From positions 1-41,823 of the forward strand of contig NZ_JADMKV010000040.1 in assembly GCF_015476545.1 (NCBI RefSeq): a stretch of DNA of 41,823 nucleotides. The letters run 5' to 3'. Position 1 is the first letter of the stretch; each line of letters opens with the position of its first letter. Positions 1 to 41,823 of the stretch are shown here, piece by piece. Source of the DNA: Methylobacter sp. BlB1. Its GTDB lineage: Bacteria > Pseudomonadota > Gammaproteobacteria > Methylococcales > Methylomonadaceae. The notes under the pieces were generated by a model. That model saw only the letters and a list, made by a program, of their open reading frames with translations. It had not been told where the DNA came from and did not search any database. Made by a program: the position numbers and the translations under genes.

Positions 1-103
1 AACTATGCGCCACCAAGTTACTGTGCATAAAAGGAAACTTCACATAATGGCACATTGTTGCCGATCGCTAAAACTAATAGCCAAGTTGATAAGGCGCAAT
101 TCA

Positions 104-195
104 TAGGGCGCAATAGGCGCTAGCCGTATTGCGCCGCATGTTGGCCTTCGGCCATTCGGCCATTCGGCGCATTACGCTGACGCTAATGCGCCCTA
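104..195. repeat. Paired REP-like palindromes
   Basis: Two hairpin units lie head to head. The first has arms GGCGCAATA (107-115) and TATTGCGCC (127-135), with GGC/GCC pairing inside the loop. The second has arms GGCGCATTA (166-174) and TAATGCGCC (184-192). The outer edges, TAGGGCGCAATA at 104 and TAATGCGCCCTA at 184-195, are also near-complementary, so the pair looks like a composite REP/BIME element. Between them is a short tandem of the 8-mer ATTCGGCC. A further GGCGCAAT copy sits just upstream near 93. No gene is visible in 1-279. The element lies past the 3' end of the leftward autotransporter-like gene and could stabilise or terminate its transcript. Confidence 0.7.
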
Positions 196-279
196 TACGC
201 TGGCATCGAAAGAAGCAGATATTGCAGATGAAGCGATAGGGAGTTCCACCGGCTGTACCGATGGAATTCCGGCTGTTTT

Positions 280-3072
280 CTAAAAAGGAATCCTGACGCC
301 CAGTTCCAGAATATGATTGGAAATGTTGGCTTGCCCCAGGCGCGTTTCATAGCGGAAAAATGCCGACCGGCCTTCAGGCAGGGTGGCGGCAATTGAAGCG
401 CCGAGGTTGAAGTAATCCCGGTCCGGGCTGTCGGTCAGCGTCGTGAAATAACCCAAGCCGGCCGGCGCGCTGACAAACTGGGACTGAATGGCGCGCGCAC
501 TGTCTTCAAACTGGTGCACCCATTCGAAGCGGGCGCCCGGCGCGAGAATGCCCCAGGGCATGCTGATCGACTGGCTGAACTGGCTGCCCAGCGTCGATGT
601 CACCGACGAAATGGACTGGTCCGCCACATTCAGGGCAAATCCGGCGCCGCCTTGTTCGGTGTATTGGTCTATCGTGGTCTCTATATACTCGCCGCGAAGA
701 TAAGGGCTGACAAAGAAGCTGCCTATGTAAATGTCCTTGCCAACTCCCACGCTGCCGCCGTATTGGTCGCCATCCGGATTGCTGGTTGCGGTGGTGATCA
801 TGCCGGGATAAGCAATGCGCCGGTTCATTTCGTAACCATGGATGGCATAGCTCGCAACCCAATCGACGTAGAAATCCTGGGGCAGAAAGTAGCTGCCGTA
901 AACGGAAAAGTCGCCTGACTGCGTAGTCATATCGCCGCCGTTGCTGTTGAAATCCGTATTGGTGTGCCCATAACCGGCCGCCATGCCCATGATCAGAGCG
1001 TCAGAAAACTGATAATCGACGCCCAGCATAATGCCTTTGGTTTCAAGATCGAAGCCTTTTTCATTGCGGGTTTTGTTTTTATCGCCGATCTTGATCTGGC
1101 CTTTCAGAAAAAAGCCCAGCGGGCTGTCCCTTAACGGTTCATCCCCGGCGGCCCCTCCCAAGGCGTTGTTTAAGGCGTTCTGCGCCATTCTGCCTAACGC
1201 CACGTTTTCACCGTCGACATTCATATTGAAGCCGAGCACGGACAGGCCGCCGTTATTGCGCCTGTTTCTTACTTCGATGATGCGGCCATGGATAATCTGC
1301 AGCTGCTGCGAGCCGAAATCGACAGCCGCCGACCCCTGGGCTGCGATTTGCTCAGGAACGATGGCATCGAGAACCTGCCTTTTTTCATCGTTGCTCATCC
1401 CGGACAGGTACAGTTCATCGCAACGCTGCCTGAATTCGCCGGTCGCTGCCGCGCATGACTGGTCCAGCGCTTCGGCTACCGACCTTTGGTTGGGGGTAAG
1501 GTTGTCAATGTCGCTCAGCGACGGCGTTGCATTGGTTATCGCGATATCGATCGCGTCAATGCTGCCGAGCGTCGCGCCTACCGGATTGGACAGGCGGATC
1601 GAAAACAATTCATTTTGCTCAGTCGTGTCGCTATCGGCTGTGGTTTCGATCGTGATTGTTTTCGGGCTGGCATCGCCGTCGCTCCAGATCAGCGTGCCTG
1701 ACTTTTCGGTATAGTCGCTGCCGGCGAGCGCTGACCGGTTTACCGTGGTGTAATCAACGCGCACCTCGCCATTGGTGCCGCCGGTTCTTTCCACTGTTAC
1801 CGTTACCGCATTGCCTTCCGTGACCGTCTCCTGCGCGATGCTGAATCCCGTCGTCGCCGGTGCCGTTTGGTCGGCTATCGTAACCGTCGAGCGGCTAGTG
1901 CCTAACGTCAGAGCGTTCGTAGGGTTGCTCAGATCGACGGTAAAGGTTTCATTCGGTTCTGTTAAGGCATCGGCATTGATCGGGATGTCGATGGATTTGG
2001 TGCCGGATTCGCCGTCGGCCCAGCTTAATGTGCCGGCTACGGCATCGAAATCCTGGCTGGCGATTGCGGTGCCGTTATTGGCGCTATAGTCAACCGTTAC
2101 GCTGCCGCTGGCGCCGTTTGAGCGGGTGGCCGATACGGTGACATGGCCGGCACTCTCATTGACGCTGTAGGTTGCGCTGTCGAGATTGACGGTGCCGGCG
2201 CTGTCATCGTCGAGAATTGTCACGGTTGCGCTGCTGGTACCCAGGCTGAGGCCGGCGCTGGGATTGCTCAGGGTCAAAGTCAGCGTTTCGTCTTGTTCCA
2301 CAGCTGAATCAGGCCGTATTGGAATAACAATGGATTTGGTGCCGGATTCGCCGTTATCCCAATTCAGCGTGCCGGATACGGCGTCAAAATCCTGGCCGGC
2401 AACCGCCGACCCGTTTGCGGTGGAAAAATTAACCGAAACAGGGGTGTCGGAGCCGTTTGCACGCGTGGCGGTGATGGTGATGCTGCCGCCGCTTTCGCTA
2501 ATGCTGTAAGAGGCATTATCAAGACTCACAGTGCCGGAGTTGTCATTATCGGTGATGTTGACGGCGGCAGTGGCATTGCTGGAGATGACTTCCTCAACAT
2601 TACAGCTTAGATTCTGGAGGCCCAATTGAATGTCTTCGGAGCTTTCCGGCAGGGTATCATCGATAATATTGAGGTTTACAGTCGTTGAGTACGTTGTTTG
2701 CCCCCCGGTAAAATTAAAGTCGGTCTGAACAGAAAATCCGTCACTCAATGCAAAATCGGTATTTTCAATTGCCGACCCGCCAATGGGGACAACCCTGCCC
2801 GACAGACTGCATCCGCCATAATCGTTCGCTTCCTGCGTAATGGTAATGCCTATCTGCGCCGTGCCGGCTGCCTCATCAACAGTATAGGAATTAGGGGTAA
2901 AGTCCAATATCCAGGCATCAGCGGAAATCGGCGTCAGAGCCATCATGCTCAAGGCTGTCAATAATATCGGCTTGGAACCATATAACCGCGGCGTCTGAAA
3001 GACGGTATTTCGAAAAGGCGATTTTTCAGTGCGAACTGAAGGATGCCTGGGATGTGCCAAGGGTAATTGCAT
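280..3072 (-). CDS. Calx-beta repeat protein with autotransporter-type beta-barrel
   Basis: A 930-residue predicted surface protein. The N-terminus is an extended leader of about 53 residues: a basic stretch, then a hydrophobic segment ending in ISADA, consistent with an export signal. Four Calx-beta-type domains follow at about 54-177, 180-290, 292-400 and 405-515. They are recognisable by the recurring E..G...-T.-R..G pattern, the AG.DF/AGSDY motif and the closing ITDND/ILDDD-type strands. A linker of about 140 residues with a two-Cys segment leads into a barrel at about 655-930 ending in aromatic-rich strands and a C-terminal VRIPF, typical of outer-membrane insertion. The start is supported by GAGGAG 10 nt upstream of ATG on the minus strand. 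It is probably an adhesin or surface-display protein; the function is inferred. Its barrel resembles that of the protein at 28645-30003. Confidence 0.85.
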   Translation of the reverse strand: MQLPLAHPRHPSVRTEKSPFRNTVFQTPRLYGSKPILLTALSMMALTPISADAWILDFTPNSYTVDEAAGTAQIGITITQEANDYGGCSLSGRVVPIGGSAIENTDFALSDGFSVQTDFNFTGGQTTYSTTVNLNIIDDTLPESSEDIQLGLQNLSCNVEEVISSNATAAVNITDNDNSGTVSLDNASYSISESGGSITITATRANGSDTPVSVNFSTANGSAVAGQDFDAVSGTLNWDNGESGTKSIVIPIRPDSAVEQDETLTLTLSNPSAGLSLGTSSATVTILDDDSAGTVNLDSATYSVNESAGHVTVSATRSNGASGSVTVDYSANNGTAIASQDFDAVAGTLSWADGESGTKSIDIPINADALTEPNETFTVDLSNPTNALTLGTSRSTVTIADQTAPATTGFSIAQETVTEGNAVTVTVERTGGTNGEVRVDYTTVNRSALAGSDYTEKSGTLIWSDGDASPKTITIETTADSDTTEQNELFSIRLSNPVGATLGSIDAIDIAITNATPSLSDIDNLTPNQRSVAEALDQSCAAATGEFRQRCDELYLSGMSNDEKRQVLDAIVPEQIAAQGSAAVDFGSQQLQIIHGRIIEVRNRRNNGGLSVLGFNMNVDGENVALGRMAQNALNNALGGAAGDEPLRDSPLGFFLKGQIKIGDKNKTRNEKGFDLETKGIMLGVDYQFSDALIMGMAAGYGHTNTDFNSNGGDMTTQSGDFSVYGSYFLPQDFYVDWVASYAIHGYEMNRRIAYPGMITTATSNPDGDQYGGSVGVGKDIYIGSFFVSPYLRGEYIETTIDQYTEQGGAGFALNVADQSISSVTSTLGSQFSQSISMPWGILAPGARFEWVHQFEDSARAIQSQFVSAPAGLGYFTTLTDSPDRDYFNLGASIAATLPEGRSAFFRYETRLGQANISNHILELGVRIPF

Positions 3073-3360
3073 AATGATTTAGCTCCTCAAAGATGACGGG
3101 CGGATATGCCTGGCCGCCGGCAGCGTTAGTGTTTTTTATTTATCGCTGATGAATATAATATTAACAGAATCCTGAATGCTGAGCATGACTTATATAATCT
3201 TGGCAATTGAATAAACACTATCCATGAATTAACGATGATTACTGAATATCCGCCTGTGCAGGATCACCGCCGGCATCTTTCCAAATTGCTTCAAGAAATA
3301 AAGATATGTTATTAAAAATTAACGTTTTTTGGCTGCCACTATTTTCCCGATTTTAAGGTT
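3073..3360. other. Divergent intergenic region
   Basis: This A+T-rich gap separates the leftward Calx-beta gene from the rightward glycosyltransferase gene, so promoters for both should lie here. A TATAAT hexamer is present at 3193-3198, but I see no convincing -35 box at the right spacing. No open frame with coding character is visible. Confidence 0.4.
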
Positions 3361-4548
3361 ATGAGCAAAATAGTCTATGTCTGGGAACTCGGCGGAGGGT
3401 ATGGCCATATCGGCGCTTTTCTTTCCGTAGCCAGACGATTTCAGCAGCGCGGGCACGAGGTTGTTTTTGTGCTCAAGAATCTTGAGCATGCCCATACGTT
3501 GCTCGGCAAGTACGGGTTCGCCTATCTCCAGGCGCCGATGCGCTGGCCCGGCAATGCCGCTATGCCACTCGCGATAAATTATGCCGGGATTCTGCGCAAT
3601 GCGGGCTTTCATGAAGCGGCAGGGCTGTTGGCGAGAACGCAGGCTTGGAAAACGACGATAGCGTGCTTGAGACCGGATCTGCTGTTGTTCGATCATGCGC
3701 CGACTGCGTTGCTGGCCGCTCGCGAACTGAAGATCCCGCGCGCCTTGTTCGGCACCGGTTTTTATTCGCCGCCAAGGCTCAGTCCAATGCCCGCTATGCG
3801 GCCTGGATTGCATGTGCCCGAGAAAGAGCTGATAAACAGCGAGACACAGGTCGTGGCGGCGATAAATTCGGTGGCGGACTGTCTCGGCGGCCGGCATCTG
3901 ACGGTGCTGGCGGATTTGTTCGAGGTGGAGGAGGATTTTCTCTGCACATTGCCGGAACTCGATCATTATCAGGGGCGCAAGCAAGGCGTCTATTGGGGAC
4001 CGGCTTTTTCTTATTCGGAAAGGGATAGACCCGTGTGGCCCTCCGTGGGCAATAAGTGTATCTTCGCTTATCTGAACAAGGACTATGCCGGTTTGGAGCC
4101 GCTGCTGCAGCAATTGCGATCTTCGTCCTGGTCAGTTTTTGCGCATATACCGGGCACGACCCCGGCATTCATTCAAAAATACAGCGGCGCCAATCTGCAC
4201 ATTTCAGCGCAACCGGTGGATATGCGGCAAGCGGCGCAGTGTGGGTTAGTCATTTGTCACGCCGGAGCCGGCACTGCGGCGGCCATGCTGTTGTCCGGCA
4301 AACCCTTGCTGATGCTGCCGACACATTTGGAGCAGTCAATCACGGCAAGAAATATCGCCATGCTCGGCGCCGGCGTATGCATACCGCCGGAAACGAAAAA
4401 GCCGAATTATCGTGCCGCGGCTATGGAGATTTTATCCAATGGCAAATATACCAAAACGGCAGAGAAATTTGCCGATAAATACGCCGCGTTTGCTCCTGAG
4501 GAACAGGCTGTTCGCATCGTCGATCGCTGCGAGGCGCTGATGCGTTGA
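3361..4548 (+). CDS. Glycosyltransferase, GT1/UGT-like (GT-B fold)
   Basis: The 395-residue protein looks like a GT-B family nucleotide-sugar glycosyltransferase of the UGT/MGT (GT1) kind. The N-terminal acceptor-side motif GGGYGHIGAFLSVARRF (about residues 11-27) and following GHEVVF are typical of the first Rossmann lobe. The C-terminal lobe holds the donor-binding region beginning CHAGAGTAAAMLLSGKPLL (about 299-317), with the conserved His-Ala-Gly-x-Gly-Thr and a downstream LP..LEQ. No signal peptide or membrane segment is seen, so it should act in the cytoplasm. The substrate is unknown. It lies between an autotransporter-like gene and tssJ but converges on tssJ with only 16 nt between stops, so it is not part of the T6SS operon. 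Shine-Dalgarno support is weak (AAGG just upstream). Confidence 0.8.
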   Translation: MSKIVYVWELGGGYGHIGAFLSVARRFQQRGHEVVFVLKNLEHAHTLLGKYGFAYLQAPMRWPGNAAMPLAINYAGILRNAGFHEAAGLLARTQAWKTTIACLRPDLLLFDHAPTALLAARELKIPRALFGTGFYSPPRLSPMPAMRPGLHVPEKELINSETQVVAAINSVADCLGGRHLTVLADLFEVEEDFLCTLPELDHYQGRKQGVYWGPAFSYSERDRPVWPSVGNKCIFAYLNKDYAGLEPLLQQLRSSSWSVFAHIPGTTPAFIQKYSGANLHISAQPVDMRQAAQCGLVICHAGAGTAAAMLLSGKPLLMLPTHLEQSITARNIAMLGAGVCIPPETKKPNYRAAAMEILSNGKYTKTAEKFADKYAAFAPEEQAVRIVDRCEALMR

Positions 4549-4564
4549 AATCAAGGTTTGCCCG

Positions 4565-5083
4565 TTAACGGCTAATGCTGACGCTGGTTTTGCCGAGATT
4601 GACGTTGAACGCTTCATTCTGACCTGGCTTCATTTCAACAAAGGCTTTCCATTGCGCCTGATCGAGATCGCGAAAGGCCGCAAGCACGGCTATATAACGG
4701 GCGCCCGCTTGCCGTTCGTGTTTATTGCTGATTTTCTGTCCGGGCCTGACTTCCAGCTCTTCGCGATATTTGATGTCCTTGCCGATCAGTGCCTGATCGT
4801 TCTCATATAAGGCAAAGAAGTCGCTGTTATTGAAAGCTGAAATGCTTTCGAGCTGGTAGATGCGCACCACCAGCGGCGATGCCCTGCCTTCGATGTCCGG
4901 ATTCAGATCGCTGCCGGCTGCAAATTTAAGTTCAACCGTGAAAGGAACCGGCGCAGGGGCTGATGTTGCAGCAGAGGGCGGGGCATCATCCTGGAATAAA
5001 CTGCATCCGCTTAAAGCGAGCATACTGCAGATAATCAGGCCGGGCAGCGCATTGGCGCGCATGAAACTGTTGGTGCTAAACAC
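4565..5083 (-). CDS. tssJ: TssJ, T6SS outer-membrane lipoprotein
   Basis: TssJ is the outer-membrane-anchored lipoprotein of the T6SS membrane complex and binds the periplasmic end of TssM. The 172-residue protein has a signal peptide with lipobox L24-S25-G26-C27, then a short Ala/Pro-rich linker and a beta-sandwich region. Recognisable TssJ features are LNPDIEGRASPLVVRIYQL, the FALYEND segment and the late RYIAVLAAFRDLDQAQWKA stretch. The GTG start at 5083 is preferred because GAGG lies 7 nt upstream; the in-frame ATG at residue 8 lacks a ribosome-binding site. It is the only core T6SS gene on the minus strand here, transcribed away from tagH-tssK-tssL-tssM, so it must have its own promoter in 5084-5415. 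Confidence 0.9.
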   Translation of the reverse strand: MFSTNSFMRANALPGLIICSMLALSGCSLFQDDAPPSAATSAPAPVPFTVELKFAAGSDLNPDIEGRASPLVVRIYQLESISAFNNSDFFALYENDQALIGKDIKYREELEVRPGQKISNKHERQAGARYIAVLAAFRDLDQAQWKAFVEMKPGQNEAFNVNLGKTSVSISR

Positions 5084-5103
5084 GATTAAACCTCAAATCC
5101 ATA

Positions 5104-5361
5104 ATGAACAGTTCGATTGAAGTCAGCCCCGATTACAAAGTGGATGAACTTGCAATGCTTACGAACGGAAAAATAAAGGGTAAAACGCGCCCGATTCTAG
5201 CGATAAAGCGACAGGCCCGCAAGATTTTGCTGCGTGTTCTTGATGAGCGCAAGCTGTCTTTTCAATGGCCGATGACGGGCAGCTTCAATCGGGTCGGTTC
5301 GAAAAATTATAAATATTCACGATTCACGATGTATATTAATACTCAAAAAGGAGTTCTTTAA
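5104..5361 (+). CDS. Small uncharacterised ORF, possibly not a gene
   Basis: An 85-residue, basic, Lys/Arg-rich open frame lies in the gap between divergent tssJ and tagH. The central segment around residues 30-50 could form a positively charged helix. I recognise no family. There is no clear Shine-Dalgarno sequence before the ATG, and the frame sits where divergent promoters are expected, so it may be a chance ORF. If real, its position between tssJ and tagH would make a small regulator or accessory protein plausible, but nothing in the sequence proves that. Confidence 0.3.
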   Translation: MNSSIEVSPDYKVDELAMLTNGKIKGKTRPILAIKRQARKILLRVLDERKLSFQWPMTGSFNRVGSKNYKYSRFTMYINTQKGVL

Positions 5362-5415
5362 TCATTTACGGTTAAAGATTTTATAAAATGGAAGCAATAA
5401 TAAAGTAGGGTGGAT

Positions 5416-7050
5416 ATGTCGCTATTGCTAAAAATAATATCACTCAAGGGGCAACCCTTTAATGCCGGCACAGAAGCTGTTTTTGACAGGCATGGAGGAA
5501 CAATCGGCCGTGCCGACGAAAATACCCTGGTCCTGCCTGACCCTGAAAAGTTTGTGTCCAGACGTCATGCTTCCATCTCGTTCGAGAACGGCCATTATCT
5601 GATCAGGGATTCCAGTTTAAGCGGCACCTACATAGACGACCAGGAGCCGCCGCTTAATGACGGTACCCAGACCTTGATCGACGGTATGCGCCTGAGGATA
5701 GGCGAATATGAGATCCTGGTTTCGATTACGCCGGAGCAGCAACCGGACGATTTCGCCTTGGCGCCCGATCTGTTCGCTTCGCCTTTTGAGGCTGTTCCTG
5801 CCGCCAAAAGTCCTGTTTACGCACCGGGTCCGTTTGCACCGGCGGACGACATCTTTAATAGTTCATCTCATGGCGATCCCCATCTGGATGCGTTTCTTCG
5901 CGATACCGGTGCCGCGCCTTTTCCGGCACATGACGCATTGCTGAATCCCGATCATGACAAAGGTCAGCCGGGTTTCGAAGGGCTTATGCAGGCCAATATT
6001 TCCTCGATTCATGACAGCTTCATCCCGCCTGCGCCGACCGAGGGGGCGCAAAGCAGCAATGAAATTCCCGATGACTTTAATTTCGAGGAATTATTCAATA
6101 CCGGGACAGATGCGCAGGCCGATGATCACAGTTGGTTTCAGGGTTTCGAACCGGAGGCTGTACAAGATTTGCCGCCGGTAACGGCAGAAGCAGAACCGGC
6201 GCCCGAGCAGGCAAGCAGCAAATTGCTGGAGCCGGATACGCCAGTATCCATCGATCCGGTACCGGTTGCGGCGGATTTCAGCTTTCAGGGATTTGAACCG
6301 GAGGTTGAACAGGAATTGCTGCTGGAAACTGAACTGATGCCCGATGATGGTGCGGTCGGTAAAGAGCCGGAACTGGAAATGCCAACGTTGAATGATGCGG
6401 TTCCGGTTGCCGCGGCTCCAATACCGGAGGCGCCGGCCGCTCCGCAGGCTCAGGCGGTTAACCAAACCGTGGCTTCGAATGCGCTGTTTAACGCATTTTT
6501 ACAGGGCGCCGGGCTCGAAGACAAGGCGCTGCAAGCGCAAGCCGCGCCGGAAACCATGCACAGGATCGGCTTGATGTTCAGAAAGCTGGTCGAAGGCACC
6601 GTGGCGGTATTGAGAAGCCGTGCAGAGTTTAAGAGCCAGTTCCGCGTCAGTATGACGACCATTAAAACAACGAATAACAATCCGCTAAAATTTGCCGTGA
6701 CGACCGAGGATGCGCTGACGCATCTGGTCAAAAACGGGCAGGGCGGCTTCAAGGAGCCGGTCGAGGCGATTGATGAAGGCTTCAACGATATCATGAGTCA
6801 TCAGATGGCCATGCAGGCCGGCATTCAGGCATCGCTGGCGCAAATTTTAAGGCAGTTCGATCCGAAGCTGATTGAAAAACAGTATGAGGAAGGGCTGGTT
6901 CTGCAGAAAAAATCAAAATGCTGGGATAAATACAGCGCTCTCTATCCGCGCGTGGTCGAGCAGGCGATGGAGGACTTTTTCGGAGATGCCTTTGCCGAAG
7001 CCTATGAAAAACAAATGAAGCAGTTAAGCAATCTACGGACAGACAAATAA
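5416..7050 (+). CDS. tagH: TagH, FHA-domain T6SS regulator
   Basis: This is a forkhead-associated protein of the TagH/Fha type (544 residues from ATG). In characterised systems Fha binds phosphothreonine and couples PpkA/PppA signalling to T6SS assembly. The N-terminal FHA domain (about 5-100) shows the key motifs G31-R32, S48-R49-R50-H51 and a following NG/SGTY strand. Residues of about 110-345 are a long acidic, Pro/Ala-rich, probably disordered linker with a repeated FQGFEPE motif. Residues of about 350-544 match the TagH C-terminal domain. I chose ATG 5416 because AGGG lies 5 nt upstream; an in-frame GTG at 5410 would add two residues. It heads the rightward run tagH-tssK-tssL-tssM-tagF/pppA. 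An A/T-rich stretch with TATAAA at about 5375-5395 may hold its promoter. Confidence 0.9.
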   Translation: MSLLLKIISLKGQPFNAGTEAVFDRHGGTIGRADENTLVLPDPEKFVSRRHASISFENGHYLIRDSSLSGTYIDDQEPPLNDGTQTLIDGMRLRIGEYEILVSITPEQQPDDFALAPDLFASPFEAVPAAKSPVYAPGPFAPADDIFNSSSHGDPHLDAFLRDTGAAPFPAHDALLNPDHDKGQPGFEGLMQANISSIHDSFIPPAPTEGAQSSNEIPDDFNFEELFNTGTDAQADDHSWFQGFEPEAVQDLPPVTAEAEPAPEQASSKLLEPDTPVSIDPVPVAADFSFQGFEPEVEQELLLETELMPDDGAVGKEPELEMPTLNDAVPVAAAPIPEAPAAPQAQAVNQTVASNALFNAFLQGAGLEDKALQAQAAPETMHRIGLMFRKLVEGTVAVLRSRAEFKSQFRVSMTTIKTTNNNPLKFAVTTEDALTHLVKNGQGGFKEPVEAIDEGFNDIMSHQMAMQAGIQASLAQILRQFDPKLIEKQYEEGLVLQKKSKCWDKYSALYPRVVEQAMEDFFGDAFAEAYEKQMKQLSNLRTDK

Positions 7051-7121
7051 AATAACAATATTCCAAATTCAGGCTTTTTGGGTATGATATTTGCAGTTCA
7101 GTGCGGGGGGCACGATAAATA

Positions 7122-8459
7122 ATGTCAGAAAACAACAGGGTAATCTGGTCGCAAGGGATGTTCCTGCGTCCGCAACATTTTCAGCAGCATGACCGCTACA
7201 TCGAAGCTTTGGTGCGGGGGCGGTGCGGTACAGGCCGGGTTTATGACTGGGGCGTGGCAAGGCTGAAGATTGACCAGCGGCAATTGGCGATGGGCAAGTT
7301 TGCACTGGCTGAATGCAGCGGTATTTTTCCTGACGGCACGCCTTTTAACCTGCCCGCCGACGATGAGCTGCCTCAGCCTATCGATATTCCGTCCGACGTG
7401 CAAAATAGCATTATCTATCTCTCCCTGCCGGCGCGCCTTGAAGGCTCCATTGAAGTCGACAGCGCCGAAAAGCCCAGTAATATGGCGCGCTATCACGCCG
7501 TTGAAGCGGATGTCAGGGATCACAATACCAACAGCAACGAAGTCTCGGCATTGATGATAGGCCGGCTGCATACCAGCCTGATGCTGGAAAGACAGGAACG
7601 TGCCGGACACATCTGCATCGGTGTGGCTCGGGTCATTGAATCCCGCGCCGACAAAAATGTGATTCTTGACGAAGAGTTTATCCCTCCCAGTCTCGATTGC
7701 CTTGCAAATCCCAAGATCAGCGGGTTTATCAAGGAAATTTGCGGTTTATTGCACACCCGGGGCGAAGCATTAGCCGGACGGGCATCGGAAGCGGGGCGCG
7801 GAGGCGTTTCGGAAATATCCGATTTTTTACTGCTGCAGGTCGTCAACCGGCTGGAGCCGCTTTTCGAGCATCTGCAGAACCTGCCCGGCATGCATCCCGA
7901 GGATTTCTACCGTATCGCGCTGCAGGTGGCCGGCGAACTGTCGACTTTCTCCAAAACCCAGAAGCGCCCGGTCAGTTTTCCCGTCTACAAACATGACAAT
8001 CTGCAGCTGACTTTCAGTTACGTGATCGATGAAATCCGCGACTGCCTGAGCCTGGTGCTGGAGCAGAACGCCATACCGATTCCGCTGACGCCGCCCAAAT
8101 ACGGTACGCGTGCGGCCAAAATCCCCGATTACAATTTGCTGAAAGACGCCTTCTTCGTGTTGGCTGTGAATGCGCAGGTGCCGGTTGACATGCTGCGCAG
8201 CCAGTTCCCGACCCAGGTCAAAATCGGTCCGGTAGAACAGATTCAACAACTGGTCAGGTCGGCGCTGCCCGGCATCGCGGTGCATCCGCTGCCGGTTGCG
8301 CCCAGGCAGATTCCCTATCATGCGGGGTTCTCGTATTTCGAGCTGAGCAAGCAGGGTGATTTTTGGCAGCAAATGCACAAGTCCGGCGGCTTCGCCATTC
8401 ATATCGCAGGCGAATTTCCGGGTCTTGAACTAGAATTTTGGGCAATTAAAAACGGGTAA
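7122..8459 (+). CDS. tssK: TssK, baseplate component
   Basis: TssK is the trimeric baseplate protein that links the TssE/F/G wedges to the cytoplasmic parts of TssL and TssM. The 445-residue length is standard for the family. The N-terminus carries the family signature VIWSQGMFLRPQHFQQHDRY, and later LPYH-type and FPGLELEFWAI segments near the C-terminus are also typical. It follows tagH after 71 nt; that gap contains a G-run but no terminator, so co-transcription is likely. It is followed by tssL after 6 nt. Confidence 0.96.
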   Translation: MSENNRVIWSQGMFLRPQHFQQHDRYIEALVRGRCGTGRVYDWGVARLKIDQRQLAMGKFALAECSGIFPDGTPFNLPADDELPQPIDIPSDVQNSIIYLSLPARLEGSIEVDSAEKPSNMARYHAVEADVRDHNTNSNEVSALMIGRLHTSLMLERQERAGHICIGVARVIESRADKNVILDEEFIPPSLDCLANPKISGFIKEICGLLHTRGEALAGRASEAGRGGVSEISDFLLLQVVNRLEPLFEHLQNLPGMHPEDFYRIALQVAGELSTFSKTQKRPVSFPVYKHDNLQLTFSYVIDEIRDCLSLVLEQNAIPIPLTPPKYGTRAAKIPDYNLLKDAFFVLAVNAQVPVDMLRSQFPTQVKIGPVEQIQQLVRSALPGIAVHPLPVAPRQIPYHAGFSYFELSKQGDFWQQMHKSGGFAIHIAGEFPGLELEFWAIKNG

Positions 8460-8465
8460 CACAGC

Positions 8466-9791
8466 GTGAATCAAGGCGATCCTTTCGGCAATTATCTGGA
8501 TGACGACAAAACTGTTTTGAAGCCCTCGCCGGGTCTGCGAAAAAAACCGTCTTCGGAACCCTTGCAACAGCCTGCGGCGCCGGTCTTTGCAACAGCCGCC
8601 GAAACTGTACCGCAGCAGATCAATCTGCAGTCCGGCGATAATCCGCTGGTCGGCAGCGCCATGGCGCTATTGTCGCTGGTGGTGCAGCTGCGCAACTCGG
8701 TATCGCATGCCGACGTGCCAGGGCTCAGGAACAAGCTGATCAGCGAGGTCAAAACCTTCGAGGCCAAGTCCTTGCAGGCAGGCTGCCCGCCCGAGCACGT
8801 GCAGGCTGCGCGTTACGCGCTGTGCTCGCTGCTCGATGAAGCGATACTCAACACGCCATGGGGCTGCAATAGTATCTGGACCACGCAAAACCTGCTGGTT
8901 ACCTTCCACAAGGAAGCCTGGGGCGGCGAGAAGTTTTTCCAGATTCTGCAGAACCTGGTTGCGCAGCCGGGAACCTATCTTTATCTGCTGGAACTTTTCT
9001 ATTTCTGCTTGAGCTTGGGGTTTGAAGGCAAGTACCGTGTCCAGGAACACGGCCTGACGCGGCTCGAAGAGGTGCGTGAAAATCTGTATCTGGTCATCCG
9101 CCGGCAAAGAGGCGACTTCGACAAGGAGCTGTCGCCGCACTGGCGCGGCATTACCGACAAGCGTAATGCGCTGGCCAAATATGTGCCTTTGTGGGTTGTG
9201 GCTTCGGTGGCGGGTTTCGCGCTGATGCTGGTATTTTTGGGTTTTCTGTATGCCGTGAATCAGGCATCCAATCCGCTGCTGAGCCAGTTGTACAAAATCA
9301 AGGATGATCTCGATATTAAACCCACCTTGGCCGTTAACAAACCCGCGCCTGCAGCGCCGGTCAGAAACATCCTCGACGATCTCAGAGCGTTTCTGGCGCC
9401 TGAAATCCAGCAGCATAAAGTCACTGTGGATCAGATTAACGGCAAGACCGTGATCAGAATCATGGCCAAGAGCTTTTTCGCTTCCGGCAGCGACCAGATC
9501 CAGGCCGAATATTATCCGTTGCTGGAAAAAATAGCCCAGGCGCTGACTACCATCACCGATCCCATCAGCGTGGTCGGACATACCGACAATGTACCTATTT
9601 TCACGGCGCGCTTTCCTTCCAACTGGGATTTATCCAGTGCAAGGGCAAAAACAGTGGCGGCGTTTTTAAGCGGCCGCGGCCAGTTTAGTCACCCCATTGC
9701 ATCGGAAGGACGCGCGGATACGCAAAGCCTGGTGCCTAACGATAGTCCCGAACACCGGGCCATGAATCGGCGTATAGAAATCAATTTTTAA
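8466..9791 (+). CDS. tssL: TssL with C-terminal OmpA/peptidoglycan-binding domain
   Basis: TssL (DotU/IcmH-like) is an inner-membrane component of the trans-envelope complex. The 441-residue protein starts at GTG. Residues of about 60-235 form the cytoplasmic DotU helical domain (LDEAILNTPWG motif). One transmembrane helix lies at about 241-263. Residues of about 320-441 are an OmpA/MotB-like domain containing VGHTDNVPI, FPSNWDLSSARA and a closing NRRIEINF, the residues that in this family contact the cell wall. It is therefore an evolved TssL that can anchor the complex to peptidoglycan itself. It sits 6 nt after tssK and 17 nt before tssM. Confidence 0.95.
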   Translation: MNQGDPFGNYLDDDKTVLKPSPGLRKKPSSEPLQQPAAPVFATAAETVPQQINLQSGDNPLVGSAMALLSLVVQLRNSVSHADVPGLRNKLISEVKTFEAKSLQAGCPPEHVQAARYALCSLLDEAILNTPWGCNSIWTTQNLLVTFHKEAWGGEKFFQILQNLVAQPGTYLYLLELFYFCLSLGFEGKYRVQEHGLTRLEEVRENLYLVIRRQRGDFDKELSPHWRGITDKRNALAKYVPLWVVASVAGFALMLVFLGFLYAVNQASNPLLSQLYKIKDDLDIKPTLAVNKPAPAAPVRNILDDLRAFLAPEIQQHKVTVDQINGKTVIRIMAKSFFASGSDQIQAEYYPLLEKIAQALTTITDPISVVGHTDNVPIFTARFPSNWDLSSARAKTVAAFLSGRGQFSHPIASEGRADTQSLVPNDSPEHRAMNRRIEINF

Positions 9792-9808
9792 GAATTTTAA
9801 GGTTAATC

Positions 9809-12800
9809 GTGAAAAAAATTATCGATTTCTTCAAGAGAAAATGGGTGATACAGCTCATTGGTATTATCGCGCTGAGCCTGGTGTTATGGTTTTTCGGTCC
9901 GCTGATTGCGATAGGCGGCAATGTACCGCTCGAAACCGAGGTTTCACGCCTGATCGCCATACTGATCCTTGTCGTGCTGTGGGGCGCCAATAATCTGTTC
10001 ACTCAGGTCAGAGCCAGCCGCGCCAACGCGCAGATGGTCAACGAACTGGTGGACAGCAAGATAGCCGCTCCGTTACAGGTCAATCATGAGTCGGACGAAG
10101 AGATCGGCATGCTCGGGCAAAACTTCGATGCGGCCTTGCAAACATTGAAACAGATGAAAAGCAAGTCGTCGCACGGCAAACAATATCTGTACGAGCTGCC
10201 CTGGTACATTATCATAGGACCGCCGGGTTCCGGCAAAACGACGGCTTTGATCAATTCCGGCCTGGAATTTCCATTGTCTGATCGTTTCGGCAAAAGCGCC
10301 ATCCAAGGCGTCGGCGGCACGCGCAATTGCGACTGGTGGTTCACCGACCAGGCGGTGCTGCTCGATACGGCGGGCCGCTACACGACCCAGGACAGCCATG
10401 AAGCTGTCGATAAGGCGGCCTGGTTCGGGTTCCTGGATCTGTTGAAAAAACACCGGCCGCGCCGCCCCGTCAACGGCGTTCTGGTTGCCATGAGCCTGTC
10501 CGACCTGCTTCGGCAGACGGAAGAAGAGCGCACGCTGCACGCGCTCGCCATACGGCAGCGGATTCAGGAATTGAATGAGCAACTCGGCATCCGCATCCCG
10601 ATTTATATGTTGTTCACCAAAACGGATCTGATTGCGGGTTTTACGGACTTTTTCGCCGATTTCGGCCAGGATGAGCGCGCCCAGATATGGGGCGTAACGT
10701 TTCCTGAAGAAAATGAAGAACATCCGGCCGATGTCATCGCCCGAGTCGGGCAGGACTTCGATGATTTGCTGGTGCGCCTGAACAGCCGCATGCAGAAACG
10801 TCTGCAGGAGGAGAGAGATCTTCAGCGCCGCAATCTGATTTTCGGCTTTCCGCAACGCATGTCGTTACTGAAAGAGCCCATGCTCAGTTTCCTTCAGCAG
10901 TGCTTCGGCATCAACCGCTACCAGACGCCCTCGCTGCTGCGCGGCGTTTATTTCACCAGCGGCACGCAGGAAGGCACGCCGATCGATCGGTTAATGGGCA
11001 TACTAGCCACTACATTCAAGCTCGACCGCTTTTCGGCGCCGGTATTCAGCGGCAAGGGCAAAAGCTATTTTCTGACGCGCCTTCTTAAAGAAGTCATCTT
11101 CGGCGAGGCCGAAATCGCCGGTTTGAACCAGCGCGTGGAGCAGCGCCGTTCGCTGATGCAAAAATTGTCTTACGGGGCGGCCATTGCGCTGACTATCGGC
11201 ATGGCGGCTTTATGGTCGACCAGTTTTACACGCAATAAACTGGCTATTGCCGACGTGCAGGCAAAAAACGATCTCTACGAAAAAACGCTTGCCGACACGC
11301 CTGAGTGGAAAAGCGATTTCGCCGCCTTATTGAAACAAATGGATGCGCTTTATGCCGTGCACGCCGTTTATGCCGACGACGCGCCGTGGTCCATGCAGTT
11401 CGGGCTTTACCAGGGCGACAAGCTCAGGCCGCTGGTCGACAGCGCTTATGGCAAGCAACTGTCGAACCGTTTCCTGCCGCTCATCAAGGCCAGGCTGGAA
11501 CAGCGCCTGGTCAGCGAGGAAGCCAAAAACCCGGAGATTTTGTATGAACTGCTGCGCGTTTATTTGATGCTCGGCAATCCGGAGAAAATGGATGCCAGGA
11601 TTTTCCGGCCCTGGATCGCACTGGACTGGGAAAACAATTACCCCCAGGCTGTGCAGCAAGGCTTGCTGGTGCATCTGGACAATCTGCTGAAATTGCCGAT
11701 GGAGGCCCAGCCTCTGGATGATCAGTTGGTTGCAGGTACCCGGCAGATATTGACGCAAATACCGGTCGCGCAGCAGGTTTACATGCGCATCAAGCGTGAG
11801 GCATTGCAGCGGCATGATTATGACTTCAAGCTGATCGATGCCCTGGGGTTAAGCGGAAATCGCGTTTTTTCGACCGCCAGCGGCACACTGGAAGAGCAGT
11901 TGATTCCCGGCTTTTTTACCTATGACGGTTTCTATCAGATTTTTCTGAAAGAAAGCAAGGATCTGGCCAAGCAGGCGGTTGAGCAGCAATGGGTGCTCGG
12001 CGAGGACAACATGGCCGGGGTACAGGATTCTGCGGAACTGGAAGCCAAGCTGCGCAATTATTATTTCATCGACTTCATCAAGCGCTGGGACGATTTGCTG
12101 AATAATTTGAACATCAGGGCGACGGCCAATATACAGCAATCCATAGAAGTGCTGGAGATAGTCTCCGGCGGCGACTCGCCTTTGCGTAAACTGCTGCAGG
12201 CGCTGGATCAACAGACATCGCTGACGCGCGCCCCGGCCGATGCCGGTGGCCTGGATAAGCTGAAACAGGGTGCCGAAGCCGCAACAGGCGGCGATGCGCG
12301 CATGCAAAAGCTGCTGAATGCCGCCAAAGTGGCCGGCGTGACTGGCGAATCCTCGGCCGGTTCAGGTCAGGAAGTCGAGCGGCATTTTGAAAGGCTGACT
12401 GCCCAGATCAGGAATATCGGCGGCGCCGTGGCTATCGATCAGGTGATTGCCGACCTGGGGCAGCTTTACGGCTATATGGCTGATCTGGGCAGCACATCCG
12501 ATGCTTCCGCCGCTGTCAACTTGGCCTTGCAGCGCAGTTCCGGAGGCGGCAATGACATCATTGCGCAGATTAATCTGCACTCGGCACGACTGCCGGACCC
12601 TTTGCAAGGCTGGGTCAGGACCTTGGCTTCGGGAAACTGGGGCATTATTCTGGGCGGCGCCAAGGCCCAGCTGAACCGCAGCCTGCAAAGCGAAGTGGCC
12701 ACGGTCTGCAAAAGCGCGCTGGAAGGGCGCTATCCACTGTCAAAAGCCAGCCGCACCGATATTACGCTGCAGGATTTCGGCAAGTTCTTTGCGCCCAACG

Positions 12801-13360
12801 GCGTTCTCGACCAGTTTTTCAATACCCATCTGAAACCGTTTGTCGACACCAGCGGCATGCAATGGAGGCTGATTGCCCAGGACAACAAGTCGATCGGCAT
12901 ATCGTCGGGCGTTCTGAGCCAGTTCCAGAATGCGGCAAAAATACGCGACGTCTTTTTCCAGAGCGGCGGACAGTTGCCGGCTATCACGTTTGAGCTCAAG
13001 CCGCTGCAACTCGATTCGAATGCATCGCGCTTCTGGATCGATATGGGCGGCCAGCAGACCGATTATCGCCACGGTCCGGCGCGGGCGACGCAGTTCCAAT
13101 GGCCGGGTACGGGCGGAGGCTTGGTCCGGTACGGTTTCGAAAAGCCGGACGGCAAGCTGGTCAGTCGCTCGGAAGAGGGCGCATGGGCGCTGTTCAGGGT
13201 ACTTGATAAGGCTGATATACAGAAATCGACGCAGGACAGTTATATCGTGACCTTCGCTATTGAAGGACTGACGGCAAAATACGAGTTGAGAGCCAACAGC
13301 GTATTCAATCCGTTTGCCTTCGATGCCTTAAAGAGCTTTCGCTGCATCGCCGGAATATGA
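9809..13360 (+). CDS. tssM: TssM (IcmF-like) inner-membrane ATP-binding protein
   Basis: TssM spans the inner membrane and periplasm and contacts TssJ at the outer membrane. The 1183-residue length is normal. Two N-terminal transmembrane helices lie at about 12-33 and 48-66. A cytoplasmic NTPase domain carries Walker A GPPGSGKT at 137-144 and a Walker-B-like LLDTAGRY. A third transmembrane segment is at about 455-475, followed by the large periplasmic IcmF-related and C-terminal regions (FWIDMGG.Q and late beta-rich segment). The GTG start has AAGG 5 nt upstream. Its stop overlaps the ATG of the next gene by 4 nt (ATGA), so the two are translationally coupled. Confidence 0.96.
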   Translation: MKKIIDFFKRKWVIQLIGIIALSLVLWFFGPLIAIGGNVPLETEVSRLIAILILVVLWGANNLFTQVRASRANAQMVNELVDSKIAAPLQVNHESDEEIGMLGQNFDAALQTLKQMKSKSSHGKQYLYELPWYIIIGPPGSGKTTALINSGLEFPLSDRFGKSAIQGVGGTRNCDWWFTDQAVLLDTAGRYTTQDSHEAVDKAAWFGFLDLLKKHRPRRPVNGVLVAMSLSDLLRQTEEERTLHALAIRQRIQELNEQLGIRIPIYMLFTKTDLIAGFTDFFADFGQDERAQIWGVTFPEENEEHPADVIARVGQDFDDLLVRLNSRMQKRLQEERDLQRRNLIFGFPQRMSLLKEPMLSFLQQCFGINRYQTPSLLRGVYFTSGTQEGTPIDRLMGILATTFKLDRFSAPVFSGKGKSYFLTRLLKEVIFGEAEIAGLNQRVEQRRSLMQKLSYGAAIALTIGMAALWSTSFTRNKLAIADVQAKNDLYEKTLADTPEWKSDFAALLKQMDALYAVHAVYADDAPWSMQFGLYQGDKLRPLVDSAYGKQLSNRFLPLIKARLEQRLVSEEAKNPEILYELLRVYLMLGNPEKMDARIFRPWIALDWENNYPQAVQQGLLVHLDNLLKLPMEAQPLDDQLVAGTRQILTQIPVAQQVYMRIKREALQRHDYDFKLIDALGLSGNRVFSTASGTLEEQLIPGFFTYDGFYQIFLKESKDLAKQAVEQQWVLGEDNMAGVQDSAELEAKLRNYYFIDFIKRWDDLLNNLNIRATANIQQSIEVLEIVSGGDSPLRKLLQALDQQTSLTRAPADAGGLDKLKQGAEAATGGDARMQKLLNAAKVAGVTGESSAGSGQEVERHFERLTAQIRNIGGAVAIDQVIADLGQLYGYMADLGSTSDASAAVNLALQRSSGGGNDIIAQINLHSARLPDPLQGWVRTLASGNWGIILGGAKAQLNRSLQSEVATVCKSALEGRYPLSKASRTDITLQDFGKFFAPNGVLDQFFNTHLKPFVDTSGMQWRLIAQDNKSIGISSGVLSQFQNAAKIRDVFFQSGGQLPAITFELKPLQLDSNASRFWIDMGGQQTDYRHGPARATQFQWPGTGGGLVRYGFEKPDGKLVSRSEEGAWALFRVLDKADIQKSTQDSYIVTFAIEGLTAKYELRANSVFNPFAFDALKSFRCIAGI

Positions 13361-14907
13361 CCGTGGAAAACCTGTCCATTCCTGGATTTTATGGAAAATT
13401 GCCGGTCCTGGGCGATTTTGTTTCGCGCCGGCTTTCGCGCGAGTTTATCAATCCGTGGGATAAATGGCTGCAGAGCGCCATGGCGGCGAGCCAGCAGCAG
13501 CTTGTCGAGAACTGGCTGAAGGCTTACTTATCGAGTCCGGTCTGGCGTTTTGCATTAAGTCCGGGGCTGTGCGGCAATACCGGTTGGCTCGGTGTGCTGA
13601 TGCCCAGCGTTGACCGGGTCGGGCGTTATTTTCCGTTGACGCTGGCGTTGCCTATATCAGCAGACATCAATTTGCCCGATGTGTTCATAGCCAATAACGC
13701 TTGGTTTTCGGAAGTCGAGTCGATTGCGCTGACGGCGCTGGAAGATAATCTCGACCTGAACGGTTTCGATAATCTGCTGACCAGTATCCCTGCCTTAGTA
13801 AGGCCTGAAGCCCGATTCGCCAATCGAACCCTGCATAGGGATGCCGGTGCCGCCAAAAACGCCATCTGTATAAGCATTGATCATGCGGGGCCGGCCGAGG
13901 AAGCGCTGGCGGATTTGCACACTAATTTGTTTGATGTATTTACATCCGGCTACAGCTTGTGGGCCACGCTCGGCTCCGATCATATCAAGCCTTTTTTGCT
14001 GGGCTGTGAAGGCTTGCCGCCGGTGAGTGCGTTTGTCAGCCTGCTCTCCGGCCATATGTCAGACCGAGGCTGGCAGCTTGATAAAACCACTTTGTCAAAT
14101 GCTGCTGAGGGCATTGATCCGGATAAGACGCAGCCGCGCAGGTGTATTAATAATCAGCCGGACAGCAGTGGATCTGAGGCCGGGCAGGATGAACAGAATC
14201 TAAAGTGGCGATCTTTTGCCATAACCGACGTGGGCATGCGTCGGAAATGCAATGAGGATGCGATACTGGACCGGCCGCAGGCGGGTATATGGGCTGTTGC
14301 GGACGGCATGGGCGGGCATCAGGCCGGCGATGTGGCGAGCCAGATGATTGTTGAAGCCCTGGGCAAGCTGGAATTCTCAGGCGACCTGGATTCAGCCATA
14401 AAAAAAACTGGCGCCTGCCTGAAACAGGTCAATGATGATCTGCGCGACCTGGCGGAAAGCCGGTTCGGCAATCAAATCGTGGGCAGCACGGTTGTGGTGT
14501 TGCTGGCGGACGATAAGCAATTTGCTTATCTATGGGCCGGCGATAGCCGTCTCTATCGGTTGAGGAACAAGCAGTTGCAACAATTGACCGTAGATCATTG
14601 CGAAGACCAGGAATATCCGGAAAGCAGCCTGATGCCGGCCGATAGGCCTCTGAAACAGACCAATGTCATCACCCGCGCTATTGGGGCTGATGATGATTTA
14701 CAGTTGGATTCTGGAACTGCTGATGTACAGTCGGGCGATATTTATCTGCTTTGCAGCGATGGGCTGGATAAAGAGGTGAGCTTTCAGGAGATTGAGGCGA
14801 TTTTGAATGCCCATAATCGTGAAGCCAGCGTACAGGCTTTGATTGACTTGACGCTGCAGCGAGGAGCTCGCGACAATGTTTCGGTTGTGGCCGTCGAAAT
14901 TTCATAG
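13357..14907 (+). CDS. TagF-PppA fusion: T6SS regulator plus PP2C phosphatase
   Basis: A 516-residue two-domain regulator. Residues of about 8-230 are a TagF domain (starts FYGKLPVLGDFVSRRL; contains LGVLMPSVDRVGRYFPLT), a posttranslational repressor of assembly in known systems. Residues of about 286-516 are a PP2C-type Ser/Thr phosphatase with intact metal-binding motifs: DVGMRRKCNEDA, VADGMGGHQAG, AGDSRLY, LCSDGLDKE and the final GARDNVSVV. In separate form PppA reverses phosphorylation of Fha by the kinase PpkA. Fusions of these two domains are known in other T6SS loci. No PpkA-like kinase gene is present in this window. It overlaps tssM by 4 nt and ends 79 nt before tssA. Confidence 0.93.
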   Translation: MTVENLSIPGFYGKLPVLGDFVSRRLSREFINPWDKWLQSAMAASQQQLVENWLKAYLSSPVWRFALSPGLCGNTGWLGVLMPSVDRVGRYFPLTLALPISADINLPDVFIANNAWFSEVESIALTALEDNLDLNGFDNLLTSIPALVRPEARFANRTLHRDAGAAKNAICISIDHAGPAEEALADLHTNLFDVFTSGYSLWATLGSDHIKPFLLGCEGLPPVSAFVSLLSGHMSDRGWQLDKTTLSNAAEGIDPDKTQPRRCINNQPDSSGSEAGQDEQNLKWRSFAITDVGMRRKCNEDAILDRPQAGIWAVADGMGGHQAGDVASQMIVEALGKLEFSGDLDSAIKKTGACLKQVNDDLRDLAESRFGNQIVGSTVVVLLADDKQFAYLWAGDSRLYRLRNKQLQQLTVDHCEDQEYPESSLMPADRPLKQTNVITRAIGADDDLQLDSGTADVQSGDIYLLCSDGLDKEVSFQEIEAILNAHNREASVQALIDLTLQRGARDNVSVVAVEIS

Positions 14908-14962
14908 ATTAAAGCACGTCATTGAGTTTTAGAGTTCTTGATGATGTGATAGAGTTTGCAGT

Positions 14963-14968
14963 TATAAT
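14963..14968 (+). promoter_or_regulatory. Possible -10 element upstream of tssA
   Basis: A perfect TATAAT lies in the 79-nt gap between tagF-pppA and tssA. The best -35 candidate, TTGATG at 14938-14943, gives a 19-nt spacer, which is long. Use of this promoter would leave a leader of only about a dozen nucleotides, just enough for the AGGGGG Shine-Dalgarno sequence. It may be a second promoter for the tssA-to-tssH half, but the evidence is weak. Confidence 0.28.
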
Positions 14969-14986
14969 AAAAAATAAGGGGGCAAA

Positions 14987-16036
14987 TTGGCTGTCGATAT
15001 TGAAAGCTATTTAGAAGCGATAGATTCGGAAAATGTCTGTGGAGAGGATCTGCAATACGATGCCGAATTCATTGCTCTGGAACAGGCGATAAAAGGCAAG
15101 CCTGAACAACAGGTCGGCGATACCATTCAAGCAGCGGAACCTCCCAACTGGCGCGAAGTAAAAAAGAGCGCGGAACAGCTATTATCCCGTACCCGAGACC
15201 TGCGGGTGCTGGTCAGCTTTCTCCGGGCGCTGATCGCAACGGAAGGATTTGCCGGCTTCAATGACGGCATGGCTTTGATCAAGGCGCTGGTTGAACAGCG
15301 CTGGGACAGTATTTATCCTCAACTTGATCCGGATGATGACAACGACCCTACTGAACGGGTCAATATTCTGATGTCCTTGTGCGACCACGAGACTATTCTG
15401 CGCCCGCTCCAACAAACGCCCCTGGTCGAATCGAGAGGTCTCGGCCGATTCAGCCTACGCGATGTGTTTGTCGCTACCGGAAAAATTACCGTTTCCGATA
15501 ATGAAAGCGGCATAGCGTCATCGACAATTGACGCCGCCGTTCTGGACAGCGATCTGGAAAGTCTCAAGCAGATATTGGCTGCGGTCAGCTCCGGCCTCGA
15601 TAACCTGAATGCATTGGAGCGTTTTGTTACTGAGCAGGTTGGAGTCAATGATGCGCCCAGTTTTGGCGACTTAAGAAATCTGTTAAAGGAAAGCAGGGCG
15701 CTTCTGACTGACTGGCTTGAAATAAAAGGCGGCGGCGAAGTTGCTGTTGCGGATGAGGCGGAAAGCGAGATTGTCGCTGACAACGTTAAAGCCGCGGCTG
15801 CCGCAGAAAAAAAATCGGCGCCTGGCGCCATCAACAATACGCAGGATGTGCTTAAGGCATTGAATCTGGTCTGCGAATATTACAAAAAAAATGAACCGTC
15901 GAGTCCAGTGCCTATTTTTATTGAACGCGGCATGAGACTGGTCGGAAAAAGCTTTATGGACGCGCTTAAGGATATCGCGCCTGATGGTTTGGATCAGGCC
16001 AAGGTCATCATTGGAACTCGTGGTGAAGATGAGTAA
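14987..16036 (+). CDS. tssA: TssA, assembly initiator/cap
   Basis: TssA primes baseplate and sheath/tube polymerisation. The 349-residue protein has an ImpA_N domain at about 8-120 (CGEDLQYDAEF; EPPNWREVKKSAEQLL; GFNDGMALIKALVEQRWDSI; TERVNILMSL), a variable Ala/Glu-rich linker near 250-285, and a short C-terminal domain (PVPIFIERGMRLVGKSFMDAL) of the TssA1/short-TssA kind. The start is an unusual TTG at 14987, supported by AGGGGG a few bases upstream. It opens the tssA-tssB-tssC-hcp block, the order found in H1-like systems. Confidence 0.93.
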   Translation: MAVDIESYLEAIDSENVCGEDLQYDAEFIALEQAIKGKPEQQVGDTIQAAEPPNWREVKKSAEQLLSRTRDLRVLVSFLRALIATEGFAGFNDGMALIKALVEQRWDSIYPQLDPDDDNDPTERVNILMSLCDHETILRPLQQTPLVESRGLGRFSLRDVFVATGKITVSDNESGIASSTIDAAVLDSDLESLKQILAAVSSGLDNLNALERFVTEQVGVNDAPSFGDLRNLLKESRALLTDWLEIKGGGEVAVADEAESEIVADNVKAAAAAEKKSAPGAINNTQDVLKALNLVCEYYKKNEPSSPVPIFIERGMRLVGKSFMDALKDIAPDGLDQAKVIIGTRGEDE

Positions 16037-16085
16037 AGACATCACGCTGGTTTGTAAATTTAATACGTTGAATAAGGGGCATTAA

Positions 16086-16616
16086 ATGGCAGAAAGTAGT
16101 CAAAAATTTATCGCACGCAATCGTGCGCCAAGAGTTCAGATCGAATACGACGTTGAATTATACGGAGCGGAAAAAAAAGTCCAGTTGCCGTTCGTGATGG
16201 GCGTTTTAGCCGACTTGTCAGGAAAACCCGCCGAACCTCTGGCGCCGGTTGCCGAGCGCAAGCTGCTGGAAATTGACGTTGACAACTTCGATGAACGTCT
16301 GAAGTCCATGAAGCCGCGAGTGGCTTTTACCGTGCCGAACACTATTACCGGCGATGGCAATCTGAACGTTGATATCACCTTCCAGAGCATGGATGACTTT
16401 TCCCCGGCGGCTGTTGCCAGAAAAGTGGAAGGACTCAATAAACTGCTGGAAGCTAGAACGCAATTGGCCAATCTGGTGACCTATATGGACGGCAAGGGCG
16501 GCGCGGAAGAGCTGATTGCCAAGGCCATCAACGATCCTGCCTTGCTGCAGTCGCTGATCGCGGCGCCTAAGCCGGCTGCAGACGCAACGCCAGAAACCCC
16601 GGAAGCAGGAGAATAA
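16086..16616 (+). CDS. tssB: TssB, contractile sheath small subunit
   Basis: TssB (VipA) interlocks with TssC to build the contractile sheath. The 176-residue protein has the family pattern: basic N-terminus with NRAPRVQIEYDVELYG, the LPFVMGVLADLSG segment, DVDNFDERLKSMKPRV, then LNVDITFQSMDDFSPAAVA. It ends in an Ala/Pro-rich tail. Only 3 nt separate its stop from tssC, so the two subunits are made together. Compare the TssB-like half of the fusion gene at 30475-31953. Confidence 0.96.
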   Translation: MAESSQKFIARNRAPRVQIEYDVELYGAEKKVQLPFVMGVLADLSGKPAEPLAPVAERKLLEIDVDNFDERLKSMKPRVAFTVPNTITGDGNLNVDITFQSMDDFSPAAVARKVEGLNKLLEARTQLANLVTYMDGKGGAEELIAKAINDPALLQSLIAAPKPAADATPETPEAGE

Positions 16617-16619
16617 GCC

Positions 16620-18116
16620 ATGGTTGAAGTAGCAAATGCGCCAGAAGCCCAAGCAGGGGCTCAGGCACAGGAATTCAGCGATTTTTCATCATTGCTGAAC
16701 AAAGAATTCAAACCCAAATCGGATCGTGCCAAGGCAGAAGTTGAAAACGCGGTTCAGACATTGGCCGAATACGTTTTGAAGGATGCCTCCATCATATCGG
16801 AAGATGCGATCAATTCAATTGAGGCTATCATCGCGCAGATCGATAAAAAACTGACCGAGCAGGTTAATCTGATTCTTCACCATGAAGATTTCCAGAAGCT
16901 GGAAGGATCATGGCGAGGCCTGCATTATATGGTCAACAATACGGAAACTGACGAGCAACTGAAGATCAGAGTCATGAACATCTCGAAGAAAGAGTTGGGC
17001 AAGACGCTGAAGAAATTCAAAGGCACGGCCTGGGATCAAAGCCCGCTGTTCAAGAAACTGTACGAAGAGGAATACGGCCAGTTCGGCGGCGAACCGTTCG
17101 GCTGCCTGATGGGCGATTATTACTTCGATCATTCACCGCAGGACGTTGAACTGCTGGGCCAGATAGCGCAGATTTCAGCGGCATCGCATGCGCCGTTCAT
17201 TGCCGGCGTTTCGCCTTCGACATTACAGATGGATTCATGGGCCGAACTGGCGAATCCCCGCGATCTGACGAAAATATTCTCGACGCCGGATTATGCCGCA
17301 TGGCGCTCATTGCGCGAATCGGATGATTCCAAGTACATCGGTCTGGCTATGCCGCGCTTCCTGTCTCGTCTGCCGTACGGCTCTAAAACCGATCCGGTGG
17401 ACGAATTCGATTTCGAAGAAGATACCGAAGCGGCCAACAGCGGCAACTACACATGGTCCAATGCCGCCTATGCCATGGCGACCAACATCAACCGCTCGTT
17501 CAAATTGTACGGCTGGTGCTCCAGAATTCGCGGCATTGAATCAGGCGGCGCCGTCGAAGGCCTGCCGGTGCATTCGTTTCCGACCGATGATGGCGGCGTG
17601 GATATGAAATGCCCGACCGAGATCGCCATCAGTGACCGCCGCGAAGCGGAGCTGGCCAAATCGGGCTTTATGCCGCTGGTGCATAAGAAGAATTCCGACT
17701 TTGCAGCATTTATCGGCGCGCAATCATTGAATAAGCCGGCCGAGTATGATGATCCGGATGCAACGGCAAACGCCAACCTTGCGGCCAGATTGCCTTATCT
17801 GTTTGCGACCTGCCGCTTTGCCCATTATCTGAAATGTATCGTGCGCGACAAAATCGGCTCATTCAAGGAGCGTTCGGACATGGAGCGCTGGCTGAATAAC
17901 TGGATTCTGAATTATGTGGATGGTGATCCGGCAAACTCCAGCGAAACGACTAAAGCGAAAAAGCCGCTGGCTGCCGCCGAAGTTGTTGTTGAAGAGATAG
18001 AAGGCAATCCCGGGTATTACTCGTCAAAATTCTTTCTTCGCCCGCACTATCAGCTGGAAGGCTTGACAGTGTCGTTGCGATTGGTTTCCAAACTGCCCTC
18101 CGCCAAAGGCGGTTGA
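16620..18116 (+). CDS. tssC: TssC, contractile sheath large subunit
   Basis: TssC (VipB) is the large sheath subunit and carries the site recognised by ClpV. The 498-residue length is normal. Typical stretches are DFQKLEGSWRGLHYMV, FGCLMGDYYFDH, PFIAGVSPS, MPRFLSRLPYGSKTDPVDEF and the complete C-terminal domain (from about 380; GNPGYYSSKFFLRPHYQLEG) that forms the sheath handshake strands. It lies directly after tssB. The 92-nt gap to hcp contains a weak 5-bp hairpin but no convincing terminator. Confidence 0.97.
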   Translation: MVEVANAPEAQAGAQAQEFSDFSSLLNKEFKPKSDRAKAEVENAVQTLAEYVLKDASIISEDAINSIEAIIAQIDKKLTEQVNLILHHEDFQKLEGSWRGLHYMVNNTETDEQLKIRVMNISKKELGKTLKKFKGTAWDQSPLFKKLYEEEYGQFGGEPFGCLMGDYYFDHSPQDVELLGQIAQISAASHAPFIAGVSPSTLQMDSWAELANPRDLTKIFSTPDYAAWRSLRESDDSKYIGLAMPRFLSRLPYGSKTDPVDEFDFEEDTEAANSGNYTWSNAAYAMATNINRSFKLYGWCSRIRGIESGGAVEGLPVHSFPTDDGGVDMKCPTEIAISDRREAELAKSGFMPLVHKKNSDFAAFIGAQSLNKPAEYDDPDATANANLAARLPYLFATCRFAHYLKCIVRDKIGSFKERSDMERWLNNWILNYVDGDPANSSETTKAKKPLAAAEVVVEEIEGNPGYYSSKFFLRPHYQLEGLTVSLRLVSKLPSAKGG

Positions 18117-18208
18117 TGTTTGGTGCTTACGAGTCATGGAGCCTAGCACTTATTAAGGACGACGCTTCTGGCTTTTTTTTGATGTCTTAAAAATAAAAGG
18201 AGAGACAA

Positions 18209-18694
18209 ATGGCTGTTGATATGTTTATTAAAATCGGCGATGTGAAAGGTGAATCGCGCGATAAAACGCACAAGGATGAGATTGACGTTTTGGCATGGAG
18301 CTGGGGGATGTCGCAATCAGGCACCACGCATACAGGCGGCGGCGGCGGCGCTGGCAAAGTCAGCGTGCAGGATATATCGTTAACCAAATATGTCGATAAA
18401 TCTTCCGCGCCTTTGATCATGGCTTGCTGCAATGGCAAGCATTATCCCGAGGCCACACTGGTCGTGCGCAAAGCCGGCGAAACGCCTCTGGAATATATCG
18501 TGATCAAGATGAAGGAAGTCATCGTGACCTCTGTTAGCACGGGCGGCAGCGGCGGTGAAGACAGACTGACGGAAAATGTCAGCCTGAACTTCGCTGAATT
18601 CGAATACGCCTACCAGCCTCAAAAAGCGGACGGTTCAAAAGACGGCGGCGCGATTGAGACTAAATGGAATATCGCTGAAAACGTAAAAATCTAA
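18209..18694 (+). CDS. hcp: Hcp (TssD), tube protein
   Basis: Hcp forms the hexameric rings of the inner tube and can carry small effectors in its lumen. The 161-residue protein starts MAVDMFIKIGDVKGESRDK and has the WSWGMSQSGTTHTGGGGGAGKV loop region (about residues 30-50), both typical of Hcp1-like members. A strong Shine-Dalgarno sequence (AAAGGAGAG) precedes the ATG. A factor-independent terminator follows directly, consistent with high, separate expression of the tube subunit. Confidence 0.97.
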   Translation: MAVDMFIKIGDVKGESRDKTHKDEIDVLAWSWGMSQSGTTHTGGGGGAGKVSVQDISLTKYVDKSSAPLIMACCNGKHYPEATLVVRKAGETPLEYIVIKMKEVIVTSVSTGGSGGEDRLTENVSLNFAEFEYAYQPQKADGSKDGGAIETKWNIAENVKI

Positions 18695-18703
18695 AGTCGG
18701 GAG

Positions 18704-18736
18704 CGCGAAGAAGGCATATCCTTCTTCGCGTTTTTT
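18704..18736 (+). terminator. Rho-independent terminator after hcp
   Basis: A perfect 11-bp stem, CGCGAAGAAGG (18704-18714) with CCTTCTTCGCG (18720-18730), has a 5-nt CATAT loop and is followed by six T residues (18731-18736). It lies 10 nt after the hcp stop and before tagJ. It probably stops most transcripts after hcp and lets a fraction through to tagJ-tssE-tssF-tssG-tssH, giving tube protein excess over baseplate parts. Confidence 0.9.
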
Positions 18737-18781
18737 ACGGCTAACAAATTCAAAGCGTTTTTATCAGCAGCAGGAAAGTTT

Positions 18782-19576
18782 ATGAACCTTGCAGAGCAGC
18801 ATTTACAGGAAGGCCGGCTTCAGGAAGCGCTGGCTGAATTACAAAATCAGGTTCGTAAAGACCCTGCCAATCCTAAACTCAGAACATTTCTATTTCAGCT
18901 TTTGTCGATTCTCGGCGAATGGGATCGCGCACTGACGCAACTGAATGTGGCGGGCGAGCTCGATGCGGCGAATCTGCCTATGGTGCAGACTTACAGGGAA
19001 GCTATTCGATGCGAAGTTTTGCGCAAGGATATCTTCTCAGGCCATAAAACGCCTGTGGTTTTTGGTGAGCCGGCACAGTGGATCGCGCTGCTTCAGGAAG
19101 CGCTTAAACTGAACGCCGACAATCGGTTCGCGGAAGCGAGAAATCTGCGCGATCAGGCTTTTGACCTGGCGCCCGCAACGCCGGGATCAATCAACAGCAA
19201 TGCCTTTAACTGGATAGCCGATGCCGACACCCGCCTGGGGCCCATGCTGGAAGCGATAGTCAATGGTCATTATTACTGGGTTCCATTCCATCAGATTCAC
19301 GAGATTCATATTGAGGAACCGGCCGATCTGCGCGATTTTGCCTGGATGCCGGCGCATTTCGTCTGGGCGAACGGCGGCGAAGCCTTCGGCTTGATCCCAA
19401 CACGTTATCCCGGTTCCGAAACCGCCAATGATCCGGCAATACGTCTGGCCCGCAAGACGCAGTGGCTGGAGCAGGCTGAAGAATCATTCATCGGCTTGGG
19501 GCAACGGTTATTGAGTACGGACGAAAACGACTATGCGCTAATGGATGTCCGTGAAATTAAATTTAATATTGACTAA
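18782..19576 (+). CDS. tagJ: TagJ (ImpE family), ClpV-associated accessory protein
   Basis: The 264-residue protein belongs to the ImpE/TagJ family. In Pseudomonas, TagJ (HsiE1) binds ClpV and the TssB sheath protein and assists sheath recycling. The N-terminal half is TPR-like: LQEGRLQEALAELQNQVR, then the NPKLRTFLFQLLSILGEWDR segment. The C-terminal half has the family's WIADADTRLGPMLEAIVNG and YYWVPFHQIHEI motifs. Its place between hcp and tssE marks an H1-like (i3-type) locus. The Shine-Dalgarno sequence AGGAAAG lies upstream of the ATG. It comes just after the hcp terminator. Confidence 0.92.
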   Translation: MNLAEQHLQEGRLQEALAELQNQVRKDPANPKLRTFLFQLLSILGEWDRALTQLNVAGELDAANLPMVQTYREAIRCEVLRKDIFSGHKTPVVFGEPAQWIALLQEALKLNADNRFAEARNLRDQAFDLAPATPGSINSNAFNWIADADTRLGPMLEAIVNGHYYWVPFHQIHEIHIEEPADLRDFAWMPAHFVWANGGEAFGLIPTRYPGSETANDPAIRLARKTQWLEQAEESFIGLGQRLLSTDENDYALMDVREIKFNID

Positions 19577-19665
19577 TCGCCAACCTATCTTTATTCGAAC
19601 GCAACCTTGAACGCTTCTTGCCCGCTTTTTTATCCCGCATGGGGTGCCTGTAGAGAATAAAAACC

Positions 19666-20169
19666 ATGGCCGAGCTAACCCAGAAAGAACGTTTGCAGCC
19701 TTCGCTATTGGATCGGCTGACCGACGACGCGCCCGATAAGACTCAGGAATCGCGCGAACAGCGCGTCTTGTCGCTGAGCCGGTTGCGGCAGGGCGTATTG
19801 AGAGATATGGGCTGGCTGTTGAATACAGGCCGTTTGGCTGCGGTCGAGAATCTCGATGATTATCCTTTAGTCGCCGGTTCAGTAATCAACTACGGCATTC
19901 CCGATCTGGCCGGCACAACGTTATCGGGCGCCGATGTGCAGGAAATAGAGCGTTGCGTCCGACAGGCCATTTGGGATTTTGAGCCTCGAATCCTGCGCGA
20001 TTCGGTCAAGGTCACGGTGACCGCTTCGGATGACCGGATGAATCACAATGCCATGACCTTCGACATAGAAGGCGATCTTTGGGCGCAACCGTTACCGTTG
20101 CGCCTCTACCTTAGAACAGAACTCGATCTTGAGACCGGCAACATGGAAATCATGGACAGAGGAGGCTAG
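19666..20169 (+). CDS. tssE: TssE, gp25-like baseplate protein
   Basis: TssE is a gp25/lysozyme-like wedge protein that, with TssF and TssG, joins the baseplate to the first sheath ring. The 167-residue protein has LQPSLLDRLTDD near the N-terminus, RLRQGVLRDMGWLLNT, YPLVAGSVINYGIPDLAG and a central Glu-rich helix (DVQEIERCVRQAIWDFEPRI) typical of the family. The next gene begins 2 nt after its stop, and the ribosome-binding site of that gene lies inside the tssE 3' end. Confidence 0.94.
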   Translation: MAELTQKERLQPSLLDRLTDDAPDKTQESREQRVLSLSRLRQGVLRDMGWLLNTGRLAAVENLDDYPLVAGSVINYGIPDLAGTTLSGADVQEIERCVRQAIWDFEPRILRDSVKVTVTASDDRMNHNAMTFDIEGDLWAQPLPLRLYLRTELDLETGNMEIMDRGG

Positions 20170-20171
20170 CT

Positions 20172-22046
20172 GTGGATCCTCGCTTACTGAAATACTACAA
20201 CCGCGAGTTGCAGCATATCCGCGAAATGGGCGGCGAATTCGCGCGCGAATTTCCCAAGATTGCCGGCAGGCTGGGTCTGGACGAATTCGAATGCGCAGAT
20301 CCTTACGTGGAGCGTCTTCTGGAAGGCTTCGCATTCATGGCGGCGCGTGTCCAGCTCAAGGTCGATGCAGAGTTTCCGCGCTTTACCCAGCATCTGCTGG
20401 AAATGGTCTATCCGCATTATCTGGCGCCTACGCCGTCCATGACGGTCGTGCAGTTTCAGCCGGATCTGTCCGAGGGGGCGCTCAACGAAGGATTTCCGAT
20501 CCTTCGGGAGACCGCTTTGCGCAGCCAGATCGGCAAAGGCGAGCAGACCGCCTGCGAATACCGCACGGCCCACGATCTGACTTTATGGCCTTTGGAACTG
20601 GTGGAAGCTGAATATCTGCCCGGTGCCGGCGCCGTCGCCAACCTCGGCGTATCGAGCCTGCCCGGACTGAAAGCCGGCATCCGATTGCGCCTGAGAACGA
20701 CGGCGGGACTGAAATTCAACCAGATCGCCCTGAATAATCTGCCGCTCTATCTGCGCGGTGTCGGCGAATTGCCCATGCAGATTTATGAACAGATACTGGC
20801 GAATGCGATTGCCGTAGTCGTGCAGCCGACCCAACGGCCTGCCGCCTGGCAACACGTCATCAAGAACGCCGCCGTTCAGCCGCTGGGATTTGAAGACAAT
20901 CAGGCGCTGCTGCCTTATGTCTCGCGTTCATTCCAGGGCTATCGGTTACTGCAGGAGTATTTTGCCTTTCCCGAGCGTTTTATGTTCGTTGAATTGACGC
21001 AGTTGCAGGAAGCCGTGCGGCAGTGCGCCGACAACGAACTGGACATCATCATCCTGCTCAATCGCAGCAACCCCCGGTTGATCAATTCGGTCGATGCGTC
21101 ACGGTTTGCCTTGTTCTGTACGCCGGCCGTCAATATCTTTCCCAAAAGGACCGACCGGATTCATTTGACCAATCAAACCGCCGAATATCATGTCGTTCCC
21201 GACCGGACCCGGCCATTGGATTATGAAGTTTATCAGGTGAAGGAAGTTACGGGTTTCGGCGGCACAGCCGATGATAAGCAGGAATTCCTGCCTTTTTATC
21301 AAGCCAGCGCCGATGCCAGGCACAAGCATAAGAGAGCCTACTATACGCTACACCGGGCGCCGCGCGTCATTTCGTCCAAGCTACGGCAATACGGCCCCCG
21401 CTCCAGCTATACCGGCAATGAAATATATATCTCGTTGGTAGATGCCAATGAGGCGCCTTTTAGAAGCGAGCTGAAGCAGCTCGGCCTTGCCACGCTGTGC
21501 ACGAACCGCGATTTGCCGCTGCAGTTGCCCATCGGCGTAGGAGCGACTGATTTTACGATTCAGACCGGCGCTCCGGTTCAATCCATACGGTGCCTATCGG
21601 GGCCGACCAAGCCGCGCCCGTCCAATGCGCATAAGGATACCGCATGGAAACTGATTAGCCATCTGTCGCTGAACTATTTATCGATCGTCGATAACGACGA
21701 AAAAGAAGGCGCCATGGCGTTTCGTAACCTGCTGTCGTTGTATGGCGACAGTGATCCAGGCTCTCGCAAGCAGATCGAGGGCGTGTTATCGATTCAATCC
21801 AAGTCCATCGTCCGCCGTATCAATACCAAAGGGCCGATCGTGTTCGGGCGCGGTTTGGAAGTATTGATCAATGTCGATGAGTCGGCCTTTGAGGGGAGCG
21901 GCGTATTCTTGCTGGGCACCGTGCTGGAGCAGTTCTTCGCTCAGTATGTATCAATCAATTCATTTACGGAAACGGTGCTGAAAACCAGCGACCGGGGCGA
22001 GGTAATGCGATGGCCGACGAGAATCGGGCAACGCCACATCCTCTAG
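20172..22046 (+). CDS. tssF: TssF, baseplate wedge protein
   Basis: TssF is the large wedge subunit. The 624-residue protein begins with the family signature LLKYYNRELQHIREMGGEF and continues with FARE-FPKIAGRLGL, PYVERLLEGFAFMAARVQ and LLEMVYPHYLAPTPSM. The start is GTG at 20172, supported by GGAGG 6 nt upstream. Its 3' end overlaps tssG by 37 nt, so the two genes share coding sequence and are likely coupled in translation. Confidence 0.96.
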   Translation: MDPRLLKYYNRELQHIREMGGEFAREFPKIAGRLGLDEFECADPYVERLLEGFAFMAARVQLKVDAEFPRFTQHLLEMVYPHYLAPTPSMTVVQFQPDLSEGALNEGFPILRETALRSQIGKGEQTACEYRTAHDLTLWPLELVEAEYLPGAGAVANLGVSSLPGLKAGIRLRLRTTAGLKFNQIALNNLPLYLRGVGELPMQIYEQILANAIAVVVQPTQRPAAWQHVIKNAAVQPLGFEDNQALLPYVSRSFQGYRLLQEYFAFPERFMFVELTQLQEAVRQCADNELDIIILLNRSNPRLINSVDASRFALFCTPAVNIFPKRTDRIHLTNQTAEYHVVPDRTRPLDYEVYQVKEVTGFGGTADDKQEFLPFYQASADARHKHKRAYYTLHRAPRVISSKLRQYGPRSSYTGNEIYISLVDANEAPFRSELKQLGLATLCTNRDLPLQLPIGVGATDFTIQTGAPVQSIRCLSGPTKPRPSNAHKDTAWKLISHLSLNYLSIVDNDEKEGAMAFRNLLSLYGDSDPGSRKQIEGVLSIQSKSIVRRINTKGPIVFGRGLEVLINVDESAFEGSGVFLLGTVLEQFFAQYVSINSFTETVLKTSDRGEVMRWPTRIGQRHIL

Positions 22047-23044
22047 AAGAGTCACTGAGCAAAGCGCCGTATAAATACGGCTTTTTCCAGCTGATGCGCC
22101 TTCTGGAGTGCGCCTATAAGGACAAGCCCCGGTTGGGCCATTCGGCCCGCCCCGTCGATGATCCGATCAGGCTGGGGCAGGAAGTGTCGCTGTCGTTCGA
22201 ATCCTCCACGCTCAGTTCATTCACGCCGGGTGAGGACGGACTTCCTCCGCGGCTGACCGGGCGCTTCTTGGGTCTGTTCGGCACCAATGGGCCGCTGCCT
22301 CTGCATCTGACCGAATACGTTCGCGAAAGAATTCATCATTACCGCGATCATACGTTGGCGCGTTTTGCCGACATATTCCACCATCGCATGCTGTGCCTGT
22401 TTTATCGCGCCTGGGCCGACACGGAGCCCGTCGTCAGTTTCGATCGGCCCGAATCCGACCGCTTTTCCGGTTATATCGGCTCGCTGGCCGGGCTGGGCCT
22501 GGAATCCCTGCACGAGCGCGATGCCATGCCCGATCTGGCCAAGTTCTACTATACGGGCTACTTGTCCTGCCAGGCCAAACATGCCGAAGGGCTGAGGGCC
22601 ATGCTGGCGGACTATTTCAGGTTGACGGTCGGCATCGAAGAATTCGTCGGCGAATGGCTGGATATCCAGGAATCGGACTTGACGCGCCTGGGCGAGACGC
22701 CCAGAACCGGCGAATTAGGCATGTCGGCGATTTTGGGATCGCGGGTCTGGTCATGCCAGCATAAGTTCCGAATCCGCCTGGGACCGTTGAGCCTGGCGGA
22801 ATACCAGAGCCTGTTGCCGAACGGCTACAGGATCGGGCAGTTAATAGCGATAGTCCGCAATTACATAGGCGACGAACTGGTCTGGGATGTCAATCTGGTC
22901 CTGAAAAAAGAACAAGTGCCGGGCGCGCGGCTGGACGGACAGACGGGGCTGGGCTGGACAAGCTGGCTGGGCGAGCGGCATGAGAATACAGATGCTGACG
23001 ATTTGATGCTGAATCCTTTCTGGGGCAGCCTGGGCGCAGCGTAA
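22010..23044 (+). CDS. tssG: TssG, baseplate wedge protein
   Basis: TssG completes the (TssF)2-TssG wedge. The 344-residue protein has the expected YGFFQLMRLLECA segment near the N-terminus, LTGRFLGLFGTNGPLPLHLTEY in the first third, and a central HRMLCLFYRAWADTEP motif. The ATG at 22010 has GAGGTAA upstream, inside the end of tssF. It is followed by clpV after 34 nt. Confidence 0.96.
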   Translation: MADENRATPHPLEESLSKAPYKYGFFQLMRLLECAYKDKPRLGHSARPVDDPIRLGQEVSLSFESSTLSSFTPGEDGLPPRLTGRFLGLFGTNGPLPLHLTEYVRERIHHYRDHTLARFADIFHHRMLCLFYRAWADTEPVVSFDRPESDRFSGYIGSLAGLGLESLHERDAMPDLAKFYYTGYLSCQAKHAEGLRAMLADYFRLTVGIEEFVGEWLDIQESDLTRLGETPRTGELGMSAILGSRVWSCQHKFRIRLGPLSLAEYQSLLPNGYRIGQLIAIVRNYIGDELVWDVNLVLKKEQVPGARLDGQTGLGWTSWLGERHENTDADDLMLNPFWGSLGAA

Positions 23045-23078
23045 GCACAATAAAAACAAACAAATTGGGAGACGTGAA

Positions 23079-25811
23079 ATGTCAGACATCAGTCGTGTGG
23101 CGCTGTTCGGGAAGCTGAACAGCGTCTGTTACAAAGCGATAGAAGGCGCAACCGTATTTTGCAAGATGCGCGGCAATCCCTATGTGGAACTGGTGCACTG
23201 GCTGCATCAGATTCTGCAGCTGCAGGATTCTGATCTGCATAAAATCATCCGTCAGTTCAATCTCGATCCCTCCCGGCTGGCCAAGGACTTTACCGATGCG
23301 CTCGACCGGTTGCCCCGGGGCTCCACGTCCATTTCCGATCTGTCTTCGCATGTCGAGGAAGCTGTCGAACGCGGCTGGGTATACGGCACGCTGATGTTCG
23401 GCGAATCGCAAGTCCGCTCGGGGCATCTGGTCGTCGGCATTCTGAAAACCAAAGGGCTGACGCATGCCCTGCAAGGCATCTCCAGGGAATTCGACAAGAT
23501 CAAGCCTGAGACTCTGACCGAACGTTTTGCCGAAATCGTCAGCGGCTCGCCGGAAGAAGGCCTGCGCGCCAGCGACGGCTTTCAGGTCGGCGGCGGCGCC
23601 GTTCCGGGCGAGGCCAGCGGCGCCATGTCGCCGGCGCAGATGGGCAAGCAGGAAGCCTTGAAGCAGTTTACGGTCGATCTGACCGAGCAGGCGCGGCAAG
23701 GCAAAATGGACCCGATCGTCGGGCGCGACGAGGAAATTCGCCAGGTCATCGATATCCTGATGCGCCGCCGCCAGAACAATCCGATCCTGACCGGCGAGGC
23801 CGGCGTCGGCAAGACGGCTGTCGTCGAAGGTTTTGCGCAGAAAATCGTCGCAGGCGACGTGCCGCCGCCCTTGCGCGATGTGTCGCTGCGCACGCTCGAT
23901 GTCGGCTTGCTGCAAGCCGGCGCCAGCATGAAAGGCGAATTCGAAAACCGCCTGCGCCAGGTCATAGAAGAAGTTCAGTCCTCGGAAAAACCGATCATCC
24001 TGTTCATCGATGAAGCCCATACCTTGGTCGGAGCGGGCGGAGCAGCCGGCACCGGCGATGCGGCCAATCTGCTGAAGCCGGCTCTGGCGCGCGGTACGCT
24101 GCGCACAGTCGCCGCGACAACCTGGGCCGAATACAAAAAGCACATCGAAAAAGACCCAGCCCTGACGCGCCGCTTCCAGGTCGTGCAGGTCAACGAGCCG
24201 AGCGAGGAAAAGGCCATTCTGATGATGCGCGGCGTGGCGTCGGTCATGGAAAAACACCATCAGGTGCAGGTGCTCGATGAGGCATTGGAAGCGGCGGTCC
24301 GATTGTCGCACCGCTACATTCCGGCCCGCCAGTTGCCCGATAAATCAGTCAGCCTGCTCGATACGGCTTCGGCCCGCGTCGCGATCAGCCAGCATGCCGT
24401 ACCGGCCGAGGTGGACGACTGCCGCAAACGCATCGCGGCGCTGGAAACCGAACTGGCCATTATCGGCCGCGAGAAAGCGGTCGGCATCGACATCAAGGAC
24501 CGCGAAACGGTCGCCGCTGAAAAGCTCGGTGCGGAAAAAGAGCGCCTGAGCAAACTGGAAACACGCTGGAATGCCGAGCGCGAACTGGTCAAAAGCATAC
24601 TCGATATCCGCAAGCAGTTGCGCGATCAGACCGGCAAAGTGGAAGGCACCGACAGCCCGCTTGAAAAAGCCGCCGACCGGATGGCCGAAGCCGAATCCGC
24701 CCCAGCAACGGCAAGTGTGCCGCGCGAACAGTTGCTGGAAGAACTGAAAACCTTGCAGGCGAAACTGCATGAACTGCAAGGCGAAACGCCGCTGATCCTG
24801 CCCAGCGTCGACGCGCAGGCCGTTGCCTCCGTGGTCGGCGACTGGACCGGCATTCCGGTCGGCCGCATGGTTAAAAACGAAATCGAAACCATTCTGCATC
24901 TGGCCGACAACCTGGAACAGCGCATCATCGGCCAGCGCCATGCCCTGGACATGATCGCCCGAAGAATCCAGACCTCGCGCGCCGGCCTCGACAATCCCAA
25001 CAAGCCCATCGGCGTCTTCATGCTGGCCGGCACCTCCGGCGTCGGCAAGACCGAAACGGCGCTGGCCCTGGCCGAAGCCTTGTACGGCGGCGAGCAGAAC
25101 GTCATCACCATCAACATGAGCGAATATCAGGAAGCGCACACCGTATCGACCCTGAAAGGCGCGCCTCCGGGTTATGTCGGCTACGGCGAAGGCGGCGTGC
25201 TGACCGAAGCGGTCCGGCGGCGTCCTTACAGCGTCGTGCTGCTGGATGAGGTCGAAAAAGCCCATCCCGATGTGCATGAGATTTTCTTCCAGGTCTTCGA
25301 CAAGGGCTGGATGGAAGACGGCGAGGGCAGGGTCATCGATTTCAAGAATACATTGATTCTGCTGACGACGAACGCCGGCACCGACCTGATCGCAGGACTG
25401 TGCCGCGATCCGGAACTGATGCCGGAACCGGAAGGCATTGCCAAGGCGCTGCGGGAACCGCTGCTGAAAGTGTTCCCGCCGGCCCTGCTCGGCCGTCTGG
25501 TCGTGATTCCTTATTATCCGCTCAGCGACGAAATGATCGGCGCGATCGCCCGCCTGCAGCTCGGCCGGATCAAGAAGCGCATCGCTGAAAGCCACAAGGT
25601 GCCGTTCACTTACGACGATGACGTGATCAAGCTGATCGCGAGCCGCTGCACCGAAGTCGAAAGCGGCGGCCGCATGATCGATGCGATTTTGACCAATACC
25701 GTGTTGCCGCGGATCAGCGAGGAGTTTTTAACACGGATGATGGAAGGCAAACCGATCGAGCGGGTTCATGTGAGCGTGCAGGATGGGGATTTTGGGTACG
25801 GGTTTGAGTAG
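23079..25811 (+). CDS. clpV: TssH/ClpV, AAA+ sheath disassembly ATPase
   Basis: ClpV is the hexameric AAA+ unfoldase that dismantles contracted TssB/C sheath. The 910-residue protein has an N-terminal Clp_N-like domain (1-165). The first AAA+ module carries Walker A GEAGVGKT (242-249) and Walker [11 protein letters not shown] coiled-coil middle region spans about 440-590. The second AAA+ module carries Walker A GTSGVGKT (651-658) and [11 protein letters not shown]. Both ATPase sites look intact. The Shine-Dalgarno sequence GGGAGA lies upstream of the ATG. It is the last gene of the main structural operon; the genes downstream change in base composition. Confidence 0.97.
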
Positions 25812-25894
25812 ACTGTCCTATTATCAATAAACATAAATATAGTATGTGCTAACGAAAGAAGCGCATTTTTGGCTATCAACTTGAGGAAATCACT

Positions 25895-26212
25895 ATGACA
25901 GACTGGAGCGGGAAATATACTTACAATAAAATTGCTTACTCTGGACGCGAAATCCACCTTCAGGGTTTATTCAGAGGCTTTAGTATTGAGCGTATGATCG
26001 GCAAGGCCAAAGAAGGCCCATACTATTATTTTCTGGGCAATCCACATGATTCCGGTGCTTATACTTCTGATACGAAGGCTTTTTACACCACGCTATTGCA
26101 GTCGATAGCTACGCGCTGGGGTAATACTGGTAGCGTGCCTATTGGCGAAATCAATGCGCCCGGCGGTAAGACTGCCAATTACCGTGGCACTAGCATCTGG
26201 AACGGAGGCTGA
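25895..26212 (+). CDS. Orphan small protein downstream of clpV
   Basis: A 105-residue protein with no family I recognise. The ATG is well supported by GAGGAA upstream. It is rich in Tyr, Gly and Trp (N-terminal DWSGKYTYNKIAYSG, C-terminal YRGTSIWNGG), lacks a signal peptide and has no membrane segment. A hairpin with a T-run follows right after its stop, so it may be a single-gene unit or the tail of the clpV operon (83 nt away). A small T6SS-delivered or accessory protein is possible from position only. Confidence 0.6.
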   Translation: MTDWSGKYTYNKIAYSGREIHLQGLFRGFSIERMIGKAKEGPYYYFLGNPHDSGAYTSDTKAFYTTLLQSIATRWGNTGSVPIGEINAPGGKTANYRGTSIWNGG

Positions 26213-26222
26213 GAACTGTAGG

Positions 26223-26252
26223 GCGGATTTGCTGAAAGGCAATCCGCTTTTT
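26223..26252 (+). terminator. Repeat-family hairpin with T-run (copy A)
   Basis: The arms GCGGATTTGC (26223-26232) and GCAATCCGC (26239-26247) flank a TGAAAG loop, followed by five T residues. It follows the 105-aa gene by 10 nt and so can act as its terminator. The 24-nt hairpin core recurs exactly at 28420-28443, and a related form is at 30205-30223, so it belongs to a dispersed palindromic repeat family. Confidence 0.75.
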
Positions 26253-26321
26253 ACTGAAAGCTAAAGTGATCAAACAAATAGTTCTACCTATCTCTGCAGG
26301 GGGGGGTATGAAAAAATCATC

Positions 26322-26483
26322 ATGTCCACATCTATTCAAAGGCAATATGAAGCAAAAGGTGACTGGCCAAAATTTAAAAAATCAGAATGGGTGCAAACAG
26401 GAGTAGGCAGCTATGGGTATGGATGCGCGTGTTTGAGAGCAACAGTGAATAAGGAATCTCAAGAAATTATTGAAATTTTTTAA
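26322..26483 (+). pseudogene. DUF4087-like C-terminal remnant
   Basis: A 53-residue frame from ATG 26322 ends with WVQTGVGSYGYGCACLRATV and a short Glu/Ile-rich tail. The YGYGCACL stretch is characteristic, from memory, of the end of DUF4087 proteins, which are normally larger and secreted. A run of eight G residues at 26299-26306 lies just upstream. Reading through it with a one-base shift would join the frame beginning at GTG 26266 (which encodes LPISAGGG) to this one, suggesting either a broken gene or a tract prone to slippage. The N-terminal part of the family is absent. The 26484-26674 stretch downstream shows no further gene. Confidence 0.45.
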
Positions 26484-26674
26484 AGCTATTTCAAAACCAC
26501 TTTCAGTCTGCCGACATGATAAATCATTGGAAGAACCAAGTCCGCAAGGCGAATAGCGTGGTAGGGTTGGATTTGGATGGTAAACAGCTTCATCGTTTGC
26601 TTACTATTTATAGCAAAGTTGATGGTTAGAAAAGCGCAGCCCATCCAACGGGCTAAATAAAAGAAGAAAACCTC

Positions 26675-27058
26675 ATGTGTCCAGGTTTTCAATCTAATAG
26701 TCGCCCCGCTCCGCCAGTGGTCGCTCCGATAGAGCGCAACGGAATCCGTTATGAACAGGATATGCAAAGTTACGACCACGGTGGCGATCAGCCCGGAGGA
26801 TATCTGACTGCAATTGACGTGAAGACTGGGGAACGCCTTTGGATGGTGAAAGTTTATGAAGTATCGGATCAGTCCGAATCCGGTGTTGATAGCATAGGTA
26901 TTTATTTCAAAAGCATGGCCCTGATTCCGGGGCGTGATGCACTAGAAATTGAAGATGAAACTGGCAGACGCTTTATTTTTGATCTCATCAATAAAACTTC
27001 AGATCAAGTTTCCGAGACCCTGATAGATACGTTGGGGCCGATTAAAATTCCTCAATAG
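26675..27058 (+). CDS. Conserved small hypothetical protein
   Basis: A 127-residue soluble protein without signal peptide. The Pro-rich N-terminus (PAPPVVAP) leads into IERNGIRYEQ, then a GYLTAIDVKTGERLWMVKVYEV segment and an FKSMAL...LEIEDETGRRF segment. I recall this pattern from a widespread family of short proteobacterial proteins that resemble a single PQQ-like beta-propeller blade (T-G-x-x-L-W). The function is unknown. It lies among orphan genes between clpV and the second beta-barrel gene, where effector or immunity genes are often found, but nothing here proves either role. Confidence 0.6.
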   Translation: MCPGFQSNSRPAPPVVAPIERNGIRYEQDMQSYDHGGDQPGGYLTAIDVKTGERLWMVKVYEVSDQSESGVDSIGIYFKSMALIPGRDALEIEDETGRRFIFDLINKTSDQVSETLIDTLGPIKIPQ

Positions 27059-27157
27059 ATCAATGCATTTTGAGGTAAGTCGTTCTCTCTTAGAAAAATG
27101 GCTTCCCAACTTGAAGTAATTAATCATTAATGTTTTTAATGAGTTGCGGTGATCTCC

Positions 27158-27649
27158 ATGCGATTGTTCAATAATTTGAAATTAATTCTGGCTGTTATGC
27201 CTTTGCTATTCTTAAGTTTGACGCCAACTCCAGTTGTCTCCGAGGAATTAAATAAAATAGCAGGCAGAGAAGATTGTAAATTTATATCCCCGCCCGAGTG
27301 GCAAGACAGAATTGTTGTATGGGATGGAGGCTGTCAAAATGGGAAGGCACATGGGCAAGGTGTATTGCGAGCATACAAAGATGGGCTAAGTACGTTGCTT
27401 TTTTTAGGTAATCTTGAGCATGGTGAAATATCTTTAGGGGTTATTGATTGCGATGATGGCTATATTGCAGGGCAATTTTCTCATGGAGAATTATTGCCTG
27501 ATCTTGATCGCAATATCATTATCAACGCTTTTCGCAATGCGGCAACTGCGGCGAGGACCTACAGTAAACGGCTAAAGCGCCTGGGGAGCCAAGAATCTGC
27601 CTCGTTTTATCTGAAGAAAGCTGATGAATTAGAACATCAATTAGACTGA
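27158..27649 (+). CDS. Exported hypothetical protein, MORN-like motif
   Basis: From ATG 27158 the protein has 163 residues; an in-frame GTG at 27149 would add three. A hydrophobic N-terminus (LILAVMPLLFLSLTP) ending near VVSEE looks like a Sec signal peptide. The mature part contains WDGGCQNGKAHGQGVLRAYKDG, which resembles a MORN repeat, a Cys pair (Cys in the EDCKF and GGC segments) and an Ala/Arg-rich C-terminal helix. It is probably periplasmic. The family is not recognised beyond the MORN-like motif. The surrounding DNA is clearly more A+T-rich than the T6SS operon, suggesting separate acquisition. Confidence 0.6.
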   Translation: MRLFNNLKLILAVMPLLFLSLTPTPVVSEELNKIAGREDCKFISPPEWQDRIVVWDGGCQNGKAHGQGVLRAYKDGLSTLLFLGNLEHGEISLGVIDCDDGYIAGQFSHGELLPDLDRNIIINAFRNAATAARTYSKRLKRLGSQESASFYLKKADELEHQLD

Positions 27650-27748
27650 TGCCGTAGCCGATAGAAGCACAATGGGCAAAGTTTTATACTTTGCATTGGG
27701 ATGTTTTGAGAAAATTGCGTGGAGAGCAAAAGTCAGTGATGTCTTTAA

Positions 27749-27919
27749 AAGGAAAGTCATACTAATTGCATAAGGGCTAAGAGTTTCTCCCGATTTAGCC
27801 CAAGTAGTAAAAAGCAAAATGCTGGTTTTGATAAAGACAAAGACGGCAAAATCACACTTGCGGAGATATCTTCATTAGTAATGCAAAAGTATCAAAAAGG
27901 CCTAAAAAAAGATATATAG
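27749..27919 (+). pseudogene. EF-hand gene remnant
   Basis: An open frame with no good start codon ends in a textbook EF-hand calcium-binding loop, DKDKDGKITLAE, followed by an amphipathic helix and stop at 27917-27919. A full EF-hand gene would need at least a start codon and usually a second hand or signal peptide; neither is visible upstream (a stop lies at 27746). I read it as the 3' remnant of a decayed calcium-binding protein gene. The overlapping short frame 27672-27773 has no recognisable features. Confidence 0.4.
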
Positions 27920-27928
27920 GGTGACACG

Positions 27929-28387
27929 ATGAAATATCTATCTTGGGCCAAATTTCTAATAATGACAATTGCATTACTTCTCACTTCTCATGCTTGTATG
28001 AGCCAGGAGTCTTTTGAGTGGGAAGGAGATTACCTGTACCAGTATCAGCTTGGAAAAAGCTTTGGCGGTAGTCCTATAGTAATTGATATGAATTTGCGTA
28101 TCAAAGCTGACGGTTCTTGTTCGCTGGTAGTTAATGGTTATCAGATTTCGGAGAAAATTATTTGTAGAGCAGTATCCGATTCTGTGGGTAAGCAAATCGC
28201 CTTTGTGTCTTATGGTAATGGAAAAATTGAAAATGAGTATGGCGTTCAGCAATATCAGGTTGGCGAAGTCTTGTTTAGTTTGGAACGCTCACAGGATAAA
28301 GTATTAACCACTTGGCAGTCACTAAAGCCGGATAATATTGAAAAGACGAAGGGAAGCTTTTTCGTAAAGGCGGAAATGGTCAAATAA
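27929..28387 (+). CDS. Exported hypothetical protein, DUF5991-like
   Basis: A 152-residue protein with a signal peptide (hydrophobic FLIMTIALLLTSHAC; the SHAC sequence is a poor lipobox, so lipidation is doubtful). The mature part has W-E-G-D-Y-L-Y, then GGSPIVIDMNLRI, a C-x-L...GYQISEKIIC segment with paired cysteines, and a beta-rich C-terminus. This resembles, from memory, the DUF5991 family of small periplasmic proteins; the assignment is tentative. The Shine-Dalgarno sequence GGGTGA is present. An exported beta-sandwich next to T6SS genes could be an immunity protein to a periplasm-acting toxin, but no partner is visible. Confidence 0.55.
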   Translation: MKYLSWAKFLIMTIALLLTSHACMSQESFEWEGDYLYQYQLGKSFGGSPIVIDMNLRIKADGSCSLVVNGYQISEKIICRAVSDSVGKQIAFVSYGNGKIENEYGVQQYQVGEVLFSLERSQDKVLTTWQSLKPDNIEKTKGSFFVKAEMVK

Positions 28388-28419
28388 TCGTTGAAAATAT
28401 GCTGTTCAAAGAGTTGTAG

Positions 28420-28450
28420 GCGGATTTGCTGAAAGGCAATCCGTCTTTTA
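28420..28450 (+). repeat. Repeat-family hairpin (copy B)
   Basis: An exact 24-nt copy of the hairpin core at 26223-26246, with TGAAAG loop, begins at 28420 and is followed by a T-rich stretch. It lies 33 nt after the stop of the DUF5991-like gene and can serve as its terminator. A GTAG run precedes the hairpin in both copies, so similarity extends a little beyond the stem. Confidence 0.75.
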
Positions 28451-28480
28451 ATTGCTGCGAAGGGCTCTCCTTGATAAGCG

Positions 28481-28536
28481 CCAGGCCGGAAAGCCTGGAC
28501 TAAGAACGCATTGGGTTGCCATGTTGGCAACCCAAT
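28481..28536. terminator. Two perfect hairpins between convergent genes
   Basis: CCAGGC (28481-28486) pairs with GCCTGG (28493-28498). An 11-bp perfect stem, ATTGGGTTGCC (28510-28520) with GGCAACCCAAT (28526-28536), has a 5-nt loop. They sit between the rightward gene ending at 28387 and the leftward gene ending at 28645. No long T-run follows, so they may be palindromic repeats that act as bidirectional transcript barriers. Confidence 0.55.
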
Positions 28537-28579
28537 ATCCGCTAATGGAAGAAAATAGCGCGCCTGTCATCGCTTCCTA

Positions 28580-28621
28580 AAACATGGAATAACTTGACTT
28601 TAAGATTATCATTCCATGTTT
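28580..28621. repeat. 11-bp inverted repeat
   Basis: AAACATGGAAT (28580-28590) and ATTCCATGTTT (28611-28621) are perfect inverted repeats separated by 20 nt. The element is 24 nt past the stop of the leftward beta-barrel gene and may help end its transcript. Confidence 0.6.
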
Positions 28622-28644
28622 GGACGTACTAAAGAATAATCCGG

Positions 28645-30003
28645 TTAAAATTCGAAACGCACCCCGCCTTCAATAGTATGGTTAACAGCGTCAGACATAA
28701 TAAGGGATTGATAGTTAAACATGGCCGACAATCCGTTCGGTAATGTCACTAGAACACCGGCGCCGATATTACCCCAATCTGTCTCGGGTGAATTCGACGT
28801 GATTAAAGTGCTGCCTCCGCCTTGAATCAGGGCCTGAGTCACTCGGGCATCATTGGCGTACTCTCTCACCCATTCGCCAGTGACTCGCGGGGTGATCACG
28901 CCGAAAGGCAGGCTCCAGGCATAGCTCAATTCGGTGCCAAATGTGCTGGTTACTGACGTAACATATTGGTTCGGCACATTTAACAAGCCAGTACGGGCAT
29001 CTCCGCTTTCCTGGTAACCGCTAATATCCATATAAATAGCTGACGCTTCACCGTATCCGCGTAAACTCCATGCTCCAAAGTTATGCGTGTATCCCAGTCC
29101 CGTATGGATGTTGTATTCGTCTGTACGGAAGGCTGCATTCGCCGAAGTAGCGCACGCTGCGCAGTTGCGCTTTGAACGATTGTCATGGCTCGCATACCCA
29201 GCTGCAATGTCAATATAGGTATTTTCAGTTGGCAATAGCGTCACAAAAGGTGAAAATCTGAAAGTATCGGCATCCAGGCGGCCACCCGAATTCACGACTT
29301 CCGCTGATGAGCTGGTATAGCCAAATAACAAGCCCGTAAACAAACGGTCGCTGATTTTTAAATCAACGCCACCGTTAAAATTCCTGGTATATAAGTCAAA
29401 CCCTGCCGCGGTGCTGTTGCTCTCAACATTGCCGAATGTACCGCCGGAATTGACATAAAGGCCAAATGGTCCCACAAGCTCATAGCCATCGCCTGCGCCC
29501 CCGCCCGCGTTAGAAGAATTCGGGTTTTGCCTCAATGTGCGCATTGATTGCAGCGAGCGGCTCATCTGGGTTGTGCTACGGTTAAGCTGCAAATTAATAG
29601 TCGTTGCGGCATTGACTGCATTGATGGCTTGCTGCTCTTCTGTCGCATGGCCGCCGGATAAAACAGGAAAGCAATTGTTTTGGAATTCAATGATAGCGGC
29701 ATCTGATGGCGACTCAAACGGCAGTGAAGACGAGCCTCTGGGTGAGCTGCAAGTCATAGTATCAGTAGCTGTATTCCACTCGAAAACTGCTCCTTCCACG
29801 GCGTCAGTTATGCGATACGCGAAATCAGTAAAACCTTTGCTTGTTTGGTAGTCGCCAAACGCACTTGCAGCTTCTGTATGGCTAAGTGCGGAAGTCACGT
29901 CGGCGACAGGAAATTGAGTTCCATCTTGGGCGATATAAGCCCCGCTGAGAGCCCCCCAGGCTGTCGGAGTAAATGCCAGCAACGGAAATAAAATTTTTTT
30001 CAT
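28645..30003 (-). CDS. Autotransporter-type beta-barrel outer-membrane protein
   Basis: A 452-residue outer-membrane protein. A clear signal peptide (MKKILFPLLAFTPTAWGA) is followed by a short passenger-like region of about 170 residues with one disulfide-type Cys pair. A beta-barrel at about 180-452 ends in GGVRFEF, the aromatic C-terminal signature of outer-membrane proteins. Barrel strands such as FGTELSYAWSLPFGVITPRV and GNIGAGVLVTLPNGLSAMFNY match corresponding strands in the Calx-beta protein at 280-3072, so the two barrels are homologous. The Shine-Dalgarno sequence GGGGG lies upstream on the minus strand. The role is unknown; adhesin or porin-like is possible. Confidence 0.8.
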   Translation of the reverse strand: MKKILFPLLAFTPTAWGALSGAYIAQDGTQFPVADVTSALSHTEAASAFGDYQTSKGFTDFAYRITDAVEGAVFEWNTATDTMTCSSPRGSSSLPFESPSDAAIIEFQNNCFPVLSGGHATEEQQAINAVNAATTINLQLNRSTTQMSRSLQSMRTLRQNPNSSNAGGGAGDGYELVGPFGLYVNSGGTFGNVESNSTAAGFDLYTRNFNGGVDLKISDRLFTGLLFGYTSSSAEVVNSGGRLDADTFRFSPFVTLLPTENTYIDIAAGYASHDNRSKRNCAACATSANAAFRTDEYNIHTGLGYTHNFGAWSLRGYGEASAIYMDISGYQESGDARTGLLNVPNQYVTSVTSTFGTELSYAWSLPFGVITPRVTGEWVREYANDARVTQALIQGGGSTLITSNSPETDWGNIGAGVLVTLPNGLSAMFNYQSLIMSDAVNHTIEGGVRFEF

Positions 30004-30474
30004 TAGAAAGTTCCCCCTTTATGTTGCGCTCATTTGGCATGAAGCAGCGCATTATGTTTTATTGTTATCGCGCGGTGAGACACCGCACAGGATGAATCTC
30101 AGTCTCTGCTTGATTTTAAGCTAACTGATCATTGTTAAATTCATCTAACATATTTTATAGATAAAATCCGAGAACCGCATTACTGAATCTGAAAGCTGTA
30201 AGGAGGATTTGCCTTGGCAATCCACCGACAAACGGAGCCTTAAAACCGTAACGTCCTGCAATGTTAATGGCTTGATTGAAATTTGGGGTATGAAAGAGTT
30301 GATGTGGCTCGTAAAAGTTAGATAATGAGCAGAATCTATTGAGCAGGGCGAGGTTTGTAACCTCGCCCTGAACGTTTGGAAACCGTTTTCCGGCAGTAAT
30401 CATAATTCTAATGGATGAGAGCTTTCCAGCATGTACATATATCGTGACATTATTCAAGGCTGGGACTACGTGAG
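30004..30474. other. Intergenic region with palindromes
   Basis: This 471-nt gap lies between two leftward genes. It holds the promoter region of the beta-barrel gene, a degenerate hairpin of the dispersed family (GGATTTGCC 30205-30213, GGCAATCC 30216-30223) and the 12-bp hairpin listed separately. A 107-aa leftward open frame (30155-30478) crosses these palindromes and has no coding character, so I do not call it. Confidence 0.5.
30344..30370. repeat. Perfect 12-bp hairpin
   Basis: CAGGGCGAGGTT (30344-30355) and AACCTCGCCCTG (30359-30370) form a perfect 12-bp stem with a 3-nt loop. It lies about 105 nt past the stop of the leftward TssB-TssC fusion gene. No T-run follows on either strand, so it is more like a dispersed palindromic repeat than a classical terminator, though it could protect the 3' end of the mRNA. 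Confidence 0.8.
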
Positions 30475-31953
30475 TCAATCTTCTCGGCTACAGATTCCGG
30501 CAAGCCCGACTAGAGGCGCAGCTATTGATTGAAATCGCAACAACCGTGCGCAATTGCGGTTCCGATAGCTCAGCAACGGCATGACGCCTCGCTCAAGCAT
30601 TGCTTCTGCCGTGGCTTCAGGCAGGTACCATTCCGCACAGGCCTGCATGAGCGTTTCGCCGTCTTGTTTATAACTGTAGGCGGGCAGATCGTCGACATTC
30701 AAGTGCCGGTCGGGCGACAGCGGCCAGCCGGTCTCCTGAAAATTTTCCGCTAATAATCTTGCGCAGGCGAAAGCAGGGCTGCCCCACAGAAAAGCCTCGT
30801 GCTCGTCCGGCATAGTCAGTTCTTCAAATTCAAAACTGTCGATCGGGTCGGTTTTCCTACCGTAAGGCAGGCGCAAAAGAATCCGGGGCAACGCCAGGCC
30901 CAGCCATCGCGCATAAGGTTTTTCACGCAATGCTTGCCATACGGCCATGAATTCAAAGTTGCCATTCCATGTCGAGGGAGGGGAAGGCTGGGCGAGCGAA
31001 GCGCAACCTAAAAGACTGCTGTCGGCGGCGGCCAGAAAAGGCGTACCAATATGGGCGGCGATAGCGCCCATGGCTGACAGTGTTTGTACATCCTGTCGGG
31101 CGGCTGCGAAAGTATAATCGCCTATTATCACCGACCAGGGCTGGTCAATGCTCTGCCGGGCCAGCAATTGGTAGACGGCCGAGGTTTCCAGATTCTCGCT
31201 GGCGCTCAGAAGATCCTGAGCCAATTCAGCCTGTGATATGTCGAGCAGGTACAACTGCAGTGATTCGCCCGTTTCGAGTCGGGAAACCAGTTCATAAGCG
31301 GATCGCCACAGCGCTTCAAGAGACTGAAAGTCAGGATGGTGCAGCAGGGAGCGCATCAATGCGCTAGTTGCCCGGTCGACCTCGGCTATTAGTTCGGGCT
31401 GGCGCGGATCGATCTTCTCAACGATATGGGGCGCTATGATGTTTTTAAACAAGTGGTCCAGAGAACTTTGCAGGTGTGGTTGCTGCGCAGGCGCTTTCCC
31501 GAGCAGACGCTCAAACAATGCGTTCTGATCCTCAGCCGGAGTTGTCTCGACAGATTGTCCGGCGTCATACGGTACATTGGCCGTCCCCATCAACTTTGCC
31601 GACGTTTGTGCAAAAGTTGCAGGATTCTGCAGGCTTTGGCGCAACTGAGTCACGCGATGAAAAACATCCAGTTCCTTATAGAGATGACCAGGGTGAAAGT
31701 CGTCGAGACAGTGGAAGACGACTTCGGTCTGCAAGTCCTGAAAGTTCAGTACGGGGCTCAATTGGAACATGACTTCGTCAAAATTATCAATGTCTATGCT
31801 GGTTATTTTCCGATTCTTCAATGCCGCATCAGGATGACGATGCCCGCTGAAATTGCCCACCATCAGTATGCGCATGGGCGAATCTGCGGCGGATGCAGCC
31901 TTCTTGTCTGCGGCAGTGCTGAAACGGAAGTCGAACTTTAATTGTCCGGGCAT
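30475..31953 (-). CDS. TssB-TssC-like sheath fusion, C-terminally truncated
   Basis: A 492-residue protein that joins two sheath subunit families. Residues of about 1-165 match TssB: ILMVGNFSGHR, ITSIDIDNFDEVMFQLSPVL, VVFHCLDDFHPGHLYKEL. Residues of about 165-492 match TssC: HHPDFQSLEALWRSAYELV, VIIGDYTF, IGTPFLAAADSSLLG and LALPRILLRLPYGRKTDP, aligning with the locus TssC. It stops at the equivalent of TssC residue about 365-380, so the final 120 or so residues of TssC, which provide the C-terminal sheath handshake strands, are missing. The downstream sequence shows no TssC continuation in any frame, arguing against a simple frameshift. Strong AAGGAG 5 nt before the ATG. It is transcribed divergently from vgrG. 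The role is unknown; a sheath cap, adaptor or regulator is an inference. Confidence 0.85.
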   Translation of the reverse strand: MPGQLKFDFRFSTAADKKAASAADSPMRILMVGNFSGHRHPDAALKNRKITSIDIDNFDEVMFQLSPVLNFQDLQTEVVFHCLDDFHPGHLYKELDVFHRVTQLRQSLQNPATFAQTSAKLMGTANVPYDAGQSVETTPAEDQNALFERLLGKAPAQQPHLQSSLDHLFKNIIAPHIVEKIDPRQPELIAEVDRATSALMRSLLHHPDFQSLEALWRSAYELVSRLETGESLQLYLLDISQAELAQDLLSASENLETSAVYQLLARQSIDQPWSVIIGDYTFAAARQDVQTLSAMGAIAAHIGTPFLAAADSSLLGCASLAQPSPPSTWNGNFEFMAVWQALREKPYARWLGLALPRILLRLPYGRKTDPIDSFEFEELTMPDEHEAFLWGSPAFACARLLAENFQETGWPLSPDRHLNVDDLPAYSYKQDGETLMQACAEWYLPEATAEAMLERGVMPLLSYRNRNCARLLRFQSIAAPLVGLAGICSRED

Positions 31954-32278
31954 AAGGGCTCCTTAAGTGATCGAAAATAAGCATTTGTGCTTAAGATAAT
32001 TCGATGTTCACCCATGTGCAAGTCTCTTGCTGAGCTTGTAGTTAGGAGCCGCTTTGATTACTTGTATAATTATTCTTGCAACCTATCCCTCCACTTGTTC
32101 TATCGGGTTTAGAACAAGCTATATCAAATTGCACTAAACCAATTTGCATTGACTTTCATCAGCTTTCTAATAATATTTGCTGGATAGAGAAAATGGTATA
32201 AACGGCAAAAAGTGGTATCGATCGCTTATACGCTGACGCTCAGTGTTGAATGCACTCTTGTTCCAGGAATCAAGCTCC
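31954..32278. other. Divergent promoter region of sheath fusion and vgrG
   Basis: This 325-nt A+T-rich gap separates the leftward sheath fusion from rightward vgrG. It must contain promoters for both unless they are read from further away. No gene is visible in it. The best rightward promoter candidate is listed separately. Confidence 0.5.
32149..32177 (+). promoter_or_regulatory. Candidate sigma-70-like promoter for vgrG
   Basis: TTGACT at 32149-32154 is followed after 16-17 nt by TAATAT/AATATT (32171-32177), each matching the -10 consensus at four of six positions. It lies about 100 nt upstream of the vgrG start. This is a visual match only. Confidence 0.35.
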
Positions 32279-34465
32279 ATGGCGGTTACACAAAAAAATC
32301 GTAAGATTCAGGTCTTTACATCACTTGCCGAAGATACTTTGCTGTTTTACCAGATGCATGGCCGGGAGGGCTTGAGCGAGCCATTCGAATACAGCGTGGA
32401 GCTGGTCAGTGAAGACCGGGCTATCGATCCCGAAAAACTGCTGGGCGAACCGCTCACTATCAGGCTGCAACTGGAAGACGGCAGCTGGCGCTACTTCCAT
32501 GGCTTTGTCAGCCGCTTCGGACAGTGGGGCGATCTGAACGGGCTTTCCCGCTATCATGCCACAGTCCGGCCCTGGCTGTGGTTTTTGACCCGCACCTCCA
32601 ACTGCCGGATCTTCCAGAACAAATCCGTGCTCGAGATTATCAAGCAAGTCTTTCAGGACCGCGGCTTCAGTGACTTTGAAGAAAGGCTGGTCGGCAGCTA
32701 TGTCCCCCGCGAATACTGCGTGCAATACCGCGAGACCGACTTCAACTTCGTCAGCCGGCTGATGGAAGAGGAGGGGATTTACTACTATTTCAGCCATGAG
32801 AAGGACAAGCATCATCTGGTGCTGGCCGATTCCAACAATGCCCATGACCCGTTTCCAGGCTATGACGACATCCCCTACCATGTCGAAACCGGCCCGATGG
32901 ACCGCACCCGCAAGGATCACATCCACGACTGGATCTTCGCGCGCGAAGTCCAGCCGGGCGCCTATGAACTGACCGATTACGACTTCAAGAAGCCCAAAGC
33001 CAATCTGTTGGTCAAGTCTATCCTCAAAAACTCCCACCCTCATGCCGAGTATGAACGCTTCGATTACCCGGGCCGTTATACGGAAACCAGCGCGGGCGAT
33101 AATTTGGTTCGTCAGCGTATCGAGGAACACCATGCCCGCTTCGAACGCTGCGAGGGTAAATGCAACGCCCGTGGTCTGGCCGCCGGCTACCGCTTCAAGC
33201 TGCAGGAATTCCCGCGCCAGGACCAGAACCGCGAATATCTGGTGGTCTCAGCTAACTATCATTTACTGCTGGATGAGTATTCTTCCAGATCCGCGGCCAG
33301 CGAAGAGAAGCTCTTCGATTGCAGTTTTACCGTTCAGGACAACAAGCGACCCTACCGTGCCCGGCGCAGTACGCCGAAGCCCTATGTCCGGGGCGCTCAG
33401 ACCGCCGTTGTGGTGGGGCCTGCCGGCGAGGAGATCTATACCGACAAGTACGGCCGGGTAAAGGTCCAGTTTCATTGGGACCGCTACGGGAATAAAGACC
33501 AGGACAGTTCATGCTGGGCACGGGTCTCATACCCTTGGGCTGGCAAGAACTGGGGCATGATTTCCATTCCGCGCATCGGCCATGAAGTCGTCATAGAATT
33601 CCTGGAAGGCGACCCCGACCAGCCGCTCATCATTGGCAGCGTCTACAACGCCGATATGATGCCGCCTTTCGAATTGCCGGCCAACGCCACACAGAGCGGT
33701 GTTCGTACCCGTTCCTCAAAAGGCGGTTCTGGCGCCAACTGCAACGAACTCCGTTTCGAGGATAAGAAAGGTTCGGAGCAGGTTTATCTGCATGCCGAAA
33801 AAAATCAGGACATCGAAGTCGAGAACGATGAAACGCATTGGGTAGGCCATGATCGCACCAAGACCATCGATCACGACGAAACCTCCCATATCAAGCATGA
33901 CCGCACGGAAACTGTCGATAACAACGAAACCATCACTATCGGCGTCAATCGCAAGGAAACCGTTGGCGCCAATGAAACCATCGACATCGGCATGAACCGC
34001 ACGGAAACCGTTGCCCAGAATGAGACCATTACCGTTGGATTAAACAGGACGCGCGCGGTGGGTATCAATGAGGCCATTGCCATCGGCGCCGCTCAGGAGG
34101 TTGTGGTCGGCGCGGCTAGAACAGTCAGCGTAGGACTCAATCAGGCGACCACCATTGGCAACAGCTATTCAATGGATGTTGGCAACGACCAGTCCATTCA
34201 GGTAGGAAAAAATCAGAGTTCCAGTATCGGTGATAACCGGAGCGCTTCGGTCGGCAAGGATGATAGCCTTGATGTAGGTAAAAACTTAATGATAAATGCA
34301 GGCGATTCCATCGTTATAAAAACAGGAGATGCCAGTATTACTATGAAAAAAAATGGCGACATTACTATCAAGGGTAAAAATATTACCATCCGCGGTTCCG
34401 GCAAGATCAATGCCAAGGCAGACAGTAATGTGGTCATCAAAGGCAGCAAAATTGGCGAGAACTAG
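32279..34465 (+). CDS. vgrG: VgrG (TssI) spike protein with 16-residue repeat tail
   Basis: VgrG trimers form the spike that caps the Hcp tube and carries effectors. From ATG 32279 (AGGAA 9 nt upstream) the protein has 728 residues; an in-frame GTG at 32243 would add 12. The gp27-like part is about 8-350 (EPFEYSVELVSE; REYCVQYRETDFNFVSRLME). A gp5 OB-fold follows at about 375-475 (DKYGRVKVQFHWDRYG; SCWARVSYPWAGKNWG; PRIGHEVVIEFLEGDP). Residues of about 517-676 are ten tandem 16-residue repeats of the N-E-T-I-x-I-G-x-N-R-x-E-T-V-G-x kind that should form the triple beta-helix needle. The tail has further G-D-x-T-I-K strands but no recognised catalytic domain. It heads the effector module. Confidence 0.96.
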   Translation: MAVTQKNRKIQVFTSLAEDTLLFYQMHGREGLSEPFEYSVELVSEDRAIDPEKLLGEPLTIRLQLEDGSWRYFHGFVSRFGQWGDLNGLSRYHATVRPWLWFLTRTSNCRIFQNKSVLEIIKQVFQDRGFSDFEERLVGSYVPREYCVQYRETDFNFVSRLMEEEGIYYYFSHEKDKHHLVLADSNNAHDPFPGYDDIPYHVETGPMDRTRKDHIHDWIFAREVQPGAYELTDYDFKKPKANLLVKSILKNSHPHAEYERFDYPGRYTETSAGDNLVRQRIEEHHARFERCEGKCNARGLAAGYRFKLQEFPRQDQNREYLVVSANYHLLLDEYSSRSAASEEKLFDCSFTVQDNKRPYRARRSTPKPYVRGAQTAVVVGPAGEEIYTDKYGRVKVQFHWDRYGNKDQDSSCWARVSYPWAGKNWGMISIPRIGHEVVIEFLEGDPDQPLIIGSVYNADMMPPFELPANATQSGVRTRSSKGGSGANCNELRFEDKKGSEQVYLHAEKNQDIEVENDETHWVGHDRTKTIDHDETSHIKHDRTETVDNNETITIGVNRKETVGANETIDIGMNRTETVAQNETITVGLNRTRAVGINEAIAIGAAQEVVVGAARTVSVGLNQATTIGNSYSMDVGNDQSIQVGKNQSSSIGDNRSASVGKDDSLDVGKNLMINAGDSIVIKTGDASITMKKNGDITIKGKNITIRGSGKINAKADSNVVIKGSKIGEN
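33827..34306 (+). repeat. Ten 48-nt (16-residue) coding repeats in vgrG
   Basis: The reading frame contains ten consecutive 16-residue units, each two 8-residue half-turns built on the pattern polar-ETI-x-(I/V)-G-x-N. Units near the start are His/Asp-rich (DETHWVGHDRTKTIDH), and later ones change to Ser/Lys-rich. The DNA copies have diverged, so this is mainly a protein-level repeat. It fits the intertwined beta-prism of VgrG spikes. Confidence 0.85.
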
Positions 34466-34468
34466 AAA

Positions 34469-34978
34469 ATGGCGGCAGAATCGGTTATCAAATTTCAAAG
34501 TCCATCGGCACACGCTGGCGAACAAGTCAACGATGAAGCGGTAAGCCCTCCTCAGACGCCCTCTCTGCCAAGTGTTGTGATCGGCCGCTTGGAAGGTTTC
34601 GAAAATGGCCTGCCGATGGTAAATTTTCCAAACAATAAGCAGGGAAAAGCGCTGCGGGCGCTAACAGGCGTGCCGCTGTCGCAGACCAATACAGGCCGTG
34701 AAGTGATTCTGGCCTTTGCCGATGGCGATCCGGAAAAACCGGTCATTCTAAATCTGCTGGTCGATCACCGATCAGGCGGCATCCCTGCCTCCTCTGTCGA
34801 TATTCAGATTGACGGCGAAAGATTACTGCTTACTGCGCAAAAAGAAATCGTGCTCCGCTGCGGCGAAGCAAGCGTTACTTTGACTGCCGCGGGAAAAGTG
34901 CTTCTCAAAGGCGCTTATGTACTGAGTCGGTCAAGCGGATACAACAAGATTAAGGGTGCGGCGGTTGACATCAATTAA
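34469..34978 (+). CDS. DUF6484-type T6SS accessory protein
   Basis: A 169-residue cytoplasmic protein of the DUF6484 kind: VVIGRLEGFENGLPMVNFP, TGVPLSQTNTGREVILAF and ADGDPEKPVILNLLVD form a small beta-barrel resembling the gp5 OB-fold of VgrG (about residues 35-105). A C-terminal beta-rich segment (VDIQIDGERLLLTAQKEIVL) looks like a short spike-like tail similar to the end of VgrG. Genes of this kind are found next to vgrG and DUF2169 genes. It starts 3 nt after the vgrG stop and is certainly co-transcribed. The role is probably spike or effector loading; the family assignment is from memory. Confidence 0.75.
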   Translation: MAAESVIKFQSPSAHAGEQVNDEAVSPPQTPSLPSVVIGRLEGFENGLPMVNFPNNKQGKALRALTGVPLSQTNTGREVILAFADGDPEKPVILNLLVDHRSGGIPASSVDIQIDGERLLLTAQKEIVLRCGEASVTLTAAGKVLLKGAYVLSRSSGYNKIKGAAVDIN

Positions 34979-34989
34979 TATGTATTCTC

Positions 34990-36057
34990 ATGTGGCAAAT
35001 TGATAACCGTACGCCTTTTGCCGCTGAGCGAGGATGGGTCCGTGATCGCGATGGCGCCGAGATCTGGCTGGTAGCAGTCAAGGCAACATTTGACATCAAA
35101 CCGGATGGTTCCGTCGAAATCTCGAAGGAGCAGCCTCCGGTGCTGCGCATTCCTGAATATTACGGCGAGCCGGGCAAGAGCAGCATAAAGTACGAGGCCG
35201 ATCTTGTTTTAACAAAAAAAACTACCGATGTGCTAGTCATCGGCCATGCATACGCCCCTATCGGTTATACGGTAACTTGTCTGGATGCCGGCTTTCGGGT
35301 AGGGCCTATTACAAAGATGCTTCGCATTTATGGCGATCGTCATTGGGATGCTGAAGGCGGTTTGTCAGCCCCGAAACCTTTCGAAAAAATGCCCTTAATA
35401 TACGAACGGGCCTTTGGCGGGGTGGACCATGCATCGGACAATCCGGAGCGGGATTTCGATTGGCGCAATCCTGTAGGCACCGGATACGCGGCTTCTTGGC
35501 TGAATCTGGCAGGTGTAGCGTTACCCAATATTGAATATCCGAATCAGCTTATTCAGTCGGGCAGTGATCGGCCGGACCCGGCCGGCTTTGGGGCTGTCAG
35601 CTGCCACTGGCAACCGCGCGTATCGTTCGCAGGCACTTATGATGACAATTGGATGAAAAATCGTCAGCCTCTCCTTCCGGAAGATTTCGATGACCGCTTT
35701 TATCAATGTGCGCCGGCTGATCAACAGGCCCCAGGTTTCTTAAAGGGCGGAGAACCCGTCGCGCTCAGCGGCCTGACGCCCAGCGGAAATTTATTGCGCT
35801 TTGTGCTGCCCAAAATTTATCTGGGCTTCGAAACCCGTTTTTATGACGGCAGCCGCGAAATCCATAAAACGCGCAATCTGCACACAGTCATCCTGGAGCC
35901 GGATTTTCCGCGCGTTTCCTTAGTCTGGCATACGGCTTTGCCGTGCCACTTCAAAGTACAAAAGCTGGAACGTACCGTCGTAACCCTCAAGACTAATTTG
36001 AGAGAGGGAAACGCTATGACTGATGATGCTGCGCTGGAGATGGGGCAAGATGAGTAG
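34990..36057 (+). CDS. DUF2169 family effector adaptor-like protein
   Basis: A 355-residue protein of the DUF2169 family, which is associated with T6SS loci encoding DUF4150/PAAR effectors and is thought to act as a chaperone or adaptor for loading them on VgrG. Recognised stretches are WLVAVKATFDIKPDGSVEIS, EADLVLTKKTTDVLVIGHAY, MPLIYERAFGG and NPVGTGYAASW, ending in a beta-rich C-terminal part with LVWHTALPCHF. No signal peptide. Its 3' end overlaps the next gene by 8 nt, so expression of the two is coupled. Its cargo is probably the DUF4150 nuclease two genes downstream. Confidence 0.88.
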   Translation: MWQIDNRTPFAAERGWVRDRDGAEIWLVAVKATFDIKPDGSVEISKEQPPVLRIPEYYGEPGKSSIKYEADLVLTKKTTDVLVIGHAYAPIGYTVTCLDAGFRVGPITKMLRIYGDRHWDAEGGLSAPKPFEKMPLIYERAFGGVDHASDNPERDFDWRNPVGTGYAASWLNLAGVALPNIEYPNQLIQSGSDRPDPAGFGAVSCHWQPRVSFAGTYDDNWMKNRQPLLPEDFDDRFYQCAPADQQAPGFLKGGEPVALSGLTPSGNLLRFVLPKIYLGFETRFYDGSREIHKTRNLHTVILEPDFPRVSLVWHTALPCHFKVQKLERTVVTLKTNLREGNAMTDDAALEMGQDE

Positions 36058-37108
36058 TACGGCAATCTATGTTGTTGGGTTAGGGGCCTGCACGCCGGTC
36101 GGACGCAATGCCTGGTCTAGCGCTGCGGCAGTACGGGCGGGAATCAGCGGCTTCACGCAACATCCTTATATGATCGACACGGCTGGCGAGCCGATGTGTG
36201 CCGCGATAGCGCCCTGGCTGGATATCGACATCACGGGTGTGGAACGATTTAAGGCATTGCTGTTTCCGGCAATTGACCAGGCTCTTGCCCCCATTGCCGA
36301 GGCGCAGTCACTGCGTCCACGTACCGCGCTGTCGCTGGGCCTGCCCGGTCAGCGGCCCGGATTGCCTGAGAATTTTCAACCTATGCTCATGAATGCACTG
36401 GCAGAAAAGTACCGTAGTACTTTTGCAAGCGTTGCCGCATTTCCCAATGGACATGCCGCCGGACTATTGGCCCTTGAAGCCGCAGCGAGACAGCTTGTTC
36501 AGGGCGCATTCGATGCTTGTGTGGTAGCCGGAGTCGATTCGTATCTGGAACCCGAGACGTTGGAATGGTTGGAAGCATGCGACCAGCTGCATGGAGCCGG
36601 TCCGCTCAACAATGCCTGGGGGTTTATTCCAGGGGAAGCGGCCGGCGCGATTTTGGTCATGCGGCACGAATTTGTTGTACGGCTGCGCCTTCAGCCTCTG
36701 GCGCGTTTGCTTAGCTTGGGCTCGGCGTTTGAGCCCAAACGCATCAAGACTGAGACAGTCTGCGTCGGCGAAGGTCTTACTCAGGCTTTCCGCACCGCCC
36801 TGCAGGCATTACCCGAAGGCGTCAAGGTGACCGATGTCTATTGTGATATGAACGGCGAACCTTATCGGGGCGACGAATATGGTTTTACCTGTTTGCGGAC
36901 CAAGGAGTATTTTGAGTCGGTATCCGACTTTGTCGCCCCGGCAGATTGTTGGGGCGACGTTTCCGCCGCCAGCGGGCCGCTCTACATTGGACTTGCCGCA
37001 ATAGCCGGCAGCAAAAATTATTCAAATGGCAACGTGGCATTCGCTTGGGCCAGTTCCGAAGGCGGCGAACGTGCGGCAAGCATTCTGGAAGTGAGGAGAT
37101 CGGTTTAA
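36050..37108 (+). CDS. Ketosynthase/thiolase-fold protein lacking catalytic residues
   Basis: From ATG 36050 (overlapping the previous stop by 8 nt) the protein has 352 residues. The fold is that of beta-ketoacyl synthase: IYVVGLGACTPVGRNAWSS at the N-terminus, then ACVVAGVDSYLEPE, and GFIPGEAAGAILV in place of the KAS GFVLGDGAGMLVLE motif. By hand alignment to FabF the active-site Cys segment (ATACTSG) is AAFPNGH, the first His region (NAHGTSTPAGD) is CDMNGEPYRGD, and the second His (MTGHLLGAAG) is CWGDVSAASG. All three catalytic residues therefore appear replaced. It is most likely a non-catalytic scaffold or cargo-binding protein in T6SS effector delivery. Its neighbours are DUF2169 and the DUF4150 effector. 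The role is not known to me. Confidence 0.8.
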   Translation: MSSTAIYVVGLGACTPVGRNAWSSAAAVRAGISGFTQHPYMIDTAGEPMCAAIAPWLDIDITGVERFKALLFPAIDQALAPIAEAQSLRPRTALSLGLPGQRPGLPENFQPMLMNALAEKYRSTFASVAAFPNGHAAGLLALEAAARQLVQGAFDACVVAGVDSYLEPETLEWLEACDQLHGAGPLNNAWGFIPGEAAGAILVMRHEFVVRLRLQPLARLLSLGSAFEPKRIKTETVCVGEGLTQAFRTALQALPEGVKVTDVYCDMNGEPYRGDEYGFTCLRTKEYFESVSDFVAPADCWGDVSAASGPLYIGLAAIAGSKNYSNGNVAFAWASSEGGERAASILEVRRSV

Positions 37109-37987
37109 ATGCCTGTAACAATTAAGGTGAACGGGGTAGCCAATTCGCTGGTGCATAAAGGCAGTAACGCCATCTCCACTGCGACCATTCCCGATGTCTG
37201 CAAGACCCCGACTCCAGGCGGCCCGGTGCCCATTCCTTATCCGAACATTTCCCAGTCTGCGACATTAGCCAAAGGTACAACCACCGTTAAGGCCGATGGC
37301 GGTATGATGATTGCGATCAAGGGTTCGGAATTTTCGCTGTCCAATGGTGATGAGCCGGGTTCTATCGGCGGCGTCAAATCCAGCACTTTCATTAAGGAGT
37401 CCACCTGGATTCTTTATTCGTTTGATGTGAAGATGGACGGCAAAAATGTCTGCCGGCTGACAGACAAAAAATTCCAGAATCATGAAAATACCGTCGATCT
37501 GGCCGGTGCAATCCTTGCTCCTACCCCTGTAGGCATGATCGTGCTCGAGTGCGAGCCTGGCTGGACGCCGTGTCAAAAAGCGCAGATGCAAGCCAAGGCC
37601 AATCAGTTGGACTCGCTTGCCAAGCAGGGAAAGATCAAACCCAGAAATACATACAAAGACGGCAAGCCGACACTGCAACGTAAAGCCGGCAACGGATGGG
37701 CCGCAAAATTCGCTCGCGACTGGAACAAACCGGCGCCGGAAGGCTGGCCGGATTCCTCCAACCCGGCCAAGCAGCCAAAAAAATTCTACGATGACTGTGC
37801 AAAAACAAACGATCCGCTCGGAAACAATATGGAGGCGGACCACATTCATGAAATGCAACTGGGTGGCCGGGCTCAGGGGCCGTTTCTATGGCTGGATCGT
37901 GAAGTGAACGGCGCATCCGGGCGACAGATAAAAGAACAACGGAATACAACACCAAACCCGACCGGTTTCACAACCAAGAACTGCTAG
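37109..37987 (+). CDS. DUF4150 (PAAR-like) effector with C-terminal HNH-type nuclease domain
   Basis: A 292-residue evolved spike-tip effector. Residues of about 1-130 are DUF4150, a PAAR-like domain (TPTPGGPVPIPYPNISQSAT, then KADGGMMIAIKGSEFSLSNG and GSIGGVKSSTF), which should sit on the VgrG tip. A Lys/Gln-rich linker leads to a toxin domain at about 175-292 with the motif MEADHIHEMQLGG (residues 241-253), then FLWLDREVNGASGRQI. This matches the D-H...E.QLGG...LW.LD..VN pattern of HNH/His-Me-finger toxin nucleases; D244, H245, E248 and N in the EVN segment are candidate active-site residues. The nuclease activity is inferred. An immunity gene follows after 16 nt. Confidence 0.85.
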   Translation: MPVTIKVNGVANSLVHKGSNAISTATIPDVCKTPTPGGPVPIPYPNISQSATLAKGTTTVKADGGMMIAIKGSEFSLSNGDEPGSIGGVKSSTFIKESTWILYSFDVKMDGKNVCRLTDKKFQNHENTVDLAGAILAPTPVGMIVLECEPGWTPCQKAQMQAKANQLDSLAKQGKIKPRNTYKDGKPTLQRKAGNGWAAKFARDWNKPAPEGWPDSSNPAKQPKKFYDDCAKTNDPLGNNMEADHIHEMQLGGRAQGPFLWLDREVNGASGRQIKEQRNTTPNPTGFTTKNC

Positions 37988-38003
37988 CGAACTTGAGGAT
38001 AAA

Positions 38004-38531
38004 ATGGATCAGAGCATCGAAGACCGTATCAGGCGCGCCGTCGAAAAAGGCATTTCCGCCCGCAAAAAATATTATGATTCAATAGGCCTTCCTGATGAGC
38101 AGGAATTAGGGCCTCCATCCTCTCAGGAAGAGATATCGGCGCTTGAGGCGGCAATCGGGAAACCGCTGCCGCCATCGTACAGACACTTTCTCGAGATGTT
38201 TAATGGCTGGCGCATGATCGATGGAGGGCTGGATCTCCTTCCAGTCAAGGATTTGCTTAACGGCCCGCGCAAGCAGAAGATATCTGAATGGCAAAAAAAA
38301 ATGGAATCTTGTGGGGATGAGGTGGCGGCCAGAAGCCTGGTTATTGGTGTGTCATCCGTGACTGCGACTAAATATTTGTTAGATCCCGAGGTTATCGATC
38401 CTCGCGGGGAATGGCGATTCGTCCAGCACCATAACGGTGAAGAAGCCGAAGTTGCGAGTTTTTTGGAATGGCTGGAGGAGTCGGTTGATGAATATGATGA
38501 ATTGGCTTCCATGAACCAGGATATGCCCTAA
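38004..38531 (+). CDS. SMI1/KNR4-family immunity protein
   Basis: A 175-residue protein of the SMI1/KNR4 (SUKH) superfamily, the commonest immunity fold for nuclease toxins. The key signature is the N-terminal SQEEISALEAAIGKPLPPSYRHFLEMFNGWR region (about 40-70; quoted parts: ALEAAIGKPLPPSYRHFL), followed by Trp-Arg/GG strand and a late WRFVQHHNGEEAEVASF segment. It has GAGGA before the ATG and lies immediately downstream of the predicted nuclease effector, so it should protect the producer by binding the toxin domain. It is acidic, as expected for a protein that binds a basic nuclease. The pairing is inferred from order. Confidence 0.85.
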   Translation: MDQSIEDRIRRAVEKGISARKKYYDSIGLPDEQELGPPSSQEEISALEAAIGKPLPPSYRHFLEMFNGWRMIDGGLDLLPVKDLLNGPRKQKISEWQKKMESCGDEVAARSLVIGVSSVTATKYLLDPEVIDPRGEWRFVQHHNGEEAEVASFLEWLEESVDEYDELASMNQDMP

Positions 38532-38570
38532 ATTAATCGGGTTTCCCTTTATTTGGAAAAGTTATAGCTT

Positions 38571-39833
38571 ATGTTTGCTGCCGCGATTCCCCACGTCGTT
38601 GAACAACACGCCGAAGAAGCGGCTTTTCTCTGGTTTCTCCGCAATCGGGCAGTTAAAGCGCCTCACTATAAATTAAGTGAATTAACCAGACTCGACAATC
38701 GTGTAGAAGCCCATCTGGATGGCTTGCGAATTGCCGGACCGGAAGGCTGGAATCTGTGCGAACAGGCGCTGGAAATCGGCGAGGCCGGTGAAGTGTTTAC
38801 TGCCGGGTTACTGGCTCTGGAAAGCAAGAACCCGCAAAAATTAGCCAAAGTCGTAAGCATTGCCGAAGATTCGGCTGAGGTAGCTAAGGGACTGGTTTCG
38901 GCTTTTGGCTGGACTGAACCTTCCAAACTGGCGAGAACGGTAAAACTTCTGCTGGATTCCGGCTCGAACTTCCACCGGTTTATCGGCCTTTCCGCCTGCG
39001 CGGTTCATCGAGTGAATCCGGGCAATATTCTGGATAATTGGATGCAAGACCATGATGCCCCGCCACTGCTCCGTGCCCGTGCTTTGCGAGCAGTGGGAGA
39101 GCTGAAACGCCGTGACCTGATTTACGATCTCCGCAATTGTTTTCATGCCGAGGATGCCTCAATACGTTTCTGGGCCGCATGGTCGGCGGTGCTGCTGGGT
39201 AATCGGAGCGATGCGCTGGAAGTTCTCAAGGTAGTCATGGTGACCGGCTCGGGGCAATTTCCTGGCGCTCTGCCCATGTTGTTGCGCGCGATGCCGATTG
39301 AGAACTCGGCGCCCTTGTTGAAAGGCATGGCACAGTATCCGGAACGGCAAAGGGATCTGATTGCCGGTACGGGAATGGTGGGCGATCCTTTGTACGTACC
39401 CTGGCTGATCAAGCAGATGGAAACGCCGGAACTGGCGCGGCTGGCGGGCGAGTCGTTCAGTTTTATCACGGGCGCCGACATCGCTTATGAGAATCTGGAA
39501 GGCGAGCGGCCGGAAGGTTTCGAATCAGGCCCTAGCGAAAGCCCGGAAGACGAAGATGTCGAACTCGACGGCGACGAGGATTTGCCCTGGCCTGATCCGG
39601 CCAAGATCCAAGCCTGGTGGGCTGCGAGACAACACCGGTTTCAGGCCGGAAGCCGCTATTTGCTGGGTGCTCCGATCTCTGAAAGTCAGTGCCGAAAAGT
39701 CTTGCGGGAAGGTTTTCAGCACCAGCGAACTGCCGCTGCATTGGAATTGGCGTTGATGAGACCCAACGAGGCGCTGTTCGAAGTCCGCGCTCCCGGCTGG
39801 CGGCAACAGCGTCTGTTACAGCATACTGCATGA
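38571..39833 (+). CDS. TIGR02270-type T6SS-associated HEAT-repeat protein
   Basis: A 420-residue soluble protein resembling the TIGR02270 family, found in T6SS loci with DUF2169 and VgrG genes. The N-terminal part (HVVEQHAEEAAFLWFLRNRAV; ELTRLDNRVEAHLDGLRIAG) is typical. Residues of about 80-300 look like alpha-helical HEAT-type repeats, for example RARALRAVGELKRRDLI and SIRFWAAWSAVLLGNRS. An acidic segment rich in Glu/Asp (about 320-345) precedes a C-terminal RQHRF..G.RYLLGAPIS region. Function unknown; HEAT repeats suggest protein binding, perhaps to cargo or adaptors. It overlaps the next gene by 4 nt (ATGA). Confidence 0.82.
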   Translation: MFAAAIPHVVEQHAEEAAFLWFLRNRAVKAPHYKLSELTRLDNRVEAHLDGLRIAGPEGWNLCEQALEIGEAGEVFTAGLLALESKNPQKLAKVVSIAEDSAEVAKGLVSAFGWTEPSKLARTVKLLLDSGSNFHRFIGLSACAVHRVNPGNILDNWMQDHDAPPLLRARALRAVGELKRRDLIYDLRNCFHAEDASIRFWAAWSAVLLGNRSDALEVLKVVMVTGSGQFPGALPMLLRAMPIENSAPLLKGMAQYPERQRDLIAGTGMVGDPLYVPWLIKQMETPELARLAGESFSFITGADIAYENLEGERPEGFESGPSESPEDEDVELDGDEDLPWPDPAKIQAWWAARQHRFQAGSRYLLGAPISESQCRKVLREGFQHQRTAAALELALMRPNEALFEVRAPGWRQQRLLQHTA

Positions 39834-40009
39834 AAATGATGCCTAATCTGACCGTACTGATCTTTGGCGTTTTGTCTTTGCTTTTCGCTTTTTTCTCAGT
39901 GCGGGATTATCTGCGCAATAAGGGCAAATTATCTCCCTCAGCCCGTGTGTGGCGGCGCATCGCTATTATCTTTGCTGTTGTGGCGTTAGTTTTGATGATA
40001 ATCCAGTGA
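39830..40009 (+). CDS. Tiny two-helix membrane protein
   Basis: A 59-residue protein whose ATG overlaps the stop of the preceding gene (ATGA), a typical translational coupling. Two transmembrane helices are predicted by eye: LTVLIFGVLSLLFAFFSV (about 7-24) and IAIIFAVVALVLMII (about 44-58). They are separated by a basic loop with DYLRNKGKLSPSARVWRR, which should face the cytoplasm. No family is recognised. As the last gene of the vgrG module it may anchor or accompany the TIGR02270-type protein, or be an additional immunity or membrane factor. It is conspicuous because the rest of the module is soluble. Confidence 0.65.
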   Translation: MKMMPNLTVLIFGVLSLLFAFFSVRDYLRNKGKLSPSARVWRRIAIIFAVVALVLMIIQ

Positions 40010-40387
40010 GTTATAGGGGTAACAATCGTGTTATCAGCCCCCGTTTGAATTTATCGAATTGGCCGTTGCCGACCCTAAGCAGTCTATTTATGCTGATCCT
40101 TGAATGTCGGTTTAAGGTGCTTCTCGGTCATTCAAAATGTGGCTTTTGAAATTATCTAGCTCCATTTATCATGCATAAATGCTGGTTATCCCGTTTAGAA
40201 AATCTAACCTTGAGACACCATACTTGACAGTGAAATAGAAAAGACTGTACCTTAAAAAGGTTTATTTAAAGACTTGTTAGACGGTCATGCCACTACGCAG
40301 TAGTAGCGTCAGGTGGGCTTTCTAACGAGCTACGGGTGGATAAGCTTGCAAAATCGAACTTTCTCAATCAGACAAGGATAGAATGAA
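40010..40387. other. Intergenic region with inverted repeat
   Basis: A 378-nt gap before an orphan gene. A TTGACA at 40224-40229 could be a -35 box, but the matching -10 is poor. A nested inverted repeat at 40276-40326 has outer arms GTTAGA and TCTAAC and inner arms ACTAC/GTAGT. The GTTAGAC at 40276-40282 fits the integron core-site pattern GTTRRRY and may mark the left end of a gene cassette. No gene is visible. Confidence 0.4.
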
Positions 40388-40885
40388 ATGCCGAACTACT
40401 TTTACAAAGCAGTGATGGATGCGCATATAACAGGCGCGAGTTTAATCCGATGCGAGCGCGGTCCAGGTATCAGACATGAAGGCCTGGACCCCAAGAAGCG
40501 CAATTCCAGCGGGGGGGCAACCGTATTTGCGGCCGCTCAAGCAGGGCGGGTATTAAGTGCAGCTGATAGCACATCGTTCGGTCAGTGCTTGACCGGAAAC
40601 CAAAAGTATGCAGAGTGTTATGCCACGACGGACCAGCATCGCCTTCTAAGAATTACTCTCCCTGATAGCATGATCAATATCATAGTCAGGAATGCGGCCT
40701 CCTACGACGAATACGCGAATATGCAAGCTGCTGTGAGTGATAAAGAATGCACAGCAATTCAGAATATTCCGCCCAGCTATATTGAATTCCTAACCGCGTC
40801 AGGATCATGGGAGCCGATCAAAAATTATCCGAACCCTACACCCAAATGCTACGGTAATGACGCGGATACCGATGAAGACTGGTGA
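40388..40885 (+). CDS. Orphan protein, probable integron-type gene cassette
   Basis: A 165-residue soluble protein with no recognised family. It has two Cys in the N-terminal half and three or more later, a Gly/Ala-rich segment (SSGGATVFAAAQAGRVLSAA, about 38-57), and an acidic C-terminus (DADTDEDW). AAGGA lies about 9 nt before the ATG. Its stop is followed after 1 nt by an attC-like site, the layout of an integron cassette. Cassette genes are often orphan. It may be unrelated to the T6SS. A distant ADP-ribosyltransferase-like start (FYKAV) crossed my mind but I cannot support it. Confidence 0.6.
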   Translation: MPNYFYKAVMDAHITGASLIRCERGPGIRHEGLDPKKRNSSGGATVFAAAQAGRVLSAADSTSFGQCLTGNQKYAECYATTDQHRLLRITLPDSMINIIVRNAASYDEYANMQAAVSDKECTAIQNIPPSYIEFLTASGSWEPIKNYPNPTPKCYGNDADTDEDW

Positions 40886-40886
40886 A

Positions 40887-40958
40887 GCCACCCCTCTCAT
40901 TGCACCCGACGTGCGCTAGCCTGCGGCTGTCGCCCACAGGTGAACGCGAACGTTAGGC
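40887..40958 (+). other. attC-like integron recombination site
   Basis: A 72-nt stretch begins with GCCACCC (degenerate R'') at 40887-40893 and ends with GTTAGGC (R', matching GTTRRRY) at 40952-40958. Between them TTGCACC faces GGTGAA, pairing with one extrahelical G as in attC L boxes. Inner arms CGAC/GTCG and AGCC-tgc-GGCT complete an imperfect hairpin. The R'' box matches the expected complement at only four of seven positions. It lies 1 nt after the stop of the 165-aa gene. No integrase gene is in the window. Confidence 0.5.
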
Positions 40959-41057
40959 CACAAAATAATACTTACTCGTATCCGCAGTGCGTAACCCACC
41001 CCTGTCCCCTAGGTCATTACTAATATATCTAGCCAAAACTTATCAAGGAGAATTCTT

Positions 41058-41639
41058 ATGTACACACGCTGGCTGTTTGTCCCGTTTTCCAGCGGACATG
41101 ATGATGAAGTATTCAAAATGGCCCAAGTTTGGAAATCTGTCGAGGACTGGAAGGGGAAGCGCACTGTAATTGTGCGGTATGCAAATAACCGAGATAATGC
41201 CGGCTGCTTAAGTAAAGTGGCAGCAGACGACAAATTATATATCCTTGCACATGGAAATGTCGGATGCGTGAAAGTTGCCAACAAGTTCAGCGACGCAACA
41301 GAAGAGCTTTCTGTGAATGATTTATGCGAGAGAATTCAAGAAAGCGGCTTGCCCACCGAATATAGGATTGTTGTCAATTTATTCGCGTGCGGCGCAGAGG
41401 GAAGAGCCGAAGTAATTGCCGGCTGTGGGTCAGGGGCCGTCTTTGCGGATGATTTTGCCAGAGCCTTACGTGAGCGATATTATTATTTCGACGCTGAGAT
41501 ATATGGGTACAAAGAAAGTGTCACCTCTCCCGAGCAAAACGACGACCTCGGATATAAAGGAAAGAAACTCGCCGTTGGGGTAAGGAACGAGGTTCTTGGT
41601 CGGGCAAGCGAGTTCAAGCAACGCTTCAGGGGTTACTAA
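41058..41639 (+). CDS. Putative C80/caspase-like (clan CD) cysteine peptidase
   Basis: A 193-residue single-domain protein. Residues KLYILAHGNVG (His65) and IVVNLFACGAEGR (Cys111) lie at the spacing of the His-Cys dyad of clan CD peptidases, and the order resembles the cysteine protease domain (C80) of MARTX toxins: a His-Gly strand, then LSVNDLCERIQ helix, then the Cys strand, then FARALRERYYYFDAEIYGY. Strong AAGGAG 8 nt before the ATG. No signal peptide. It could be a stand-alone protease toxin or regulator, and it lies downstream of the vgrG module and an attC-like site. The catalytic call is by motif only. No immunity gene follows in the window. Confidence 0.6.
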   Translation: MYTRWLFVPFSSGHDDEVFKMAQVWKSVEDWKGKRTVIVRYANNRDNAGCLSKVAADDKLYILAHGNVGCVKVANKFSDATEELSVNDLCERIQESGLPTEYRIVVNLFACGAEGRAEVIAGCGSGAVFADDFARALRERYYYFDAEIYGYKESVTSPEQNDDLGYKGKKLAVGVRNEVLGRASEFKQRFRGY

Positions 41640-41746
41640 GAGATGCTTTGGTAGAGGTGTTCGGCACTGCTTAGTTTATCGTTACGCATGACCGCTTTGC
41701 GGAATTATTCTACCATTCACTCAGAGATTGTAATGGCCGCTTTTGA

Positions 41747-41772
41747 CACTTATGCAAAGCTTTGCATAAGTG
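41747..41772. repeat. Perfect 26-bp palindrome
   Basis: Arms CACTTATGCAAAG (41747-41759) and CTTTGCATAAGTG (41760-41772) are exact reverse complements with no spacer. Outside it, TAATGGC (41731-41737) and GCCATTA (41772-41778) form a further, offset inverted repeat. It lies about 107 nt after the peptidase gene. It may be a dispersed palindromic repeat, a transcript barrier or an operator for a gene beyond the window. The rest of 41640-41823 shows no gene. Confidence 0.85.
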
Positions 41773-41823
41773 CCATTATGTATAGAAGCGAATTATGTAC
41801 AGTAGATCATTCCAAGCCATGAA

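Follow-up and report, generated by a model that had tools for sequence, protein, structure and literature searches.

What brings sheath growth to an end in type VI secretion systems (T6SSs) that lack a TagA cap is, to our knowledge, unsettled. In the solved sheath, strands beta11 and beta12 of TssC accept beta13 of a neighbouring TssC and beta1 of a TssB, and the TssC N terminus forms part of an outer helical bundle (PMC5807055; each paper cited here was available to us in part). TssC motifs of the LLDEII type bind the N-domain of ClpV; they are absent from TagJ systems, with one exception, and in TagJ-class systems the TssC N terminus is reported to be non-essential for ClpV binding (PMC4239648). 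The same paper reports Lys9 and Phe10 of TssB as key to TagJ binding. Second TssC-like proteins have been described too: Atu4340 (TssC40) is required for Hcp secretion, yet its absence does not prevent TssB and TssC41 from accumulating (PMC3702570). Among sheath stabilisers, TagB1 is a member of a class of 30-kDa proteins (PMC7896307). The protein that is the subject of this article is undescribed in the literature we covered on TssB–TssC fusions, second TssCs, ImpD/TssC40, methanotroph T6SSs and sheath stabilisers, a body of work seen in part, with preprints and most subscription papers outside its scope.

A fusion gene beside a complete T6SS

The DNA analysed, here called the window, is 41,823 nucleotides from Methylobacter sp. 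BlB1. One T6SS lies in it, its tssB and tssC being separate genes; further along, on the opposite strand, comes a single frame in which a TssB-like half is joined through a linker to a TssC-like half. The features are as follows, several of the gene labels resting on size, order and homology and not on a family search.

16086..16616, plus strand: canonical tssB (Pfam, NCBIfam)
16620..18116, plus strand: canonical tssC with VipB_2 (Pfam, NCBIfam, genome search for VipB_2)
18782..19576, plus strand: tagJ (ImpE; Pfam)
23079..25811, plus strand: clpV (tssH), from size and order; its place matches that of annotated tssH in loci L035 and L079
30344..30370, minus strand: inverted repeat with 12-base arms, 3' of the fusion gene and starting 104 bases past its stop; possibly the transcript end (by eye)
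30475..31953, minus strand: the fusion gene, TssB-like half, linker and TssC-like half, 492 residues in a single frame
30526..31395, minus strand: TssC-like (VipB) domain, residues 187-476 of the fusion, with 16 residues remaining to the protein end (Pfam, hhalign)
31495..31521, minus strand: linker motif ALFERLLGK, residues 145-153, at the place of the TssC N-terminal ClpV-type helix (column conservation)
31615..31899, minus strand: TssB-like (VipA) domain, residues 19-113 (Pfam, hhalign)
31921..31947, minus strand: alternating N-terminal strand, residues 3-11, candidate donor arm and counterpart of TssB beta1 (hydrophobicity pattern; match by eye)
31959..31964, minus strand: AAGGAG, likely ribosome-binding site, 5 bases upstream of the fusion ATG (by eye)
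32243..34465, plus strand: vgrG, divergent from the fusion across a 289-base gap (by eye; homology to annotated vgrG in L035 and L079)
34469..37987, plus strand: DUF6484, DUF2169, ketoacyl-synthase-like and PAAR-like genes (Pfam; arranged as in a class II Tvp module, PMC13373197)

Other neighbours deserve a mention. An autotransporter beta-domain protein with Calx-beta repeats lies upstream of the T6SS core genes (280-3072), and a second autotransporter beta-domain protein lies between those genes and the fusion (28645-30003). Directly past the PAAR-like gene is a protein of the SUKH (SMI1/KNR4) family (38004-38531), a family from which immunity proteins are known.

The initial annotation, made from the letters of the sequence, had proposed a natural TssB–TssC fusion alongside complete tssB and tssC genes at the same locus, and family searches bear out both statements. 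Pfam finds T6SS_VipA (PF05591) at 47.8 bits (cut-off 24, E 1.7e-12) and VipB (PF05943) at 204.6 bits (cut-off 27, E 2.3e-60). The fusion nonetheless falls below the curated cut-offs for the true subunits, scoring 201.3 against 271.5 bits for TssC (NCBIfam TIGR03355, model positions 24-353 of 473) and 44.7 against 97.25 for TssB (NCBIfam TIGR03358). In hhalign comparisons with the family profile, the TssC half reaches residue 374 of the 498 in the TssC of the window, so the annotation's estimate of residue 365-380 was right. The TssB half spans residues 32-133 of the 176-residue TssB, whose last 43 residues have no counterpart in the fusion. Nor, by eye, do its first dozen or so, which include the equivalents of Lys9-Phe10.

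What is missing from the TssC half is the handshake domain, VipB_2 (PF18945), which a Pfam search of the fusion does not find. With it go the acceptor strands beta11 and beta12 and the donor strand beta13. That nothing continues downstream, as had been claimed, also holds: the frame overlapping the 3' end of the gene (30155-30478) has no Pfam match, and a search of the whole genome for VipB_2 returns canonical tssC and nothing else. Restoration of the C terminus by read-through or frameshift is thereby ruled out. The description of the sheath that accompanied the claim, as interwoven strands from TssB and from both ends of TssC, needs trimming; TssB beta1 and the C-terminal strands of TssC do interweave, but the TssC N terminus sits in the outer helical bundle (PMC5807055). 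Searches of the fusion for ImpA_N (Pfam) and against a defence library gave no match, the genome's single ImpA_N match being tssA. AlphaFold2, run on the fusion from three sequences, returned a pLDDT of 30.

Two short elements outside the cores stand out by their conservation. Among 28 Methylococcales rows, residues 5, 7, 9 and 11 of the fusion are hydrophobic in 89, 93, 96 and 79%, and residues 4, 6, 8 and 10 in 0-11%; conservation across this N-terminal strand is 0.63 against 0.33 in the 13 residues that follow, and in the 18 rows of group B it is 0.88 against 0.41. The strand precedes the hhalign range and was equated with the TssB arm by eye. The linker motif has a mean column conservation of 0.78, against 0.36 and 0.34 in its flanks, in the 28 rows and 0.86 in group B. 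The fusion, then, retains a TssB core, a TssC core and an N-terminal strand with the pattern of a donor arm, and the handshake domain is missing.

A family that follows T6SSs

Could the missing domain simply be damage? We think not. All 53 fusions whose 3' end is intact have 0-14 residues after the end of the VipB domain; in 45 TssC-type rows the figure is 124-155, the two classes being defined by coverage and tail length, so that the constancy of the end rests on the listed values. The 54 fusion rows, extracted from the family survey and the other surveys and de-duplicated, include one cut by a contig (L014), and among the 46 TssC-type rows one is truncated at the edge of its locus. Another nine rows were kept apart: two N-terminally incomplete fusions, three cut by locus edges and four relatives with acidic tails of 86-111 residues, none of which has VipB_2. 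Nine fusion pairs give dN/dS of 0.106-0.289. In a FastTree phylogeny of 326 columns, the 54 fusions and the four tailed ones form one clade (58 of 58, support 1.0, stem 0.87), separate from 67 TssCs, from seven second (ImpD-like) TssCs, which make a clade of their own (support 1.0), and from one divergent main TssC (G039).

Constant end, single clade and purifying selection together exclude a mistake or a pseudogene and give strong support to an old family of type VI accessory proteins with a single origin. A degenerate tssB–tssC duplicate or an assembly artefact, which would account for the absence of a domain that the canonical copies possess, has next to no chance of being correct: those three features refute it, as do the more than 50 homologues in separate assemblies. 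The initial annotation had named two findings that would tell against it. Homologues are indeed scattered without general vgrG linkage, but their truncation points are constant, not random. As for a sequencing error, no TssC C terminus is restored, and the >50 homologues, from separate assemblies, end alike.

The surveys sampled genomes and are not exhaustive. In the family survey 87 of 201 genomes matched, 40 with fusion-type matches and three with fragments; in the class survey 71 of 369 had any match, with 16 full fusions (two of these genomes also being in the family survey) and two fragments. In the phylum survey 88 of 398 genomes matched, three of them with fusion-type matches, the window's own genome included, and in the order of genome G337 14 of 54 did, seven with fusion-type matches. 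All these fusion-type counts were read from the match tables. Plasmid-borne relatives occur in Leisingera, Qingshengfaniella and Eleftheria and, from the listing, in Ruegeria, Phaeobacter and Parasedimentitalea.

The gene keeps company with T6SSs. Within the family, a fusion or fragment is present in 42 of the 86 TssC-positive genomes (39 and 3) and in 1 of the 115 TssC-negative ones (p 5e-18, kinship ignored); within the class, in 17 of 70 and 1 of 299 (p 1e-12, kinship again ignored). The other 44 TssC-positive family genomes have neither. Four genomes with a fusion have no TssC match, and none of the four has VipB_2; TssM is present in two of them (G105 and G996), while the other two (G414 and G974, drafts 95% complete) have no match to TssC, VipB_2 or TssM. 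The fusion gene thus tracks T6SSs, not vgrG, as the gene neighbourhoods make plain.

Using the T6SS proteins of the window as probes, we examined 60 further loci that hold a fusion or a fragment. A divergent vgrG lies within 0.7 kb in eight (L038, L039, L138, L139, L143, L149, L151 and L155), which with the window make six families, and a same-strand vgrG follows closely in two, directly in L079 and after one 94-residue gene in L035. Other T6SS genes lie no more than 9 kb away in nine loci. In the remaining 41 the sequence examined shows no T6SS gene out to that distance, though in 11 of them one or both flanks are shorter than 6.1 kb. Group B belongs entirely to this orphan kind (28 loci, L048-L075; members 33-38% identical), amid varied unrelated genes, and even in the closest relative (L037, 87% identical) vgrG is not adjacent. 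Linkage to vgrG, found in a minority of loci, is therefore recurrent and not general; whether homologues always sit by vgrG/DUF2169 had been posed as a check, and vgrG is near in 10 of 60. The initial annotation did not mention that orphans are in the majority, that the donor arm is kept or that the linker has a motif resembling the ClpV helix.

The two named relatives, M. luteus and M. marinus, have fusion proteins 73 and 71% identical to ours. In M. luteus a kinase-like protein of 633 residues (kinase label by eye) lies 54 bases past the fusion (L038:6829-8727), and in M. marinus (L039) a 633-residue frame lies 41 bases past it; fusion and downstream gene possibly form an operon in these two.

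More elaborate members exist. Two giant Rhodobacterales frames (Qingshengfaniella, Leisingera) run from a complete extra TssB through a repeat region to the fusion and an acidic tail; their middle regions, of ~490 and ~780 residues, are acidic and rich in LDDLL-type repeats, and their annotated starts lie further in, omitting the TssB part. Both frames lie a short way upstream of vgrG, with the 94-residue gene between in L035:

L035:10006-13644, giant frame
L079:7136-11752, giant frame

Qingshengfaniella also has canonical tssB and tssC. G413 and Eleftheria have tails with similar-looking repeats. Since the plasmid annotation of the relative in Leisingera, Qingshengfaniella and Eleftheria reads 'contractile sheath large subunit', such proteins are easily miscounted as TssC.

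We also came across a separate kind of TssB–TssC fusion, full-length at 580-600 residues, that adjoins tssM in all five loci:

L210:4839-6617, full-length fusion
L211:4925-6715, full-length fusion
L212:3983-5725, full-length fusion
L213:3729-5501, full-length fusion
L214:4800-6545, full-length fusion

VipB_2 is present in the three tested, and a canonical tssB–tssC pair stands beside four of the five (L213 is a short contig). In a viral collection one contig matched, IMGVR_UViG_3300028498_000052 (L198/L199); it carries a canonical tssB–tssC pair and is probably bacterial DNA.

What the fusion may do

A protein that is real, conserved, without a handshake and tied to T6SS genomes is likely to have a dedicated role. 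That much of the earlier argument survives. We favour, tentatively and at a little under an even chance, a single-chain mimic of a sheath unit, with a donor arm but no acceptor and a linker probably recognised by ClpV, whose effect would be on the length, timing or turnover of the sheath. By lending its N-terminal arm, the fusion would attach to a ring or to the end of a sheath; unable to accept the arms of the next ring, it would end or destabilise sheath growth; ClpV would then recognise the linker helix and remove or recycle it. The missing acceptor, the arm and the ClpV-type linker would point to such an action and not to service of one VgrG. An earlier suggestion, that the subunit docks but cannot propagate the sheath, fits the loss of the handshake and is sharpened by the retained strand; the docking itself we infer.

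The linker, probably recognised by ClpV, varies largely in step with the TssC class of the genome. Of 60 fusions, 52 have a linker of the xRLLG type, seven one of the LLDxxI type and one neither, and the order of G337 adds five LLD-type fusions beyond the 60. Leucine-type TssC accompanies the LLD-type fusion in six of seven genomes and the xRLLG type in none of 33; every one of those 33, where TssC was read, has an F-type TssC (classes by eye; p 2e-6 by genome and 0.005 by family, across 13 families, kinship ignored). G500, with an LFDQLL fusion and an F-type TssC, is the exception, and G252, which combines an LLD-type fusion and a leucine-type TssC with a weak TagJ match (109 bits), goes against a clean split of classes. 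Apart from that of G500, the LLD types also group together in the phylogeny (support 0.76), so the association may reflect inheritance with the T6SS class and not repeated adaptation. The case for ClpV is weaker in the TagJ class, to which the window's system belongs: the TssC N terminus of that class is reported to be non-essential for ClpV binding (PMC4239648), and the motif there may thus not be a docking site for ClpV.

If the favoured reading is taken at its most specific, the fusion would be a dedicated chain-terminating subunit, an arm but no socket, that closes the growing sheath, carries its own ClpV release tag and, in the two Rhodobacterales, is tethered to a normal TssB by the acidic LDDLL-repeat stretch of ~490 or ~780 residues. 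We regard this version as possible, if on the unlikely side. The simplest reading has the fusion terminate or regulate sheath growth; a ClpV adaptor comes next. Against the favoured reading stand G414 and G974, which carry a fusion with none of TssC, VipB_2 and TssM, and the 44 of 86 TssC-positive family genomes that do without a fusion. A ClpV-facing adaptor or decoy, presenting TssC-like helices so as to recruit or divert ClpV, with the sheath-like fold as its docking platform, seems to us unlikely. It would explain why the linker motif is conserved and matched to TssC class, and why LDxLL-type repeats recur in the tails of G413, Eleftheria and the two Rhodobacterales and, in the latter two, across ~490 and ~780 residues as well. 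But all 53 intact-ended short members are tailless, the donor strand is conserved nearly as well as the motif (0.63 against 0.78 in the 28 rows, 0.88 against 0.86 in group B), and the repeats as ClpV binders are a guess from resemblance.

Less likely again is a cytoplasmic regulator or buffer that would stay out of the sheath, bind unassembled TssB or TssC (or TssA) and adjust assembly or expression. Genes standing alone in many genomes would suit it, as would a protein that, having no acceptor domain, could never be an ordinary sheath unit; it leaves the conserved arm strand unexplained. An adaptor at the baseplate for the adjacent vgrG/DUF2169 spike module, which takes up one of the roles proposed in the initial annotation (cap, length stop or adaptor for the VgrG module), is quite improbable. 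The divergent vgrG of the window and eight of 60 loci, and the same-strand vgrG downstream in two more, are what speak for it. The 41 orphan loci, all of group B among them, and L037 rule it out as a general role, and the part of the Tvp paper available to us names no such component (PMC13373197).

Should the sheath-unit mimic prove correct, a widespread protein that lacks exactly the acceptor domain would offer a concrete, deletable candidate in cultured methanotrophs. Relatives scattered through the Proteobacteria share the protein, which may stop or regulate the T6SS 'spring' and not build it. The tethered Rhodobacterales form, if true, would be a built-in ruler or a ClpV-recruiting leash on the sheath.

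Comparison with known systems

TssB and TssC (VipA and VipB) resemble the fusion in both cores, in the N-terminal strand and in the position of the TssC N-terminal motif; the fusion differs in being one chain, without VipB_2 and without the last 43 residues of TssB, and in forming a separate clade. The full-length TssB–TssC fusions are likewise natural single frames, but they keep VipB_2 (three of three tested) and sit beside tssM in T6SS clusters. TagA, TagB and TagJ, the sheath stabilisers, share with the fusion a proposed action at the sheath end or baseplate. All three are of other families: the ImpA_N domain of TagA-type caps is matched in this genome by TssA alone, TagJ is a separate gene in the window, and TagB1 is of the 30-kDa class (PMC7896307). 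The genes next door are arranged like a class II Tvp module, whose components, as named in the part of that paper available to us, do not include the fusion (PMC13373197). ImpD/TssC40 (Atu4340), from imp-type systems, is, like the fusion, a second TssC-like protein alongside a normal TssC. The two are not the same protein: the counterpart in Rhizobium johnstonii, which owes the name ImpD to its gene order, has VipB_2 and no VipA and falls with six other second TssCs in a clade separate from that of the fusions. ImpD does provide a precedent, in that a TssC-like protein other than the main sheath subunit is required (PMC3702570).
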